Positions 1 to 64,000 of a stretch of 64,000 nucleotides of DNA are shown here, piece by piece; the first letter of the stretch is position 1, and every line of letters begins with the position of its first letter. Both the position numbers and the translations under genes were made by a program. The stretch comes from Clostridiales bacterium FE2011. GTDB lineage: Bacteria; Bacillota; Clostridia; Christensenellales; Aristaeellaceae. The stretch is taken from contig CP069418.1 of the NCBI GenBank assembly GCA_017569305.1, positions 1,178,001-1,242,000 of the forward strand, in the 5' to 3' direction. The notes beneath the pieces are model-generated. The model ran no database searches and was not told where the DNA came from. It worked only from the letters and a program-made list of their open reading frames with translations.

Positions 1-266
1 TCTGTGCGGAACTGATTACCGGCGGATATGCGCCTGACACCCCTGCTGCCGTTGTTTACAAGGCCTCCTGGCCGGATCAGGAGATAGTCCACGGCACCCT
101 GTCTGACTTGCCGGACAAAGCTGCCCATATACGGAAAACAGCACTCGTACTGGTCGGCCGGTTCCTGGAAGGCACCGTGGAACGCTCGAAGCTGTATGAT
201 CCTTCCTTTTCACATGAGTACCGCAAAAGTGAATCTCCAAATACGGAGGATGCATCCAGACCATGA
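1..266 (+). CDS. cbiF: Cobalt-precorrin-4 C11-methyltransferase, C-terminal part
   Basis: The reading frame is open from base 3 to the stop at 264-266 and encodes about 87 residues of a protein that begins before the window. The segment has the C-terminal features of the CbiF/CobM tetrapyrrole methylase family, including a VVYKASWPDQ stretch and the SKLYDPSFSHEYR ending. The family moves a methyl group from S-adenosylmethionine to C11 of the corrin precursor. Its stop overlaps the start of cbiG (ATGA), so it belongs to the cobalamin operon that follows. The N-terminal SAM-binding part cannot be seen here. Confidence 0.85.
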   Translation, partial: CAELITGGYAPDTPAAVVYKASWPDQEIVHGTLSDLPDKAAHIRKTALVLVGRFLEGTVERSKLYDPSFSHEYRKSESPNTEDASRP

Positions 267-1147
267 TCATTCACGCAATTGCCTTTACAGACCGGGGCCA
301 GTCCTGGCAGCAGCAGCTCGGATTCCCCGTGGATCGGGGAATCCCGGTCATGGAGTGGGCCCGGAAGTATTTTGACGATTCTGATGCGCTGCTGTTTATC
401 GGCGCGTGTGGAATCGCCGTACGCGCGGTCGCGCCGCTGCTCCGGGACAAGACCACCGATCCGGCTGTCCTTGTCATGGATGAAGCCGGAAAACATGTGA
501 TTTCCCTCCTTTCGGGACATATCGGCGGTGCCAATATGCTCGCCGGGGAAATCGCCCTGAAAACGGGAGCCGTGCCTGTCATCACCACAGCCACAGACCT
601 GCGGGGCATAACTGCGGCGGATACCTGGGCTGTGGAGCATGACTGTGCCATTGAGAATCCGGAAGCGATCAAATCCGTTTCCTCCGCTATGCTGGCTGGC
701 CACGCTGTCGGCGTGGCGATTACCGAAAGGCAGATCGATCCGCCCTTCCCTGTCACGCTCTGGCTCCGTCCCCGGACGCTCGTGCTCGGTGCCGGCTGCC
801 GGAGGGATATCGATCCGGATGCCTTTGAGGAGAAAGTTCTGAGCTTCCTGAAGGAAAACAGCGTATCCCTGCTCGCCCTCCGGGCTGTCGCCACCATTGA
901 TCTCAAGCAGCATGAACCGGCATTGGTGCGTTTCTGCAGCAGGTACAGTCTTCCCCTTCAGGTTTATTCCGCGGATGAGCTTCGCGCGGTTCCGGGTATC
1001 TTTGCTCATTCGGACTTTGTGGAAAAAACCACCGGAGTGGATAATGTGTGTGAACGCGCCGCTGTGCTGGCCGGCGGCAGCCTGCTGGTCGGCAAAACAG
1101 CCGCGGAAGGAATCACCCTGGCCCTGGCCGGAACGAGGGAAATCTGA
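263..1147 (+). CDS. cbiG: Cobalt-precorrin 5A hydrolase CbiG
   Basis: The 294-residue protein matches CbiG, which opens the delta-lactone ring of cobalt-precorrin-5A and releases acetaldehyde in the anaerobic cobalamin pathway. The N-terminal domain shows GIAVRAVAPLLRDK (about 50-63) and SLLSGHIGGAN (81-91). The C-terminal domain shows LVLGAGCRRDID (173-184) and TTGVDNVCERAA (256-267), both typical of the family. The ATG at 263 overlaps the upstream stop, and the stop overlaps the cbiD start by one base, which points to translational coupling. At 294 residues it is on the short side for CbiG, but both domains are present. Confidence 0.93.
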   Translation: MIIHAIAFTDRGQSWQQQLGFPVDRGIPVMEWARKYFDDSDALLFIGACGIAVRAVAPLLRDKTTDPAVLVMDEAGKHVISLLSGHIGGANMLAGEIALKTGAVPVITTATDLRGITAADTWAVEHDCAIENPEAIKSVSSAMLAGHAVGVAITERQIDPPFPVTLWLRPRTLVLGAGCRRDIDPDAFEEKVLSFLKENSVSLLALRAVATIDLKQHEPALVRFCSRYSLPLQVYSADELRAVPGIFAHSDFVEKTTGVDNVCERAAVLAGGSLLVGKTAAEGITLALAGTREI

Positions 1148-2193
1148 TGAAGCAGTTACGAGAAGGGTTTACCACCGGAAGCTGTGCCGCCGCCTGCGCA
1201 CTGGCCTCCTGCCTCTGGCAGAAGGAAGGCGAGTGCCCCGCCTGTGTTTCGATCATCGTACCGGAAGGACGGAAGTACAGGGCGGAAATCCGTCCCCTCT
1301 CTCCGTACCGCTGTGCTGTGATCAAGGATGCGGGAGACGATCCTGATATCACCGGCGGATGCGAGGTCTGGGCTGAGGTTGCTGTCGGGAATACGCCGGG
1401 AGAAATCAACTTCCGTGCCGGCGAAGGGGTCGGCGTCATCACTCTTCCGGGCTTGAAGCTGCCCATCGGTGAAGCTGCCATCAACCCGGTTCCCCGGGAA
1501 ATGATCCGGAATGCCGTACGCTCTGTCTGGCCGGATCTGGCGGCAGAAGTGACCGTAGGCATTACCGGCGGAGAGGAAATGGCCCGGAAGACCTTCAATC
1601 CCCGCCTGGGTATTGAAGGCGGCCTGTCCATCCTGGGTACCACCGGTATCGTCCGTCCCATGAGCGAGGAATCCCTGGTGGAAACCATCCGGCTAGAGCT
1701 GCAGTTCCGCAGGACCTCCGGCCTTGATGAGATCACGCTTGTATTCGGCAGCCAGGGTGAGAAAGCCATGCAGGCGCTGCAGCCGGAAAGCACCTGTGTC
1801 CAGATCAGCAACTTTGTCGGCGACGCGCTGGATTGTGCTGCAGAGCTGGGTTTCCGCCGTGTCCTGCTGGCCGGGCAGCCCGGAAAACTGGTAAAGGTTT
1901 CAGGCGGAAGCATGCAGACTCACAGCCGTTACGGAGACGGACGGCGGGAAACACTCTGCGCGCATCTCGCGCTCCTTGATGCGCCGATAGATCTGCTTCG
2001 TACCGTAATGAACAGCGTCACCCTGGACGGGCTGATTCCCGTCATCCGTGAAGCCGGATATGAAAGTGTATGGAATAACCTGTGCCGCAGCGCGTCCCGT
2101 TACGCCTCTGCCCGCACCGGCAATGCTCTCCGGGTGGATACCATGATGCTGGACGGACAGGGACACAGGATCGGAGGCTATACAGATGAATGA
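1147..2193 (+). CDS. cbiD: Cobalt-precorrin-5B C1-methyltransferase CbiD
   Basis: This 348-residue protein has the CbiD signature REGFTTGSCAAA at residues 5-16. The family methylates C1 of cobalt-precorrin-5B with S-adenosylmethionine, a step specific to the anaerobic, cobalt-early route. Length is normal for the family. The start overlaps the cbiG stop as TGATG. The gene ends eight bases inside cbiC, so all neighbours are tightly coupled. Further family-like parts include the glycine-rich GIEGGLSILGTTGIVRPMS segment in the middle of the protein. Confidence 0.95.
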   Translation: MKQLREGFTTGSCAAACALASCLWQKEGECPACVSIIVPEGRKYRAEIRPLSPYRCAVIKDAGDDPDITGGCEVWAEVAVGNTPGEINFRAGEGVGVITLPGLKLPIGEAAINPVPREMIRNAVRSVWPDLAAEVTVGITGGEEMARKTFNPRLGIEGGLSILGTTGIVRPMSEESLVETIRLELQFRRTSGLDEITLVFGSQGEKAMQALQPESTCVQISNFVGDALDCAAELGFRRVLLAGQPGKLVKVSGGSMQTHSRYGDGRRETLCAHLALLDAPIDLLRTVMNSVTLDGLIPVIREAGYESVWNNLCRSASRYASARTGNALRVDTMMLDGQGHRIGGYTDE

Positions 2194-2827
2194 AACAGAT
2201 TACGGTGTGACGTTCATGGATCCCGCCGGAATTGAAAAACGCAGCATGGAGATCATTGAGTCAGAGCTGACTGTTCCCCTGCCCGAAGAGATCAAACCCA
2301 TCGTCAAACGGGTCATCCATACCACTGCGGACTTCAGCTTTGCTGAAAACATGCGTTTTACCCCGGGCGTGGTGGAGCTGATCCGGAACATGCTTATCGC
2401 CGGCGCCACCATCATCACCGATACAAACATGGCCCTGACAGGCATCAGCAAGCCCTCCCTGGCAAAACTCGGTGTCTCGGCCCTGTGCTATATGTCGGAT
2501 CAGGAAGTCATGCGGGAGGCAAAATCCCGCGGCCTGACCCGGGCCGTGGTCAGCATGGAAAAAGCCCTCCGGCTTCCGGGACCCAAACTATTTGTCTGCG
2601 GCAATGCTCCCACGTTCCTGCTCCCGCTCCTGAATCTGGACACACCGCCTGCGGATATCGCTGTCATTGGCGTTCCCGTGGGCTTTGTCAACGTGGTTGA
2701 GGTCAAGGAAAAGCTTTGGGCAAGCGGTATACCCTGTATCGTTGCAATGGGCCGCCGGGGCGGCAGCAATGTTGCCGCGGCAATCGTCAATGCATTGCTG
2801 TACGGCATTCCGGGGGTGCGCTCATGA
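2186..2827 (+). CDS. cbiC: Cobalt-precorrin-8 methylmutase CbiC
   Basis: The 213-residue product is CbiC/CobH, which shifts a methyl group from C11 to C12 to give cobyrinate. The KRVIHTTADFSFAENMRF segment holds His45, which corresponds to the active-site histidine of CobH. Later family motifs are CGNAPTFL and VIGVPVGFVNVVEVKE. A GGAGG site at 2172-2176 lies nine bases before the ATG at 2186, inside the end of cbiD. The stop overlaps the cbiA start as ATGA. Confidence 0.94.
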   Translation: MNETDYGVTFMDPAGIEKRSMEIIESELTVPLPEEIKPIVKRVIHTTADFSFAENMRFTPGVVELIRNMLIAGATIITDTNMALTGISKPSLAKLGVSALCYMSDQEVMREAKSRGLTRAVVSMEKALRLPGPKLFVCGNAPTFLLPLLNLDTPPADIAVIGVPVGFVNVVEVKEKLWASGIPCIVAMGRRGGSNVAAAIVNALLYGIPGVRS

Positions 2828-4140
2828 GATTACTCATTGCCGGCACAGGCAGCAGCTGCGGCAAAACCACCGCGTCCCTGCTGCTTATGTCCGTTCTTCG
2901 CAGACAGGGCTTAACCGTCGCGCCTTACAAAACCGGTCCGGATTATATCGATCCCGGATTTCATCGTGTTGTCTGCGGGCGGCCTTCCCATAATCTGGAT
3001 TCCTGGCTCATGGCGGATAAAACCCTGAAACGGGTTCTCCGCAACGACGCGGATATCAGTATCATCGAAGGGGTCATGGGGTACTATGACGGTCTGGATC
3101 CCGTTACTCTCCGCTGTTCCACCTGGGAACTGGCCCAAAAAACAAAAACGCCGGCCATTCTGACCGTGGACGCCTCAGGCGGGGCCGCCAGCGTCGCCGC
3201 CACCGTCAAAGGTTTCCAGTCTTTACAGGAAGAAAACGGCATTGCAGGTGTTCTGGTTAACCGGGTTTCCGGTCAGCACCATTATGATCTGATCCGTACC
3301 GCCGTGGAACACTACACGGGTCTCCCCTGCACAGGATACCTGACCCGGGATCAGAAGCTGGAGCTGCCTTCCCGGCACCTTGGCCTCATCCCTGCGGAGG
3401 AAACCCCGGATCTGCTCAGGCGGATTGATGAAGCCGCTGTCCTGGCGGAACAAACGCTGGATACCAGCCTCCTGCTTTCCCTCGCCGGACAGGCGCCCGC
3501 GCTTCCGGCATTAGCGGAAACAGGCTCTGCGGTTTCCTTCCCCGGTTACCGTCTTGGTGTCGCGCTTGACGAAGCCTTTCATTTTTATTATCAGGATAAC
3601 CTGGACGCCCTTTCCCGTGCCGGTATGGAACTGGTGTTTTTCTCCCCTCTCCGGGATCAGCAGCTGCCTTCCGGACTGGACGGTCTCTATATCGGCGGCG
3701 GCTATCCGGAAGTTTTTGCTTCCGGGCTTTCCGCAAACCATGGGATGCTCCGGAGCATCCGCTATGCACTTTCCGGTGGACTGCCCTGCTATGCGGAATG
3801 CGGCGGCCTGATGTACCTTGGCGAAGAAATCGACGGTGTACCCATGGTCGGTTTCCTGCCTTTGCGCTGCCGCATGACAAAGCGCCTTCAGCGCTTTGGA
3901 TACGTCACCGTGGAAGAAAAGAGCGGTCTCGTATTCCCCGCCCATGAATTCCACCATGCCCTTGCCGAACCCCTGGAAAACGCGTCTTTCGCCTACCGTA
4001 TCCGGAAGGCTTCCAATCCTGAAAACGAATGGATTTGCGGTTATGAACGTGAAAAAACACTGGCCGCATTCGCCCATGTGCATTTCGGAGACAGGCCGGA
4101 ATTAATCCGTCGCTTCTTTTCCGGTTCCGAAAACGTCTGA
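2824..4140 (+). CDS. cbiA: Cobyrinate a,c-diamide synthase CbiA
   Basis: This 438-residue enzyme amidates the a and c side chains of cobyrinate using glutamine and ATP. The N-terminal dethiobiotin-synthetase-like domain carries the P-loop GTGSSCGKTT (7-16) and YKTGPDYIDP (35-44). The C-terminal class I amidotransferase-like domain carries GGGYPE and AECGG, with the likely nucleophile at Cys326. A longer in-frame start exists at 2716, but it would lie deep inside cbiC. The ATG at 2824 forms an ATGA overlap with the cbiC stop and gives the normal N-terminus, so it is preferred. Confidence 0.95.
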   Translation: MRLLIAGTGSSCGKTTASLLLMSVLRRQGLTVAPYKTGPDYIDPGFHRVVCGRPSHNLDSWLMADKTLKRVLRNDADISIIEGVMGYYDGLDPVTLRCSTWELAQKTKTPAILTVDASGGAASVAATVKGFQSLQEENGIAGVLVNRVSGQHHYDLIRTAVEHYTGLPCTGYLTRDQKLELPSRHLGLIPAEETPDLLRRIDEAAVLAEQTLDTSLLLSLAGQAPALPALAETGSAVSFPGYRLGVALDEAFHFYYQDNLDALSRAGMELVFFSPLRDQQLPSGLDGLYIGGGYPEVFASGLSANHGMLRSIRYALSGGLPCYAECGGLMYLGEEIDGVPMVGFLPLRCRMTKRLQRFGYVTVEEKSGLVFPAHEFHHALAEPLENASFAYRIRKASNPENEWICGYEREKTLAAFAHVHFGDRPELIRRFFSGSENV

Positions 4141-4164
4141 CCAATCATCCCGGAGGTGATATTC

Positions 4165-4872
4165 ATGGCAGTTACCCTGATCTTCGGAGGCACCTCTGAA
4201 GGCCGTCTGGCCGCGGAAAAAGAAAAAGACGCCCTTGTATGCGTCGCGACTGAATATGGTGCATCCCTGCTGCCGCCCGGTACAAACTGTCATATAGGAC
4301 GGCTGGACCGGAATGAGATGCTGGAGTTTATACGCACGCTCCGTCCCGGCCGCGTCATTGACGCAACCCACCCCTATGCAGTCAAAGCCACCGATAATAT
4401 CCGAGCCTGCTGCACGGAACTTGATATCCCGTATGAACGGATTTCCCGCCCTTCCGTTTCCGGTTCCTGGAGCACGCTTGTCCGCCATGCGAAAAGCGCG
4501 GAGCATGCCGCGCATCTTCTGACGGAAACCGGCGGGAACATCCTGCTGACCACCGGAAGCCAGACGTTGAGTACTTATGCCTCCGCCGTTCCGGTCGAAA
4601 GGCTCTGGGTGCGGGTGCTTCCTACCCGGGCAGCGCTGGAGTTCTGTGAGCTTGCCGGCATTCATCCATCCCATATCATTGCCATGCAGGGACCTTTCTC
4701 GCCGGAACTGAACGGCGCCCTGTATGATCATTTTAATATCCATGTGATGGTAACCAAGGATTCCGGTTCAGCAGGAGGGTTGGAGGAAAAAGTCCTTCCA
4801 GCCCTGGCCCGGGAAATGGACGTCATTGTCATTGATCGTCCTGACGCGAACCAAGGTGACCCTCAGCAATAA
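4165..4872 (+). CDS. cbiJ: Cobalt-precorrin-6A reductase CbiJ
   Basis: The 235-residue protein belongs to the CbiJ/CobK family, which reduces cobalt-precorrin-6A in corrin ring synthesis. It shows the N-terminal nucleotide-binding motif FGGTSEGR (7-14) and the conserved DATHPYA (66-72). The ATG at 4165 follows GGAGG at 4152-4156 with eight bases between. An upstream GTG at 4156 lies within the ribosome site and is unlikely. This is the last gene of the cob operon in the window. Its last 44 bases overlap the end of the convergent Nudix gene. Confidence 0.9.
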   Translation: MAVTLIFGGTSEGRLAAEKEKDALVCVATEYGASLLPPGTNCHIGRLDRNEMLEFIRTLRPGRVIDATHPYAVKATDNIRACCTELDIPYERISRPSVSGSWSTLVRHAKSAEHAAHLLTETGGNILLTTGSQTLSTYASAVPVERLWVRVLPTRAALEFCELAGIHPSHIIAMQGPFSPELNGALYDHFNIHVMVTKDSGSAGGLEEKVLPALAREMDVIVIDRPDANQGDPQQ

Positions 4873-5365
4873 GCATGTTCAGCACCTTGGCTTCTCGCTG
4901 GAACATCATCGGGTTATAGGGACCGTGGATATCCCTGCTGTTCTTTTCAATGGCCGCGTAGGGATCCACAAATTCCAGCTGATAATCTTCTTTGGATTCA
5001 TACCCGTCCAGATGCTGGGACACAACTGTCTCCTCCGCGTCACAGAGATAATAGTAGTTATCCTGGATAAACACTTCCGTCGGATCGCTGTCACTCTTCT
5101 GGATCCTGTGAACCAATCCGTATTCTTTGATCGTTTCCGGAATCACAACCAGTCCCGTTTCCTCCCGGGTTTCCCGGATCATCGCTTCCGCTGGATCTTC
5201 TCCGGGCTCAATTCCCCCGCCCGGGAATTTGTAGTAGTCATATTTCATGCTGTGGATCATGGCCACTTTTCCGTCCCGGATGATGATGCTCCGTGCGGAC
5301 GGCCGGGAAAAAGAATGAGTGCATTCATCATAGTCATGTTTGTCCATTTCAAAAAGCAATCTCAT
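4829..5365 (-). CDS. Nudix hydrolase
   Basis: This 178-residue protein contains a complete Nudix box at residues 50-71 (G-x5-E-x7-RE-x2-EE-x-GL), the metal-binding motif of enzymes that cleave nucleoside diphosphates linked to another group. The sequence before it (SARSIIIRDGKVAMIHS) is the usual first strand of the fold. The start at 5365 is preceded by TTGGAGG on the coding strand with nine bases spacing. A longer frame from 5458 has no such site. The substrate cannot be told from the sequence. It faces cbiJ tail to tail with a 44-base overlap. Confidence 0.85.
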   Translation of the reverse strand: MRLLFEMDKHDYDECTHSFSRPSARSIIIRDGKVAMIHSMKYDYYKFPGGGIEPGEDPAEAMIRETREETGLVVIPETIKEYGLVHRIQKSDSDPTEVFIQDNYYYLCDAEETVVSQHLDGYESKEDYQLEFVDPYAAIEKNSRDIHGPYNPMMFQREAKVLNMLIAEGHLGSRQDDQ

Positions 5366-5541
5366 TTTTCGTAACCTCCAACGTATTCCGCAGACACCAG
5401 CATTATAAGTCCTGCATTTCAAAACCACAACTGCCGGTGCTTTACAACACCTGATCATATATTTAATTCTTGATCACTGTTTCTTCATTCGGTATATTAT
5501 GAGCATAGATCCTGTGTCTGAATTACAGAGGAGGAAAAAAG

Positions 5542-6246
5542 ATGAAAACCGTCCTAATTACCGGCGCTGCCGGCGGTCTCGGCATCTGTCTGGCTCGTGA
5601 ATACCTTTCCAGGGGCTGCATGGTTTTCGGTGTGGATGTAGTACAGCATCCCGAAACAGACAGCCTGCTTGAGGAAGCAAACGGGCAGTTCGATTTTTTC
5701 CGCGCGGATGTATCTGACTCAGCTTCAGTTCAGCACATGGCTGAGTACGTCGGTGCAAAAACTGAAGCACTGGATATTCTTGTGAACTGTGCCGGAATCA
5801 TCCGGCCCGAAAGTGAATACCTGCTTGAGGACTTTGATATTGACGGTTCAATGAAACTGTTCAATGTCAACGTTCTCGGCCCGTTGCGCGTAACAAAAGC
5901 ATGTATCGGCCTTTTGCGGAAGGGGCAGGATAAACTCCTGGTCAATATCTCTTCCGAGGCTGGCAGCATGACCTCCCACGCCGATTACATCAATCGTTAT
6001 GATTACTGTATGTCCAAAGCTGCTTTAAATATCCAGTCTGTTATTCTGCAGCGTTACCTGAAACCGGAAGGAATCAGGGTATTGCTGTTTAACCCTGGCT
6101 GGATGCATACCCCCATGGGCGGTCCGGAGGCCCCAGTCGATCCGGCTGTTTCCGCACGGGGAATCGCTGATCTGGCCGAATCCCTGCGCACCAGGCCTGA
6201 CAGCTACATGTATTGGAACTATAACGGAATGGAGCGCCCCTGGTAA
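5542..6246 (+). CDS. SDR family NAD(P)-dependent oxidoreductase
   Basis: A 234-residue classical short-chain dehydrogenase/reductase. The cofactor motif TGAAGGLG is at residues 7-14, and NCAG follows later. The catalytic pair is Tyr155-x3-Lys159 (YCMSK), with serine upstream in NISSEAG. An aspartate after the second strand (FGVDVV) suggests NAD(H) preference, which is an inference. The ATG follows GAGGAGG closely. A terminator follows directly at 6278, so the gene is probably transcribed alone. The substrate is unknown. Confidence 0.88.
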   Translation: MKTVLITGAAGGLGICLAREYLSRGCMVFGVDVVQHPETDSLLEEANGQFDFFRADVSDSASVQHMAEYVGAKTEALDILVNCAGIIRPESEYLLEDFDIDGSMKLFNVNVLGPLRVTKACIGLLRKGQDKLLVNISSEAGSMTSHADYINRYDYCMSKAALNIQSVILQRYLKPEGIRVLLFNPGWMHTPMGGPEAPVDPAVSARGIADLAESLRTRPDSYMYWNYNGMERPW

Positions 6247-6277
6247 TCCCCGCTGAACCCCTTTATCCGTTAAATTA

Positions 6278-6305
6278 GCCCGCGGCCATACAGCCGCGGG
6301 CTTTT
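6278..6305 (+). terminator. Intrinsic terminator after the SDR gene
   Basis: Perfect 9-bp GC-rich stem, GCCCGCGGC at 6278-6286 with GCCGCGGGC at 6293-6301, six-base loop and TTTT after it. Confidence 0.85.
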
Positions 6306-6370
6306 CAGCAATTCTTAAACAGTTGCTGAGAATTCATTATCTTTCAACACGTTGGCAGTACAGGTCGTCT

Positions 6371-7726
6371 TTATTCTTTCCTCATATGTCTCCAGATAAC
6401 CATATACATTGTCGTAAAGCAGGCGGTCGCGCCGATCACCTGGCTGGCGAACTCCGCCCAGAAGACGCCGTGTACCCCCAGGCCGATGTTCGGCAGCAGC
6501 AGCGTCAGCGGCGCCACCAGTACAATCTTTCTCAGCAGGGAGAAGAAAAGCGCATACCGGGGATAGTTCAGCGAAACAAAAGTTGACTGTCCCGCCTGCT
6601 GCATAGCCATGAACGGGAAAGCCCCGAAGTAGATCCTGGCACAGACTACGGCTGTCCGGATCAGCTGCTCATCGGATGTAAAAATGCGGATCAATGGCTC
6701 GGGAATAATCATCACGAGCAGCCACATGACAATATTCACGAACAGTCCGCTCAGGAAGATAAAGCGAATGCTCTTTGATACACGCGGATACAGTTTCGCG
6801 CCGTAATTGTAGCTCATGACGCTCTGACCACCCATAACAATCCCGCTGTTGGGCAGACTCATGATCTCCCGCAGGGAGTTGATCAGGCTCATGGCACCCA
6901 CATAGATCGTACTGAGCGGTCCGCCCCAGGTTTTGAGCATGATATTCACAATCGCCTGCGTAATGCTGTTCGTTACCCGGAAGGTAAATCCGGTCACACC
7001 CAGGCTCACAATTCTTTTCAGTTCATTCCAGTCCAGATGCAGTCCTGTCAGGCGAAGCACTGCCCGCCTGCTCCTGAGGAAGCCCAGCACCCATATTGCA
7101 CTGGCTGTCTGGGAAACAACCGTTGCCAGCGCCGCCCCGCGGATGCCCATGTTCATCGTATAGATCATCAGCGGATCCAGCGCAATATTCAGGACAGCAC
7201 CGATGAGAATCGTTCCCATACCAATCTTCGGAAAACCCTGGGCACTGATGAAGGGATTCATTCCCAGGCTGATCAAAACAGGTACCGTACCCAGCACATA
7301 GATCCGGAAATATCCCATCGCGGCGGGAATGGTCTCGTCATCCCCGCCCAGCCACCGCAGCGTCACAGGCGCCGTCAGGTACAGCAATCCGGTCAGGAGC
7401 AGTCCGATCAGCAGAAGCATCGTAAAGGAGGTGCCCATGATTCTTTCCGCTTTCCGGTCTTCCTTTGCGCCCCGCGCAATGGTTGCCAGGGTGGCTCCGC
7501 CGGTGGAAAAGAGATTGGCAAAGGCTCCGATCAGCGTAATCAGCGGAAAACAGATACCCAGGCCGGTCAGCGCCAGTGTTCCGCCTTCCGGCATATGGCC
7601 GATATACATTCTGTCCACAATGTTGTAAAGCACGTGAACAAGCTCAGCCAGCATCATGGGCAGGCCGAGTTTCAGGATGACCATGGAAACCTTCCCCTTG
7701 GAAAAGTCGCCGGTTACCGAAGCCAT
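6371..7726 (-). CDS. MATE family efflux transporter
   Basis: The 451-residue protein is a multidrug and toxic compound extrusion transporter with about twelve hydrophobic segments in two homologous halves. It begins with the family pattern ILKLGLPMMLAELVHVLYN, and the second half opens with VTGFTFRVTNSITQAIVN. MATE proteins export organic cations or other compounds using a sodium or proton gradient. The ATG at 7726 is preceded by AGAGGTG with about six bases spacing. The in-frame ATGs at 7756 and 7753 lack a ribosome site. The gene ends convergent with the SDR gene. The substrate is not predictable. Confidence 0.92.
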   Translation of the reverse strand: MASVTGDFSKGKVSMVILKLGLPMMLAELVHVLYNIVDRMYIGHMPEGGTLALTGLGICFPLITLIGAFANLFSTGGATLATIARGAKEDRKAERIMGTSFTMLLLIGLLLTGLLYLTAPVTLRWLGGDDETIPAAMGYFRIYVLGTVPVLISLGMNPFISAQGFPKIGMGTILIGAVLNIALDPLMIYTMNMGIRGAALATVVSQTASAIWVLGFLRSRRAVLRLTGLHLDWNELKRIVSLGVTGFTFRVTNSITQAIVNIMLKTWGGPLSTIYVGAMSLINSLREIMSLPNSGIVMGGQSVMSYNYGAKLYPRVSKSIRFIFLSGLFVNIVMWLLVMIIPEPLIRIFTSDEQLIRTAVVCARIYFGAFPFMAMQQAGQSTFVSLNYPRYALFFSLLRKIVLVAPLTLLLPNIGLGVHGVFWAEFASQVIGATACFTTMYMVIWRHMRKE

Positions 7727-7814
7727 GCTTTCACCTCTGTGGACAGGGTCCATCACGTTTTCTTAGCTGCATATTCTATACGATTCGTTAACAAAAGTCC
7801 ATATTCTGATCCAC

Positions 7815-7868
7815 CTTACAAAACTGTAAGCTGAAAGTCACCTGAAAGTAAGATTCGTTTGCTATTCT
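7815..7868 (+). promoter_or_regulatory. Promoter and candidate response-regulator site before DUF6273 gene 1
   Basis: CTTACAAAACTGTAAG (7815-7830) is an inverted repeat. It is followed by CTGAAAGT-CAC-CTGAAAGT (7831-7849), a direct repeat with 11-bp period, and by an extended -10 TGC-TATTCT (7860-7868). No good -35 is present, which fits activator dependence. The same block recurs at 14728-14781 before the paralogue. Direct repeats of 10-11 bp next to a poor -35 are typical of OmpR-family regulators; that assignment is an inference. Confidence 0.55.
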
Positions 7869-7891
7869 TGTTGGCGAGGAGGGATGAATCA

Positions 7892-8611
7892 ATGGAAACT
7901 TACGATAACATCATCTTGAAAAGAATCGGTTATATTCTGTTCCTGGTCGTACTCGCCGTACATATCTTTAATATCGGAGGCGGCAGTGCGGAAGCTGCGA
8001 ACGTTGACAATACAGCCCGTAAAACTGTAACCTTTGGCGCTTATGACCAGGACAACAATCCTGACAACGGTCAGGAGCCCATCGAATGGATCGTCCTGGA
8101 AGAGAAAGACGGAAAATGCCTGCTGCTCAGCAAGTGCGGCCTGGACGCCGTTCCTTACCATAATGAAGACGGTACATCCACGTGGGAACAGTGCTCCCTG
8201 CGCCGCTGGATGAATAATGAATTCCTGCAAAAGTCCTTTACTGATGAAGAACAGGCCGCTATCCAGACTACAAAAGTGGTCAACGGTTCCAATCAGGGGG
8301 CAAAATTCAGTGTCGACGGAGGCCCCGACACTGAAGACAAAATCTTTCTGCTCAGCTACCGCGAAGTCTTCGTAACCTATTTCCCCGAACTGGAGGACAG
8401 ACTGTGTGAGCCCTCCCAGACTGCCATCGCCAATGGTGTCTTTTACACCCAGGCCGGCGGTGCCTGGTGGCTCCGGTCTCCCTCTGACGATCTGATCAAC
8501 GCAATGCTGGTTGATTATGATGGCAGTGAGATGTTCTCCAACATCCACTTCAACAATACCGCCTTCCGCCCGGCGCTTTGGGTAAATACGGAAGCCGTCG
8601 TATTGAAGTAA
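7892..8611 (+). CDS. Membrane-anchored DUF6273 domain protein (copy 1)
   Basis: A 239-residue protein with one N-terminal transmembrane segment (about 12-28) and an extracytoplasmic domain of the DUF6273 type. Recognisable parts are VTFGAYDQDNNPDNGQEPIEW, LLLSKCGLDAVPY, the LRRWMNNEFL element, IFLLSYREV, WWLRSP and a FRPALWV ending. No enzymatic function is known to me for this domain. The ATG at 7892 follows GAGGAGGG at 7876-7883. A close paralogue lies at 14808-15593 with the same N-terminal anchor, the same domain and an almost identical promoter. The function is unknown. Confidence 0.8.
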   Translation: METYDNIILKRIGYILFLVVLAVHIFNIGGGSAEAANVDNTARKTVTFGAYDQDNNPDNGQEPIEWIVLEEKDGKCLLLSKCGLDAVPYHNEDGTSTWEQCSLRRWMNNEFLQKSFTDEEQAAIQTTKVVNGSNQGAKFSVDGGPDTEDKIFLLSYREVFVTYFPELEDRLCEPSQTAIANGVFYTQAGGAWWLRSPSDDLINAMLVDYDGSEMFSNIHFNNTAFRPALWVNTEAVVLK

Positions 8612-8626
8612 TATCTTCCTGAAAAG

Positions 8627-8662
8627 CAGGAGCCTTTCACCGTAATGGGTGAAAGGCTCCTG
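8627..8662 (+). terminator. Strong hairpin between convergent genes, probably bidirectional
   Basis: Perfect 15-bp stem, 8627-8641 with 8648-8662 (CAGGAGCCTTTCACC and its complement), then TCTTTATT. It lies between the convergent DUF6273 and GH51 genes. Confidence 0.85.
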
Positions 8663-8681
8663 TCTTTATTGCTCATCTTGT

Positions 8682-10214
<1,533 letters not shown>

Positions 10215-11072
10215 TCAGCCCTTCACGCTGCCGGCAGTCAGTCCGGCAATGAAGGTTTTCTGGGCACACAGGTAAATAATGATAATCGGTACAACCGCCA
10301 TCACCGCTCCGGGCATCAGCACGTCATACGCATTTCCGTAGGGAGTGATGGTCGTTCCCATACCGATGGGGATCGTAAACTTTTCATTGGTACTCAGCAC
10401 AATCATCGGCCAGAGCAGGTTGTTCCAGCTGTTCATGCCGCTCAGGATGGTCATGGCGCCGAAGGCAGGAATCATAATCGGTACCATAATCCGGAAGAAT
10501 ACACCGTAATCGGTGCAGCCGTCAATTCTTCCGGCTTCCAGCAGTTCTTTGGGCAGGCCGAGCACATATTGCCGGAAGAAGAAGATCATAAAAGGCGGAA
10601 CCAGGTACGGCAGGATAACGCCGAAATAGTTGTCCACCAGCTTTGCGCGGATCAGCATCCGGTACAGCGGCAGCAGCAGGATCTCAAACGGAATCATCAT
10701 CACCACCAGGACCAGGGTAAAAATCAGGTTCCGTCCCTTGAAGTTATACATTGCCAGGCCATATCCTACCATGGAACCGAAGAACAGGCCGATCACGGTC
10801 TGGAGCACCATGATAATGACGCTGGATTTGTACCACTGCCAGTAAATACCGTCCCGGTAGGTATTCAGCGCGTTGTAGTTGCTGAAGGAGGAGACGCCCG
10901 GCTCAATGGACAGGCTCAGGCCCTTGCGCAGCATTTCCTCGCCGGGTTTCAGCGAGCTGCAGAACATGAAGACAAAGGGCAGCATGGCCACGCATGCCCA
11001 GATAATCATCAGGGCTGTTGCCAGGAAGGAGAGGGTGGCTTTCCGCTTGTTAATGTGCTTTCTCATTTTCAT
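10215..11072 (-). CDS. Carbohydrate ABC transporter permease, MalG/AraQ type
   Basis: The 285-residue inner-membrane protein has about six hydrophobic segments and the cytoplasmic EAA loop (EAGRIDGCTDYGVFFRIMVP) that contacts the ATPase. It is the MalG-like half of a CUT1 sugar importer. The ATG at 11072 lies two bases after the upstream permease stop (11075), with GGAGG ten bases before it. A TTG at 11078 is also in frame but sits too close to that site. Together with 11075-11995 it forms the membrane channel. No ATPase gene is present in the operon. Confidence 0.92.
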   Translation of the reverse strand: MKMRKHINKRKATLSFLATALMIIWACVAMLPFVFMFCSSLKPGEEMLRKGLSLSIEPGVSSFSNYNALNTYRDGIYWQWYKSSVIIMVLQTVIGLFFGSMVGYGLAMYNFKGRNLIFTLVLVVMMIPFEILLLPLYRMLIRAKLVDNYFGVILPYLVPPFMIFFFRQYVLGLPKELLEAGRIDGCTDYGVFFRIMVPIMIPAFGAMTILSGMNSWNNLLWPMIVLSTNEKFTIPIGMGTTITPYGNAYDVLMPGAVMAVVPIIIIYLCAQKTFIAGLTAGSVKG

Positions 11073-11074
11073 TT

Positions 11075-11995
11075 TCAAGCGTCCTCCTTCCTGAAGAATC
11101 CCATCAGCACCAGCTGGATCAGGTTCACAACCAGCACCAGTGCCAGGAGCGTCAGACCGACGGCGGATGCCATACCCATGTTGGCCTTGGTAATACCCAC
11201 CTGGTACAGATAGCCGACAATCGTACGGCCGATTCCGCCGGGATTGCTCTGCTGCCAGAGGGCCACAGATTCCGTGAACATGGCGAAACCGCCAAGCACG
11301 GTAATGGTAATCACGTATATCAGGACCGGCCGGATGCCGGGAAGTGTCACTTTGAAGAATTTCTGTATGGGATTGGCGCCGTCGATTTCAGCGGCTTCAT
11401 ACAGGTCGTTCGGAATCGCCTGGATTCCGGACAGGTAGTAGATAATATTAACGCCCATCCAGCGCCAGAGGGTCATCACAATCAGGACAAAGTTACCGCT
11501 GTCCGCAAACATCAGCCACTGCCGCGGCTGCCCGCCCAGTGCTGTCATCAGTGCATTCACCGGTGCGGTATCCTGGGTGCCGAAGGCCAGGCGGAACACA
11601 ATACCTGCCACGATAATGGATGTCAGGGCAGGAATAAAAAACAGGGATTTAAAGAAGGCGGATCCTTTGACAAGTCCGGAATGCAGGAGCACCGCAAAAA
11701 GCAGCGGCACAATCGTCAGCACGATCACGTCCCAGATCGCATAGCGGGTACTGGTTTCCAGCGCCTGGATAAAATTCCGGGAAAACAGCTTCTGGTAGTT
11801 TTTCAATCCGATCCATTCACTTGTTGTAGGACCGTCAATCCGCTGGAAGCTCATCATAACAGTGGAAACCGTCGGATAAAGGTAAATCAGGAGAAAATAG
11901 ATCACAAAGGGTGCGACAAACACATAGGGCACCACTTTCCTGCTGGTCAGGAAAGCCGCCGCCCTGTTCGGTCTTCTTTGGGATACCTGCTGCAT
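11075..11995 (-). CDS. Carbohydrate ABC transporter permease, MalF/AraP type
   Basis: A 306-residue permease with about six hydrophobic segments, starting at VPYVFVAPFVIYFLLIYLYP, and the EAA loop YEAAEIDGANPIQKFFKVTLP. It is the MalF-like partner of the permease encoded next. The coding strand has CGGAGG about nine bases before the ATG. It lies between the substrate-binding protein gene and the second permease gene, as in most CUT1 oligosaccharide importers. The arabinofuranosidase in the same operon suggests arabino-oligosaccharides as the cargo. Confidence 0.93.
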   Translation of the reverse strand: MQQVSQRRPNRAAAFLTSRKVVPYVFVAPFVIYFLLIYLYPTVSTVMMSFQRIDGPTTSEWIGLKNYQKLFSRNFIQALETSTRYAIWDVIVLTIVPLLFAVLLHSGLVKGSAFFKSLFFIPALTSIIVAGIVFRLAFGTQDTAPVNALMTALGGQPRQWLMFADSGNFVLIVMTLWRWMGVNIIYYLSGIQAIPNDLYEAAEIDGANPIQKFFKVTLPGIRPVLIYVITITVLGGFAMFTESVALWQQSNPGGIGRTIVGYLYQVGITKANMGMASAVGLTLLALVLVVNLIQLVLMGFFRKEDA

Positions 11996-12038
11996 ATCAT
12001 CAGCCTCCGTCAGAGAAAACTGAAATAACCGGAAGAAG

Positions 12039-12064
12039 CCGACCGGAGGATTCCCTCCGGCCGG
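12039..12064 (-). terminator. Intercistronic hairpin between binding-protein and permease genes
   Basis: CCGACCGGAGG (12039-12049) pairs with CCTCCGGCCGG (12054-12064) with one mismatch and no T-tract. Such hairpins often stabilise the binding-protein mRNA and lower permease expression; that role is inferred. Confidence 0.5.
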
Positions 12065-12081
12065 CCCGTATCGGGAAGTGA

Positions 12082-13356
12082 TTACTCAATCGCGTCTCTC
12101 AGTTCCTGCGCGCAATTCTTGGCAATGGTTTCGGGATCGCCGCCGCCGATGACCAGGTCATAGGCCATCTGGCTCTTGACGATATCGCTGGCGGTCGGGA
12201 AGTATTCGGAGATGCAGGTGTCCGGAATATCATCCAGCACGGTCTTCAGCATATCAAAGATGTCATCACCGTAGTAGTCGAAGAACTTGTTCGGCTCCTT
12301 CATTTCGGGTGCGCCGTAAACTTCGGTCATGATGGGATCGAAGCCCAGGATGGTCCAGGTCTTGACGCAGCCTTCGAAGCTCAGGGTGGCATAGGCCAGC
12401 CACTGCTTGGCGATGTCCACATTGGCGCTGGTCTTCACAACTGCGGTGCCGGTACCGCCCATCTGCGCGGATTTATGTCCGCCGTCAGGCCACAGGGGCA
12501 TCGGGGCAACCTTCATCTTGCCGGACAGGTCAGGCATATAGTCGGTGAAGCGGTTCAGGTACCAGAACGGCATGCTCACGGAAGCGAAGGCACCGCTGCC
12601 CATCGCGCCGTAGTATTCTTCGGAATGGTGGTTGCCGCCGGGGCAGGCAACAGCCGTTCCGTCATCCAGCATGCTCTTCATGAAGGCCAGGGTATTGATC
12701 ACCACAGGCTCGTCCATCCGGACTTCGCCTTCGGGGGTCAGCCAGTCGCCGCCGTGCTGGTTAACCAGGGGATAGATGCTCCAGCAGTCAGCGGATTCCC
12801 AGGTGCACATCGGCTTGCCGGTCTTTTCCAGCACAACCTTGCCGGCTTCATGATAGTCATCCCAGGTCTTGATGTCCTGGTAGTTGATACCGGCCGCCTC
12901 AAGGATCTCGGTGTTGTAGAACATGATGGTGGCGCCGATGTGATGGTCGATGCCGTAGTACTTGCCATCCTTGGCATAGTTGTTGAAGCGGCTCATGACC
13001 AGCTTGTCCTTAATGGGCTCAACGATGTCGTTGATGTCCGCCAGCTGGATGTCGCCCTTCAGGTAGTTCGCGAACTGGTTGATTTCGATGTCCACGATAT
13101 CAGGAGCACCTTCGCCGCTCTGCAGGGCAAGGGTCAGCTTGCTGTGCATATCGTCGTAGGGATAAACCTGCATGTCGATCTCAATCTTGGGATTGTCCGG
13201 GTTCGCGTTCCAGGATGCTTCCATCTCTTTATAGAGCTGGGTATGCAGTTCCTGGAATGTCCACAGGGTCAGTTTGATGGGTTCTTCTTCCGCCAGGGCG
13301 CTGCACATGCCCAGCATCAGGGCCAGCGTCAGCAGAACAGCCAACAGTTTCTTCAT
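12082..13356 (-). CDS. Sugar ABC transporter substrate-binding protein
   Basis: A 424-residue extracellular solute-binding protein of family 1. Residues 1-22 form a signal peptide (MKKLLAVLLTLALMLG then CSALA) with a probable signal peptidase I cut after ALA. There is a cysteine, but LGMC is not a good lipobox, so lipidation is doubtful. The mature part begins with KLTLWTFQELH and contains GAPDIVDIEINQFA, as in CUT1 binding proteins. The start at 13356 is preceded by GAGGAGG. A promoter and LacI-type operator lie upstream at 13392-13452. It is the first gene of the arabinoside operon. Confidence 0.92.
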   Translation of the reverse strand: MKKLLAVLLTLALMLGMCSALAEEEPIKLTLWTFQELHTQLYKEMEASWNANPDNPKIEIDMQVYPYDDMHSKLTLALQSGEGAPDIVDIEINQFANYLKGDIQLADINDIVEPIKDKLVMSRFNNYAKDGKYYGIDHHIGATIMFYNTEILEAAGINYQDIKTWDDYHEAGKVVLEKTGKPMCTWESADCWSIYPLVNQHGGDWLTPEGEVRMDEPVVINTLAFMKSMLDDGTAVACPGGNHHSEEYYGAMGSGAFASVSMPFWYLNRFTDYMPDLSGKMKVAPMPLWPDGGHKSAQMGGTGTAVVKTSANVDIAKQWLAYATLSFEGCVKTWTILGFDPIMTEVYGAPEMKEPNKFFDYYGDDIFDMLKTVLDDIPDTCISEYFPTASDIVKSQMAYDLVIGGGDPETIAKNCAQELRDAIE

Positions 13357-13391
13357 GGTTCGTTTCCTCCTCTGTTTTATTCCCTTTTTTG

Positions 13392-13411
13392 CAGGATTAT
13401 CGTTAATCCTG
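13392..13411. promoter_or_regulatory. LacI-family operator for the arabinoside operon
   Basis: CAGGATTA-TCGT-TAATCCTG is a perfect inverted repeat with 8-bp arms. It lies just downstream of the likely transcription start of the binding-protein operon, where a bound repressor would block transcription. A LacI-family gene is divergent from it. Confidence 0.75.
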
Positions 13412-13423
13412 TCCATTGATTTA

Positions 13424-13452
13424 ATGATATAGGTTATTTGGTCAATTGTCAA
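13424..13452 (-). promoter_or_regulatory. Sigma-70 promoter of the arabinoside operon
   Basis: On the minus strand TTGACA (13447-13452), 17-bp spacer, TATCAT (13424-13429). The operator at 13392-13411 follows about 12 bases downstream. Confidence 0.75.
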
Positions 13453-13522
13453 GCGTTTTTTGACAAATTTAATATAAATCTTTTTTAATTGATTGTTTAT
13501 AAAGAAGTAAGATTGGCAGAAA

Positions 13523-13574
13523 TTGTCTTTGTATACCGTTTTATGATATAATATTTGTAATAACGTTAATCTTG
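13523..13574 (+). promoter_or_regulatory. Promoter of the LacI-family gene with a half-operator
   Basis: TTGTCT (13523-13528), 18-bp spacer and an extended -10 TGA-TATAAT (13544-13552). The bases ACGTTAATCTTG (13563-13574) repeat one arm of the operator at 13392-13411, which suggests weak autoregulation. Confidence 0.65.
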
Positions 13575-13591
13575 TTCATGGAGGGATTTGT

Positions 13592-14608
13592 ATGGCTGTC
13601 AACCGCATAACCCTCAGGGATGTCGCCGGTGCATGCGGCTATACCGTCAACACGGTTTCCCGGGCGCTCCGCGGGGATCCGCGGCTTCCGGAATCCACCC
13701 GGGTGAAAATCCGGGAAGCTGCTGTCCGGATGGGATATATCCGCAATTCCCTCGCCTCCACCCTTCGCTCAGGAAGAAGCGGTAATATCGCGGTTATCGT
13801 CAATGACGTTCACAATCTTCACTTCTGTAATATGCTTACCGTCATGGACAGCGAACTGCGCCAGGCAGGATACAACATCATGGTGCTGTGCATGGGCCTC
13901 AATGAAGAATTGGGCGAGCACCTGATCCGCTCCGCCATCTCCCAGTCCGTGGACGGCATCCTGTATTTCCCTTACATGAACAATCGCAGCCACATCGAGA
14001 TCATGCAAAAGAACAACATGCCCTTTGTGCTGCTGGATCGCCGGATCCAGGATATCGTGACAGACAATGTCCGCTGCGATGACCGTCAGGGCGGTTTCCT
14101 CGCCGGTGTTCATCTTGCAGGGCTCGGTCATAAAAAATACCTCTTCATGTCCGGTGAAAACCGTTCCAGTTCCCAGATTGACCGTCTCGAAGGCTTCATG
14201 CAGGCCATGCGTGAATACGGAATCCCCGAGAGTAATATCCGGGTCGTTCCGGGTGAAAAGGTGGAAGCTGCCCTGGCGGATTCCACCCTTCGGGAGCTGC
14301 TGTTCCCCCTGGACTATACCGCTCTTGTTTCCTTCCGTGATGAGGTTTCCTATCCCGTCATGCTAGAGCTGGCCGACATGGGGCTGGAAATTCCCAGGGA
14401 TATTTCCATTGTCAGCTTTGATCATCTCCGCGGAGATATCCCGTATCTGCCAAAGCTCACCAGCATCTTCTCTGAAGGACAGAGCGTCGCGTCCAACGGT
14501 GTACGCCTGCTGCTGAACCGTATTGAGCATCCCGATCTGCCGCCGCAGGTGATTGTCCTTCCTGTCCGCCTGTTTGACGAGGGCACCGCCGCGCCTCCCG
14601 TAAAATAA
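13592..14608 (+). CDS. LacI-family transcriptional regulator of the arabinoside operon
   Basis: A 338-residue LacI/GalR regulator. The DNA-binding helix-turn-helix is at residues 7-26 (TLRDVAGACGYTVNTVSRAL) with the hinge helix near 50-60. The periplasmic-binding-protein-like sensor domain follows (SGNIAVIVNDVHNLHF onward). The family usually represses until a sugar binds. Its gene is divergent from the arabinoside uptake operon and an inverted repeat sits in the shared region, so that operon is the probable target. An arabinose-containing oligosaccharide is the likely inducer, which is inferred. Confidence 0.92.
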   Translation: MAVNRITLRDVAGACGYTVNTVSRALRGDPRLPESTRVKIREAAVRMGYIRNSLASTLRSGRSGNIAVIVNDVHNLHFCNMLTVMDSELRQAGYNIMVLCMGLNEELGEHLIRSAISQSVDGILYFPYMNNRSHIEIMQKNNMPFVLLDRRIQDIVTDNVRCDDRQGGFLAGVHLAGLGHKKYLFMSGENRSSSQIDRLEGFMQAMREYGIPESNIRVVPGEKVEAALADSTLRELLFPLDYTALVSFRDEVSYPVMLELADMGLEIPRDISIVSFDHLRGDIPYLPKLTSIFSEGQSVASNGVRLLLNRIEHPDLPPQVIVLPVRLFDEGTAAPPVK

Positions 14609-14637
14609 CTTTATATCCGCTTATTCGGTCTTTATTC

Positions 14638-14675
14638 AAAACTCCTGCCTTCAACGCAGGAGTTTTTCTGTTTTT
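14638..14675 (+). terminator. Intrinsic terminator after the LacI-family gene
   Basis: AAAACTCCTGC (14638-14648) pairs with GCAGGAGTTTT (14656-14666), followed by two T-rich runs. Confidence 0.88.
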
Positions 14676-14727
14676 TTTCATTTTTCATTCTTCATTGTCA
14701 TCGCATTAAACGATGACGTAGCCCCCC

Positions 14728-14781
14728 CTTACGAAACTGTAAGGTAAAAGTCACCTGAAAGTAAGACTTGTTTGCTATGCT
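14728..14781 (+). promoter_or_regulatory. Promoter and candidate response-regulator site before DUF6273 gene 2
   Basis: CTTACGAAACTGTAAG (14728-14743), then GTAAAAGT-CAC-CTGAAAGT (14744-14762) and an extended -10 TGC-TATGCT (14773-14781). Layout and spacing match 7815-7868 almost base for base, although the two loci are about 7 kb apart. Confidence 0.55.
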
Positions 14782-14807
14782 GGTATCGTGGAAGGAGGTA
14801 TGCAGTA

Positions 14808-15593
14808 ATGGAAACTCATGATGTGACTGTTATGAAACGTATTGGTTATGTCCTGTTTCTGATCGTTATCCTTCTTTATATGTTCGGTGGCAGCGGCGAA
14901 GCTGAAATCCTGGATGCCGCGGAAAATGCCCGGACAATCCTCACCTTTGGGAAATATGAACAGGATAACAATCCGGATAACGGTCCGGAGGAAATAGAAT
15001 GGATTGTACTGGAGGAACACGATGGCAATCTCCTGCTCCTCAGCCGCTATGGCCTGGACGCTGTTCCGTATAACGATGAAGGTGCGGAAACCACCTGGGA
15101 GGAAAGTACCCTGCGCAGCTGGATGAACGGCGACTTTCTCGAAGCTGCCTTCACACCTGAGGAACAGTCTGCCATCCTGTTTACTGAGGTAAATAACGGC
15201 CCGGATCAGGGACGTAAAACAGATCTTCCCGGCGGTGCTGATACCCTGGACCGGGTTTTCCTGCTGAGCTACAGGGAAGCCTTCGCAAAATATCTGCTTG
15301 GCGACGGAACAAGGATGTGCGCACCGACCAGTATCGCAGCTTCCCATGGCGCTTACCGTTGGAAAGAATACATGACAGATAACCGTCCGGGCGGCACCTG
15401 GTGGCTTCGTTCCCCCGGAAAAGCCCAGGGCAAAGCCCTCATCGTGGATTATGACGGCAGCCTGGCAAGCAGTAATGTGCAGCTGGTTAACCATTCCGTA
15501 CGTCCCGCCCTCTGGCTGGATCCGGGTATGGAAGGCCTGGCCCTCCGGGAAGTGGAAACACCCTCTCCGGAAGCCGTCATGCCGGCAATCTGA
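14808..15593 (+). CDS. Membrane-anchored DUF6273 domain protein (copy 2)
   Basis: A 261-residue paralogue of the protein at 7892-8611. It has the same start (MET-DxxxxKRIGYxLFL), one transmembrane segment at about 12-27 and a DUF6273-type domain with LTFGKYEQDNNPDNGPEEIEW, WWLRSP and VRPALWLDPG. The last 20 residues are an extra proline- and glutamate-rich tail. AAGGAGG at 14792-14798 decides the start. The function is unknown. The conserved promoter suggests that both proteins are made in response to the same signal. Confidence 0.8.
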   Translation: METHDVTVMKRIGYVLFLIVILLYMFGGSGEAEILDAAENARTILTFGKYEQDNNPDNGPEEIEWIVLEEHDGNLLLLSRYGLDAVPYNDEGAETTWEESTLRSWMNGDFLEAAFTPEEQSAILFTEVNNGPDQGRKTDLPGGADTLDRVFLLSYREAFAKYLLGDGTRMCAPTSIAASHGAYRWKEYMTDNRPGGTWWLRSPGKAQGKALIVDYDGSLASSNVQLVNHSVRPALWLDPGMEGLALREVETPSPEAVMPAI

Positions 15594-15602
15594 AAAAACT
15601 GC

Positions 15603-15632
15603 TTGACATGGCAGCAACTCCGGGAGTATACT
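15603..15632 (+). promoter_or_regulatory. Sigma-70 promoter of a small gene
   Basis: TTGACA (15603-15608), 18-bp spacer, TATACT (15627-15632). It is one of the best promoter matches in the window and lies 33 bases before the start of a 32-codon gene. Confidence 0.75.
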
Positions 15633-15665
15633 CGCTCCAATCTTTTTCGGAAAGGAGCTCTTCTC

Positions 15666-15764
15666 ATGGCGAAGTACGCAGTCACTACCATGACTAAGAA
15701 GACCGCAGCTTATACTGGCTACGGTTATTACGCGTACACCCGTTTGAAGAGCAGAGAAAAGTAG
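15666..15764 (+). CDS. Small Tyr- and Lys-rich protein of 32 residues, unknown function
   Basis: An open frame of 33 codons, starting MAKYAVTTMTKKTAAY and ending YTRLKSREK, with seven tyrosines including a GYGYYAY core and a basic C-terminus. It has AAAGGAG at 15651-15657 before the ATG, a strong promoter at 15603-15632 and an intrinsic terminator at 15794-15830, so it forms a complete transcription unit of about 190 bases. I recognise no family. It has no hydrophobic signal segment and no cysteines. It could be a small regulatory or nucleic-acid-binding protein, or a peptide precursor. Neither is supported beyond composition. Confidence 0.6.
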   Translation: MAKYAVTTMTKKTAAYTGYGYYAYTRLKSREK

Positions 15765-15793
15765 ATTCCGGAAAATGCGGCCGCATTAATCAT

Positions 15794-15830
15794 GATCACT
15801 TATCTCGCTCGGGATAAGTGATCTTTTTTT
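15794..15830 (+). terminator. Intrinsic terminator of the small-protein gene
   Basis: GATCACTTATC (15794-15804) pairs perfectly with GATAAGTGATC (15813-15823), followed by seven T. Confidence 0.92.
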
Positions 15831-15869
15831 ATCCGGAATCTTATCAGAAAAAAAGTGAGGAGGAGTACC

Positions 15870-16700
15870 ATGGATCTGCACGATTTCAGGGATGTTGCCG
15901 AGAACTACGACCGATATCTGGAGGTCATGTACACTCAGGGAACGGATCATCACGAGGGGTTTCAGGAGTTTTACCTGGATCTGGCCCGGAAATACGGTTC
16001 CGGCGGCGTGGTGGACGTTGCCTGCGGCACAGGTGCCGTGCTGCTTTACCTGGCGGAGCGCGGTATCAGCGTCGACGGTACGGATCTTTCTGAGGAGATG
16101 TGTAAGGTTGCTTCTGCCAAAGCAGAAGCTCTCGGTCTTTCCCTGAACATTATCCCCGCGGATATGACAAAATTCAGTTCCGGTAAAAAGTATTCCCTGG
16201 CCATCATCGCCCGCAGCGGTTTCATGCACCTGCCGGACCAGGCCCTGCAGATTGCCGCCCTGAAAAACCTGCGGGAGCAGCTGCTTCCCGGAGGCATCCT
16301 GACGCTCAATACCTTCGACCCCTGGCCGCCGATACAGGCAGCCCAGATGCAGACGTCTCCCGATGATTATTCCTTCCGTCTGGAATACGTCAACCATGAC
16401 GGAAACCGGGAAAAGATTTATAATGCGATCAGTTACAATCCTTATACGCAGCAGATGAGCGGCAACTGGAAATTCGTTGAATACAACGATAAGGACGAAA
16501 TTATCGGCGAAAGGATCCGTCCCCTGATGATGCGTCAGACAACGCGGTGGGAAATGTTCCTCCTGGCGCAGCTCTGCGGTTTTGAAGTGCTGGATATTTA
16601 TCGCGGTTATAAAGGAGACAAGGAGGATCTGAAAGATCCTGCCTCTGCTTCCCGGTACCAGAGCAACCTGATCTGGATTTTAAAGAGAAAGGAACAGTGA
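15870..16700 (+). CDS. Class I SAM-dependent methyltransferase
   Basis: A 276-residue methyltransferase with the SAM-binding motif VVDVACGTGAVLL (47-59), followed by an acidic residue after the second strand (VDGTDLSEEMC) and a PGGILTLNTFDPW segment. The C-terminal part resembles the YcgJ/UbiE-type small-molecule methyltransferases with a beta-rich cap. The ATG at 15870 follows GAGGAGGAG. The stop lies six bases before the ATG of the next acetyltransferase gene, so the two are probably co-transcribed. The substrate is unknown. Confidence 0.85.
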   Translation: MDLHDFRDVAENYDRYLEVMYTQGTDHHEGFQEFYLDLARKYGSGGVVDVACGTGAVLLYLAERGISVDGTDLSEEMCKVASAKAEALGLSLNIIPADMTKFSSGKKYSLAIIARSGFMHLPDQALQIAALKNLREQLLPGGILTLNTFDPWPPIQAAQMQTSPDDYSFRLEYVNHDGNREKIYNAISYNPYTQQMSGNWKFVEYNDKDEIIGERIRPLMMRQTTRWEMFLLAQLCGFEVLDIYRGYKGDKEDLKDPASASRYQSNLIWILKRKEQ

Positions 16701-16705
16701 TTCAA

Positions 16706-17188
16706 ATGATCCGGAAAGTTGAACGAGCAGATATTACCGAATGTGTCCGGGTAATCCGGGAGAGTTTCCGGACAGTTGCGGATGAATTTGGTTTTACAAA
16801 AGAAAATGCTCCCCGGTTCACCGCTTTTGCCATGACAGAGGAATGGCTGCTCTGGCAGATGGAGGGTGAGCACCGGCTGATGTTTGCAGATGTGGAAGAC
16901 GGCATTATCCGCGGATATTATTCCCTGAAGCTTCTTGATTCCGGTGAGTGTGAACTGAGCAACCTGGCGGTTCTTCCGAAATACAGGCATCAGGGAATCG
17001 GGGAGAAACTGCTGAAACATGCGATGGATACGGCCAGGGAACAGCATTGCAAAGTTATCAACCTGGGCATTGTGGAAGAGAACACTGTCCTCCGGCAATG
17101 GTATGAACGCAACGGAGCGGTTCATACGGGCACGGAGAAATATGATTTCTTTCCGTTCACCTGCGGATATATGAAGTTCTGCCTGTAA
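16706..17188 (+). CDS. GNAT family N-acetyltransferase
   Basis: A 160-residue GNAT protein with the acetyl-CoA pyrophosphate loop RHQGIGEKLL (94-103) preceded by the strand ELSNLAVLPKY. A GTG at 16697 is in frame but overlaps the upstream stop and lies only three bases from AAAGGA, so the ATG at 16706 is preferred. The spacing of about twelve bases is somewhat long. It appears to follow the methyltransferase gene in one transcript. The acceptor molecule is unknown. Confidence 0.85.
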   Translation: MIRKVERADITECVRVIRESFRTVADEFGFTKENAPRFTAFAMTEEWLLWQMEGEHRLMFADVEDGIIRGYYSLKLLDSGECELSNLAVLPKYRHQGIGEKLLKHAMDTAREQHCKVINLGIVEENTVLRQWYERNGAVHTGTEKYDFFPFTCGYMKFCL

Positions 17189-17265
17189 ACAGGAGCCTGA
17201 AGTCAAAATACTGAATTGATCTCCCGTTTCACGCTGCTAAAAAAGAGAAAGGAAGGATATTCCCT

Positions 17266-18309
17266 ATGAATAAAACCGGAACACAGACCCTGGAAACCCA
17301 TCGGCTGATCCTTCGGCCGTTTAAAATCGAAGACGCTGAAGATATGTTCAATAACTGGGCTTCCGACCCGGAAGTCACCCGTTTCCTGACCTGGCCCACA
17401 CATTCCAGCGTGGATATTACCCGCATGGTATTGAATGACTGGATTTCTCACTATGAGGACGGCGATTTCTTTCAGTGGGCAATAGTCCTGAAGGAGACCG
17501 GCAGCGTTATCGGCAATATTGCTGTTGTGCACTTAATTGAGCAGCTTGAGGAAGCAGAAATCGGCTACTGCATGGGCAAAGCTTTCTGGGGCCGGGGGAT
17601 CATGCCGGAAGCCCTGCGGGCTGTTATGGATTACCTTTTCGACACCGTCAGCCTCCATCGCATCACTGCCCATCATGATGTAAACAACCCCAAATCCGGA
17701 CGTGTCATGGCAAAAGCCGGTATGCTGAAAGAAGGCATTCAACGCGGAGCCGGAAGAAACAATCAGGGCATCTGTGATGTCTGCTGCTACGCCTTGCTGC
17801 AGAGCGACCGCACCCCGGTGGAACGCCATACGTCTCCCGCTCCGGTCATTGTCCGTTTTGCCCGGGAAGAGGATCTGGAAGCAGTAAATAAACTGCGCAA
17901 AGTGGTTAATGATTTACATGTGAAAGGTAAACCCGATGTCTTTAAACCCGGTTTCTGCGACGAGCTGCGGGATTACCTTTTCACAATCTGGAAGGATCCC
18001 GATCAGGAAATTGTCGTGGCGGAAGCAGAAGGAAAAGTCTGCGGCTTTGCCATTCTGCACCATATCAACAGGCCGGAAAACCCCTTCATGTTTGAGCGGG
18101 ATTTCCTGGATATCGATGAATTCTGCGTGGATGAAAACTTCAGGCGGCAGGGTGTTGCCAGCGCCATGATCCGTTTCATTCTTGATTTTGTAAAGGAAAA
18201 AGGGTTCAAGCGGCTTGAGCTGAACATGTGGGAGTTCAACCGCGGTGCCCTGGCTTTCTACGAAGCTGCAGGCTTCAAAACCTTCCGAAGATATATGGAG
18301 ATTATGTAA
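17266..18309 (+). CDS. Tandem GNAT acetyltransferase (two domains fused)
   Basis: A 347-residue protein made of two acetyltransferase domains. Residues 8-185 are RimJ/RimL-like (LETHRLILRPFKIEDAEDM at the start, CoA loop FWGRGIMPEALR at about 107-118). Residues 196-347 form a second GNAT domain (IVRFAREEDLEAVNKLR, CoA loop RRQGVASAMIRF at about 292-303, ending EAAGFKTFRRYM). Both CoA loops look intact. Tandem GNAT proteins include aminoglycoside- and peptide-modifying enzymes, but no target can be named. A hairpin array follows the stop. Confidence 0.85.
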   Translation: MNKTGTQTLETHRLILRPFKIEDAEDMFNNWASDPEVTRFLTWPTHSSVDITRMVLNDWISHYEDGDFFQWAIVLKETGSVIGNIAVVHLIEQLEEAEIGYCMGKAFWGRGIMPEALRAVMDYLFDTVSLHRITAHHDVNNPKSGRVMAKAGMLKEGIQRGAGRNNQGICDVCCYALLQSDRTPVERHTSPAPVIVRFAREEDLEAVNKLRKVVNDLHVKGKPDVFKPGFCDELRDYLFTIWKDPDQEIVVAEAEGKVCGFAILHHINRPENPFMFERDFLDIDEFCVDENFRRQGVASAMIRFILDFVKEKGFKRLELNMWEFNRGALAFYEAAGFKTFRRYMEIM

Positions 18310-18328
18310 TCATAAAGGAAACTGTCAC

Positions 18329-18413
18329 ATTCACCGCCATGCGGTGAATATATCACAAAGGACGGCCATCGGCCGTCCTTTATTTCACATCTGCCGTCAG
18401 GCAGATATTTCAT
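18329..18413. repeat. Hairpin array A: three different stems with constant linkers
   Basis: Hairpins at 18329-18349 (9-bp arms), 18357-18381 (11-bp arms) and 18389-18406 (7-bp arms) have unrelated arm sequences and loops of three to four bases. They are separated by ATATCAC, ATTTCAC and ATTTCAT. The last linker overlaps the stop codon of the convergent HAD gene. The second hairpin, AAAGGACGGCC/GGCCGTCCTTT, could act as a terminator for the GNAT gene. The same architecture recurs at 22729-22862. Confidence 0.75.
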
Positions 18414-19036
18414 TTCCCGCAGGAGTCAATTTCCCTCAGATCCTTTACGATCCTGTCTTCCTGCCCCGTTGCCTCAACGCAGGTGTCCGGCGCCAGGAAA
18501 AGCAAAGCCTTCACGCCTGCGTCCTTCGCGCAGTAAACGTCCAGCGTCCGGTCTCCCACATACCAGGTCTGTTCCGGATCCAGGCCGTATTTCTCTACCA
18601 GGAACCTCACCCCTTCACCCGAGGGTTTGGGCGCAAATCCATACATGGAGGTTACCACTTCCCTGAAGCACTTCAGGACTCCCAGCCGCTCCAGGATCGG
18701 TTCGGAGGAACTTCCCCGGTGTGTATAGACAAAATGAACAGCCCCGGCTTCCTGCAGCCTTTCCAGCGTTTCCTTCGCTCCGTTAATCAGGGTGATCAGG
18801 TCATCCAGTGCGTGTGTATGCTTCTGGTACTGGGCGAACACTTCTCGCACCGTCTTTCCGCACTGACTGCCGATCTCCTCCATGTAGGCAGTGCAGGATT
18901 TCTGCTTCACAACTTTCAGGATATAATCTTTCGGATCATTTATTCCTTCATCAGCTGCCGTTCTGGCGGCTGCCTCAACAATCACGCCATAGGAATCCAG
19001 CAATGTACCGTCCAGATCCCAGATATACGCTGTCAT
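18410..19036 (-). CDS. HAD family hydrolase (phosphoglycolate phosphatase-like)
   Basis: A 208-residue haloacid dehalogenase-superfamily phosphatase. Motif I is DLDGTLLDS with nucleophile Asp7 and Asp9. Motif II is in VYTHRGSS, the lysine motif in APKPSGEG and the acidic motif in YVGDRTLDV. A helical cap (about 15-85) lies between motifs I and II, as in subfamily I enzymes acting on small phosphorylated compounds. The coding strand has GGAGGAG about eleven bases before the ATG. The substrate is unknown. Its stop codon lies in the last linker of hairpin array A. Confidence 0.88.
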   Translation of the reverse strand: MTAYIWDLDGTLLDSYGVIVEAAARTAADEGINDPKDYILKVVKQKSCTAYMEEIGSQCGKTVREVFAQYQKHTHALDDLITLINGAKETLERLQEAGAVHFVYTHRGSSSEPILERLGVLKCFREVVTSMYGFAPKPSGEGVRFLVEKYGLDPEQTWYVGDRTLDVYCAKDAGVKALLFLAPDTCVEATGQEDRIVKDLREIDSCGK

Positions 19037-19123
19037 TTCCGGTCACTCTCCTCCGCCGGCGTCAGTACCGGTCTTTGTCATTATACAGAAACCCGACCGG
19101 ATTGCAAACCAATAACCGCGCAC

Positions 19124-19151
19124 TTGTATTCCCGCCATCCTGATGTATAAT
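19124..19151 (+). promoter_or_regulatory. Promoter of the thioesterase-msrA pair
   Basis: TTGTAT (19124-19129), 16-bp spacer, TATAAT (19146-19151), located 33 bases before the thioesterase ATG. Confidence 0.6.
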
Positions 19152-19183
19152 CTCCATATACTGTTTTGCAGGGAGGGTTGCTC

Positions 19184-19618
19184 ATGGCGCCGTATTCCCA
19201 TCGGGTTCAGTACTATGAAACCGATATGATGGGTGTTGTTCATCATGCCAACTATATCCACTGGATGGAGGAAGCCCGGATCCAATGGATGGATCAGCTG
19301 GGGTTCCCGTACACGGCTATGGAGGAAAAAGGAATCGTCTCCCCGGTCAAAGCCATCTCCTGTGAATATAAGACTCCCTGCACCTTCGGGGATACGGTCA
19401 GCGTGGACATATCGGTCGAATCTTTCAATGGCGTCGTGATGACCATCCGCTATGTCATGCGAAAGAACCCGGACGATATCGTCTGTGAAGCCCGATCCGA
19501 GCATGTCTTCCTGACCCGGGAAGGCCGCTTTGTCCGGTTAAAGCGGGAGATGCCGGATTTCTGCGAGGCAATCGAAAACTCTATGAACACAGTAACAGGA
19601 AAGGAACAGGAATCATGA
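19184..19618 (+). CDS. Acyl-CoA thioesterase, 4HBT/YbgC family
   Basis: A 144-residue single hot-dog-fold protein. It has the family motif YYETDMMGVVHHANYIHWMEE (about 10-30), where Asp14 is the expected catalytic residue. These enzymes hydrolyse acyl-CoA or acyl-ACP thioesters and usually form tetramers in the cytoplasm. GGGAGGG at 19171-19177 decides the ATG at 19184. The stop overlaps the msrA start as ATGA, so the two are translated together. The chain-length preference is unknown. Confidence 0.88.
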   Translation: MAPYSHRVQYYETDMMGVVHHANYIHWMEEARIQWMDQLGFPYTAMEEKGIVSPVKAISCEYKTPCTFGDTVSVDISVESFNGVVMTIRYVMRKNPDDIVCEARSEHVFLTREGRFVRLKREMPDFCEAIENSMNTVTGKEQES

Positions 19619-20103
19619 AAACCATTTATCTTGCCGGCGGCTGCTTCTGGGGAATGCAGAAGTTCTTTGATCAGTTTGACGGCGTTCTCCACACGGAAGT
19701 CGGTTATGCCAACGGTCCGGACAAAGCTCCCTCCTATGAGGATGTCTGCGCTGACAGCGGTCATGCCGAAACCCTCCGCATCGATTATGACGAAACCAGT
19801 ATCACACTGGCGGAACTGCTGAAGTACTATTTCATGGTTATTGATCCCCTGTCCGTCAACCGCCAGGGACATGATGAAGGCATTCAGTACCGTACCGGTA
19901 TCTACTATACGGATGAATCCCTCCTTCCGGAGATTCAGGCCTTTTATCAGGCGGAAGAAAAGAAAGCCGGCGCAAAGCTGGCTGTGGAGCTGGAGCCCCT
20001 CCGGAATTTCTTTTCTGCCGAGGAGTATCACCAGAAATACCTGGACAAGAATCCCGGCGGTTACTGCCATATCCCGAATCAGTATTTCAACCTGAAAAAA
20101 TAA
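19615..20103 (+). CDS. msrA: Peptide methionine-(S)-S-oxide reductase MsrA
   Basis: A 162-residue MsrA, which reduces methionine-S-sulfoxide in proteins and so repairs oxidative damage. The active site GGCFWGMQ is at residues 8-15 with nucleophile Cys10. Other family features are TEVGYANG, HAETLRIDYD and YRTGIYY. Cys45 and Cys153 are further cysteines that could resolve the intermediate. It starts inside the end of the thioesterase gene. No MsrB gene or domain is visible nearby. Confidence 0.95.
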   Translation: MKTIYLAGGCFWGMQKFFDQFDGVLHTEVGYANGPDKAPSYEDVCADSGHAETLRIDYDETSITLAELLKYYFMVIDPLSVNRQGHDEGIQYRTGIYYTDESLLPEIQAFYQAEEKKAGAKLAVELEPLRNFFSAEEYHQKYLDKNPGGYCHIPNQYFNLKK

Positions 20104-20130
20104 CCCGATTCTTACGAACCAGGTCATCTT

Positions 20131-20880
20131 TCAAATGTATTTGCGCAGGCTGACCCACAGCCTGCTCTTTTTTGTTTCATATTCAATCCCGTCATATATG
20201 GCCTTGCCGAAGCCCCGAACCGAAAGGATATCTCCTTCCTTCAGCCTTGTGCTTTTATCCGTTATGACCCGTCCGTTCACAAAAACTTTTTCTGCGCCAA
20301 ACAGCTTTTCCGCCTGTCCACGGGACAACCCCGTGAAGGCTGCCGTTATGGCGTCCAGCCGTTCCGAAATCACATTCAGCCGCAATGGTGCATACTCCGG
20401 CTGAACCTCCGGAATGCCTGTTCCGCACACCTCCGCAGTCACAGCCGTTTTGCGAACCTGCGTCAGGGAAGCGGCCAGCATTTCCGCCGCCGAGGACAGG
20501 CAGAAGAACCATGCCCGTTTCCCCTTCACCAGGATATCCCCGGTCAGGCTGCGGTCTATGCCCAGGTTCATGATTGCACCCAGATAATCCCTGTGTGACA
20601 GTTCCTCCGCGTATTTCATGGACTTTGGCGTCACCGCCACCACACTGATCGGCGGTTCCGCCGGTCCCGCGTCCCTTTCATCCCCCGCTACCAGGATTTT
20701 CCGTTCTGCCGCCTCGTATCCGCCTGTCAGGATAAAGGCATATCGGGCTGCTTCCGGACTGCGCAGCAGTTCGTCCTGTTCCGCCGGGGACAAAAAGCCG
20801 GAATACTGCCAGTTTCCGGTTCGTTCGCTTCTCCGGCACAGGTCCAGCAGATGCCGGAGCGTTGCTTCATTCTCGTTCAT
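20131..20880 (-). CDS. YlmH-like S4-domain RNA-binding protein
   Basis: A 249-residue protein resembling YlmH. An N-terminal region precedes a central domain with RDYLGAIMNLGIDRSLTGDI, which is the YlmH hallmark. The C-terminal S4 RNA-binding domain (about 175-235) contains RLDAI and LFGAEKVFVNGRVI. YlmH proteins bind ribosomal RNA or stalled 50S subunits and have been linked to ribosome rescue. In many Firmicutes the gene sits beside ftsZ, but here it stands alone. It ends 27 bases from the convergent msrA stop. Confidence 0.85.
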   Translation of the reverse strand: MNENEATLRHLLDLCRRSERTGNWQYSGFLSPAEQDELLRSPEAARYAFILTGGYEAAERKILVAGDERDAGPAEPPISVVAVTPKSMKYAEELSHRDYLGAIMNLGIDRSLTGDILVKGKRAWFFCLSSAAEMLAASLTQVRKTAVTAEVCGTGIPEVQPEYAPLRLNVISERLDAITAAFTGLSRGQAEKLFGAEKVFVNGRVITDKSTRLKEGDILSVRGFGKAIYDGIEYETKKSRLWVSLRKYI

Positions 20881-20915
20881 ATAGCCTCGTTTAACTGATA
20901 GAATGATCTTCAGGT

Positions 20916-20940
20916 CCGGATCAGATCCGGCTTTTTCTTT
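20916..20940 (+). terminator. Weak hairpin with T-tract
   Basis: CCGGAT (20916-20921) pairs with ATCCGG (20925-20930), followed by CTTTTTCTTT. It lies between the divergent S4 gene and the xylanase promoter, so it may stop antisense or read-through RNA. Confidence 0.35.
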
Positions 20941-21015
20941 TCACTGTTTTATTCTATCCTCCCGGATATTGTATGGCAAGATAAAAACAACCAGAAATAA
21001 GTATTGTTTAATCAT

Positions 21016-21062
21016 TTGTTGGTACAACTTATTGACATAATGTACGTACAACGGTGTATAAT
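21016..21062 (+). promoter_or_regulatory. Xylanase promoter with two AraR-like operators
   Basis: TTGACA (21032-21037) and TATAAT (21057-21062) are 19 bases apart. TTGTTGGTACAAC (21016-21028) lies just before the -35. ATGTACGTACAAC (21040-21052), with the perfect palindrome TGTACGTACA, lies in the spacer. The pattern resembles operators of GntR-family AraR regulators. A similar site occurs at 53071-53083. Confidence 0.6.
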
Positions 21063-21097
21063 TAATCAACAAAAATGATTAAGGAAGGGGATCTTGG

Positions 21098-22180
21098 ATG
21101 AGCGAAATTCTTTCTCTGGCCAAGGCTTACGAAAAGTATTTCAAAATCGGAGCAGCGGTTTCCCCTATGCAGGTCAAAAAGCATCACGACCTGCTTCTGC
21201 AGCAGTTCAACAGTCTGACGGCAGAAAACGAAATGAAGTATGAACCGACCGAACCGGAGGAAGGGAAATTCTGTTTTGATCTGGCAGATCCCATTGTGGC
21301 TATGGCACGGGAGATGAGCGTGAAAATCCGTGCCCATGCGCCTGTCTGGCATAACCAGACGCCCGCCTGGATGTATCTTGACGGTGACCGTCCCGCCGCG
21401 CCGGAGTTGATTTATGAGCGCATTGACGCCCACACGAAAGCCCTGTGCGAACACTTTAACCAGGATGTATATGCCTGGGATGTGGTGAATGAAGCCACCC
21501 GGGATGACGTACCCGATCCGGAAAAGAATCCGGGAGAAAGCCCCGTTTATCGCAACAGTGAGTACTATAAACTCTGCGGCACCGGCTTCATCGAAGCAGC
21601 CTTCCGCTCCATGTCCAAATATGCCGCCCCTGATGCCCAGCTCTTTTATAACGACTATAGCGAAACTGTCCCGGATAAACGGGATCGTATCGTTTCCCTG
21701 ATCCGTAACCTGCAGGAAAAAGGCTGCCGCGTCGACGGTATCGGTATGCAGCAGCACCATATGGCAGTTCCCGATTATGACGAAATCAAACGCTCCATCG
21801 AAATCTACGCAAATATGGGTCTGCGTATCCATGTGACCGAGCTGGATATCTCCATGATGGCCACCTTCAATCAGGGTAATTACCGCCTTAAGCCGGGAGA
21901 CCCGGGATTTGAGGAATATATTAAGGAAGCACTGAAAACAACTCCCGAAAAGCTCGCAAAGATCAACGAAATCTACGTCAAACTCTTCGAGATCTATCGC
22001 AGCTATGCCGATGTGATCGACTGCGTCACCACCTGGGGTATAGCGGACGATTATACCTGGCTGGATTTCTTCGGAATGAAGCCTGGTTCACCAATCATCA
22101 AGCAGCATCCTCTGCTCTTTGACATCAACGGTGAACCAAAACCCTGTGTCGCGCAGCTCATCGATGCCGTCAAAAACTGA
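21098..22180 (+). CDS. GH10 endo-1,4-beta-xylanase, intracellular
   Basis: A 360-residue glycoside hydrolase family 10 enzyme, a single (beta/alpha)8 catalytic domain that cleaves internal beta-1,4 bonds in xylan or xylo-oligosaccharides. The acid/base is Glu132 in WDVVNEA and the nucleophile Glu248 in VTELDIS. Other family features are TAENEMKYEP and HAPVWHNQTP. There is no signal peptide or carbohydrate-binding module, so it probably acts on imported xylo-oligomers. AAGGAAGGGG precedes the ATG. A controlled promoter lies at 21016-21062. Confidence 0.95.
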   Translation: MSEILSLAKAYEKYFKIGAAVSPMQVKKHHDLLLQQFNSLTAENEMKYEPTEPEEGKFCFDLADPIVAMAREMSVKIRAHAPVWHNQTPAWMYLDGDRPAAPELIYERIDAHTKALCEHFNQDVYAWDVVNEATRDDVPDPEKNPGESPVYRNSEYYKLCGTGFIEAAFRSMSKYAAPDAQLFYNDYSETVPDKRDRIVSLIRNLQEKGCRVDGIGMQQHHMAVPDYDEIKRSIEIYANMGLRIHVTELDISMMATFNQGNYRLKPGDPGFEEYIKEALKTTPEKLAKINEIYVKLFEIYRSYADVIDCVTTWGIADDYTWLDFFGMKPGSPIIKQHPLLFDINGEPKPCVAQLIDAVKN

Positions 22181-22184
22181 CCCA

Positions 22185-22217
22185 AACCAGACAAGGGGAC
22201 GGTTCTTTTGTCTGGTT
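22185..22217. repeat. REP-like palindrome with GGGGACGGTTC loop
   Basis: AACCAGACAA (22185-22194) and TTGTCTGGTT (22208-22217) are perfect inverted arms around GGGGACGGTTC. Hairpins with this kind of loop are scattered in many Firmicutes genomes, which is from memory. Only one copy is seen here. It starts four bases after the xylanase stop and may also end that transcript. Confidence 0.55.
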
Positions 22218-22247
22218 CGAACAATTTGTCATCCATGAAACACAGCA

Positions 22248-22270
22248 GCCGTCCGGACTTTCCGGACGGC
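22248..22270. terminator. GC-rich hairpin between xylanase and MerR genes
   Basis: GCCGTCCGGA (22248-22257) pairs perfectly with TCCGGACGGC (22261-22270). T-tracts are poor on both sides, so its strength as a terminator is uncertain. Confidence 0.55.
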
Positions 22271-22277
22271 CGTCTTC

Positions 22278-22670
22278 TTATGCCTGCTTATCTTTTTTCT
22301 GTTCAGCCTGATACGCCTTCAGCTTCTCTGTGAAGAAGTTCAGCTTCCAGGTCACCTTGTCCAGGTGCTCCTGCATCTCAGCCATCCGTTCCAGCACCCG
22401 TTCCCGATGTTCCCGCAGAAGCTCCACCCGCTCTTCAAGCGTGTGATCTCCTTCATGGGTCAGCTTAACAAAGCGTGCAATCTCCTGGATGGACATACCG
22501 GTATTCTTCAGGCACCGAATCAGTCCCAGCCGTTCCAGGTCTTCCTCTGAATACTGCCGGAACCCTCCCTGGCTGCGTTCCACGCCGGAGATCAGGCCTT
22601 CCTTCTCATAATACCGCAGGGTATGGGTTGAAAGTCCCGTTTTATTGCTTACATCCTGAATCGAATACAT
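22278..22670 (-). CDS. MerR-family regulator (AdhR/YraB-like)
   Basis: A 130-residue MerR regulator. The winged helix-turn-helix is at the N-terminus (YSIQDVSNKTGLSTHTLRYYEKEGL, residues 2-26). A dimerising coiled coil (about 75-120) and a lysine-rich tail follow. It lacks the cysteine pattern of metal sensors. The ATG at 22670 has GGGAGG six bases upstream; an ATG at 22691 would overlap that site. Three MerR-type operators lie at 22692-22709, 23918-23935 and 24146-24163, so it probably controls itself, the adjacent oxidoreductase and the aldo/keto reductase. Relatives such as AdhR respond to aldehydes. Confidence 0.88.
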   Translation of the reverse strand: MYSIQDVSNKTGLSTHTLRYYEKEGLISGVERSQGGFRQYSEEDLERLGLIRCLKNTGMSIQEIARFVKLTHEGDHTLEERVELLREHRERVLERMAEMQEHLDKVTWKLNFFTEKLKAYQAEQKKDKQA

Positions 22671-22691
22671 ATCGAACCTCCCGGTTATCAC

Positions 22692-22719
22692 CTTAGAGTA
22701 AACTTCAACTTCATGTCAA
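22692..22719 (-). promoter_or_regulatory. Candidate MerR autoregulatory site
   Basis: CTTAGAGTAAACTTCAAC (22692-22709) is an imperfect relative of the operators at 23918 and 24146. A minus-strand TTGACA is at 22714-22719, with only a weak -10 (TAAGGT) after it. Confidence 0.45.
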
Positions 22720-22728
22720 TTCTACCCG

Positions 22729-22862
22729 ATAAACTCCTGTCTGTAAAGATCAGGAGTTTATATCATGTCGCGAAGCGATATTTCATATTGGCCGGAACGG
22801 CCAATATTTCACAAATCAGCGTAGCTGGTTTATTTCACATCCGTCGCAGACGGATATTTCAT
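22729..22862. repeat. Hairpin array B: five stems with constant linkers
   Basis: A hairpin at 22729-22761 (11-bp arms, 11-base loop) is followed by four short ones: 22765-22781 (7-bp arms, loop gaa), 22787-22805 (8-bp, gaa), 22813-22831 (8-bp, gta) and 22839-22855 (7-bp, gca). The short hairpins are separated or ended by TTCAT, ATTTCAC, ATTTCAC and ATTTCAT. The arm sequences differ while pairing is kept, with occasional G-T pairs. The array lies between the Gfo/Idh stop and the MerR promoter. Its architecture matches array A. Confidence 0.75.
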
Positions 22863-22898
22863 TTTCAAGTCAAACCTTTCCGGCCTGTCAACTGATCA

Positions 22899-23867
22899 TC
22901 AATATCCGATTTCCTTCAGTATCCTGTCCGTAACCCGTGCAACCAGCAGTGAGAAGTCCTTAGACACATGCGGCTTTTCTCCGGTCAGGATACAGTGGCT
23001 CAGCTGTTCCGATTCCAGGGCATAGTTGTTCGGTGCTGTCACCGTCTTTGTTTCCTTCACCCCATTCTTGATGATGGTATAAGGAATCTCACCACACTGG
23101 TTGAACTCCACCGGGGATACGATCTCGCCCAGGGTCCCGTGGATATGGAACCGGTCCAGCCGTCCGGTCGGCAGCAACATGCCGCAGTCCAGGTTTGCCA
23201 CCGCTTCATTTTCATACAGCAGCAGGGCTGAAGTGAACAGGTCAATCTTTTTGTCAGAGAACTGTGCTGTCGCCCGTACAGTATCCGGCTCCTTCCCCAG
23301 CATCCACATTGCCATGCTGATTGCATAGCAGCCGAGGTCATACAGGGCTCCGCCGTATGTTTCCTTCCGCAGGCGGATATCCGTATCCGGTCTCCTGCCG
23401 GTGATGAATGCAGACTCCAGGTACCGGATTTCTCCGATCACGCCGGCGTCCAGCTCTGCCTTCACAGCTTTCACAAACGGGCTGTGCAGATAGGCAAAGG
23501 CTTCCATCAACATAACGCCGTTTTCCTCCGCCGCCTGGAACATCTCTTTAGCCTGCGCTTCTGAAACCGCCAGCGGCTTTTCACACAGCACATGTTTCTT
23601 TGCCTTCAGGGCTTTAACCGTCCACTCACAGTGAATATCATTGGGCAGCGGAATATAAACCGCTTCCACCTCCGGATCTGCCAGCAGTTCATCATAGCTG
23701 CCGTAAGCCTTCTGAAAGCCAAACTCTTCCTGATATAGTTTTGCTTTTTCCAGTTTTCTGCCCGCAATGGCATACAGCTCGCAGTGCTCCGCCAGCTGCA
23801 TGCCCGGTATTGTCTGTCCCCGGGCAATATCCGCTGTTCCCAGTACGCCCCACTTAACTTTTCTCAT
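22899..23867 (-). CDS. Gfo/Idh/MocA family oxidoreductase
   Basis: A 322-residue NAD(P)-dependent oxidoreductase. The N-terminal Rossmann fold begins WGVLGTADIARG (5-16). The catalytic-lysine motif LCEKPLA is near residue 95. The C-terminal alpha/beta domain contains YDLGCYAIS and supplies the substrate-binding histidine region. The family oxidises or reduces sugars, inositols and trans-dihydrodiols. GGGAGG precedes the ATG at 23867 by six bases. An ATG at 23909 would start at the -10 box. Its promoter carries a MerR operator, so it is probably co-regulated with the reductase genes at 24227-26573. Confidence 0.88.
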   Translation of the reverse strand: MRKVKWGVLGTADIARGQTIPGMQLAEHCELYAIAGRKLEKAKLYQEEFGFQKAYGSYDELLADPEVEAVYIPLPNDIHCEWTVKALKAKKHVLCEKPLAVSEAQAKEMFQAAEENGVMLMEAFAYLHSPFVKAVKAELDAGVIGEIRYLESAFITGRRPDTDIRLRKETYGGALYDLGCYAISMAMWMLGKEPDTVRATAQFSDKKIDLFTSALLLYENEAVANLDCGMLLPTGRLDRFHIHGTLGEIVSPVEFNQCGEIPYTIIKNGVKETKTVTAPNNYALESEQLSHCILTGEKPHVSKDFSLLVARVTDRILKEIGY

Positions 23868-23908
23868 AATAATCCTCCCGTAAGTATAAAACGTTTTCCT
23901 TTGTCTCA

Positions 23909-23939
23909 ATCATAAACCTTAAAGTTTACTCTAAGTCAA
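23909..23939 (-). promoter_or_regulatory. MerR-type promoter of the Gfo/Idh gene
   Basis: Minus strand TTGACT (23934-23939), 19-bp spacer, TATGAT (23909-23914). The operator CTTAAAGTTTACTCTAAG fills 23918-23935. A 19-bp spacer is the usual sign of MerR-type activation. Confidence 0.7.
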
Positions 23940-24141
23940 CAGCCGCAAATGATAAAGTCATATCCATCATTCACAATGTGAATACCATTCCCCCGCTTCG
24001 CCCGATTTATGTGCGTCAGTGTCTTTGCGGACAAAGGCGCAGCGCAATCGGAGGATGTGGTTCGGTTTTTCAGCAACTCTCCGCCGCAGCGGATAATTCT
24101 GAATTATGAATTTTGAATTGGAAACTGCCACTTGTTTACTA
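23940..24141. other. Intergenic region without a recognisable gene
   Basis: It holds a small inverted repeat ATTCAC-aat-GTGAAT near 23970 and a run of TTCTGAATT-like units at about 24095-24120 (see also 34194 and 61795). I see no coding frame with a ribosome site. Confidence 0.4.
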
Positions 24142-24172
24142 TTGACTTAGAGCTAGCTCTAAGGTCTATCAT
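24142..24172 (+). promoter_or_regulatory. MerR-type promoter with perfect palindrome before the reductase operon
   Basis: TTGACT (24142-24147), 19-bp spacer, TATCAT (24167-24172). The spacer is almost filled by the perfect 18-bp palindrome CTTAGAGCTAGCTCTAAG (24146-24163). It is the best of the three related sites. Confidence 0.8.
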
Positions 24173-24226
24173 ATCCTTACACCAGAAATTTTTCTCCCCT
24201 GACACATTAGGAAGGAGGATCTTTAT

Positions 24227-25360
24227 ATGAAATACCGCACCATGGGTAAACTCGGCATCAAATCCTCTGCCTTCGGCCTGGGCTGCATGCGTTTCAATGG
24301 CGCCGCCTCCGGAGACAGCGTCATTGACGAACAGAAAGCCGTCTCCCTGATTCGCCGGGCCATCGACGGCGGCGTCACCTACATCGACACCGCCTATGTC
24401 TATCTGGACAAAACATCCGAAATTGTCCTGGGTAAAGCCCTGCAGGACGGTTACCGAGACAAGGTCACCATCGCTACCAAAGTCCCGCCGGATGCGGTCA
24501 ACAGCCGTGCGGATATGGAAGCCATCCTGGCGGAAGAGCTGAAAAAGCTGCAGACAGACCATATCGACTTCTACCTCATGCATGCCATGAACAAGCAGAA
24601 GTGGGAGCATATGAAAGCCATCGGCGCGCCTCAGTTCTTTGATGATATGAAAAAGGAAGGAAAGATCCGCTACAAGTGCTTCTCCTTCCACGGCCCCTAC
24701 GAGGAATTCGAGTATATCCTCAATGACTGGGACTGGGATATGTGCCAGATTCAGTATAACTTCATGGACATCAACAATCAGGCCGGCACCAAAGGCCTGG
24801 AGCTTGCCGGAAGCAAGGGCATCCCGGTAGTCATCATGGAAGGCCTCCTCGGCGGCCGTCTGGCCAATGCACCGGACAACGTGCAGGCGCTCTACGATGC
24901 CTTCCCGGTAAAACGTTCTCCCGTGGAATGGGCTTTCCGCTGGCTCTGCAACCATCCGGAAGTATCCGTAGTCCTGTCCGGCTGCAACGAAGCGGAACAG
25001 ATTGATGAAAACCTGCGGATCTTCGATACTGTGGATACCGGCATCATGAGTGAGGAAGAACTGAAGCTCATGGACGATGTTCGTGCTGCCTACATCAGCC
25101 GCACCAAGATCGGCTGCACCGGCTGCCGCTACTGCATGCCCTGTCCCAACGGCGTCAACATTCCCGGTCTGTTCTCCGTCTGGAACAATGTGTCCCTCTA
25201 CGGTATTGACCCAAAGGAAGATTGGGGGTTCAGGATGATCATGAAGAATGATGCCGGTGCAGATAAGTGTCTCGCCTGCGGTGCCTGTGAAGCCGCATGC
25301 CCCCAGCACCTGAACATTATCGACAGCCTGAGCACCGCCTGGAGCGAGTTGAACCCTTAA
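24227..25360 (+). CDS. Aldo/keto reductase with C-terminal 4Fe-4S domain
   Basis: A 377-residue protein with an aldo/keto reductase barrel (1-280) and a ferredoxin-like tail. The barrel shows GLGCMRFNG, the catalytic region DTAYVYLDKTSE and the histidine in YLMHAMN. The tail carries two cysteine clusters, C297-x2-C300-x2-C303-x2-C306-P and C348-x2-C351-x2-C354-x3-C358-P, enough for two 4Fe-4S clusters. Such fusions are common in anaerobes and may take electrons from ferredoxin. GGAGG precedes the ATG. A MerR-type promoter lies upstream, and an iron alcohol dehydrogenase follows after 37 bases. Confidence 0.92.
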   Translation: MKYRTMGKLGIKSSAFGLGCMRFNGAASGDSVIDEQKAVSLIRRAIDGGVTYIDTAYVYLDKTSEIVLGKALQDGYRDKVTIATKVPPDAVNSRADMEAILAEELKKLQTDHIDFYLMHAMNKQKWEHMKAIGAPQFFDDMKKEGKIRYKCFSFHGPYEEFEYILNDWDWDMCQIQYNFMDINNQAGTKGLELAGSKGIPVVIMEGLLGGRLANAPDNVQALYDAFPVKRSPVEWAFRWLCNHPEVSVVLSGCNEAEQIDENLRIFDTVDTGIMSEEELKLMDDVRAAYISRTKIGCTGCRYCMPCPNGVNIPGLFSVWNNVSLYGIDPKEDWGFRMIMKNDAGADKCLACGACEAACPQHLNIIDSLSTAWSELNP

Positions 25361-25397
25361 TGATGTAATGAATATCTGAAAGGAAATTTCTGCCAGC

Positions 25398-26573
25398 ATG
25401 AATAATTTTACCTTCTATTCTCCCACCTGTTTCGTCTTCGGTAAGGATTCTGAAAGCCAGGCCGGTGCGCTGGTCAGGCGTTTCGGCGGAAGCCGTGTCC
25501 TCATCCACTTCGGCGGCGGCAGCGCCCTGCGTTCCGGTTTGATCGACCGGGTGGAAGCCTCCCTGGAAGCTGCGGGCATCACCAGTTTCCGCCTCGGCGG
25601 CGTAAAACCCAATCCCCGCAGCGGTCTGGTTTATGAAGGCATAGAACTCTGCCGCAGGGAAAAGATCGATTTCATTCTCGCCGTCGGCGGTGGTTCTTCC
25701 ATTGACTCTGCCAAGGCAATTGCTGCCGGTACTGTCTATGACGGAGACTTCTGGGATTTCTACAGCGGCAAGCCGATTACTGAAGCACTTCCCGTCGGTA
25801 CTGTGCTGACCATCTCCGCCGCGGGCAGCGAAGGCAGCCCGGACAGCGTCATCACGCTGGAAAACGGCATGTATAAACGGGGTGCCAGCGGTGATGCCAT
25901 CCGTCCGAAGTTCTCTATCCTGAATCCCGCCCTGACCCAGACGCTGCCGGCTTTCCAGACAGCCGCCGGCATCACGGACATCATGGCCCACCTGTATGAG
26001 CGCTACCTCACCAACACCAAAGAGGTGGAAGTCACCGACCGGATGATCGAAGCGCTACTGCTGACCATGATTCACGAAGGTCCGCGGGTCATCGCTGATC
26101 CGAATAACTATGAAGCCCGTGCAAACATCATGTGGGCCGGTATGATGGCACATAACAACTCCTGCGGTGTCGGCCGCAGCCAGGACTGGAACAGCCATAA
26201 CATTGAGCATGAGCTCTCCGCCCTGTATGACTGCGCTCACGGTGCCGGCCTGGCAGTGACCCTGCCCGCCGTCTTCACCTATGTCATGAATCATGACGTT
26301 ATGCGCTTTGCCCAGGTTGCCATCCGGGTCTGGGGCTGCCAGATGGACTTTGCCCATCCGGAAGTTACTGCCAAAGAGGGCATTGAGAAGCTGCGTCAGT
26401 TCTTCATCTCCATCGGTATGCCCCGCAACTTTGCGGAACTCGGCGCCCGTGAGGAAGATATTCCCGTGCTGGTCGAGAACCTCTGCCGCGGCGACGGCCG
26501 TCCCGGAACCATCTCCGGTTTCGTCACCTTGAATGAGGATGATTGTGCTAACATTTACAGATTGATGCTGTAA
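25398..26573 (+). CDS. Iron-containing alcohol dehydrogenase (BDH/YqhD type)
   Basis: A 391-residue group III alcohol dehydrogenase. The cofactor motif GGGSSIDSAKAIAAG is near 96-110. Metal ligands lie in GITDIMAHLYE and HNIEHELSALYDCAHGAGLAV. The N-terminal FTFYSPTCFVFGK and overall length match the BDH/YqhD subgroup, which usually reduces aldehydes with NAD(P)H. It follows the aldo/keto reductase gene with AAAGGAAA before the start and is probably in the same MerR-controlled transcript. The last codons and the stop form half of a perfect 20-bp inverted repeat. Confidence 0.93.
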   Translation: MNNFTFYSPTCFVFGKDSESQAGALVRRFGGSRVLIHFGGGSALRSGLIDRVEASLEAAGITSFRLGGVKPNPRSGLVYEGIELCRREKIDFILAVGGGSSIDSAKAIAAGTVYDGDFWDFYSGKPITEALPVGTVLTISAAGSEGSPDSVITLENGMYKRGASGDAIRPKFSILNPALTQTLPAFQTAAGITDIMAHLYERYLTNTKEVEVTDRMIEALLLTMIHEGPRVIADPNNYEARANIMWAGMMAHNNSCGVGRSQDWNSHNIEHELSALYDCAHGAGLAVTLPAVFTYVMNHDVMRFAQVAIRVWGCQMDFAHPEVTAKEGIEKLRQFFISIGMPRNFAELGAREEDIPVLVENLCRGDGRPGTISGFVTLNEDDCANIYRLML

Positions 26574-26592
26574 GCATCAATCTGTAAATGTT
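26550..26592. repeat. Perfect 20-bp inverted repeat spanning the dehydrogenase stop codon
   Basis: Arms 26550-26569 and 26573-26592 are exact reverse complements around GTA. The left arm is coding sequence and the stop codon TAA is at 26571-26573. No T-tract follows, so it may protect the mRNA 3' end rather than terminate. Confidence 0.75.
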
Positions 26593-26630
26593 CACTCTTC
26601 ACTCTTCACTTTTCACTCTTCACTCATCAC
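26591..26630. repeat. Short tandem repeat TTCACTC
   Basis: Five slightly varied copies of a 7-base TTCACTC/TTCACTT unit lie between the dehydrogenase and ABC exporter genes. A small GACCGGAGG/CCTCCGGTC hairpin follows near 26637. Confidence 0.65.
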
Positions 26631-26693
26631 CGCAGACCGGAGGTCTCCCTCCGGTCTGTATACTCTTCACTGGAGAATTCTCCCGAGGTTTTT

Positions 26694-28493
26694 ATGCGCA
26701 AGCAATTCGCCTGGCTGTGGAAGAATATGGACGCGCCCTTCCGCCGCCGCCATGTCATCGCCCTGTGCGTATGCGCCTTCACCTGTCTTTTGCTGCTGGT
26801 GAACCCTGCGCTTTCCCAGCGTCTCATTGATGACGTCATTGTTGCAGGCAATCCGGAACCCCTGCTTTCCATCCTGGCTGTCATGCTGGTGGTCAAGCTC
26901 GGCCGGGAAGGCCTGCGGTATATGATGGTCATCTTTCTGGAAAAAGATTCCCAGAATGTGGTCTTCAATCTTCGCCGCCGTCTGTTCAGCAAAATGCAAT
27001 ATAACGATATGGCCTTCTTTGATACCCACCGCACCGGCGACCTCATGACCCGTATGAGCGCCGACCTGGACTGGTGCCGTCATTTCCTGAGCTATATTGA
27101 TTACCGCATCATCGACGCGGTATGCACTTTCCTCTTTGCTACAATTTATCTCCTGCTGGTCAATTGGAAGCTGACCCTGCTTCTGATTATCATTACGCCT
27201 ATCCTGCTGCTGATCACCAAATTCTTTTCCCGTCACGTCCGTCCCCGCTTTGTTTTTATGCGTGAAAAGCTGTCGGAGATGAACACCGCGGCACAGGAAA
27301 ACATCGCCGGCAACCGGGTCGTGAAAGCCTTTGCCCGGGAGGAGTATGAGAAGGAGCGGTTTGAGCAGAAGAACCAGGCTTTCATGGACAGTCATCTGCG
27401 CATCAATAAGCTCTGGCTCACTTTCTTCCCCATTATCGAGCTGCTGGTCAACGCCATTCAGCTGGTCACGGTCTTCGTGGGCGGCCTGTTCATCATCAGG
27501 GGTGAACTGACTCCCGGCGAACTGGCCATCTTTACAGGACTCAGCTGGGCTGTCTCCAACCCCATGCGGGAGCTTGGCAACCTGATCAACGACCTGCAGC
27601 GTTTCTCCACCTCCGCCGCGAAGGTCATGGAGCTGTATTACGGCACACCCTCCATTGTGGATGCCCCGGATGCGGTTGCCCATGAACGTATGCAGGGAAA
27701 GATCGAGTTTGATCACGTTTCCTTCCGTTTCGATACCAAGCCGGTCCTCACAGACGTATCCTTCTCGGTTCAGCCCGGTCAGACCGTGGCCGTCATGGGT
27801 CCCACAGGAAGCGGCAAAACCACGCTCATTCACCTGCTGGCCCGGTTTTATGATGTCTCCGAAGGCGCCATCCGGGTGGATGACTGTGATGTAAAACAAT
27901 GGAAGCTCAGTGAGCTCCGGGGCGGCATCGGCACCGCCACCCAGGACGTCTTCCTCTTCTCGGATACCGTGGAAGGCAATATCGCCTTCGGCGATCAGTC
28001 CCTGACCCAGGAAGATGTTATGGATTTCGCCCGTCGGGCAGATGCCGCTGAATTTGCCGAAAAGCTTCCGGAAGGCTATGACACCATCATCGGCGAGCGC
28101 GGCGTCGGTCTCTCCGGCGGCCAGCGCCAGCGGATTGCCCTGGCCCGCGCCATGGCGGTCCGACCCGGCATCCTCATCATGGATGACACCACCTCCGCCG
28201 TGGACAGCGAGACAGAGCAGTATATCCAGGATCAGCTGCGCCACCTCCCCTATGAGTGCACCAAGTTCATCATTGCCCAGCGGATTTCTTCCATGCGGGA
28301 CGCTGATCTGATCCTTGTCCTGCAGGATGGTAAAATCACCGAGCGCGGAACCCACAGTGAACTGCTGGCTATGAGGGGTTATTACTGGCAGACCTACTGC
28401 CTGCAATATGGCATCCCCATGGATGAAGAACAATCTACAGCCTCCGGCAGCAACAGTGCTGTCGGCGCCCCGGCTGCCGGAATGGGGGTGTAA
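26694..28493 (+). CDS. ABC exporter half-transporter with degenerate ATP site
   Basis: A 599-residue type IV ABC exporter subunit with six transmembrane segments (about 20-320) and an ATPase domain. Walker A GPTGSGKT is at 369-376 and the signature LSGGQ at 473-477. The Walker B acidic pair is Asp497-Asp498 instead of Asp-Glu, and the switch histidine is replaced by Gln529 (IIAQRIS). This is the pattern of the non-catalytic subunit in heterodimers such as BmrCD or TM287/288. Its partner starts three bases after the stop. The substrate is unknown; drug or lipid export is typical. Confidence 0.92.
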   Translation: MRKQFAWLWKNMDAPFRRRHVIALCVCAFTCLLLLVNPALSQRLIDDVIVAGNPEPLLSILAVMLVVKLGREGLRYMMVIFLEKDSQNVVFNLRRRLFSKMQYNDMAFFDTHRTGDLMTRMSADLDWCRHFLSYIDYRIIDAVCTFLFATIYLLLVNWKLTLLLIIITPILLLITKFFSRHVRPRFVFMREKLSEMNTAAQENIAGNRVVKAFAREEYEKERFEQKNQAFMDSHLRINKLWLTFFPIIELLVNAIQLVTVFVGGLFIIRGELTPGELAIFTGLSWAVSNPMRELGNLINDLQRFSTSAAKVMELYYGTPSIVDAPDAVAHERMQGKIEFDHVSFRFDTKPVLTDVSFSVQPGQTVAVMGPTGSGKTTLIHLLARFYDVSEGAIRVDDCDVKQWKLSELRGGIGTATQDVFLFSDTVEGNIAFGDQSLTQEDVMDFARRADAAEFAEKLPEGYDTIIGERGVGLSGGQRQRIALARAMAVRPGILIMDDTTSAVDSETEQYIQDQLRHLPYECTKFIIAQRISSMRDADLILVLQDGKITERGTHSELLAMRGYYWQTYCLQYGIPMDEEQSTASGSNSAVGAPAAGMGV

Positions 28494-28496
28494 GAG

Positions 28497-30293
28497 ATGG
28501 CAAGGAATAAATTCGACGTTGACGAGCGTCTGGAATCCCCGTTCCGCTGGCAGCACCTGAAGCGGGCAGGCAAATACATTGCCCGTCATAAATACAAAAT
28601 GCTGGCCGCGTTGCTGCTCAGCGCCATGGCCAGCGTTGCCTCCCTCTTTATCCCCAAGATCACCCAGTGGGTGCTGGATGAAGCCGTTCCCAACAAGGAT
28701 ACCGCCATGATCGGCCGGATGGCCCTCCTCTTTGTGGGCATCATCGCCCTGGGCATCGTGTTTACCACCATCCGTTCCCGGATGATGGCCCACGTCAGTC
28801 AGCGAATCATTCATGATATCCGCAGCGATCTGTTCGCCCACCTGCAGAAACTGCCCTTCAGCTATTACGACTCCCGGCCCGCCGGCAAAATCCTTGTCCG
28901 GGTCATCAACTACGTCAACTCTGTCTCAGATATTCTCTCCAACGGCATCATCAACATGATCCTGGAGATCATTAACCTGGTCTTCATCGTGGTCTTCATG
29001 TTCTCCACCAATACCACCCTGGCACTGGTCATCATCGCCGGCCTGCCGTTCTTCATCGGAATCATCATCCTCATCAAACCCCGCCAGCGCCGTGCCTGGC
29101 AGAACCAGAGTAACAAGAACAGCAATTATAATGCCTATCTGGCGGAATCCATCGACGGCGTCCGCGTCAGTCAGCTCTTTGACCGTCAGGAGGTTAACAT
29201 TTCCATCATGGAACGGTTGGCCAACGCCTGCCGTGATGCCTGGCTGCGTGCCATAAAAATCAGCAACACCGTCTGGCTCTCCAGCGAAACCATGACACAG
29301 CTGGTTCTGACCTTCCTCTATATCGCCGGCGTCTACTGGATGGGTGGCGGCAAGATGGTCTCCTTCGGCGTGATCCTCGCCATGGGACAGTATGTCAGCC
29401 GTTTCTGGCAGCCCATCACCAACCTGGCAAATATCTATAATTCCTTCGTCAACAACATTGCCTACCTCGAACGGATCTTTGAAACCATGGACGAGCCGGT
29501 CATCGTGGATGACGTACCGGATGCGGAAGAGCTTCCGCCTATCACCGGTGAAGTGGATTATCAGGATGTCACCTTCGCCTATGAGGAAAACATCAACGTC
29601 CTGGAGCACATGAATCTCCACGTCCGTGCCGGTGAAAGCATCGCCCTCGTTGGTCCTACCGGAGCGGGAAAGAGCACCGTTATCAATCTGCTTTGCCGCT
29701 TCTATAACCTGAACGGCGGAAAAATCCTCCTGCACGATCAGGATGGCAAAGCGCACGATATCAGCCAGGTGACGCTCCATTCCCTGCGCAGCCAGCTGGG
29801 TATCATGCTGCAGGACAGCTTCATCTTCTCCGGCACCATCATGGACAACATCCGCTACGGCCGTCTGGATGCCACGGACTGTGAAGTCATCCAGGCCGCC
29901 CGTCGTGTCCGGGCAGATGAACTCATCCGGAAGATGCCCCAGGGCTACCAGACAGAGATCAAGGAACGCGGCGGCAATCTCAGCCAGGGCGAAAAACAGC
30001 TCATTGCCTTCGCCCGGACGCTCCTGTCTGACCCGGCCATCCTCATCCTGGATGAAGCAACTTCCTCCATTGATACCCAGACGGAAAAACTTCTTCAGGA
30101 AGGCATCCGGGAGATGCTCCGGGGCCGGACCAGCATCATCGTTGCCCACCGGCTCAGCACCATCAAAAACTGTGACCGGATCCTGTATATCAGCAACAAA
30201 GGCATCGCTGAAATGGGATCCCATGATGAACTGATGGCGAAAAAAGGCCTCTACTATCAGCTGTATACAGCACAAGTAGATCCGTCAGCTTAA
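28497..30293 (+). CDS. ABC exporter half-transporter, catalytic subunit
   Basis: A 598-residue partner of the previous protein, with six transmembrane segments and a canonical Walker A GPTGAGKST (386-394), Walker B ILDEATS with Asp519-Glu520, and switch His551 in VAHRLST. Its signature is LSQGE instead of LSGGQ, which would complete the weaker site. So one composite site should hydrolyse ATP and one should not. The two genes form one transcript ended by the hairpin at 30278-30310. Confidence 0.93.
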   Translation: MARNKFDVDERLESPFRWQHLKRAGKYIARHKYKMLAALLLSAMASVASLFIPKITQWVLDEAVPNKDTAMIGRMALLFVGIIALGIVFTTIRSRMMAHVSQRIIHDIRSDLFAHLQKLPFSYYDSRPAGKILVRVINYVNSVSDILSNGIINMILEIINLVFIVVFMFSTNTTLALVIIAGLPFFIGIIILIKPRQRRAWQNQSNKNSNYNAYLAESIDGVRVSQLFDRQEVNISIMERLANACRDAWLRAIKISNTVWLSSETMTQLVLTFLYIAGVYWMGGGKMVSFGVILAMGQYVSRFWQPITNLANIYNSFVNNIAYLERIFETMDEPVIVDDVPDAEELPPITGEVDYQDVTFAYEENINVLEHMNLHVRAGESIALVGPTGAGKSTVINLLCRFYNLNGGKILLHDQDGKAHDISQVTLHSLRSQLGIMLQDSFIFSGTIMDNIRYGRLDATDCEVIQAARRVRADELIRKMPQGYQTEIKERGGNLSQGEKQLIAFARTLLSDPAILILDEATSSIDTQTEKLLQEGIREMLRGRTSIIVAHRLSTIKNCDRILYISNKGIAEMGSHDELMAKKGLYYQLYTAQVDPSA

Positions 30294-30310
30294 GCTGGCG
30301 GATCTTTTTT
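30278..30310 (+). terminator. Intrinsic terminator of the ABC exporter pair
   Basis: AGATCCGTCAGCTT (30278-30291) pairs with AAGCTGGCGGATCT (30292-30305) with one G-T pair, followed by TTTTTT. The stem includes the stop codon TAA at 30291-30293. Confidence 0.88.
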
Positions 30311-30375
30311 ATCTTCATATATTCTTTTCAATATCATTCTCATCGGCAAGCCGATTTCTTGCGCGGCCTCTGCTG

Positions 30376-31461
30376 TTAATCCTTCATCAATTCGTTGAAT
30401 TTCTGTTTGAACATGTCGCTTGTGATCTCTTTGTTTTCATCCATCGCCCTTCTCAGGCTTTCCAGCGCGGTTGGCCCTCCGTTGTCATATACATTTGATA
30501 CACATACATGGTCCGCAAAAACGATATTCTCCAGCGTCCTCAGCGGATTCGCATCAAACTCCCTGGCCATCCTCACAGCTTCCCGCATGCTGTCTTCTGC
30601 CTCCCTGCCTTTGCCGCTTCTATCCTCTCCAAAGGCCCGTACCAGATAATAAAGGCTGATAATCTTGTCCAGGTAACACACTTTTTCCGGGTCATCCTTC
30701 AGGTTCTTCAGGTAATCGATTGTCCACTGGGCAGCCCGGATGCCCTTTTCTACCTCTTTTGTTTCCCTGTAGTAGATAATATAACCGCTGATAACACTGA
30801 TCATCTGGCTGATACTGTTCAGGAAAGCGGTTTCCGTGTATTTGATACCTTCCTTCAGCTGCTTTTCTTTCTCAATCAGGATTAGTCCGATCTCGGCGTC
30901 ATTGTTGCCGCACAGGTTATTTTTCTTATATTCTTCAACGGCTTTCTTATAGTCTTCCAGCGAGGAATAGCATTCGGCTATATAGTTACGCAGTTCAACT
31001 TCATTGATCTCCGGATCTTTGTTCTGGGAAAACAGGTCAATCGCGTGCCGGAGCAGCTCAATGGCCCGTTTCAGTTCGTCATGTTGGCGATAAACGACGC
31101 CGATCTGCATATGGCATTTTGCCGCTCCGAGGACTATGTCGAAATGATTGGGAAATTTGATCAGCAAACTGTCATATTCCTTTGCGGTTTCCTCAATCGT
31201 ATGTTCCTTGTAAAAGGCTTTAAGTCTCTCTACTTCTGTTTCCGCGTTGTTTCCGTGCATCGTGAACCCGATCAGAGCATCGACCGATACATGAAATAGT
31301 TCGGCAATCTGCATGACATACAGGAGATCTGGTTCAGAAGCTCCTCGCTCCCATTTCGAGATGGTACCCAGCGTGATTCCGAGCCTCTCTGCAAGCTGTT
31401 CCTGGCTGAGGCCCATGTTTTTCCGATAAATGCGGATATTTTCTGCCAGTTTATTTTCCAT
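30376..31461 (-). CDS. XRE-family regulator with TPR-like C-terminal domain
   Basis: A 361-residue protein with a Cro/C1-type helix-turn-helix (about 5-63: LAENIRIYRKNMGLSQEQLAERLG, then TISKWERG). A long all-helical region resembling tetratricopeptide repeats follows, as in peptide-sensing or stress regulators. GGAGG lies just before the ATG. A second good ribosome site and ATG lie at 31514 in another frame; that frame runs 80 codons into this gene and is not thought real. The targets and signal are unknown. It stands alone between convergent and divergent units. Confidence 0.88.
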   Translation of the reverse strand: MENKLAENIRIYRKNMGLSQEQLAERLGITLGTISKWERGASEPDLLYVMQIAELFHVSVDALIGFTMHGNNAETEVERLKAFYKEHTIEETAKEYDSLLIKFPNHFDIVLGAAKCHMQIGVVYRQHDELKRAIELLRHAIDLFSQNKDPEINEVELRNYIAECYSSLEDYKKAVEEYKKNNLCGNNDAEIGLILIEKEKQLKEGIKYTETAFLNSISQMISVISGYIIYYRETKEVEKGIRAAQWTIDYLKNLKDDPEKVCYLDKIISLYYLVRAFGEDRSGKGREAEDSMREAVRMAREFDANPLRTLENIVFADHVCVSNVYDNGGPTALESLRRAMDENKEITSDMFKQKFNELMKD

Positions 31462-31699
31462 GTCTTTCCTCCGGAAATGATCATATTGTGATTGACGGAA
31501 ATCGTGTTTGTCATGATTGCTTCCTCCTTATCAGCTTTCGCCGTTTTCCTTGGTTCGCAATCATCATACCTGATCCACCGTTTCCATTGAACACCCAATT
31601 CGTATAATTTGTCAAATATATATTCTACATTTCGTAGAGTTTCTATGGTTCTTTCAGGATCAGCCATTCCGTAACAACATCATTCCCGTTATGCATAAA
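31462..31699. other. Upstream region of the XRE gene
   Basis: AT-rich, with TGTCAA (31610-31615, TTGACA on the minus strand) but no matching -10. A strong AAGGAGG (minus strand, about 31523-31529) lies seven bases before an ATG at 31514 in a different frame from the XRE gene. No separate gene is supported. Confidence 0.35.
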
Positions 31700-31700
31700 T

Positions 31701-31914
31701 AACGAGCAAACCCCTGTGCACGCACAGGGGTTTGCTCGTTTCTATCTATTCACTTCCGCTGCGTCCGCGCTGCCTTTGCCGTTCCCGGATTTACCTCTTG
31801 CCATGAACGCCTCCGCCAGTCACCCCGCAGCCTCATTGGACTTCCTGTATCCTTTATGCGGGTCTCCCTTTCTTCCTCTCACCTCCTGTTATTTTACTGT
31901 CCCTCTTCTTTGTG
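31701..31914 (-). ncRNA. Candidate structured small RNA or sORF transcript
   Basis: On the minus strand a promoter TTGACA (31943-31948) with TAATAA (31921-31926, 16-bp spacer) is followed by about 210 bases. These end in a perfect 18-bp hairpin (31701-31718 with 31723-31740). Inside, ACCCGCA and TGCGGGGT can form a long-range stem. There is an AGGAGG-like purine-rich start and two tiny frames of 20 and 28 codons with modest ribosome sites. The layout suits a non-coding RNA; length and place would fit families such as raiA, but I cannot confirm any. A small peptide is the alternative. Confidence 0.45.
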
Positions 31915-31990
31915 ACTACATTATTACACACTTTATTTCGATTGTCAACACTTTTTTAACAATTTTGTAAAATATTTTTTATTTTGAATA

Positions 31991-34051
31991 TCAATCTCCT
32001 GTGTGAATCGCAATTGCTTCAAACGGAGCTTTCAGTTCCACCGTCAGCCTGCCGTTCTCCAATGCAATCTTATTGTCTTCGCTGTTCATCACCCTCAGGA
32101 TCCGTTTCCCGGATACCGGCAGCGTAACCTTTTCAGGCAGTTCCCCGCCAAAGGTATGGATCACCGTCAATGTTTCCCCGCCTGCCGTCCGGCAGACTGC
32201 CTGCCATCCTTCCGGATGCCGCCAGCTCTCGGAAACCTCTCCGTGGAAGGTGGAAATTCCGTCCCGGATGATGTCCCTCACTTCCTTGAAGAAGCTGATT
32301 CCTTCATCCACCTTAGCCCACTGCTCTTCGGACAATTCCCACACATCTCCGGAGATGCACATCACCCCCAGGAAGGTGTTGATCAGGGAATAGTTGATCC
32401 TGCGGATGCTGTCCTTCGCCCGCAGCGCCGCCCAGATCTGGGACTGTCCCGGCAGGATCAGCCGGTGCAACTGGGCCGCGATAATCGGAATCTCGTCGCA
32501 CTCATGTGCGTCAGAAAAAGATGCCATATCCGTCACGCCCATCAGCGAGGGCTCCAGCCGGTGTCCGCCGGAGGAACAGTTTTCAATCCAAAGGTTCGGG
32601 ATTTTTTTCCGCATCCGGCGGAAGAACCCAAGCATGGCCTGCATATTCTGCCGCAGGCCTTCGCCCAGGCTGTCCGGATCGTCACATCCCACGCCGATAC
32701 AGTCGTTATAGTCAATCTTCGTATAGCCAAAGCCGCATTTCTTCAGCAGGCCGATTACCCGTTCATCAAGGTATGCCTGAACCTCCGGCTTGCGGAGATC
32801 CATAAACCTGCGATTATCTGTATCGATCACCGTACCCCGGCGGGTCAGCAGCATTTCTACTTTCCGGAATATTTCCGCTCCCTTTGCACAGGTTTCCGGC
32901 TCAAACCAGATCCCGGGAATCATGCCGTGCGCCCGGATCATGTCCGCCGTTGCCTTCAGGCCCTGGGGGAACATATTTTTTTCTTCCGGAATCCAATCCC
33001 CGCCGCACTCATGCCAGGCCACACCTTCCCTGCGGTACCAGCCCGCGTCAATCACCAGGAAATCGATCCCGTGTCCCTGGATACGGTCCGCGATCTTTGT
33101 CAGGTTCTCATGGCTCGGATCGCCCCAGGTCGTGCAGTATTCGTTGAACAGCACCGGCAGTTCCGCATCCGGCCGGGGCATATTAGCCCGGTGGACTGTC
33201 AGCAGCCGCTGGCTCACCCGGTCAATGCCGCCGCGTCCCACCGTCACATAAGCTTCAGGTGTTTCAAAGCTTTCTCCCGGTGCGACAGTCTTCGCCCACT
33301 GGCCGAAATCCTCATCCGGCAGGGACGCCATCATATTCAGTCGGTCATCCTTCCGGCGGATTTCCATCTGCCAGGAGGAAGGACAGGCTATCTGCATCGC
33401 CCAGGTCACGTCGTTTGCCGTGTCCTCAACTGCCGCAAAGGGAAACCAGCCCCGCACCGGCATGGAGCCAACCTGGCCAAACTTCAGCACCCGTAGCGCA
33501 TGGCCCGTCCAGGACCGCTCCAGCATCGCTTCCTCAATGGTATCCGTGATCAGCCTGCCCTCTGCGCTCCAGGCGCTTCCCGCCCGGTGCAGCAGCAGGG
33601 TACCGTGGGCATCTCCGTCCGCAAAGGGTGTAATCCCGCCAAAGTTCAGGCTGGAAAGCAGGTCCAGCGTCACCGGTTTCCCTGTCCGGTTTTCAAACCG
33701 GACAGAAACCCGCAGGGCTTCCAGTCCTTCTTCCCATTTCAGCGTATGGAAAACTGTGCGGCCGTTCTCGTCTGCAAGCTCGGTCACCACCGTATTGCCT
33801 TCCTTTACCTGATTCACAAAACGCATACGGTCGGTGGCTGTTGTTGTGGCCATCGTATGGCCGTTTCCGTAACCATTCGGCAGCTGGTCACCCCTTGCGT
33901 GAATCTGAACCAGGTTCTCCAGCGCATACTGATGTTCCCGCACCTGATCCTTCATCCCGGCCGGGACCAGGGTCATTCCCATATGGTTTTGTTCATCCAG
34001 CCACCAGGTTACAGTCATATCCCCAAACCGGTATTCGCTGTATTGTTTCAT
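31991..34051 (-). CDS. GH36-type alpha-galactosidase
   Basis: A 686-residue glycoside hydrolase clan D enzyme similar to GH36 alpha-galactosidases, which release galactose from raffinose-type oligosaccharides or galactomannan fragments. An N-terminal beta domain (about 1-300) precedes the barrel with VIDAGWYRREG, MIPGIWFEPET and KIDYND, where Asp447 is the likely nucleophile. CSSGG and the SD pair with Asp514 as likely acid/base follow. There is no signal peptide. GGAGGAG precedes the ATG at 34051; an in-frame ATG at 34114 lacks a site. Substrate specificity within GH36 is uncertain. Confidence 0.85.
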   Translation of the reverse strand: MKQYSEYRFGDMTVTWWLDEQNHMGMTLVPAGMKDQVREHQYALENLVQIHARGDQLPNGYGNGHTMATTTATDRMRFVNQVKEGNTVVTELADENGRTVFHTLKWEEGLEALRVSVRFENRTGKPVTLDLLSSLNFGGITPFADGDAHGTLLLHRAGSAWSAEGRLITDTIEEAMLERSWTGHALRVLKFGQVGSMPVRGWFPFAAVEDTANDVTWAMQIACPSSWQMEIRRKDDRLNMMASLPDEDFGQWAKTVAPGESFETPEAYVTVGRGGIDRVSQRLLTVHRANMPRPDAELPVLFNEYCTTWGDPSHENLTKIADRIQGHGIDFLVIDAGWYRREGVAWHECGGDWIPEEKNMFPQGLKATADMIRAHGMIPGIWFEPETCAKGAEIFRKVEMLLTRRGTVIDTDNRRFMDLRKPEVQAYLDERVIGLLKKCGFGYTKIDYNDCIGVGCDDPDSLGEGLRQNMQAMLGFFRRMRKKIPNLWIENCSSGGHRLEPSLMGVTDMASFSDAHECDEIPIIAAQLHRLILPGQSQIWAALRAKDSIRRINYSLINTFLGVMCISGDVWELSEEQWAKVDEGISFFKEVRDIIRDGISTFHGEVSESWRHPEGWQAVCRTAGGETLTVIHTFGGELPEKVTLPVSGKRILRVMNSEDNKIALENGRLTVELKAPFEAIAIHTGD

Positions 34052-34092
34052 TTTTTCTCCTCCGGGTGTTTTCCGTTTAGCCAAAAGCATAA

Positions 34093-34125
34093 AGGAAAAG
34101 GCCCTGCGATGCAAGGTCTTTTCCT
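34093..34125 (-). terminator. Terminator after the orphan peptide-binding protein
   Basis: AGGAAAAGGCC (34093-34103) pairs with GGTCTTTTCCT (34115-34125) with one G-T pair. On the minus strand TTTATGCTTTT follows. Confidence 0.7.
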
Positions 34126-34193
34126 CTTCTTTTATGGATTCATTTTTGCATATTTATCCGCTCGTTCTGAACAAATCCATGTGCCTCATCAGT

Positions 34194-34228
34194 AATAATT
34201 CTGAATTCTTAATTCTTAATTCTGAATT
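34194..34228. repeat. TTCTGAATT/TTCTTAATT short repeat cluster
   Basis: Four 9-base units of the TTCTGAATT/TTCTTAATT type lie directly after the stop of the binding-protein gene. Related clusters are near 24095 and 61795. Confidence 0.6.
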
Positions 34229-34232
34229 ATAT

Positions 34233-36227
34233 TTATTCCTCTTCCGGTACTTCCGGCACATAGTCCGACAGGTAAGCACCTATGGAAGCTTCTGGCCAGG
34301 AAATATTCGACGCAATCTTATACTCGTGCAGCACCTGCGGATAGAAGTCAAAGTACACGTTGGAATACATCGGCAGCAGCGGCAGCTGCTCTGCGAAACG
34401 CTTCTGGAAGGCCAGCCATTTCGTGCAATAGCCCATCAGGTCTTCGGGCTCAGTCCGGCGCATATCCACTGCCAGTTTCCAGAGTTCGTCATCCGCCAGT
34501 CCGGAAGTTTTCCAGACGTGATGTCCTTCTTCATCCACCGTAAAACTAAGAGAAGGATCATACAGCAGGTCGAAGTTTGTCGCGAGGAAGTACATGTCAT
34601 ACTTCGTCTCGCTCATTCTGTAAAACTGGTACAGCATAGCGTCTGCGTCCATGGCTTCAACGATCAGCTCAATGCCGATCTCCGTCAGGGACTGTACCAG
34701 TGCGCCTTCCAGCGCTTCCCCGGCCGCACTTCCGGCCCCGTATGCCATCGTCAGCCGCAGCGGCACCAGGCCTTCTTCTGTCTGCTTATAGCGCAGCTTG
34801 TCAGATCCCTGGACAAAGCCGTCACCGTCTGCATTCCGGTTCCATCCGGCATTGTCCAGCAGCTCCGCGGCCTTTTCCAGGTCACGGTCATAGGGTTCTA
34901 TACCATCCAGTGTCAACTCTTCCCATTGTTCAATGGTCTTCTCGTATTCCGCTTTTTCCTTTTCAGTGGCATTTTCATCCGGTTCGTCCACAGGATACTG
35001 TACCGTACCGTTCAGCAGCAGGTACATCCACTGTCCCATGCCGAAGTAGCCCATGCCCTTCATGCCGTAGCCATCCAGGGCTTCCTTCACCACTTCATCC
35101 CGGTCCGCGGCATATGCGATTGCCTGTCTTACAGCCAGGTCATCCAGCGGTGCGCGGTCTGTATTGAAGCTGATGAAACTCAGGCCGGTTCTGGCATAGT
35201 TGGCGGAAGTGTACATTTCATCCTCGGCTGCTTCGCCCAGCAGCTGCGTGATCGTCCCAGCGTCGCTGACCTTGTTCAGCAGCGTGACCTTACCTTCATG
35301 ATAAGCATCGATCATCTCGTCCGAAGGCATCGAAATCATCGTGACCTTCTTGATCATAGGCTTCTGGCCTTTGGAATTGCCCTTGTACTGCGGGTTGATT
35401 TCAAACTTGGCCACGCCGTCCTCATAGGATGTCAGCACATACGGCCCGCTTGTTACAGACGGGTGTGTTTTGTAGCCGCTTGCTTCATCCAGGATCGTAC
35501 CCTTCAGCAGATCTGCCGTAAATACGGCTTCATTTCCACCTTCTTTGTTGGTCAGGTATACGCCTTTGCCGTCATCCGCCACTTTCACGCCGGGAGCAAT
35601 CACAGCAGCCGGATAAGGTATGCAGTCCAGCAGGCCCAGCTCGTAGAAGAAGGGCAGGTACGCGTGATCTATTGTGATGTGCATCAGGTGATCGTTCACT
35701 ACTCTTACACCGGTCAGGTGATCGGTTTTTCCGCTGATGTAGTTGCTGTAGCCGGCAATATATTCCGGCTGGTGCACACCCGCGCCCAGTTCTTTCAGTT
35801 CCGGGGCCATGGTCAGCAGGATGGAGAAGGCATAATCCCAGGCGGTCACCGGTGTGCCGTCGCTGTAGAACAGATCTTCGTACAGGGCGATGATAAAGGT
35901 GATATCGCCGTTATCCGCCTGCTGCACATTCACACCGCTGATTACGGACTCATCTGGAACAAACACGCCGTCTTCCGTGTTCCATTCAATCAGGTTATAT
36001 CCGTGGATCATGGCGCGTACGTCCATATCACTGCTGCCGTTTCCCCACAGATTGGTGAAGAAGTTCCCGGTCAGCGGCGTTGTGACGGCTACCGTCAGTT
36101 CTTCATAATCATATGTGATCTGCGGCTTTTCTTCAGCAACAGGTTCTTCCGCTGTTTCCGCCAGTCCGGCTGTAACAGCTGTCAGTGCCATCACGCATAT
36201 GAGCAGATATGCCAGCAGTTTTTTCAT
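34233..36227 (-). CDS. Peptide ABC transporter substrate-binding protein (SBP family 5)
   Basis: A 664-residue extracellular solute-binding protein related to OppA/DppA. Residues 1-23 are a signal peptide (MKKLLAYLLICVMALTAVTAGLA) with an AxA-like cut site and no lipobox. The mature part has FSDGTPVTAWDYAFSI-like and LDDLAVRQAIAYAADRDEVV motifs typical of family 5. No permease or ATPase genes are next to it, so it is an orphan that must use another importer or act as a sensor. An acidic insert (about 395-430) is longer than usual. Confidence 0.88.
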   Translation of the reverse strand: MKKLLAYLLICVMALTAVTAGLAETAEEPVAEEKPQITYDYEELTVAVTTPLTGNFFTNLWGNGSSDMDVRAMIHGYNLIEWNTEDGVFVPDESVISGVNVQQADNGDITFIIALYEDLFYSDGTPVTAWDYAFSILLTMAPELKELGAGVHQPEYIAGYSNYISGKTDHLTGVRVVNDHLMHITIDHAYLPFFYELGLLDCIPYPAAVIAPGVKVADDGKGVYLTNKEGGNEAVFTADLLKGTILDEASGYKTHPSVTSGPYVLTSYEDGVAKFEINPQYKGNSKGQKPMIKKVTMISMPSDEMIDAYHEGKVTLLNKVSDAGTITQLLGEAAEDEMYTSANYARTGLSFISFNTDRAPLDDLAVRQAIAYAADRDEVVKEALDGYGMKGMGYFGMGQWMYLLLNGTVQYPVDEPDENATEKEKAEYEKTIEQWEELTLDGIEPYDRDLEKAAELLDNAGWNRNADGDGFVQGSDKLRYKQTEEGLVPLRLTMAYGAGSAAGEALEGALVQSLTEIGIELIVEAMDADAMLYQFYRMSETKYDMYFLATNFDLLYDPSLSFTVDEEGHHVWKTSGLADDELWKLAVDMRRTEPEDLMGYCTKWLAFQKRFAEQLPLLPMYSNVYFDFYPQVLHEYKIASNISWPEASIGAYLSDYVPEVPEEE

Positions 36228-36255
36228 TCAATCGTCCCCCTTGTTCACCTATAGG

Positions 36256-36282
36256 CCCGACACGCCGTTTCGGCGTGTCGGG
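36256..36282 (-). terminator. Hairpin after the adhesin gene
   Basis: CCCGACACGCCG (36256-36267) pairs perfectly with CGGCGTGTCGGG (36271-36282). There is no T-tract on the minus strand. Confidence 0.55.
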
Positions 36283-36308
36283 GAAAGAAGTTATTTCGGG
36301 TGATTTTT

Positions 36309-39254
36309 TTACTCGATGGTTTCGCCGACATTGATACTGCCCAGACCGATGCCCAAAGGCGTCTCAAAGTCGTCAATCGTGATGATCACCGGGTTCTTTA
36401 CGTAGATAACTGTGACGGTCACATCCCTTGCGGGCATTGTGCCTTCCACCTTCTTGGTGTTGGTGTAGTACGTGTTGATTGTGGGAGATACGACGCTGTA
36501 CTCGTCTCCGAAGTGGAGCACTTCCGTATAGGTCGCGGCGGCTTCTGTGCCGTCCTGGTACTTATACAGGATTGTCAGCGTGTATTCTTCCGCAGTGTAA
36601 ACCACGTCGTATTCCATGTCCTTATCCAGGACACCCTTAACTCTCTCTGTATCAGCAGTATAACCCTCAATCGGCGGAGTTGCAACATCATATGCAGTAC
36701 CGGCCTTTTCGACCCGGTTGATCGTATTGATGAGCTCGCCGTTCTTGCTGCCGATCCAGTAGCGGATAATCAGGGTTACCTTGGTTTCGATCGTGGGTTC
36801 GGGATCCTCACCGGGTGTCACAGGCACGTCGGGATTCTTCGGATCCGGGCTCTTGCCTTCAGCCGTTGCCACGTTCAGCACTTCACCGGCTGCCGCGTCT
36901 TCAGCGGTTACGGTGTAGCTGGTTTCGAATTCCTTCGTTGCACCGGGCGCCAGGCTTTCAACCGGCCACTTGTCTCCGGTCAGATCATCAATCACGTTGA
37001 TATTGGTGATCGTCAGGTTACCGTCGTTCACGGCCGTGATCTTGTAGGTGATCACTTCGCCTTCTGCGTAGCCCTTTTCATCCTTGGGCGTGGAAGTAGT
37101 CTCTTTGTTGACCGTCAGGTGTCCATTCGGATCTTCGGGATCATCATCCGTCTTACCCGGTGTTACAGGCACGTCAGGCTCATCCGGATCCGGGCTCTTG
37201 CCCTTAGCAGTCGCTTCGTTGATGATGTGGCCGCTGAGGATGTCGCCTTCGGTCACTGTGGTGGAAGCGGTGTATTCCTTGCTTTCACCAGGTGCCAGGC
37301 TGTCGATCTTCCACTCGTCACCGGTCCGTTCATCCGTTACGGTGATTTCAGTGATCGTCAGGTTGCCGTCGTTCACAACGGTGATCTTGTAGTCAAGTGT
37401 TTCGCCCAGCTTGTATCCGTCTTCCGGCGTCTCGCTGGTGGTCTCCTTGATCACTGTCAGATGTCCCTTCGGATCTTCAGGATCATCATCTGTATGTCCG
37501 GGATCAACCGGTACGTCAGGTTCATCCGGATCCGGGCTCTTACCCTTTGCGGTTGCATCGTTGATGATGTGGCCGCTGAGGATATCGCCTTCGGTCACTG
37601 TGGTGGAAGCGGTGTATTCCTTGCTTTCACCAGGTGCCAGGCTGTCGATCTTCCACTCGTCTCCGGTCCGTTCATCCGTTACGGTGATTTCAGTGATCGT
37701 CAGGTTGCCGTCGTTCACAACGGTGATCTTGTAGTCAAGTGTTTCGCCCAGCTTGTATCCGTCTTCCGACGTCTCGCTGGTGGTCTCCTTGATCACTGTC
37801 AGATGTCCCTTCGGATCTTCAGGATCATCATCTGTATGTCCGGGATCAACCGGTACGTCAGGTTCATCCGGATCCGGGCTCTTACCCTTTGCGGTTGCAT
37901 CGTTGATGATGTGGCCGCTGAGGATATCGCCTTCGGTCACTGTGGTGGAAGCGGTGTATTCCTTGCTTTCACCAGGTGCCAGGCTGTCGATCTTCCACTC
38001 GTCTCCGGTCCGTTCATCTGTCGCAGTGATGTCGGTGATCGTCAGGTTGCCGTCATTCACTACCGTGATCTTGTAGGTGACTGTCTCACCCAGCTTGTAA
38101 CCACCTTCCGGCGTCTCGCTGGTAGTCTCCTTGATCACTGTCAGGTGACCATTCGGATCTTCAACCTTAACCGATGCGTTGGCACTCCACTCTTTTTCCA
38201 CAACCCTCGCCGTCACCGTGTTGGTGAAGCTGCCTGCCAGGATATCGGCTTCCGTAATGGTGTAGGTTGCGGTGGTGGTGATCTCTGCTCCGGGTTCAAC
38301 ACCTTCGAAGGTATCCTTAGCCAGGGTCACACCTTCGATTTCGATCAGCTTGATCGTCACAATGTCATCATAGATGTTCTTAACCCAGATATCGAAGGTC
38401 ACTTCTTCACCCAGTTTGTACACGGTGTCGTCGGCAGTCTTCTTCACCACCAGGTCATCCGGCACATTCTCATCATCCACGATGAGTTTACCTTCCGTCT
38501 TGGTAATGTCGTAGTTATCTGCCTTGGTATTCTCCTTGAGCGTAACGGTGAATGCATTCGTGCTTTCTCCAACCAGGGTCTGGCTGCCGGTGAAGCTGTA
38601 GGTCGCGCCTTCACCATCCACCCAGCCAGTCTCAACCGTCAGGCCGTTGGCATTCTTACCATCAACATCCGCGTTCGTCAGAGCTTCACCGTTATAAGAT
38701 CTCTTAGCATTACCGCTGGTCAGGGTAACTGCACGTTTTGCTATCTTCAGCTGGCCATCCACGATTTTGAACTCAACATTCGTGAAGTTCGTGTTCGTGT
38801 TCTCGAAGTCTCCCGCCACGATACCCATGTCATAGGTACCCGCGTCGGTCTTCGTCACGGTCCAGGCAGCTGTCTCGGTTTCCGCCACGGATGTCGCCAC
38901 GTCGTACAGCGTGTTATCAGCCACAATACTCTTGTACCCCTTGATCGTATGCGGCTGTCCGTCGTATGTCACTTCGTCGCTGTTCTCAGTGATCGTGACC
39001 GTGACTTTGTCGGTAATCGGCTTGATCTTCAGCTGGCCGTCCACGATCTTGAACTCAACATTCGTGAAGTTCGTGTTCGTGTTCTCGAAGTCTCCCGCCA
39101 CGATACCCATATCATAGGTACCCGCGTCAGTCTTCGTCACGGTCCAGGCAGCTGTCTCGGTTTCCGCCACGGAAGTCGCCACGTCGTACAGCGTGTTATC
39201 GGCCACAATACTCTTGTACCCCTTGATCGTATGCGGCTGTCCGTCGTATGTCAC
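36309..39254 (-). CDS. Giant surface adhesin, C-terminal part (separated by a frameshift)
   Basis: This 981-residue frame continues the protein of 39251-49837 after a one-base deletion near 39287. Its apparent start is inside a repeat and is not a real start. It holds the last two 94-residue repeats and one more beta-rich module (KRAVTLTSGNAKRSYNGEAL). A DUF11-like module and four 114-residue DUF11/DUF7507-like repeats follow (TVIKETTSET onward). Then come two MucBP-like segments (VTLIIRYW, YTLTILYKYQDGTEA). It ends in DDFETPLGIGLGSINVGETIE-like sequence with no LPxTG motif and no terminal membrane helix, so wall attachment is unexplained. Confidence 0.85.
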   Translation of the reverse strand: MTYDGQPHTIKGYKSIVADNTLYDVATSVAETETAAWTVTKTDAGTYDMGIVAGDFENTNTNFTNVEFKIVDGQLKIKPITDKVTVTITENSDEVTYDGQPHTIKGYKSIVADNTLYDVATSVAETETAAWTVTKTDAGTYDMGIVAGDFENTNTNFTNVEFKIVDGQLKIAKRAVTLTSGNAKRSYNGEALTNADVDGKNANGLTVETGWVDGEGATYSFTGSQTLVGESTNAFTVTLKENTKADNYDITKTEGKLIVDDENVPDDLVVKKTADDTVYKLGEEVTFDIWVKNIYDDIVTIKLIEIEGVTLAKDTFEGVEPGAEITTTATYTITEADILAGSFTNTVTARVVEKEWSANASVKVEDPNGHLTVIKETTSETPEGGYKLGETVTYKITVVNDGNLTITDITATDERTGDEWKIDSLAPGESKEYTASTTVTEGDILSGHIINDATAKGKSPDPDEPDVPVDPGHTDDDPEDPKGHLTVIKETTSETSEDGYKLGETLDYKITVVNDGNLTITEITVTDERTGDEWKIDSLAPGESKEYTASTTVTEGDILSGHIINDATAKGKSPDPDEPDVPVDPGHTDDDPEDPKGHLTVIKETTSETPEDGYKLGETLDYKITVVNDGNLTITEITVTDERTGDEWKIDSLAPGESKEYTASTTVTEGDILSGHIINEATAKGKSPDPDEPDVPVTPGKTDDDPEDPNGHLTVNKETTSTPKDEKGYAEGEVITYKITAVNDGNLTITNINVIDDLTGDKWPVESLAPGATKEFETSYTVTAEDAAAGEVLNVATAEGKSPDPKNPDVPVTPGEDPEPTIETKVTLIIRYWIGSKNGELINTINRVEKAGTAYDVATPPIEGYTADTERVKGVLDKDMEYDVVYTAEEYTLTILYKYQDGTEAAATYTEVLHFGDEYSVVSPTINTYYTNTKKVEGTMPARDVTVTVIYVKNPVIITIDDFETPLGIGLGSINVGETIE
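36792..38159 (-). repeat. Four tandem 342-bp repeats encoding DUF11-like domains
   Basis: Four units of 114 residues run from DPNGHLTVIKETTSE to the Asp/Pro-rich linker ending PGHTDDDPED. Units two and three are almost identical in DNA. The fourth is most diverged. Confidence 0.85.
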
Positions 39255-41830
39255 TTCGTCGCTGTTCTCGGTGATCGTGACCGTGACTTGTCGGTAATCG
39301 GCTTGATCTTCAGCTGGCCGTCCACGATCTTGAACTCAACATTCGTGAAGTTCGTGTTCGTGTTCTCGAAGTCTCCCGCCACGATACCCATATCATAGGT
39401 ACCCGCGTCAGTCTTCGTCACGGTCCAGGCAGCTGTCTCGGTTTCCGCCACGGATGTCGCCACGTCGTACAGCGTGTTATCAGCCACAATACTCTTGTAC
39501 CCCTTGATCGTATGCGGCTGTCCGTCGTATGTCACTTCGTCGCTGTTCTCGGTGATCGTGACCGTGACTTTGTCGGTAATCGGCTTGATCTTCAGCTGGC
39601 CGTCCACGATCTTGAACTCAACATTCGTGAAGTTCGTGTTCGTGTTCTCGAAGTCTCCCGCCACGATACCCATATCATAGGTACCCGCGTCAGTCTTCGT
39701 CACGGTCCAGGCAGCTGTCTCGGTTTCCGCCACGGAAGTCGCCACGTCGTACAGCGTGTTATCAGCCACAATACTCTTGTACCCCTTGATCGTATGCGGC
39801 TGTCCGTCGTATGTCACTTCGTCGCTGTTCTCGGTGATCGTGACCGTGACTTTGTCGGTAATCGGCTTGATCTTCAGCTGGCCGTCCACGATCTTGAACT
39901 CAACATTCGTGAAGTTCGTGTTCGTGTTCTCGAAGTCTCCCGCCACGATACCCATATCATAGGTACCCGCGTCAGTCTTCGTCACGGTCCAGGCAGCTGT
40001 CTCGGTTTCCGCCACGGAAGTCGCCACGTCGTACAGCGTGTTATCAGCCACAATACTCTTGTACCCCTTGATCGTATGCGGCTGTCCGTCGTATGTCACT
40101 TCGTCGCTGTTCTCAGTGATCGTGACCGTGACTTTGTCGGTAATCGGCTTGATCTTCAGCTGGCCGTCCACGATCTTGAACTCAACATTCGTGAAGTTCG
40201 TGTTCGTGTTCTCGAAGTCTCCCGCCACGATACCCATATCATAGGTACCCGCGTCAGTCTTCGTCACGGTCCAGGCAGCTGTCTCGGTTTCCGCCACGGA
40301 AGTCGCCACGTCGTACAGCGTGTTATCGGCCACAATACTCTTGTACCCCTTGATCGTATGCGGCTGTCCGTCGTATGTCACTTCGTCGCTGTTCTCGGTG
40401 ATCGTGACCGTGACTTTGTCGGTAATCGGCTTGATCTTCAGCTGGCCGTCCACGATCTTGAACTCAACATTCGTGAAGTTCGTGTTCGTGTTCTCGAAGT
40501 CTCCCGCCACGATACCCATATCATAGGTACCCGCGTCAGTCTTCGTCACGGTCCAGGCAGCTGTCTCGGTTTCCGCCACGGATGTCGCCACGTCGTACAG
40601 CGTGTTATCAGCCACAATACTCTTGTACCCCTTGATCGTATGCGGCTGTCCGTCGTATGTCACTTCGTCGCTGTTCTCGGTGATCGTGACCGTGACTTTG
40701 TCGGTAATCGGCTTGATCTTCAGCTGGCCGTCCACGATCTTGAACTCAACATTCGTGAAGTTCGTGTTCGTGTTCTCGAAGTCTCCCGCCACGATACCCA
40801 TATCATAGGTACCCGCGTCAGTCTTCGTCACGGTCCAGGCAGCTGTCTCGGTTTCCGCCACAGAAGTCGCCACGTCGTACAGCGTGTTATCAGCCACAAT
40901 ACTCTTGTACCCCTTGATCGTATGCGGCTGTCCGTCATATGTCACTTCGTCGCTGTTCTCAGTGATCGTGACCGTGACCTTGTCGGTAATCGGCTTGATC
41001 TTCAGCTGACCGTCCACGATCTTGAACTCAACATTCGGGAAGTTCGTGTTCGTGTTCTCGAAGTCTCCCGCCACGATACCCATATCATAGGTACCCGCGT
41101 CAGTCTTCGTCACGGTCCAGGCAGCTGTCTCGGTTTCCGCCACGGATGTCGCCACGTCGTACAGCGTGTTATCAGCCACAATACTCTTGTACCCCTTGAT
41201 CGTATGCGGCTGTCCGTCGTATGTCACTTCGTCGCTGTTCTCGGTGATCGTGACCGTTACCTTGTCCGGAGGATTAATCTTCAGCTGGCCGTCCACGATC
41301 TTGAACTCAACATTCGTGAAGTTCGTGTTCGTGTTCTCGAAGTCTCCCGCCACGATACCCATGTCATAGGTGCCAACGTCGGTCTTCGTCACGGTCCAGG
41401 CAGTTGTCTCGGTTTCCGCCACGGAAGTCGCCACGTCATACAGCGTGTTATCAGCCACAATACTCTTGTACCCCTTGATCGTATGCGGCTGTCCGTCATA
41501 TGTCACTTCGTCGCTGTTCTCGGTGATCGTGACCATGACTTTGTCGGTAATCGGCTTGATCTTCAGCTGGCCGTCCACGATCTTGAACTCAACATTCGTG
41601 AAGTTCGTGTTCGTGTTCTCGAAGTCTCCCGCCACGATACCCATGTCATAGGTACCCGCGTCAGTCTTCGTCACGGTCCAGGCAGTTGTCTCGGTTTCTG
41701 TCACAGAAGTCGCCACGTCATACAGCGTGTTATCAGCCACAATACTCTTGTACCCCTTGATCGTATGCGGCTGTCTGTCGTATGTCACTTCGTCGCTGTT
41801 CTCGGTGATCGTGACCGTGACTTTGTCGGT
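38733..41830 (-). repeat. Eleven tandem 282-bp repeats in the adhesin
   Basis: Each unit encodes 94 residues (KVTVTITENSDEVTYDGQPH to NVEFKIVDGQLKIK). The third unit is one codon shorter at its end (NPPDK). The tenth carries the one-base deletion at about 39287. Confidence 0.9.
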
Positions 41831-44800
41831 AATCGGGGTGATCTTCAGCGTGCCGTTAGCTGTTGTCACCAGGTAGTTGCCTACCGCAGTTTCAGTTCCG
41901 GTTGTTACTGCTACGCCATCCACTGTCGCAATCACGTTCGGCTGAGTACCGACATCCGTAATTGTGCTGTCGTCTGTCATGACGACTGTGAATGTATGCG
42001 TATCACCTTCCGCCAGGCCGCTCACAGTAAACTCAGGCTGTGTCAGCGCAGTTCCGTCGTATTCCTTGCTCGCGTCCTTCGCGGTGATGGTGACCTTCTT
42101 CGGTGTGATCTTCAGCGTGCCGTTAGCTGTTGTCACCAGGTAGTTGCCTACCGCAGTTTCAGTTCCGGTTGTTACTGCTACGCCATCCACTGTCGCAATC
42201 ACGTTCGGCTGAGTACCGACATCCGTAATTGTGCTGTCGTCTGTCATGACGACCGTGAATGTATGCGTATCACCTTCCGCCAGGCCGCTCACAGTGAACT
42301 CAGGCTGTGTCAGCGCAGTTCCGTCGTATTCCTTGCTCGCGTCCTTCGCGGTAATGGTGACCTTCTTCGGCGTGATCTTCAACGTGCCGTTAGCTGTTGT
42401 CACCAGGTAGTTGCCTACCGCAGTTTCAGTTCCGGTTGTTACTGCTACGCCATCCACTGTCGCAATCACGTTCGGCTGAGTACCGACATCCGTAATTGTG
42501 CTGTCTTCTGTCATGACGACTGTGAATGTATGCGTATCACCTTCCGCCAAGCCGCTCACAGTGAACTCAGGCTGTGTCAGCGCAGTTCCGTCGTATTCCT
42601 TGCTCGCGTCCTTCGCGGTGATGGTGACCTTCTTCGGCGTGATCTTCAGCGTGCCGTTAGCTGTTGTCACCAGGTAGTTGCCTACCGCAGTTTCAGTTCC
42701 GGTTGTTACTGCTACGCCATCCACTGTCGCAATCACGTTCGGCTGAGTACCGACATCCGTAATTGTGCTGTCGTCTGTCATGACGACTGTGAATGTATGC
42801 GTATCACCTTCCGCCAGGCCGCTCACAGTAAACTCAGGCTGTGTCAGCGCAGTTCCGTCGTATTCCTTGCTCGCGTCCTTCGCGGTAATGGTGACCTTCT
42901 TCGGCGTGATCTTCAACGTGCCGTTAGCTGTTGTCACCAGGTAGTTGCCTACCGCAGTTTCAGTTCCGGTTGTTACTGCTACGCCATCCACTGTCGCAAT
43001 CACGTTCGGCTGAGTACCGACATCCGTAATTGTGCTGTCTTCTGTCATGACGACTGTGAATGTATGCGTATCACCTTCCGCCAGGCCGCTCACAGTGAAC
43101 TCAGGCTGTGTCAGCGCAGTTCCGTCGTATTCCTTGCTCGCGTCCTTCGCGGTGATGGTGACCTTCTTCGGCGTGATCTTCAGCGTGCCGTTAGCTGTTG
43201 TCACCAGGTAGTTGCCTACCGCAGTTTCAGTTCCGGTTGTTACTGCTACGCCATCCACTGTCGCAATCACGTTCGGCTGAGTACCGACATCCGTAATTGT
43301 GCTGTCGTCTGTCATGACGACCGTGAATGTATGCGTATCACCTTCCGCCAGGCCGCTCACAGTAAACTCAGGCTGTGTCAGCGCAGTTCCGTCGTATTCC
43401 TTGCTCGCGTCCTTCGCGGTGATGGTGACCTTCTTCGGCGTGATCTTCAGCGTGCCGTTAGCTGTTGTCACCAGGTAGTTGCCTACCGCAGTTTCAGTTC
43501 CGGTTGTTACTGCTACGCCATCCACTGTCGCAATCACGTTCGGCTGAGTACCGACATCCGTAATTGTGCTGTCGTCTGTCATGACGACTGTGAATGTATG
43601 CGTATCACCTTCCGCCAGGCCGCTCACAGTAAACTCAGGCTGTGTCAGCGCAGTTCCGTCGTATTCCTTGCTCGCGTCCTTCGCGGTAATGGTGACCTTC
43701 TTCGGCGTGATCTTCAACGTGCCGTTAGCTGTTGTCACCAGGTAGTTGCCTACCGCAGTTTCAGTTCCGGTTGTTACTGCTACGCCATCCACTGTCGCAA
43801 TCACGTTCGGCTGAGTACCGACATCCGTAATTGTGCTGTCTTCTGTCATGACGACTGTGAATGTATGCGTATCACCTTCCGCCAAGCCGCTCACAGTAAA
43901 CTCAGGCTGTGTCAGCGCAGTTCCGTCGTATTCCTTGCTCGCGTCCTTCGCGGTGATGGTGACCTTCTTCGGTGTGATCTTCAGCGTGCCGTTAGCTGTT
44001 GTCACCAGGTAGTTGCCTACCGCAGTTTCAGTTCCGGTTGTTACTGCTACGCCATCCACTGTCGCAATCACGTTCGGCTGAGTACCGACATCCGTAATTG
44101 TGCTGTCGTCTGTCATGACGACCGTGAATGTATGCGTATCACCTTCCGCCAGGCCGCTCACAGTGAACTCAGGCTGTGTCAGCGCAGTTCCGTCGTATTC
44201 CTTGCTCGCGTCCTTCGCGGTGATGGTGACCTTCTTCGGCGTGATCTTCAGCGTGCCGTTAGCTGTTGTCACCAGGTAGTTGCCTACCGCAGTTTCAGTT
44301 CCGGTTGTTACTGCTACGCCATCCACTGTCGCAATCACGTTCGGCTGAGTACCGACATCCGTAATTGTGCTGTCTTCTGTCATGACGACTGTGAATGTAT
44401 GCGTATCACCTTCCGCCAGGCCGCTCACAGTGAACTCAGGCTGTGTCAGCGCAGTTCCGTCGTATTCCTTGCTCGCGTCCTTCGCGGTGATGGTGACCTT
44501 CTTCGGCGTGATCTTCAGCGTGCCGTTAGCTGTTGTCACCAGGTAGTTGCCTACCGCAGTTTCAGTTCCGGTTGTTACTGCTACGCCATCCACTGTCGCA
44601 ATCACGTTCGGCTGAGTACCGACATCCGTAATTGTGCTGTCGTCTGTCATGACGACTGTGAATGTATGCGTATCACCTTCCGCCAGGCCGCTCACAGTAA
44701 ACTCAGGCTGTGTCAGCGCAGTTCCGTCGTATTCCTTGCTCGCGTCCTTCGCGGTAATGGTGACCTTCTTCGGCGTGATCTTCAACGTGCCGTTAGCTGT

Positions 44801-47800
44801 TGTCACCAGGTAGTTGCCTACCGCAGTTTCAGTTCCGGTTGTTACTGCTACGCCATCCACTGTCGCAATCACGTTCGGCTGAGTACCGACATCCGTAATT
44901 GTGCTGTCTTCTGTCATGACGACTGTGAATGTATGCGTATCACCTTCCGCCAGGCCGCTCACAGTGAACTCAGGCTGTGTCAGCGCAGTTCCGTCGTATT
45001 CCTTGCTCGCGTCCTTCGCGGTGATGGTGACCTTCTTCGGCGTGATCTTCAGCGTGCCGTTAGCTGTTGTCACCAGGTAGTTGCCTACCGCAGTTTCAGT
45101 TCCGGTTGTTACTGCTACGCCATCCACTGTCGCAATCACGTTCGGCTGAGTACCGACATCCGTAATTGTGCTGTCGTCTGTCATGACGACCGTGAATGTA
45201 TGCGTATCACCTTCCGCCAGGCCGCTCACAGTAAACTCAGGCTGTGTCAGCGCAGTTCCGTCGTATTCCTTGCTCGCGTCCTTCGCGGTGATGGTGACCT
45301 TCTTCGGCGTGATCTTCAGCGTGCCGTTAGCTGTTGTCACCAGGTAGTTGCCTACCGCAGTTTCAGTTCCGGTTGTTACTGCTACGCCATCCACTGTCGC
45401 AATCACGTTCGGCTGAGTACCGACATCCGTAATTGTGCTGTCTTCTGTCATGACGACTGTGAATGTATGCGTATCACCTTCCGCCAGGCCGCTCACAGTA
45501 AACTCAGGCTGTGTCAGCGCAGTTCCGTCGTATTCCTTGCTCGCGTCCTTCGCGGTGATGGTGACCTTCTTCGGCGTGATCTTCAGCGTGCCGTTAGCTG
45601 TTGTCACCAGGTAGTTGCCTACCGCAGTTTCAGTTCCGGTTGTTACTGCTACGCCATCCACTGTCGCAATCACGTTCGGCTGAGTACCGACATCCGTAAT
45701 TGTGCTGTCTTCTGTCATGACGACCGTGAATGTATGCGTATCACCTTCCGCCAGGCCGCTCACAGTGAACTCAGGCTGTGTCAGCGCAGTTCCGTCGTAT
45801 TCCTTGCTCGCGTCCTTCGCGGTAATGGTGACCTTCTTGGGTGTGATCTTCAGCCAGCCGTCTGTTATTGTCAGATCATCTGTAGCATTAAAGTCATATT
45901 TTTCTGCATTTACCGAAATGGTAAAGCTTTCAGAATTCAGGCCCATCAGGTATCCAGGATTTGTATTAACATTAGTACCTGCGGCTTCAGCGGTCTTACC
46001 TTCTGCAAGTGCTACTGAAACACCGCTGGGAGCCGTCGTACTATACGCTCCTCCACCAACGCTGTATTCAACTGTGTACCCGGTTACACTCTGTTCCTGT
46101 CCATTGTATTCCTTTGTATCGGTGTTGCCTGTAATTCTGATCTTCAGTTCCGGAATCCAGACCGCATACATGTTGTCATAAGGTGTGCGTTCATCTGCAG
46201 CCACCTTGCTGACTTTAGTTCCCGTCTTGCTACCAAGATGGAATGCACCGTCATCTCCATAGTACAGGTACGGACCCGCGTCAGTTGTTGTTGCAGGAGT
46301 ATCTCCATTCTGCTGAACCTTCGCCCAGCCGATAAACCTGTAGCCGGAACGTGTTAGTGCTCCTTCAATTGCTACAGACTTATTTACCTGGATAGGATCA
46401 TCTTTCCGGAACGCCTCGGTTCCATCATTCCTGAACCACCAGATATGAGTTGTCGGCGGACCAATAGGATCAACATACTCCGCACGCAGCTGAACAACAT
46501 AATCGTTCTTAGTAGGATCATCTGTATGCGGCGTCACCTTTGCGTCATCAGCATTGACTATGAATTGGGCGCCAGGGTATACATGTACATCTGTATCCGT
46601 ATATTCAGTTCCATTCCACTTCTGAACAACCCAATATGCAAATACTTTTCCATCAGGCGCCGTCGATGCCGACTGGGCAACCGCCTTAGCCTGATCTACA
46701 TATAGATTAGTATCGCTGGGAGGATTTGATCCTTCTCCCTCATCGTATTTCACACCAATACCGGTTGCGCCAATCAGAATCTTACTCCATTTGGCATACA
46801 GGTTAAATTCTTTTGTAATCCAGTCTCTGTCATCATCTTCATTTGTCTCTGTTCCATAACCATCATAGATTGTATGAGGATCCGTCAAATGAGCTGATTT
46901 ATCGTATGGAGTAGAAACAGTTTGCTCATTCAATACATAATTTTCCGCATTGAATACACCATTATACTGGGGATTTGTATACCAACCAGAAAACTCATAA
47001 CCAGTTCTGGTGCCATAAGGTGCACTGATTTTTCCTCCATATGAAATACGGAAGTTCATCTTCTGGTTTGCAGAACCCCAGTTAAGTGTTGTATCACTTG
47101 CTGGCACCATGGAATGCAGGAAAACACGATACTGGATCTGCCTCCATTTGGCATAGACTTTGATACCGTCTATCGGCATTTTTGCAAAAGTATAGGGTGA
47201 TGTACAACCCTCATCAGTATACCATCCCTCGAAAATGAATCCCAGTTCACCTTCAGGAAGCTCCGGTATATATTTTGCATACTCATCAGCTGTAACATCT
47301 GCGCCCTGACCAATCGCTCTACTTTCGTGCAGCAGATGAGTTGCTCTGTTCTGAATTGTGTTACCATTACCATCAACATAATTACCATCAAAATAACTAA
47401 TTTTGAACACCTGGCGGTTATAAAGATAATTCAGATGATGCAAGGTCGTCCCATTTTCTGTAGTAGTCCACGCACTATTATCATTAATGTTTGTTATGGT
47501 CCAGTTCTGACCTCTTTTACCAACAAAATCAAAGCCATCATATTTGGGCTCGTTCTGAGAGTTAACTTGTAAGTTACTGGAGCGGACCTCCATAATGTTA
47601 TCTTCATAATACGTTCTGCCATTGTATTCTTTTGTTGTTTTTCCTGTATAATCTACTCCTTCTACTGTTTCAAACCAGATATGATATCTCCAGTTATTAT
47701 AACCTTGCGCAGGGAAACGAATGATTACATAGTTGCCATTTGCTTGATTGGTCGCACCAAGAATATTCTCATTTAAAACCGATATTATACCCTTAACCGT

Positions 47801-49837
47801 ACCAGATCCTCCATTAGTTGGATTTGGTTTAAGTTTCGTTCCCACCATCATAACGAAACTAACGGGCTGAAGACTTCCTACTCCTTGAATTTGGTCATAT
47901 TTAGGCCATTTTGAGCTGATATCTTCTCCGTAATAAGCTGACAATGTGAAGAAATAATAATCATAATTACCCACGCGTTCGCTGTCCATAGTATAGCCAT
48001 TAACAGTAGGATGATTTCTATCCGCCGGATTCCAGGTAACAAGATCATCAAGACTTCTTCCGCTACCAGAATTGTCTGCAAATGTATATCGATTTTGTCC
48101 ACTTCTGGAATCTCTGTATACATAAAATCTAAAATTATAATGAATTCGATCATAATACAGGTTCAGAACAGAATCATTTTCTGGTCTGATCATCACTGTC
48201 TGACCCTTACTTCCTTCCGTCAGACAGAATCCTGTATAGTGGCCATTCTCTCCAAAGCCGGCACCTGTAGCATAATCTTCATCTATATTATCAACAGATG
48301 TATACGGAATATTGGCACCAACCGTGCCACTCACAACCACAGAACCTGCCACATCATATCCCGTCCTAGCCTGATTCTGTGTCCAGAAAATAACTGTATA
48401 AACAGCCGTCGTCTCGCTGATCCAGCTTGCATAAATCGTAACACCGTCATCCAGTTCTCCGCCAAACGCATATTGTCCTGTTGTGATTGTTGGATCTGTG
48501 CCATGTGCATCAGCATGTTCCTTAGTATCGTACCAACCACCAAATCTATAGCCCTTACGAACCATTTCAGCGTCTGGTCTAGGTAGATGTGTTGTTTCAC
48601 CGGATTTTACAAACTGCGGAGCGCAATAGGTCGCACCTTTGCCGTTTTCATCGAAAACAAGCCAATGACCTTGCGGTGCATCAACAGCGAATGTCACATC
48701 GCCTGATATGGTAATTATTGTTTCGTTCTCATAAACTTTTTCTTCAGTATGACCCGTTATATTGTTTCCGCCTTCACTCACTAACCATCCCATAAAGGCG
48801 TGTTCGTTATCCTTGGGAGTATACGTCATGTTGACCGTATATTCAACTTCAGGATTTGGCGTTTCTGCATTATAACGGAAATTAATCACATCCTCGCCAA
48901 CAGAAACGCCTCCGTCACCAAGATAACTAATTCTATATTGTTTGGCGAGAACCGCATAATAAGTTACAGAATCTCCGTTTGTCGCTTCTTCAATATCATG
49001 AACACCACTGTTAAGTTTCTCTGTAACAGCCGTCCTGATATCTGCAATCGTCATCGGAGTAAAATCCTCGTCCGGCAATTCGTAATCCGGCTCGTCAGTC
49101 CATCCAAGGAAAATCACTCCAGCAGGCAGCGTTCCTGTTCCCGGATCATAAACGATCTTTTCAAATTCTGTCTGATTCGCCAGATCGCTCTTTTTTACCC
49201 ATATTGTAGCAATATCCGAACCGTTACTGTTGAATTTGACTTCCAGCCGTGCATCCACGCCTTCCGCCACAACAGCATAAACAGAGAAGCCTCTCGCTTC
49301 GAAGTCGAAGCCAGTCATCTCATCATTTGCATTTTTATAGAAAGTTGCAGGCACTTCCTGTCCATCCGACTCATGGACAAGTGATAATCTGTCACCCGGA
49401 TTCAGTTGGACAGGATTATTTAACGTAACCCGTACATCAACCGTTTCACCGGATTTCTGATCGGGCTGCCATACGGATCCGTCAGGATTCTTGACTGTAA
49501 TATTGTATTTGGCAATAACTCTCTTACCCGATGTTGTCGCCACAGCCTTCCTTAATGAAGGCTTCTCTGCCACTTCGCTGAATTCCACTGTGCTGCCATT
49601 CAGCAGGGAATCTTCACGAAGAGTACCGACCAACACCGAACCTGCTGTATTTCCATCCGGTGTTTTGGCGCTTTGGGTGAAGAAGTTTTCTGTGAGGTGC
49701 GCCGAATTGGACGTATCAACCACAACGTTTGCTTCATAGGTGGAAAAGACCGAAGCAACCGCATCCAATGGCGCAACGCTGAGCACCATGATCAGTGCCA
49801 GCAGCAGTGCAGTGAATTTTCTTACTGAATAATTCAT
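39251..49837 (-). CDS. Giant repetitive surface adhesin, N-terminal part
   Basis: A 3,528-residue frame. Residues 1-29 are a signal peptide (VRKFTALLLALIMVLSVAPLDAVA). A region to about 1330 contains several InlB B-type (Flg_new) repeats, such as GYRFGGWYDT near 435, GFIFEGWYTDEGC near 868 and GYEFSGWYTN near 950. Then follow 15 near-identical 89-residue MBG-like repeats (about 1335-2669) and nine 94-residue repeats. The frame then breaks and ends SRSRSPRTATK. With the lost base restored, the protein would be about 4,509 residues. It should be an exported, long fibrous adhesin. The gene follows the Pro/Glu-rich surface protein gene. Confidence 0.88.
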   Translation of the reverse strand: MNYSVRKFTALLLALIMVLSVAPLDAVASVFSTYEANVVVDTSNSAHLTENFFTQSAKTPDGNTAGSVLVGTLREDSLLNGSTVEFSEVAEKPSLRKAVATTSGKRVIAKYNITVKNPDGSVWQPDQKSGETVDVRVTLNNPVQLNPGDRLSLVHESDGQEVPATFYKNANDEMTGFDFEARGFSVYAVVAEGVDARLEVKFNSNGSDIATIWVKKSDLANQTEFEKIVYDPGTGTLPAGVIFLGWTDEPDYELPDEDFTPMTIADIRTAVTEKLNSGVHDIEEATNGDSVTYYAVLAKQYRISYLGDGGVSVGEDVINFRYNAETPNPEVEYTVNMTYTPKDNEHAFMGWLVSEGGNNITGHTEEKVYENETIITISGDVTFAVDAPQGHWLVFDENGKGATYCAPQFVKSGETTHLPRPDAEMVRKGYRFGGWYDTKEHADAHGTDPTITTGQYAFGGELDDGVTIYASWISETTAVYTVIFWTQNQARTGYDVAGSVVVSGTVGANIPYTSVDNIDEDYATGAGFGENGHYTGFCLTEGSKGQTVMIRPENDSVLNLYYDRIHYNFRFYVYRDSRSGQNRYTFADNSGSGRSLDDLVTWNPADRNHPTVNGYTMDSERVGNYDYYFFTLSAYYGEDISSKWPKYDQIQGVGSLQPVSFVMMVGTKLKPNPTNGGSGTVKGIISVLNENILGATNQANGNYVIIRFPAQGYNNWRYHIWFETVEGVDYTGKTTKEYNGRTYYEDNIMEVRSSNLQVNSQNEPKYDGFDFVGKRGQNWTITNINDNSAWTTTENGTTLHHLNYLYNRQVFKISYFDGNYVDGNGNTIQNRATHLLHESRAIGQGADVTADEYAKYIPELPEGELGFIFEGWYTDEGCTSPYTFAKMPIDGIKVYAKWRQIQYRVFLHSMVPASDTTLNWGSANQKMNFRISYGGKISAPYGTRTGYEFSGWYTNPQYNGVFNAENYVLNEQTVSTPYDKSAHLTDPHTIYDGYGTETNEDDDRDWITKEFNLYAKWSKILIGATGIGVKYDEGEGSNPPSDTNLYVDQAKAVAQSASTAPDGKVFAYWVVQKWNGTEYTDTDVHVYPGAQFIVNADDAKVTPHTDDPTKNDYVVQLRAEYVDPIGPPTTHIWWFRNDGTEAFRKDDPIQVNKSVAIEGALTRSGYRFIGWAKVQQNGDTPATTTDAGPYLYYGDDGAFHLGSKTGTKVSKVAADERTPYDNMYAVWIPELKIRITGNTDTKEYNGQEQSVTGYTVEYSVGGGAYSTTAPSGVSVALAEGKTAEAAGTNVNTNPGYLMGLNSESFTISVNAEKYDFNATDDLTITDGWLKITPKKVTITAKDASKEYDGTALTQPEFTVSGLAEGDTHTFTVVMTEDSTITDVGTQPNVIATVDGVAVTTGTETAVGNYLVTTANGTLKITPKKVTITAKDASKEYDGTALTQPEFTVSGLAEGDTHTFTVVMTEDSTITDVGTQPNVIATVDGVAVTTGTETAVGNYLVTTANGTLKITPKKVTITAKDASKEYDGTALTQPEFTVSGLAEGDTHTFTVVMTDDSTITDVGTQPNVIATVDGVAVTTGTETAVGNYLVTTANGTLKITPKKVTITAKDASKEYDGTALTQPEFTVSGLAEGDTHTFTVVMTEDSTITDVGTQPNVIATVDGVAVTTGTETAVGNYLVTTANGTLKITPKKVTITAKDASKEYDGTALTQPEFTVSGLAEGDTHTFTVVMTDDSTITDVGTQPNVIATVDGVAVTTGTETAVGNYLVTTANGTLKITPKKVTITAKDASKEYDGTALTQPEFTVSGLAEGDTHTFTVVMTEDSTITDVGTQPNVIATVDGVAVTTGTETAVGNYLVTTANGTLKITPKKVTITAKDASKEYDGTALTQPEFTVSGLAEGDTHTFTVVMTDDSTITDVGTQPNVIATVDGVAVTTGTETAVGNYLVTTANGTLKITPKKVTITAKDASKEYDGTALTQPEFTVSGLAEGDTHTFTVVMTEDSTITDVGTQPNVIATVDGVAVTTGTETAVGNYLVTTANGTLKITPKKVTITAKDASKEYDGTALTQPEFTVSGLAEGDTHTFTVVMTDDSTITDVGTQPNVIATVDGVAVTTGTETAVGNYLVTTANGTLKITPKKVTITAKDASKEYDGTALTQPEFTVSGLAEGDTHTFTVVMTDDSTITDVGTQPNVIATVDGVAVTTGTETAVGNYLVTTANGTLKITPKKVTITAKDASKEYDGTALTQPEFTVSGLAEGDTHTFTVVMTEDSTITDVGTQPNVIATVDGVAVTTGTETAVGNYLVTTANGTLKITPKKVTITAKDASKEYDGTALTQPEFTVSGLAEGDTHTFTVVMTDDSTITDVGTQPNVIATVDGVAVTTGTETAVGNYLVTTANGTLKITPKKVTITAKDASKEYDGTALTQPEFTVSGLAEGDTHTFTVVMTEDSTITDVGTQPNVIATVDGVAVTTGTETAVGNYLVTTANGTLKITPKKVTITAKDASKEYDGTALTQPEFTVSGLAEGDTHTFTVVMTDDSTITDVGTQPNVIATVDGVAVTTGTETAVGNYLVTTANGTLKITPKKVTITAKDASKEYDGTALTQPEFTVSGLAEGDTHTFTVVMTDDSTITDVGTQPNVIATVDGVAVTTGTETAVGNYLVTTANGTLKITPITDKVTVTITENSDEVTYDRQPHTIKGYKSIVADNTLYDVATSVTETETTAWTVTKTDAGTYDMGIVAGDFENTNTNFTNVEFKIVDGQLKIKPITDKVMVTITENSDEVTYDGQPHTIKGYKSIVADNTLYDVATSVAETETTAWTVTKTDVGTYDMGIVAGDFENTNTNFTNVEFKIVDGQLKINPPDKVTVTITENSDEVTYDGQPHTIKGYKSIVADNTLYDVATSVAETETAAWTVTKTDAGTYDMGIVAGDFENTNTNFPNVEFKIVDGQLKIKPITDKVTVTITENSDEVTYDGQPHTIKGYKSIVADNTLYDVATSVAETETAAWTVTKTDAGTYDMGIVAGDFENTNTNFTNVEFKIVDGQLKIKPITDKVTVTITENSDEVTYDGQPHTIKGYKSIVADNTLYDVATSVAETETAAWTVTKTDAGTYDMGIVAGDFENTNTNFTNVEFKIVDGQLKIKPITDKVTVTITENSDEVTYDGQPHTIKGYKSIVADNTLYDVATSVAETETAAWTVTKTDAGTYDMGIVAGDFENTNTNFTNVEFKIVDGQLKIKPITDKVTVTITENSDEVTYDGQPHTIKGYKSIVADNTLYDVATSVAETETAAWTVTKTDAGTYDMGIVAGDFENTNTNFTNVEFKIVDGQLKIKPITDKVTVTITENSDEVTYDGQPHTIKGYKSIVADNTLYDVATSVAETETAAWTVTKTDAGTYDMGIVAGDFENTNTNFTNVEFKIVDGQLKIKPITDKVTVTITENSDEVTYDGQPHTIKGYKSIVADNTLYDVATSVAETETAAWTVTKTDAGTYDMGIVAGDFENTNTNFTNVEFKIVDGQLKIKPITDKSRSRSPRTATK
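41831..45835 (-). repeat. Fifteen tandem 267-bp repeats in the adhesin
   Basis: Each unit encodes 89 residues (KVTITAKDASKEYDGTALTQ to TTANGTLKITPK). The only regular protein change is TED versus TDD near position 42; most other differences are silent. The order from the N-terminus is E E D E D E D E D D E D E D D. Confidence 0.93.
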
Positions 49838-49906
49838 GTTCCAATCCCCTTATTATGATGGTCGGAGTAGTTTTGCAAACAGTATTGGAAACTTCGATAA
49901 CAGGTT

Positions 49907-49937
49907 AAGCCGCATCGGACTTCGTCCGGAGCGGCTT
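49907..49937 (-). terminator. Intercistronic hairpin between the two surface-protein genes
   Basis: AAGCCGC pairs with GCGGCTT at the base and CGGAC with GTCCG above it. There is no T-tract, so partial termination or mRNA processing is likely. Confidence 0.45.
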
Positions 49938-49960
49938 GGGTTTTGCTTAACTTTGCTGGA

Positions 49961-51730
49961 TTACTCGATTACGTCGGTGATGGTCACCTGTACGCGCCAG
50001 AAGTCTTTGTAGTTGTCTCTTGTAACGATCTCAGAATGACGTGTTTCGTTGGAACCGGGCACATCCAGCCAGTCCGCATTGTTTTTGCTCTGCTGCCACT
50101 GGATGGTATATTCAAGATTGTCATAACCGATCAGCACGGCAATGAAGGTTACTTCTCCGCCGATCGCGGGTGTTTCATTATTCCAGGAATAATAAATATC
50201 AATTGTACGGTCGGGATTCAGTGCATCAATCAGTGTGTTGCTGACGACTGCATCCGTAGGAACGGTCTGGGTGGGAATCGGATCTCCCTTTTCATCAAGT
50301 ATAAGCTCTCCATCCTCATTCCGCAAGTAGGTAACGGGGATTTCATCGCCTTCAACCACTGTGACGATCGGATTTCCGTTTTCATCCAGGATCAGGTTGC
50401 CGTCTTCATCCTTTTCGTACGCATAAACCGCAGCGGGCTTCTCTTCATCGAGTCCCTTGGGCGTTTCATAATCTTCAATTTCTTCCAGATTGATGGTTTC
50501 TTCCTCTTCTTCAGCAGGAACCGTATCAATCACATCCGCTTCTTCAGCGGGTTCTTCAGTTTCCTCAGCGGGAGCTTCGGGCTCCTCGGCGGGAGCTTCG
50601 GACTCCTCGGCGGGAGCTTCAGGCTCTTCAGCAGGAGCTTCGGGCTCTTCGGCAGGAGCTTCGGGCTCCTCGGCGGGAGCTTCGGGCTCCTCAGCAGGAA
50701 CTTCGGACTCTTCAGCAGGAGCTTCGGGTTCTTCGGCGGGAGCTTCGGGCTCTTCAGCGGGAGCTTCAGGCTCTTCGGCAGGAGCTTCGGGTTCTTCGGC
50801 GGGAGCTTCGGGCTCTTCAGCGGGAGCTTCAGGCTCTTCAGCGGGAGCTTCAGGCTCTTCGGCAGGAGCTTCGGGTTCTTCGGCGGGAGCTTCGGGCTCT
50901 TCAGCGGGAGCTTCAGGCTCTTCGGCAGGAGCTTCGGGTTCTTCGGCGGGAGCTTCGGGTTCTTCGGTGGGAGCTTCGGGCTCTTCAGCGGGAGCAACGC
51001 CCGCCAGAGGTTCTTCATTGGTAGTTTCAGGTTCGGTAGCGGGAGCAGCTTCCTGTTCCTTTACCTTAACCGGAGCGGAGCTGTACAGCACTGTGCCGTC
51101 TTCCGCCCGCAGGGCGCAGCGAATCGGATAACTTCCGGAAGTTTTATTTACAGTGAACTTGTAAATCTCTCCGGTCGCTCCTTCAATCCTCTGCCATTTC
51201 TTTTCCACGTCCTGGATTTCCCACCAGATGGAATAACCCATATTGGCATTGGAAACAACAGCTCTCAGGGAAGCTTCTGCACCGGTCGCTACGGGCATCG
51301 GAATGTTGACAGACAGGCTGCCGGTGAAGGAAACCTGGGCAGCAGGCTCCTCTGCCGGTGCTTCAGCGGGCTCAGCAGGAACTTCAGCGGGAGCTGCGGC
51401 GGGTTCTGCAGGCGCTTCAACAGGAGCATCGGCCGGAGCTTCAGCGGGTTCAGCAGGAACTTCAGCGGGCTCAGCAGCAGGTTCTGCAGGCGCTTCAACA
51501 GGAGCCTCAGCCGGAGTTTCAGCGGGCTCAGCGGGAACTTCAACAGGTTCCGCAGCGGGTTCAGCAGGCACTTCAGCAGGAGCTTCCGCCGGAACTTCAG
51601 CGGGAGCTTCAGCAGGAGTTTCTGCAACCTCCACCGGAGCTTCAGCATTTTCGATTTCTTCAGCCATCACCATCGGCATTGTTCCAGCCAGCAGGATAAC
51701 AGCCAACAGAATGGAAATAATTTTCTTCAT
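49961..51730 (-). CDS. Secreted Pro/Glu/Ala-rich surface protein with Ig-like domains
   Basis: A 589-residue protein with a signal peptide (MKKIISILLAVILLAGTMPMVMA, 1-23). Next come a low-complexity AEPAEVPAEAP region (about 30-130) and a small beta-rich domain (about 135-225, SNANMGYSIWWEIQDVEKKW). About 21 copies of the heptapeptide EEPEAPA follow, then an acidic stretch with DYETPKG and a C-terminal Ig-like domain containing YTIQWQQSKNNADWLDVPGS. It has no LPxTG and no membrane anchor. GGAGGAG precedes the ATG at 51730. It precedes the adhesin gene by 123 bases and they probably form one operon; the stalk-like repeats suggest a wall-spanning spacer. Confidence 0.82.
   Translation of the reverse strand: MKKIISILLAVILLAGTMPMVMAEEIENAEAPVEVAETPAEAPAEVPAEAPAEVPAEPAAEPVEVPAEPAETPAEAPVEAPAEPAAEPAEVPAEPAEAPADAPVEAPAEPAAAPAEVPAEPAEAPAEEPAAQVSFTGSLSVNIPMPVATGAEASLRAVVSNANMGYSIWWEIQDVEKKWQRIEGATGEIYKFTVNKTSGSYPIRCALRAEDGTVLYSSAPVKVKEQEAAPATEPETTNEEPLAGVAPAEEPEAPTEEPEAPAEEPEAPAEEPEAPAEEPEAPAEEPEAPAEEPEAPAEEPEAPAEEPEAPAEEPEAPAEEPEAPAEEPEAPAEEPEAPAEESEVPAEEPEAPAEEPEAPAEEPEAPAEEPEAPAEESEAPAEEPEAPAEETEEPAEEADVIDTVPAEEEEETINLEEIEDYETPKGLDEEKPAAVYAYEKDEDGNLILDENGNPIVTVVEGDEIPVTYLRNEDGELILDEKGDPIPTQTVPTDAVVSNTLIDALNPDRTIDIYYSWNNETPAIGGEVTFIAVLIGYDNLEYTIQWQQSKNNADWLDVPGSNETRHSEIVTRDNYKDFWRVQVTITDVIE
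50530..51000 (-). repeat. Heptapeptide (21-bp) repeat EEPEAPA
   Basis: About 21 units with rare variants (EESEVPA, EESEAPA, EETEEPA). GAG/GAA and GCC/GCT codons vary between units, so the repeat is older than the nearly identical 267-bp repeats. Confidence 0.85.
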
Positions 51731-52139
51731 TACGTTTCTCCTCCTGAATTCGTTTGCAACCGTGTTTTCATCGTCCACTGTGTGGATCTATATCGGTCTG
51801 TCGTTTGGTGAAATCCTTATTTTTCAAAGGATCTTGCTAACTGTTTCTGTCAGATGGAGAGGTTTTTCCAATTGAGGCATTTTGACACCAACTTCATCTT
51901 TCAGCCGTATATTAACATATGAATAGTTACATTTTGGTTATATAATGCAAAATTTTGCATTTTTCTTGCGCGAAATTTGCCATTTTGTTTTGTTGCAATT
52001 CTTTGTTTCTTTAGTAAAATAAAGCGTTCTACGGTTTTTTGCTGCAAATTGTCCGTTCCTATTTGTTACTTTGCATATGTAACTATTATTCATGTAACTT
52101 ATGCATACAAAATAAATACAATTCATTTATACAATAATG
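51731..52139. promoter_or_regulatory. AT-rich upstream region of the surface-protein operon
   Basis: About 400 bases much richer in AT than the neighbours. It contains the perfect 16-bp palindrome ATGCAAAATTTTGCAT (51945-51960). It also has several GTTAC/GTAAC copies, including GTTAC-TTTGCATAT-GTAAC near 52065. No reliable -35/-10 pair could be chosen and no gene is supported. It probably holds the promoter and operators of the surface-protein pair. Confidence 0.4.
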
Positions 52140-52173
52140 AACAGGCCGTTCGATTATTTTCGAACGGCCTGTT
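52140..52173 (-). terminator. Terminator of the tcdA gene
   Basis: AACAGGCCGTTCG (52140-52152) pairs perfectly with CGAACGGCCTGTT (52161-52173). A moderately T-rich stretch follows on the minus strand. Confidence 0.8.
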
Positions 52174-52199
52174 TAATGTAACTTTTGATTGTCAGCTGG

Positions 52200-52976
52200 T
52201 CAGTTTTCCTCGTTTGAGGTCGTATATTCTTTGCAAAGATCTTTGATCACTTCGCCGGCAATAATCAGTCCTGCGGTTGCCGGAACAAATGCCGTCGATC
52301 CCGGAATATCCCTGCGCACTGTGCACTTCCGGGTACCCGGAGGACAGATACAGTGTTTCCGGCAGCTGATCGACGGATCCTCCAGCGGCCTGACCGGTTT
52401 TTCTGTGGAATAGACAACCTTCAGGTGCTTGATGCGTCTCTTCCGGCATTCCGTACGCATCACCCGTGCCAGGGGACATACGGAAGTCTTATAGATATCC
52501 GCCACTTTGAATGCGGTGGGATCCAGTTTGTTGCCGGCACCCATGGCACAGATAATAGGTGTGCCTGCCGCATTTGCCTGTTCCACCAGCGCCAGCTTGC
52601 CCTTCACTGTATCAATGGCATCCACTACATAGTCATATTGGGTGAAATCAAACTGGTCCTGCGTCTCCGGCAGGTAGAAGGTTTTGTATGTTGTAACCTT
52701 GCAGTCCGGGTTAATATCTTTAATCCGTTCCTCCGCCACGTCCACTTTATACTTCCCCACTGTGCTGCGGGTGGCATAAATCTGGCGGTTCAGGTTAGTC
52801 AGGCAAACTTTGTCATCATCAATCAGATCCAGGGCGCCGATACCGGAACGGGCCAGCGCCTCCACCGTATAGCCGCCGACGCCGCCGACGCCAAACACCG
52901 CCACGCGGCATTGCGCGAGGTGCTCCATGGCCTCCGGTCCAAGCAGCAATTGTGTCCGGGAAAACTGATTCAGCAT
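52200..52976 (-). CDS. tcdA: tRNA threonylcarbamoyladenosine dehydratase TcdA
   Basis: A 258-residue ThiF/E1-like protein. The nucleotide-binding motif FGVGGVGG is at 28-35. RSGIGALDLIDDDKVCLTNLNRQI is the adenylation-site region, and AIDTVKGK follows. The cysteine-bearing PLARVMRTECRKRRI segment and length match TcdA (CsdL), which cyclises the t6A modification at tRNA position 37 using ATP. MoeB/ThiF alone are less likely because of the C-terminal half. CGGAG precedes the ATG by seven bases. It appears to be a single-gene unit. Confidence 0.9.
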   Translation of the reverse strand: MLNQFSRTQLLLGPEAMEHLAQCRVAVFGVGGVGGYTVEALARSGIGALDLIDDDKVCLTNLNRQIYATRSTVGKYKVDVAEERIKDINPDCKVTTYKTFYLPETQDQFDFTQYDYVVDAIDTVKGKLALVEQANAAGTPIICAMGAGNKLDPTAFKVADIYKTSVCPLARVMRTECRKRRIKHLKVVYSTEKPVRPLEDPSISCRKHCICPPGTRKCTVRRDIPGSTAFVPATAGLIIAGEVIKDLCKEYTTSNEEN

Positions 52977-53070
52977 AAAGGCACTCCGTTCTGTCTGAAA
53001 AATCGACTCATTATCTCATGTTTCTCCTTTTGTTTCAACTGAATACAGCCTGTCCATTTTACGCACTAAA

Positions 53071-53112
53071 TTGTCCGTACTACTTTCTTTTCCAGGGGCT
53101 TTGTTATATAAT
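53071..53112 (+). promoter_or_regulatory. Promoter region of the GH43 pair with AraR-like site
   Basis: TTGTCCGTACTAC (53071-53083) matches the TTGTnnGTACnAC pattern of the xylanase promoter. A TATAAT (53107-53112) follows, with no good -35. Confidence 0.5.
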
Positions 53113-53144
53113 AACCGCAACAATCCAAAAAGGAGTGCTTCTTC

Positions 53145-54119
53145 ATGAGTGAACAGCGCAAGCCTCTGGTCTCCCATATCTTTACCGCGGATCCTTCCGC
53201 CCACGTCTTCAATGGCAAAATCTACGTATACCCCTCCCATGACATTCCCCACGACGGCGAGGACAATGACGATGGCGATGAGTACCGCATGGAAGACTAC
53301 CACATCCTGTCCATGGACAGTGTGGATGCGCCCTGTGTGGACAACGGTTGTGCCCTGCACATGAAGGATGTCCCCTGGGTCAGCAAGCAGATGTGGGCTC
53401 CCGATGCCGCGTACAAGGACGGAAAGTATTACCTCTACTTCCCGGCACGCGACAAGGACGGTATCTTCCGCATCGGCGTTGCGGTTTCCGATGACCCCGC
53501 CGGTCCCTTCACTCCTGAAGATGACTATATGCCCGGCAGCTACAGCATCGACCCGGCCGTTCTCGTAGATGATGACGGACGCGCCTATATGTACAACGGC
53601 GGCCTGTGGGGCGGCCAGCTGGAAATGTGGCAGAGCGGCAGCTTTGATCCCGATGCACACCGTCCGGAAGGCGATGAACCCGCCCTCGGACCGATCTTCG
53701 GTGAACTGGATGCTGACATGAAGCACTATAAAGGCCAGCCGAAGCAGCTGCAGATCCTGGACGAGAACGGCAAACCCCTCACCGCCGGTGATGAGGACCG
53801 CCGCTATTTCGAAGGTCCCTGGATGCATAAGTTTAACGGAAAGTACTATCTCTCCTACTCCACCGGTACCACCCACTACCTGGTATACGCTGAAGGTGAT
53901 CGCCCGGACGGACCCTTCACCTATAAGGGAAGAATCATGGAGCCTGTGCTTGGCTGGACCACGCATCACTCCATCGTGGAGTATCAGGGAAAATGGTACC
54001 TGTTCTATCATGACTGTGAGCTGTCCAACGGCATCAACCACCGCCGCTGCGTCAAGTTCACTGAGCTGACCATTCACGAGGACGGCACCATCGATACAAT
54101 CCGTCCTTACGAAAAGTAA
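53145..54119 (+). CDS. GH43 glycosidase (arabinofuranosidase/xylosidase type), cytoplasmic
   Basis: A 324-residue family 43 five-bladed propeller enzyme. The likely catalytic triad is Asp16 in TADPSAHVF, Asp136 in SIDPAVLVDDDG and Glu223 in FEGPWMHKF. Other features are WAPDAAYKDGKYYLYFP and HHSIVEYQGKWYLFYHD. There is no signal peptide. These enzymes remove arabinose or xylose from arabinoxylan oligomers; the exact activity cannot be read from sequence. AAGGAG precedes the ATG. The stop overlaps the ATG of the next GH43 frame as TAATG. Confidence 0.92.
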   Translation: MSEQRKPLVSHIFTADPSAHVFNGKIYVYPSHDIPHDGEDNDDGDEYRMEDYHILSMDSVDAPCVDNGCALHMKDVPWVSKQMWAPDAAYKDGKYYLYFPARDKDGIFRIGVAVSDDPAGPFTPEDDYMPGSYSIDPAVLVDDDGRAYMYNGGLWGGQLEMWQSGSFDPDAHRPEGDEPALGPIFGELDADMKHYKGQPKQLQILDENGKPLTAGDEDRRYFEGPWMHKFNGKYYLSYSTGTTHYLVYAEGDRPDGPFTYKGRIMEPVLGWTTHHSIVEYQGKWYLFYHDCELSNGINHRRCVKFTELTIHEDGTIDTIRPYEK

Positions 54120-55621
54120 TGTTCTCCGTGATTAATGCCGCCCGCGGCCGGAAATCTCCGGTTCGCCGGGCGGCTGTTCTCTTGTCTGTCCTGATGCTCT
54201 TTACCTGTGCCAAAGGAGAAAACCTGAAGATGAACACCGTACCTGTCACCCTGCAGAAATCCTATAAAAAAGCCGGAGAAAACAACCCGCTGTACACCCA
54301 GCGTTTCGGTGCCGATCCCGGTGTAATGGAATATGACGGCCGGCTGTATGTATACATGACCGACGATATCCTGGAATATGATAAAAAGGGAAACGTAAAG
54401 GAAAATTCATACAGCCAGATTCGGAGCATTAACTGCATCTCCTCAGATGACATGGTCAACTGGACCGATCATGGCCGGATCCGGGTAGCCGGTCCCGGCG
54501 GCGTCGCCAAGTGGGCCAACAACTCCTGGGCTCCCTGTGCCGCACACAAAACCATTGACGGCCATGAAAAGTTCTTCCTGTATTTCTGCAATGGCGGCAA
54601 CGGCATCGGCGTACTGTCCGCCGACAGTCCCGTCGGTCCCTGGCGGGACGAGCGGGGCAGCCTGCTGATCACCCGCGGCGTTAAAAACTGTGCCGATGTC
54701 ACCTGGCTCTTCGATCCCGCCGTTATGGTGGACGATGACGGCACCGGCTATCTTGCCTTTGGCGGCGGTGTGCCGGAAGGAAAATGGGCCGCCCCCGGTA
54801 CTGCGCGTATCGTCCGTCTGGGTGAAGACATGATCAGCCTGGCCGGCGATCCCGTCCGCCTGGATGTGCCGTGGCTCTTCGAAGACTCCGGCATCAACAA
54901 AATCGGGGATAAGTATTTCTATACCTACTGCTCCAATTTCCAGACCAAAGGCAACAGCCTGAAGCTGACCGACGGTGCCATCCAGTATATGATCTCAGAT
55001 AATCCCATGGGACCCTACACCTATATGGGTGAGCTGTTCCCCAATGAAGGTCACTTTTTCGGTATGTATGGCAACAACCATCATTCAATCGCCAGCCTGA
55101 ACGGTGAATGGTACCTGTTCTACCACAACCGCCCCGTGGAAAAAGCCATGGGCGTCACCGGCAATTACCGCAGCCCGCAGGCGGACCGGATCTTCTTCGG
55201 TGAGGACGGCCTGCCGCAGCAGGTAAAGGGCACCATGAAGGGGCCGGACCAGCTGAAGCCGCTCAACCCCTTCCGCATTGTCTCCGCCTCCACCATGTCC
55301 CACCAGGCAGGCATCAATGCAGAGGGTGCCAACGGCCAGTCCTGGATCAACGGCGAAACGGGCAGCTGGCTTCAGGTTTCCGGAGTGGACTTTGGAACCG
55401 GCGCTTCTTCCCTTGTGGTCACCGCCATGGCACCTACCGACTGCACCCTCTATGCCGTGCTGGATGATCCGGAAGGTCCTGTGATTTCCCAGGTGCGTAT
55501 CGAGCTTCCGGGCGACGTAAAACCCGCCGCCTTCCGCGCGCCGATCCAGGCGGAAGGAGTCCATGACCTGTACCTGATCACAGACGGGGTCATGAAGCTG
55601 TATTCCTGGCAGGTCAAGTAA
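54119..55621 (+). CDS. GH43 glycosidase with C-terminal CBM6-like domain
   Basis: A frame of 500 residues. The GH43 propeller (about 55-375) has Asp66 in GADPGVMEYDG, Asp199 in LFDPAVMVDDDG and Glu255 in LFEDSGINKIG. A CBM6-like beta domain covers about 385-500, an arrangement seen in xylan arabinofuranohydrolases. Two starts are possible. The ATG at 54119 overlaps the previous stop and adds a signal-like segment (RRAAVLLSVLMLFTC) but has a poor ribosome site. The ATG at 54230 has AAAGGAG eleven bases before it and gives a 463-residue cytoplasmic enzyme. The terminator at 55642 ends the pair. Confidence 0.88.
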   Translation: MFSVINAARGRKSPVRRAAVLLSVLMLFTCAKGENLKMNTVPVTLQKSYKKAGENNPLYTQRFGADPGVMEYDGRLYVYMTDDILEYDKKGNVKENSYSQIRSINCISSDDMVNWTDHGRIRVAGPGGVAKWANNSWAPCAAHKTIDGHEKFFLYFCNGGNGIGVLSADSPVGPWRDERGSLLITRGVKNCADVTWLFDPAVMVDDDGTGYLAFGGGVPEGKWAAPGTARIVRLGEDMISLAGDPVRLDVPWLFEDSGINKIGDKYFYTYCSNFQTKGNSLKLTDGAIQYMISDNPMGPYTYMGELFPNEGHFFGMYGNNHHSIASLNGEWYLFYHNRPVEKAMGVTGNYRSPQADRIFFGEDGLPQQVKGTMKGPDQLKPLNPFRIVSASTMSHQAGINAEGANGQSWINGETGSWLQVSGVDFGTGASSLVVTAMAPTDCTLYAVLDDPEGPVISQVRIELPGDVKPAAFRAPIQAEGVHDLYLITDGVMKLYSWQVK

Positions 55622-55641
55622 AGATATAAAGCAATCTGATC

Positions 55642-55666
55642 ACCGCGGCCACCGCCGCGGTTTTTT
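55642..55666 (+). terminator. Intrinsic terminator of the GH43 pair
   Basis: ACCGCGGC (55642-55649) pairs with GCCGCGGT (55654-55661), followed by TTTTTC. Confidence 0.88.
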
Positions 55667-55762
55667 CTTGCCTCCGCATAGGAAAACGGGGAAGAAAAGC
55701 CGAATCTTATACGTAGAATAAGCGGTGTGCTTTCACAAAAACTGTACATCAGGAGGAAACGA

Positions 55763-56182
55763 ATGGACTACAGGAGATTCGGAAACACTTATCTTGTCCG
55801 GATGGACGTTGGAGAGGAAATCGTTGAGGAGCTGAAATCCCTTTGCAGGAATGAGAATATCCGCCTGGCACAGGTGGATGCCATCGGCGCCGTTCGTCAG
55901 GCGGTTATCGGTGTATATAATCTGGAAGAACAAGCCTATCACCGGGAAGATCTGGAAGGCCTGATGGAAATTGCCGGCCTCCAGGGCAGCGTCACAAGGA
56001 TGAACGGAGAAGTTTATCCGCACCTGCACGTAACCCTGGCCGGGCAGGATAACAAAGTACACGCCGGACACGTCATCGGGCTCATCGTCGGTGCCACCTG
56101 TGAGATGTTCGTCCGGGTGCTGGATGGAGAGGTCAGCCGGGAACGGGACGAGGAGATCGGCATCAACATCATCCGGTTCTGA
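55763..56182 (+). CDS. PPC-domain (DUF296) protein
   Basis: A 139-residue stand-alone PPC domain, the fold also found next to AT-hooks in plant proteins. The family histidines are visible in YPHLHVTLAGQDNKVHAGHV, and the fold ends with MFVRVLDGEVSRERDE. Bacterial versions form trimers, probably with a metal, and have no settled function. AGGAGGAAA precedes the ATG at 55763. The gene lies between the GH43 unit and a convergent GH5 gene and seems to be transcribed alone. Confidence 0.85.
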   Translation: MDYRRFGNTYLVRMDVGEEIVEELKSLCRNENIRLAQVDAIGAVRQAVIGVYNLEEQAYHREDLEGLMEIAGLQGSVTRMNGEVYPHLHVTLAGQDNKVHAGHVIGLIVGATCEMFVRVLDGEVSRERDEEIGINIIRF

Positions 56183-56195
56183 TATATGAAAAAAC

Positions 56196-56223
56196 GCCCT
56201 TCGGGAAACAGTTCCCGAAGGGC
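56196..56223. terminator. Bidirectional terminator between PPC and GH5 genes
   Basis: GCCCTTCGGGAA (56196-56207) pairs perfectly with TTCCCGAAGGGC (56212-56223). There are T-rich flanks on both strands, including six T on the minus strand. Confidence 0.9.
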
Positions 56224-56236
56224 TTCTTTATGCTTC

Positions 56237-57193
56237 TTACAAGTATTTGATCAATTCATTCCGGACGCCGTCCATCCGCGCGTCGCTCAGGCCGAAGTCC
56301 ATCTCACGGTAGGACCAGGCGCTGCGGGCGATTCCGTACTTTTCAAACACGGCGTTGATGGTTTTAAACCACTTGACAGTATCTTCCGGTGTAGTCCGGT
56401 CAATCACGCCATACTCGCCGCAGTACAGGGCCGTCCCGCGGGCTTCTGCCGTCTCAATGGCGGAAGCGAACTGCTTTTCAAAGTATTCCGGGGTGATATC
56501 CGCTTCCTCAAAAGCCACCCGCCTGTTGATATCGAAGGCCGGATCCGGAATCCAGGTCGCTCCCTGATGAGTGAAATCCAGCGGATCATAGCAGTGGAAG
56601 TTATAGATTACCCGGTTATCCGCCGGCAGGTCCAGATCCTTCACCGCGTCCGGGCTGTTGTTCCAGTAGCTGCCGACCAGGATCAGGCTGGTGGGGGCAA
56701 TTTTCCGGATCCGGCGGATGCATTCCGCCGCAATCCGGTTCCACTCGCCGATCACGGAAGCGTCTGTCACCTCATTCAGCAGTTCAAAGGCGATGTTTTC
56801 CGGATCATTGAAGCGGGCCGCCAGTCCTTCCCACAGCTTGTAGAACCGTTCCTGGTACGGCAGGCTGCCGAAGAAGCCGCTTTCCTGATGGGCCGCGTCA
56901 AAGGAATAGCCGGCCGTCTTGTGCAGATCCAGCACAACCTTGAGGTTCCGCTTCAGGCACCATTCAACCGCCTTCGCAATCCGGCCGAAGCCTTCCTCGC
57001 TCAGGCCGCCCTCCGCCGTTTCCAGCACGTTATAGTCCATGGGAATCCGGACGTGGTCCAGTCCCCATCCGGCAATCACGTCCATATCCTTTTCGGTGAT
57101 AAAATGATCCAGGCGTTCTTTGGAATAGTCGCACTGGGAGAACCAGCCGCCCAGGTTTACGCCCCGGTAAAACCCGAAATCTTTCATCTTCAT
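56237..57193 (-). CDS. GH5 glycoside hydrolase (endoglucanase-like), cytoplasmic
   Basis: A 318-residue single-domain family 5 enzyme. The acid/base is Glu141 in FELLNEV and the nucleophile Glu260 in LYCGEYG. RGVNLGGWFSQ near the N-terminus and NFHCYDPLDFTHQGA are further family features. There is no signal peptide or binding module, so it probably cleaves imported beta-glucan or mannan oligosaccharides. AAGGAG lies nine bases before the ATG at 57193; a frame from 57226 has no site. The subfamily cannot be assigned with certainty. Confidence 0.9.
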   Translation of the reverse strand: MKMKDFGFYRGVNLGGWFSQCDYSKERLDHFITEKDMDVIAGWGLDHVRIPMDYNVLETAEGGLSEEGFGRIAKAVEWCLKRNLKVVLDLHKTAGYSFDAAHQESGFFGSLPYQERFYKLWEGLAARFNDPENIAFELLNEVTDASVIGEWNRIAAECIRRIRKIAPTSLILVGSYWNNSPDAVKDLDLPADNRVIYNFHCYDPLDFTHQGATWIPDPAFDINRRVAFEEADITPEYFEKQFASAIETAEARGTALYCGEYGVIDRTTPEDTVKWFKTINAVFEKYGIARSAWSYREMDFGLSDARMDGVRNELIKYL

Positions 57194-57273
57194 TCGAACA
57201 CGCTCCTTTTGTATCAGTATACACAAACAACACTTTTCGCGAAAGGGTCTTTTTATTTCATTTGAAAATCAAA

Positions 57274-57303
57274 GAAACAGCTTTCAGATCTGAAAGCTGT
57301 TTC
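57274..57303 (-). terminator. 30-bp perfect palindrome, probable terminator of the aromatic operon
   Basis: GAAACAGCTTTCAGA and its exact complement lie side by side without a loop. On the minus strand TTTGATTTTC follows. It lies 62 bases after the pheA stop. Confidence 0.65.
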
Positions 57304-57340
57304 CTCCGCCATTTTTAAGTTTTCAGTTTCAGTATTCATT

Positions 57341-57363
57341 CTCAACGCGTAAAACGCGTTGAG
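57341..57363. repeat. Hairpin at the pheA stop
   Basis: CTCAACGCGT (57341-57350) pairs with ACGCGTTGAG (57354-57363) around AAA, directly after the pheA stop codon. Confidence 0.6.
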
Positions 57364-57364
57364 C

Positions 57365-58507
57365 TTACGCCAGTTCAGAGTAGCTTCCCAGATACGCGCA
57401 TTGCTCCAGCGTCACGTCCAGTTCTTCAATCAGCCGGGCAAAGGACGGGGAATAAACGGATGCGTCAATGTCGAAGCAGAACATGAATTCGAAATCCCTT
57501 CCCGGCACAGGACGGCTCTCCAGTTTGGACAGGTTGATCCCCTCAGCATAGAACCGTCCGAGCAGCTGATACAGCGCACCGGGCTTGTTGGGCAGTGCCA
57601 GCATCAGGCTGGTATGATCCGCGCCGGGATAGATCTCCGGTTTCCGGGAGATGCAGATGAACCGGGTATGGTTGTTGCTGTTGTTCTGGATATCGGTTTT
57701 CAGGATCTCCAGGCCGTACAGCGGCGCGCAGTGTGCGGAGGAAATAGCAGCCACATCCTTCCGGTCGCTCTCCGCCACCATCTGGGCTGCCGCAGCGGTA
57801 TTGGTGCTGATGTTCACCCGCCACTGCTTGTTTTCTGTCAGGAGCCTGGAGCACTGCTGGATCGCCTGCTCATGGGACCAGACTTCCCGGATATCCTCCA
57901 GTTTCGTGCCGGGCTTCACCAGCAGCGTATGATCAATCTTTACCCGGGCAGAGCGCACAATATAGCACTTCCGGCTGATCAGCTGGTCATACACGCTGTT
58001 CACGGATCCGGCCAGGCTGTTTTCAATCGGCAGGATGCCGTAGTCGCACAAGCCCTTTTCAATGGCGGAAAAAACGTTCTCGAAGGTCTTGCAGTACATG
58101 ATGGAAGGAGACCGGAAGATCTTCTCGCAGGCCTGCTGGGAATAGGCGCCTTCAACGCCCTGGCAGGCCACCGTTGCCTTTTCGGGAAACAGTTCCGGTG
58201 TCTCCTTCAGGCTTTTGCGGATCAGCTGGCCCAGTTCGCTCATTTCCCGGCCTTCCAGCAGCTGGTTGGTCCGGCTCTGGGCCATCAGGAAACCGAACAG
58301 GGCCCGGACGCCGTTCTCATTCTTTTCCCCGGCTTCCGCGCCCACCTTGTTCAGCACATCCCGTTCCCGGGCAGGATCTGACACCGGCAGGTGATGTTCC
58401 TGCTTGTAGCGGCCGATCTGGCTCGCTGTTTCCAGCCGTTCTCCGTACAGCCGGATAATATCGCTGTCGATCCGGTCAATTTCCGCTCTCAGTTCTTCGA
58501 TGGTCAT
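57365..58507 (-). CDS. pheA: Bifunctional chorismate mutase / prephenate dehydratase
   Basis: A 380-residue fusion that converts chorismate to prephenate and then to phenylpyruvate. The AroQ-type chorismate mutase covers about 1-85 (LRAEIDRIDSDIIRLYGER). The prephenate dehydratase domain (about 105-280) has ACQGVEGAYSQQA and YGILPIENSLAGSV. The ACT regulatory domain (about 292-370) has ALPNKPGALYQLL and the ESRP motif used for phenylalanine binding. The ATG at 58507 has GGAAAGG nine bases upstream; the ATG at 58516 touches that site. It is the last gene of the aroF-tyrA-pheA operon. Confidence 0.93.
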   Translation of the reverse strand: MTIEELRAEIDRIDSDIIRLYGERLETASQIGRYKQEHHLPVSDPARERDVLNKVGAEAGEKNENGVRALFGFLMAQSRTNQLLEGREMSELGQLIRKSLKETPELFPEKATVACQGVEGAYSQQACEKIFRSPSIMYCKTFENVFSAIEKGLCDYGILPIENSLAGSVNSVYDQLISRKCYIVRSARVKIDHTLLVKPGTKLEDIREVWSHEQAIQQCSRLLTENKQWRVNISTNTAAAAQMVAESDRKDVAAISSAHCAPLYGLEILKTDIQNNSNNHTRFICISRKPEIYPGADHTSLMLALPNKPGALYQLLGRFYAEGINLSKLESRPVPGRDFEFMFCFDIDASVYSPSFARLIEELDVTLEQCAYLGSYSELA

Positions 58508-58531
58508 TTCAATCATCCTTTCCGGGATCGG

Positions 58532-59389
58532 TTATTTCTTATCCTTCCACTCCGTGTCAATCGCTTCCTTGCGCTCGCGGCCGTCCTTCAGGAGCTTTTT
58601 CAGTGTCTCCGCGTCTCCGGCAGCGATGGCGTCGCGGTACTCCTGCAGGGATTTGATCAGGCAGTCCAGTTCAAAGCCCAGATGCTCCGCATTGTCCAGG
58701 AAGAGCTCAGTCCACATGGTTTCGTTCAGTTTGGCCACCCGGGTCAGATCCCGGTAGCTGCCCGCTGAGAAGGACAGGTGCTCTGCCGCTGTGGGAGATT
58801 TGATATAGGCGTTTGAAACCACATGGGCCAGCTGGGAGGTAAAGGCGATCATTTCGTCATGCTTCTCCGCTGTGGTCACGGTTACGGACTTGAAGCCCGT
58901 TTCCCGCAGCAGCTCGCTCAGCCGGCTGACCAGGAACAGATCCTCCTGCTTCCGGGGCACCAGGATCATGGTCGCGTTCTGGAACAGGTTTCCGTCCGCG
59001 TATTTGATGCCGGAGAACTGTTTACCGGCCATCGGGTGACCGCCGATAAAGGTGAAGCCGTATTCCTCCGCCAGGGCAAAGCAAGGCTCGCATACTGCCT
59101 TCTTCACACCGCACAGATCGCTTACCACCGTATCCTTGCGGATCTTCGGCGCCAGCTGCTCCAGCGTTTCCACCGCCGCGCCCGGATACGTTGCCAGGAA
59201 CAGGTAATCGCATTCCGGGATATTGTCTTCTGTCAGTTCGCCCTGGATGGTTTCTGTCAGAAGGGCGTATTTCTGCACATGCTCGTCCGTGTCCCTGCCC
59301 AGGATCCTGTGTCCCTGTGCGCACAGTGCTTTGCACAGGGAAGCACCCATCAGGCCCAGGCCGACCACGCCGATTGTTTTGCTCTCCAT
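58532..59389 (-). CDS. tyrA: Prephenate dehydrogenase
   Basis: A 285-residue NAD-dependent enzyme that turns prephenate into 4-hydroxyphenylpyruvate for tyrosine. The Rossmann motif VVGLGLMGAS is at 8-17. The active-site region has FIGGHPMAGKQFSG with the conserved histidine, and FTSQLAHVVSNAYIKS follows in the dimerisation domain. No ACT domain is present, unlike many Firmicutes TyrA. GGAGG precedes the ATG. It starts 23 bases after aroF and ends 24 bases before pheA. Confidence 0.93.
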   Translation of the reverse strand: MESKTIGVVGLGLMGASLCKALCAQGHRILGRDTDEHVQKYALLTETIQGELTEDNIPECDYLFLATYPGAAVETLEQLAPKIRKDTVVSDLCGVKKAVCEPCFALAEEYGFTFIGGHPMAGKQFSGIKYADGNLFQNATMILVPRKQEDLFLVSRLSELLRETGFKSVTVTTAEKHDEMIAFTSQLAHVVSNAYIKSPTAAEHLSFSAGSYRDLTRVAKLNETMWTELFLDNAEHLGFELDCLIKSLQEYRDAIAAGDAETLKKLLKDGRERKEAIDTEWKDKK

Positions 59390-59412
59390 CTCTTTCTTCC
59401 TCCGGTGCCAGC

Positions 59413-60417
59413 TTATACCAGTGCTTTGCGGATCTTCATGACCGCTTTTGCTACGTCGTCAAACTGTTCCGGCGTCAGGCTCTGGGGACCGTCGCACAGG
59501 GCATGCTTCGGGTCATTATGCACTTCGATCATCAGGCCGTCCGCGCCGCAGGCCGCTGCGGCCATGGCCATAGGTTTCACGTACCGTGCCGCACCGGTCG
59601 CGTGGCTCGGGTCCACCACCACCGGCAGGTGGCTCAGTTCATGCAGCACCGCCACCGCAGACAGGTCCAGCGTGTTCCGGGTATAGGTTTCGAAGGTCCG
59701 GACGCCGCGCTCACAGAGGATGATCTGCTCGTTGCCGCCAGCCATGATGTACTCGGCGCTCATCAGCAGCTCCTTGATGTTGTTCGCCAGGCCGCGCTTG
59801 AGGAGCACAGGCTTCCTGATCCGGCCCAGCTCCTTCAGCAGTTCAAAGTTCTGCATGTTCCGGGCGCCGACCTGGATCACGTCCACCTGCTCAAACAGGG
59901 GCAGATGACCGATGTCCATGATCTCGGTGATGATCGGCATACCGGTCCGCTTTTTAACCTCCAGCAGGATCCGGATACCTTCCCCGTGAAGGCCCTGGAA
60001 ATCATAGGGAGAAGTACGGGGCTTGAAAGCGCCGCCCCGGAGCATACCCGCTCCGCTCTCCTTCACCGCCTTGGCGATGGTTTCCACCTGGTCTTCAGTT
60101 TCCACGGAGCAGGGGCCGGCAATAATCTGGAAGTTGCCGCCGCCAAAAGCCACCTGATCCGTCACCCGGACCACTGTGTCGTCCGGATGGAACTTCCGGT
60201 TAGCCTTCTTGAAGGGTTCGGAAATCCGGGTTACGCTCTGGACAATGTCCAGTCCGCTGATCAGGTCCGTATCGATCCGGGTGGTATCGCCCACCAGGCC
60301 GATCACTGTCTGGTATTCACCCTCGGAAACATGGGTCCGTACGCCATAGCTTTCCAGCCAGGAAATCAGGTGCTCTTTTTCTTCCTGCCGGATATCCTTC
60401 TTCAGTGCGATAATCAT
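59413..60417 (-). CDS. aroF: 3-deoxy-7-phosphoheptulonate synthase (DAHP synthase)
   Basis: A 334-residue type I-beta DAHP synthase, the first enzyme of the shikimate pathway, joining phosphoenolpyruvate and erythrose 4-phosphate. An N-terminal ferredoxin-like regulatory domain (about 1-75) precedes the barrel with AGPCSVE, RGGAFKPRTSPY, IQVGARNMQNF and PVVVDPSHATG. AAGGAG lies before the ATG. A leader peptide gene and attenuator stand in front of it (60447-60577), so expression should respond to charged tRNA-Tyr or tRNA-Phe. It heads the aroF-tyrA-pheA operon. Confidence 0.94.
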   Translation of the reverse strand: MIIALKKDIRQEEKEHLISWLESYGVRTHVSEGEYQTVIGLVGDTTRIDTDLISGLDIVQSVTRISEPFKKANRKFHPDDTVVRVTDQVAFGGGNFQIIAGPCSVETEDQVETIAKAVKESGAGMLRGGAFKPRTSPYDFQGLHGEGIRILLEVKKRTGMPIITEIMDIGHLPLFEQVDVIQVGARNMQNFELLKELGRIRKPVLLKRGLANNIKELLMSAEYIMAGGNEQIILCERGVRTFETYTRNTLDLSAVAVLHELSHLPVVVDPSHATGAARYVKPMAMAAAACGADGLMIEVHNDPKHALCDGPQSLTPEQFDDVAKAVMKIRKALV

Positions 60418-60446
60418 TTTTCTTCTGCTCCTTCCTCAATGAAACA

Positions 60447-60475
60447 GGGCCCGCAGTAATTCTGCGAGCCCTGAT
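60447..60475 (-). terminator. Attenuator hairpin before aroF
   Basis: CAGGGCCCGCAG (60447-60458) pairs with CTGCGAGCCCTG (60464-60475) with one G-T pair; TTTCATT follows on the minus strand. An upstream segment (60509-60519) is complementary to the Tyr-codon region (60543-60553) with one mismatch, as needed for alternative folding in attenuation. Confidence 0.7.
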
Positions 60476-60520
60476 GTTTACCCTCATGGGAAAACCTGCG
60501 CGGCAAAATTACCTTACCTC

Positions 60521-60577
60521 AGACTGTCTTCGTAAAGGTAAAGTAATAGTAATAGTACCCGTAAGCCTGCCGCATGG
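60521..60577 (-). CDS. Tyr/Phe-rich leader peptide of the aromatic operon
   Basis: An 18-codon frame, MRQAYGYYYYYFTFTKTV, with six tyrosines and two phenylalanines. It has GGAAAGGG before the ATG and a promoter at 60622-60650. It lies 103 bases before aroF, with a terminator-like hairpin between. This is the arrangement of leader peptides such as those of pheA or pheST, where ribosome stalling at scarce aminoacyl-tRNA prevents termination. The peptide itself is probably not functional. Confidence 0.8.
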
Positions 60578-60621
60578 TCTGCCCTTTCCGCGCGTATTGC
60601 GCAGTGATTGAATTCACGGGT

Positions 60622-60650
60622 ATTCTATCACCAGTCCCCGTGTCTGGCAA
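60622..60650 (-). promoter_or_regulatory. Promoter of the aromatic operon
   Basis: Minus strand TTGCCA (60645-60650), 17-bp spacer, extended -10 TGA-TAGAAT (TAGAAT at 60622-60627). The leader ATG lies 45 bases downstream. Confidence 0.72.
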
Positions 60651-60688
60651 GAAAAGCTTTTTCAGATGCAGAAGAAATACAGTCTTGC

Positions 60689-61759
60689 TTATTCCTGCAC
60701 TGCTTCGGGTGTGGTTACCACCACAGGCATGCCGAAGTACACGTTCTCATCCGGCTTGAAGTCGATCACAGCCTTGTAGGTGGTCTCTTCCGTATCTTCT
60801 TCAGGCATTTCGGTAATATACCGGACAGTACCTTCATAGGAGATGCTCTCGTCCGATTCCAGTTCGATAATCACTTTGTCGCCGGCCTTCAGCGCCTGCC
60901 GGTCGTCCGCCGTAATGGCCGCTTCCACCCGCATGCCGCTGACCGGGGCAATCTGCACCACAATGTCTCCCTTGGTAACAGTGGTTCCGGCATCCGCGGA
61001 AGTGGAGACAATGACGCCTTCTTCCTCCGCCGTCACAGACGTGCCGGTCATTTCATAGCCTTCAAAGGTGCCGCTCAGGGTTTCCATCAGCAGATCGCCG
61101 CGTTTCACCTCGTCTCCGTCCTGCACAGCCACGCTGACCACCGCGCCGGTCCCGGTCACAGCCGTCGGATTTGCCCGGGAAACCGAGCCGCGGCCCAGCC
61201 TTTGTTTTTCCGTATAGGCGCTGTCACGGAACACGGTAATCGAGTCGCCGATGATGAAGTTGCCTTCCGTCACATGCACGGTATAGCTGGTGCCATCCAC
61301 CGTGGTAATGATGCCCGTGCCATAGCGCTTCGCGTCCGTCCGGCAGAGCAGATACACTGTTTCACCCGTGTGCACAATGGTCGTCTCCGCGGAGCTGTAG
61401 GCTTTGGAAGTGCTGGCGCTGACAGAGTAAATAGTGGTGCCTTCAATATACAGATCCGCGCCATACTGCTCCGTCACGATCTCAGCATCGTCTCCGGCCT
61501 TGGCGAATACGCCCGTCACAACGCCGTCCCCGGAGGCATAGGTCTTTTCTGTCCGGTAACTGAACAGGATATCGCCTGCTGAAACATGCATTCCCTTTTC
61601 CACGCAAACTTCATCCACCGTGCCGCCGATAGGGGCATAAACCGGTATGGTCAGGCCGGCTTCCACCGTTCCGTTCAGGGTCAGGGTATCTGCACAGGCA
61701 GCGCCTGCCACAAGCATCAGTGCAAAAAGAACAGCCGCAAATCGTCTCATAATCTTCAT
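60689..61759 (-). CDS. HlyD-like efflux adaptor protein
   Basis: A 356-residue exported protein with a signal peptide (MKIMRRFAAVLFALMLVAGAACA). Two lipoyl/biotin-like halves are seen (APIGGTVDEVCVEKGMHVSAGDILF and AVVSVAVQDGDEVKRGDLLM). A beta-barrel region ends VYFGMPVVV, as in membrane-fusion adaptors of MacA/HlyD type. The helical hairpin that normally lies between the lipoyl halves seems replaced by a beta-rich insert, which is unusual. It follows a MacB-like permease gene and probably works with it. GGAGG lies ten bases before the ATG. Confidence 0.75.
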   Translation of the reverse strand: MKIMRRFAAVLFALMLVAGAACADTLTLNGTVEAGLTIPVYAPIGGTVDEVCVEKGMHVSAGDILFSYRTEKTYASGDGVVTGVFAKAGDDAEIVTEQYGADLYIEGTTIYSVSASTSKAYSSAETTIVHTGETVYLLCRTDAKRYGTGIITTVDGTSYTVHVTEGNFIIGDSITVFRDSAYTEKQRLGRGSVSRANPTAVTGTGAVVSVAVQDGDEVKRGDLLMETLSGTFEGYEMTGTSVTAEEEGVIVSTSADAGTTVTKGDIVVQIAPVSGMRVEAAITADDRQALKAGDKVIIELESDESISYEGTVRYITEMPEEDTEETTYKAVIDFKPDENVYFGMPVVVTTPEAVQE

Positions 61760-61794
61760 TGTTTGACTTCCTCCATGTCTGTTATGTATTCACA

Positions 61795-61830
61795 AATAAT
61801 TCTGAATTCTGAATTCTTAATTCTGAATTG
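61795..61830. repeat. TTCTGAATT/TTCTTAATT short repeat cluster
   Basis: Four units of the same 9-base repeat as at 34194-34228 lie directly after the stop of the MacB-like permease gene. Confidence 0.6.
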
Positions 61831-61833
61831 TTT

Positions 61834-63045
61834 TTATACCGCGCGCAGCGCGTCAATGGGATTCAGCCGGCTGGCTTTTCTGGCCGGCGCCCAGCCGAAG
61901 ATGATACCGACCGCTGCGGAGAAGCCCACGCCCAGGATAATGGCGCCGACGTTCAGCACGAAACTCGTACCCAGCATCCGGCACAACCCGAAGGATAGTG
62001 CCAGGCCGAATACAACTCCCAGCAGGCCTCCGATCATCGAAAGCAGGAAGCTTTCCAGCAAGAACTGCATCTGGATCTGGCCCGGTACGGCGCCCAGCGC
62101 CTTCTTCAGGCCGATCTCGCCCGTCCGTTCCGTCACGGTGGTCAGCATCATGTTCATGATGCCGATACCGCCCACCAGCAGTGCGATGGAGGCAATACCT
62201 GCCAGCAACGAACTCAGCATCGTGGTCATCGTGTTCATGGTTTCTTCAATGCTTTCCATGGAGGAAACCGTGAAGCAATCTTCTTCAAAGTCGAACAGCA
62301 CGTCCATGGCGTCTTCAATTTCCTGCTTTGCCTCGGTTGAATCTGCTCCTTCCTTCAGGTATACGGTGAAGGAGTTGATATCGGTGGAGTTATTCACCTT
62401 CATGGCCGTGGTGTAAGGAATCATGACCGCCGGCGAACCGCTGAAGATGGAAGCGACGCCTCCGCCGCTGTCTTCTTCATACCGTCCCACAATCGTGAAT
62501 GGCAGTCCTGAGACATACAGGGTTTCACCGATGGGATTCACGCCCAGGAAGAATTCATCCACAATCTCCTGGCTGATCTCGCAGACATAGCTGCTGTTGT
62601 CGTCGTCAATAAAGTTCAGGCTTCGTCCCTGGATGATCATCTCCTCATTCAGGATGAAGTAATATGCGTTCCGGCCGGAAACGGAAATACCGGTCTGCAC
62701 GTCATTCCCGTAGGAGACCCGGCCGTTCAGGCTGATGCTCGGCACCACACCGTCCACATTCTCCAGGTCCGTAATCACCTGCAGGTCTTCCGGCGTCATG
62801 CCGCTCTTCAGGTCGCTGCCCGATACGCTCACCGTCAGGGTACCGACGCCCATGCTCGAGAAGGAAGAGGAAATGGTACCGGATACGCCGGATACCGTGG
62901 AAATCAGCGTAATAACCGCCATAACGCCGATCATGATACCCAGCAGGGTCAGGAAGGAACGCACCTTGTTGCTCCGGATATTATCCAGCGCCATTACAAT
63001 GCTTTCCCGGATCATTACCATTCGTTTTCGGAAGGATTTAAGCAT
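61834..63045 (-). CDS. MacB-like ABC transporter permease
   Basis: A 403-residue FtsX/MacB-type permease. One N-terminal transmembrane segment (about 32-55, [20 protein letters not shown]) is followed by a large extracytoplasmic MacB_PCD domain. Three C-terminal transmembrane segments include [25 protein letters not shown], ending [16 protein letters not shown]. Such permeases act as mechanotransmitters for export of peptides or antibiotics. AAGGAGGT precedes the ATG at 63045. The first eight bases overlap the ATPase gene. Confidence 0.92.
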
Positions 63046-63733
63046 CCTGCAGACCTCCTTCCGTAATTTCACCATCTATAATGTGCACTACCCGTCGGGC
63101 GTTGGAGGCAATCTTAAGGTCGTGGGTAATCATAATGACCGTACGATTCTCCTCGTTCAGTTCCCGGAACAGCTGCATTATCTGGGCGCCGGTCTTCTGG
63201 TCCAGGGCGCCGGTGGGTTCGTCCGCCAGCAGAATGGAGGGATTGCCTACCATTGCCCGGGCGATAGCCACGCGCTGCTGCTGGCCGCCGGAAAGCTGGC
63301 TGGGCAGGTGATCCATCCGGTCTTTCAGCCCAACGCGTTCCAGCATAGCTTCTGCCCGTTCCCGACGTTCTTTCGGCCGGATACCGGCATAAATCAGGGG
63401 CAGTTCCACATTCTTACGGGCTGTCAGTCTCGGCAGCAGCTGGGAATTCTGGAAGATAAAACCGATCTCCCGGTTCCTCAGTTCAGCCAGTTCCTGTTCG
63501 TCCATATCCTCCACTTCCCTGCCCCGCAGGATATACTCGCCGGAAGTGGGGGTATCCAGGCAGCCGATAATATTCATCAATGTGGTCTTTCCGCTGCCGG
63601 AGGGGCCCAGCACGGACAGATAGTCTCCCTCTTCCACTGTCAGGGACACCTTCTTCAGTGCGTGGACGTTCTCTCCTTCCAGCGGATAGATCTTGTCAAT
63701 CTCCCGCATCCGGAAGAATACTTCTTCTGCCAT
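63038..63733 (-). CDS. ABC transporter ATP-binding protein, MacB/LolD type
   Basis: A 231-residue ATPase with Walker A GPSGSGKT (43-50), Q-loop in [10 protein letters not shown], signature LSGGQQQR (147-154), Walker [12 protein letters not shown] (Asp171-Glu172) and switch histidine in MITHDLK. The FQ-NS and TGALD patterns match the LolD/MacB/FtsE group that pairs with FtsX-type permeases such as the one encoded next. Its start lies two bases after the stop of the upstream adaptor-like gene. Confidence 0.95.
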
Positions 63734-63735
63734 CG

Positions 63736-64000
63736 TCAGTTCCCCCGTGATCCGCCGCCCGGGAATCCGCTCCCGCCGCCGCTTCCGTCACTGCCTCCGC
63801 CGGGTAATCCACTTCCGCCGCCTGGGAAGTTGCTCATATCCGGCATGTTGCTGAAGTCAAATTCATTGGTACCGTCCTGGCTGTTCCGGTTCCGGTTGGG
63901 ACGATTCACCTGCCGGTTGGTGAATATGCCGGAGAACAGGGCCGCCAGGCCGGTGGCTTCTTCTTCCTTCTCAGCGATCTTATACACGGTTTCGCCGGCT
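63736..64000 (-). CDS. Probable adaptor protein, C-terminal part with Gly-rich tail
   Basis: The frame is open to the window edge and gives the last 87 residues. They begin AGETVYKIAEKEEEATGLAALFSGIF and end in a low-complexity GGGSGLPGGGSDGSGGGSGF-like tail after an Asn/Arg-rich stretch. Position directly before the ATPase gene suggests a MacA-like membrane-fusion protein, but the diagnostic domains lie outside the window. A GTG at 63987 could be read as a start but is probably internal. Confidence 0.6.
   Translation of the reverse strand, partial: AGETVYKIAEKEEEATGLAALFSGIFTNRQVNRPNRNRNSQDGTNEFDFSNMPDMSNFPGGGSGLPGGGSDGSGGGSGFPGGGSRGN

Follow-up and report, generated by a model that had tools for sequence, protein, structure and literature searches.

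REP elements and REPINs are short palindromic intergenic repeats present in many copies, a description that also fits the arrays reported here; in REP elements the stem sequence is conserved and carries a 5' GTAG-like foot. The Gut-1 RNA motif (RF01706), a candidate RNA described by Weinberg et al. 2010 (PMC2864571), resembles the arrays in its TGAAAT linkers, its tandem hairpins and its varied stems. The attC sites of integrons likewise keep structure over stem sequence and fold on one strand; of 30 sedentary integrons, 25 had that strand on the leading template (PMC5371416). Loops of the GNA/GNNA type are reported to form very stable DNA mini-hairpins (PMC4686876), it has been proposed that clusters of hairpins a short way downstream of stop codons act as terminators (PMC8355165), and heptamer tandem repeats have been described in bacteria, e.g. 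TAACTGA repeats (PMC4679880).

Two hairpin arrays in the window

The window, i.e. the whole 64,000-nt stretch of DNA that was analysed, contains three hairpins at 18329–18413 (array 1) and five at 22729–22862 (array 2), with ATTTCAY-type linkers between them:

18320–18328, plus strand: terminus-like AACTGTCAC ahead of array 1 hairpin 1 (consensus AAGTAACTATCAC)
18329–18349, plus strand: array 1 hairpin 1, 9-bp arms, loop CAT
18350–18356, plus strand: array 1 linker ATATCAC
18357–18381, plus strand: array 1 hairpin 2, 11-bp arms, loop ATC
18382–18388, plus strand: array 1 linker ATTTCAC
18389–18406, plus strand: array 1 hairpin 3, 7-bp arms, loop GTCA (GNNA)
18407–18413, plus strand: array 1 linker ATTTCAT, containing the minus-strand stop codon TGA of the HAD-like gene 18410–19036
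22729–22761, plus strand: array 2 outer hairpin, core 22731–22759 (9-bp arms 22731–22739 and 22751–22759, 11-nt loop), two further outer pairs extending it to 22729 and 22761
22760–22766, plus strand: array 2 linker ATATCAT
22767–22779, plus strand: array 2 hairpin 1, loop GAA, outer G.T pair
22780–22786, plus strand: array 2 linker ATTTCAT
22787–22805, plus strand: array 2 hairpin 2, loop GAA
22806–22812, plus strand: array 2 linker ATTTCAC
22813–22831, plus strand: array 2 hairpin 3, loop GTA, one T.G pair (T-A in genomes G035 and G001)
22832–22838, plus strand: array 2 linker ATTTCAC
22839–22855, plus strand: array 2 hairpin 4, loop GCA
22856–22862, plus strand: array 2 linker ATTTCAT, 36 nt from the stop codon at 22899

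The two arrays and their linkers, as claimed in an earlier note on this DNA, are real: when the window was simulated 100 times with a first-order Markov model, a detector that reports both gave no array of at least two units. Array 1 is a copy with three hairpins; array 2 has four plus the outer one, which differs from the remaining units. Each array lies 3' of the stop codon of a minus-strand gene, at 18410 for array 1 and at 22899 for array 2 (oxidoreductase-like gene, 22899–23909), and array 1 is also downstream of the plus-strand gene 17266–18309. The same note was right that the arrays follow stop codons, a position that is general across the copies, and that one linker overlaps a stop codon, namely that of the HAD-like gene.

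A dispersed element of four hairpins

Both arrays are copies of one dispersed element, present in about 50–60 copies in this genome. This short non-coding DNA repeat, of about 100–125 bp, begins with the terminus AAGTAACTATCAC, continues with four hairpins that have an ATTTCAY linker in each of the three gaps between them, and closes with a final ATTTCATT. In four genomes, exactly four hairpins were found in 127 of 153 arrays, with AAGTAACTATCAC as the common terminus. The hairpins are in tandem as first described, but they usually come as an element of four and not as an open row. Further arrays had been anticipated in the genome, and they are there: the two-linker pattern GATATTTCAYAT..ATATTTCAY gives 27 matches against 0 in the reversed control, and ATTTCAY-N10-40-ATTTCAY gives 169 against 2.

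That pairing and linker persist while stems differ is verified at the 50–60 loci or so, plus one orthologous site (that of array 2 in genome G008). The information of the element is its architecture, not its stem sequence. The stems do vary, but their identity is not as free as supposed: most arms begin with AT and many end with C before a GNA loop. The arrays are not CRISPRs, their repeated part being the 7-nt linker and their variable parts the hairpins; nor do they have the form of intrinsic terminators, a GC stem directly followed by a U-tract, as linkers come after the hairpins.

The Gut-1 match and the strand of the folding signature

By covariance-model score (at least 50 bits), array 2 belongs to Gut-1 and array 1 does not:

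22755–22840, minus strand: Gut-1 (RF01706) match in array 2, 51.3 bits for a cut-off of 50
18345–18437, minus strand: Gut-1 match in array 1, 25.5 bits, under the cut-off

The genome has 64 matches at E≤0.001, 23 of them above the cut-off; what entered the catalogue in 2010 as an RNA of the human gut matches here a repeat dispersed in dozens of copies in a genome, unlike Gut-1 as catalogued. Moreover the Gut-1 model has three hairpins, whereas the arrays usually have four and a terminus, and it is built on the TGAAAT strand, whereas the arrays carry their folding signature on the ATTTCAY strand, the complement of the one in Rfam. This last observation is new.

It is carried by mismatched pairs and by loops. 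Read on the ATTTCAY strand, 277 unique hairpins contain 30 G.T against 9 A.C pairs (p 0.0011), a count of only 39 mismatched pairs in which three of the four genomes share many orthologous arrays, and for which G002 alone gives 3 against 2. A mutational asymmetry is rejected as the source of the G.T excess, since substitutions in the flanks are balanced (2163 GT-type against 2222 AC-type). On the same strand 117 of 180 triloops are GNA and 2 are TNC. Among 65 tetraloops, 22 are GNNA, equally divided between GNRA (11) and GNYA (11), i.e. without an RNA-type purine preference. Hairpins outside arrays in the same DNA have GNA loops in 29 and TNC loops in 44 of 173 cases: it is not the loop type per se which is special to the arrays, but its one-sidedness. 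Energy models for DNA and RNA loops scored the ten triloops compared alike.

Orientation, replication and placement behind genes

Orientation was counted for arrays that have at least two linked units and are flanked on either side by a called gene, that is 53 of 60 entries in G000 (seven single-unit fragments being dropped), 38 of 39 in G035 and 28 in G002; G001, in 50 contigs, was left out. Genes were called with a home-made caller, and leading and lagging strands were deduced from GC skew and gene strand. The TGAAAT strand is the GC-skew leading strand in 48/53, 36/38 and 24/28 copies respectively. The ATTTCAY strand would then be the leading-strand template in 108 of 119 copies, likewise a new observation; as a caveat, dnaA is not at the GC-skew switch, and one sampled stretch (640 kb) shows the opposite skew. 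The orientation of genes is insufficient to explain this alone: in the same stretches 415 of 659 called genes are on the leading strand (187/303, 118/186 and 110/170) and 244 oppose replication, against 2 of the 85 copies behind a co-oriented gene, the other 83 being replication-consistent. Targeting of the lagging-strand template, as by IS200/IS605-like elements, was considered as a model and is unsupported, the folding strand being on the other template.

Of the 85 copies behind co-oriented genes, 71 start at -4 to 36 nt from the stop codon; for 34 of the 119 copies, the gene called upstream runs in the other direction. So tight a placement is also predicted by a function in 3'-UTR RNA.

We tentatively favour, at a little under an even chance, the view that the arrays are a structure-defined repeat of single-stranded-DNA type with a putative writer. 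The constrained form would be single-stranded DNA, the ATTTCAY strand being folded into a row of tight mini-hairpins with GNA/GNNA loops and 7-nt single-stranded linkers between them; the molecule would be DNA rather than RNA. Copies might be spread or exchanged by a factor reading hairpins and linker, in the manner of the integron integrase on attC. The folding strand would lie on the leading-strand template because copies in the opposite orientation, which expose it on the lagging-strand template, would be unstable and lost; a position just after a stop codon would let copies survive, since no gene is broken there.

The main rival to this reading is a 3'-UTR RNA role, which we hold possible but somewhat unlikely: RNA of TGAAAT sense, the one modelled in Rfam, would fold after the stop codon and would end, protect or be processed from the upstream mRNA. 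The distance of the copies to co-oriented stop codons speaks for it, as do terminator-like sites at most 170 nt after the arrays (13/53, against 3/53 random windows), the occupancy of a site maintained across 83% identical flanks despite different stems, and the precedent of hairpin clusters behind stop codons proposed as terminators (PMC8355165). However, this role predicts an excess of G.U on the TGAAAT strand and the reverse was found (9 against 30, without mutational bias); its sense loops would be UNC triloops, and the copies lacking a co-oriented upstream gene do not suit it. We know of no RNA reason for the 117:2 loop skew. Of the ideas in the earlier note, mRNA ends or RNA processing agree with where the arrays lie, but not with the strand that bears the folding signature.

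An RNA from the ATTTCAY strand, whether a free-standing small RNA or the tail of a convergent transcript, would share the strand evidence with the single-stranded DNA reading; yet in 85 of 119 copies it would run in antisense towards the neighbouring gene's 3' end, in many cases a promoter of its own would be required, and the GNRA share of the GNNA tetraloops (11/22) does not reveal the expected preference. We consider it quite improbable.

Turnover between relatives

Relatives differ by gains, losses or exchanges of copies and of hairpins, which is also a new observation. Whole copies are present or absent between relatives whose paired flanks are 94–95% identical; array 1, absent from G035, G001 and G008, looks like a recent gain. 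At the array 2 site of G008, where the flanks are 83% identical, the same four-hairpin layout is found with a different stem in each position, the last hairpin resembling the first of the window. A clean one-unit (26-nt) difference is seen at 3240858, and a concerted swap of linkers from ATTTCAY to ATATCAT at 2017268. Movement is slow, as most comparable copies are shared with G035 (27/30; 23 others are without a comparable interval). No insertion junction was found: the presence/absence sites are replaced stretches, without clean insertions or target duplications. The identity of a G004 array across species was rejected as proof of movement; the whole 3-kb piece is 99.97% identical to G001 and is probably a mis-binned or shared contig.

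In relatives the arms are mostly still paired, with some single unpaired changes. Compensatory changes do occur, 9 of 10 double stem changes keeping Watson-Crick pairs in two overlapping genome comparisons, but they are rarer than hairpin replacement. Single stem changes outnumber double ones (17 and 8 in the two comparisons), and only two sites, 3237655 and 1556026, have double changes in arrays not otherwise replaced.

The arrays might instead be a by-product of replication, in which fold-back template switching makes and perfects palindromes and the linkers are simple microhomology junctions; this would fit arms that pair well though their sequence varies, the tight GNA turns of one strand and the replication polarity. 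Such an origin leaves the usual four hairpins and the shared terminus unexplained. Also against it is the same linker in hairpin arrays of distant bacteria, e.g. Akkermansia, though these were found by searching for that linker. We regard this origin as very doubtful.

Distribution and heptamer tracts

Three-linker matches number 86–102 in each of four genomes and are absent from 28 of 37 genus genomes (own genome included, many incomplete). Of 398 genomes sampled from the phylum, 78 have matches to the three-linker pattern, with more than six only in the own genome; the other sequences listed were unlike arrays by eye, and none of 19 newly fetched loci had one. Among the matches listed from a GTDB pattern scan, the detector finds arrays in 19 of 119 loci, mainly Clostridia with two Akkermansia-type; among those listed from viral contigs, it finds one doubtful array in 120 loci. 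The listed matches of both scans are mostly due to chance.

Tracts of period 7 tend to sit at sites without arrays, again a new observation; in relatives, some sites orthologous to an array carry such a tract. Hairpin arrays and heptamer tracts, both of them unexplained repeats between genes, are thereby linked: the same sites behind genes can hold either. Heptamer tandem repeats resemble the arrays by their 7-nt unit and intergenic location and differ by the lack of hairpins; homology of their unit to the linker is only a lead. Speculatively, and with a high probability of being wrong, a putative polymerase (reverse-transcriptase- or terminal-transferase-like) might write DNA at 3' ends near gene ends, by templated 7-nt words (ATTTCAY, ATATCAY, AATTCAY and others) and snap-back self-copying on a GNA loop. 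Words alone would give heptamer tracts, and words with snap-back four-hairpin arrays. If true, this would account for varied but well-paired stems, for GNA turns on one strand, for the concerted change of constant linkers, and for the mutual replacement of arrays and tracts at the same sites.

Comparison with mobile systems

The mobile palindrome-making process imagined in the earlier note is consistent with copies being gained, lost and swapped, but no enzyme for it was found; the RAYT (TnpA-REP) transposase, tried as the mover, is tied to other repeats and was rejected. Inspection covered 23 of 48 Y1 matches, on 20 stretches of nine genomes: no ATTTCAY array lies in the 260 nt before or about 300 nt after each gene, and the RAYT-type genes mostly adjoin GGGACGG/GGGACTG-type repeats. 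Nor does their presence follow the arrays, several genus members having RAYT genes without three-linker matches (e.g. G010, G013, G018, G019) and G005, 70% complete, having 19 such matches and no RAYT gene. Unlike REP elements, the arrays have stems that vary and a foot that is TCAY.

If the repeat is of single-stranded-DNA type, the search for its writer becomes concrete, genus genomes differing sharply in copy number. The arrays differ from attC sites by their several hairpins per site and their constant linker, and no cassettes were seen; on the other hand they share with them the primacy of structure over stem sequence and the folding of one strand, and the replication polarity of the repeat resembles that of integron attC sites, mostly on the leading template in sedentary integrons (PMC5371416).

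A four-hairpin element repeated in the genome

Both hairpin arrays with constant linkers described in the earlier note were found, and are composed as follows when read on the strand carrying ATTTCAC or ATTTCAT (hereafter ATTTCAY).

18329-18406: array 1, three hairpins, linkers ATATCAC, ATTTCAC, ATTTCAT
22729-22855: array 2, a hairpin with a long loop followed by four ordinary hairpins, linkers ATATCAT, ATTTCAT, ATTTCAC, ATTTCAC, ATTTCAT

When the window was simulated 100 times with a first-order Markov model, no array was detected. Further tandem linkers, for which a genome-wide search had been suggested, do exist: across the whole genome (G000), a single contig of 3,562,493 bp in which the window spans 1178001-1242000, the two-linker pattern gave 169 matches against 2 for the reversed pattern. 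Forty stretches fetched from this genome, comprising most of the first 100 of the 169 matches listed plus samples for GC skew, contained together with the window 60 arrays or fragments according to our detector, 53 of them with at least two linked units (a unit being one hairpin and its linker). In G000 and three other array-rich genomes of the genus (G035, G001 and G002), the hairpin count is exactly four in 127 of 153 arrays, and hairpin 1 is preceded by bases with the shared consensus AAGTAACTATCAC, so that the usual repeated unit is an element of about 100–125 bp: AAGTAACTATCAC, four hairpins with ATTTCAY between each, then ATTTCATT. A generic detector without any linker assumption, applied to 3.02 Mb of fetched sequence, reported 132 arrays with mostly TGAAAT and some TGATAT linkers, although this sequence had largely been selected through the ATTTCAY pattern. 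Two arrays often face each other, hairpin-1 ends inward (stretches L073 9623-9869, L082 4043-4295 and 5716-5966, L124, L130, L162, L165 and L176); in L176 the facing pair occurs twice, 2.7 kb apart.

The complementary, TGAAAT strand is the one modelled by Rfam as Gut-1 (RF01706). Array 2 matches this model (22755-22840, minus strand, 51.3 bits for a cut-off of 50), and array 1 scores 25.5 bits, below the cut-off (18345-18437, minus strand). At least 64 Gut-1 matches, 23 above cut-off, occur in G000 among the 150 of 379 first-look candidates that were scored. Our literature search found no further papers on Gut-1 RNA or RF01706 in the collection searched.

Distribution among genomes

Three ATTTCAY linkers in tandem were matched in 12 of 61 genomes (own, genus and order): 102 times in G000, 86–90 times in three others, 19 in G005, 12 in G047 and 1–3 in the remaining matched genomes. 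Besides G000, none of the 398 genomes of a phylum sample exceeds 6 such matches. On named GTDB contigs the detector recovered arrays in 19 of 119 loci among the matches listed, mostly from Clostridia MAGs; two are Akkermansia-type (L117, L123). A Kiritimatiellae contig (L138 2170-2330) holds an ordinary tandem repeat of similar appearance, with about six near-identical hairpins and constant TTTAAATC-type linkers. A 3-kb piece assigned to genome G004 (L043, contig G004:C57) is 99.97% identical to G001 (L404), and is probably a mis-binned or shared contig.

A sister family uses the linker ATATCAY, with 12, 9, 17 and 13 three-linker matches in G000, G001, G002 and G035 respectively; two genomes from other families of the order have 25 and 19. 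Its pattern was matched in 15 of 61 genomes, although some of these matches, judging from the sequences listed, are due to chance. In the matches listed for genome G044, linkers ATATCAC and ATATAAC alternate between repeated hairpins.

Turnover between relatives

Array 2 is kept in G035 and G001 with nearly unchanged stems. At the orthologous site of genome G008, whose flanks are 83% identical, four hairpins are separated by ATTTCAC/AATTCAC linkers and the stem differs at each position, the last hairpin resembling the first of the window; the claim that linker and pairing are kept while stems differ is borne out there. In G002 and G005 the array is absent from this site and a 7-nt tandem tract is present. 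At the array-1 site (18309-18410), G035, G001 and G008 carry a gene and a GACAAGGGGACGG repeat in place of the array. This gene, of 224 aa with a 4Fe-4S domain in G035, is missing in G000 exactly where array 1 sits. As the more distant G008 agrees with G035 and G001, array 1 would most simply be a gain in G000, accompanied by loss of the 4Fe-4S gene.

Between G000 and G035, at 27 paired sites with flanks 95.3% identical, 49 units are identical and 22 substituted; the remaining 11 have been replaced or differ in length. Among stem changes, 17 are single and 5 double, all five double changes leading from one Watson-Crick pair to another. In only one of these cases (3237655) do the other units of the array persist; for the rest, three at 368802 and one at 3364938, the other units or the entire array look replaced. 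One further clean double change separates G000 from G001 at 1556026. Compensatory changes, for which aligned loci were to be inspected, are therefore real (clean at 3237655 and 1556026) but rare, replacement being commoner. A clean difference of one unit (26 nt) occurs at 3240858, and a 29-nt difference at 3239042 lies within an array differing throughout. An entire array can also be swapped for one with a different linker: at 2017268, ATTTCAY linkers in G000 correspond to ATATCAT throughout in G035. The arrays of G000 are present at 27 comparable sites of G035 and absent at 3, another 23 being without a comparable fetched interval. About one hairpin remains in the array-less allele L344 3886 (G001 versus G035), so that array loss also occurs.

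Period-7 tracts at array sites

Intergenic regions of the genus often contain tracts of period 7 (AATTCTG/AATTCTT, AATTCAY, TTTTAAG, CTCTTCA and CCTCCTA families), which at times occupy the site of a relative's array. Those of the window are listed with one further feature.

14663-14701: period-7 tract
24091-24127: period-7 tract
26582-26633: period-7 tract
34190-34234: period-7 tract
61793-61833: period-7 tract
39251-49837, minus strand: open reading frame of 3528 aa, with a long open reading frame on the opposite strand

In intergenic intervals of 60–500 nt from the G000 and G035 stretches, a tract was found in 65 of 190 array-less intervals versus 7 of 78 array-bearing ones (Fisher, 9e-6), a contrast somewhat overstated because masking the arrays leaves less searchable sequence. 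Of seven array-less alleles chosen by eye at five sites, six carry a tract under the same criterion; by eye, other array-less alleles (e.g. L401 4031, L344 3886, L413 4943) show none. At one G035 site the tract opens with AAGTTACTATCAT and closes with TATTCATT, closely like array ends. The linker is itself 7 nt long, and the tract word AATTCAY is one base from ATTTCAY. A common origin of tracts and arrays is no more than a lead. In 65 of 135 tracts listed, TTCAY-type words predominate on the non-leading strand; the opposite holds in 19 and neither in 51.

Which strand folds

On the ATTTCAY strand, the non-Watson-Crick pairs of 277 unique ATTTCAY-linked hairpins from the four genomes are G.T in 30 cases, A.C in 9 and other in 25, an excess of G.T over A.C with p 0.0011. 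By genome the ratio is 14:3 in G000, 12:3 in G035, 6:1 in G001 and 3:2 in G002, the first three being not independent since many orthologous arrays are common to them. The flanks show no such bias: their substitutions on this strand, polarised using three genomes, number 2163 toward G.T and 2222 toward A.C. Triloops of this strand are GNA in 117 of 180 cases and TNC in 2; tetraloops are GNNA in 22 of 65, with a purine at position 3 in half and a pyrimidine in half. Among hairpins outside arrays in this DNA, which are unoriented, both loops are common (GNA 29/173, TNC 44/173); the peculiarity of the arrays is the one-sidedness of GNA versus TNC. A G.T excess without flank bias, together with one-sided loops, indicates that it is the ATTTCAY strand that is under constraint. 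Extraordinarily stable DNA mini-hairpins with GNA and GNNA loops are described in PMC4686876, and the loops suggest that the constrained molecule would be DNA rather than RNA.

Orientation, placement and possible mechanism

In sampled stretches of G000, GC skew stays negative over the first 1.7 Mb or so (640 kb excepted) and is positive beyond about 1.85 Mb, and the majority of coding sequence agrees with this direction. The gene dnaA lies away from the skew switch in assemblies of one or two contigs (G000:C1:3135481, G035:C1:1423269, G002:C1:1306313), so that the position of the origin is one we infer. If the G-rich strand is taken to be the leading one, this is the TGAAAT strand in 48/53 copies of G000, 36/38 of G035 and 24/28 of G002; the folding ATTTCAY strand is therefore the leading-strand template. 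Among the five replication-opposed copies of G000, three are members of closely spaced facing pairs, one has an array opposite it 0.7 kb off and one is alone (2010208).

In 85 of 119 copies the called gene upstream has the same orientation as TGAAAT, and in 71 of these 85 (35/38, 24/27 and 12/20) the array starts -4 to 36 nt past the stop codon, the value of -4 arising because the stop TGA sits within ATGAAAT. This placement is better accounted for by the main rival, namely that the arrays are sense 3'-UTR RNA, which accounts worse for the strand evidence and which we consider rather unlikely. Only 2 of the 85 co-oriented copies are replication-opposed, versus 244 of 659 called genes. Our tentative preference, held at somewhat less than an even chance, is that the arrays are a structure-defined repeat of single-stranded-DNA type.

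Movement by RAYT transposases, the Y1-type enzymes of REP elements, is unlikely, judging from the repeats that flank RAYT genes. Repeats of the GACAAGGGGACGGTTC..TTGTC type adjoin many RAYT-type Y1 transposase genes (near window 22188-22215; L074 6089-6165; L379-L398), and their variants seem to differ between RAYT genes.

For a repeat of single-stranded-DNA type, the orientation of the arrays would be best explained by the precedent of integrons, whose attC sites fold as one strand: according to PMC5371416, the leading template carries the folding strand of attC in 25 of 30 sedentary integrons, which limits excision.
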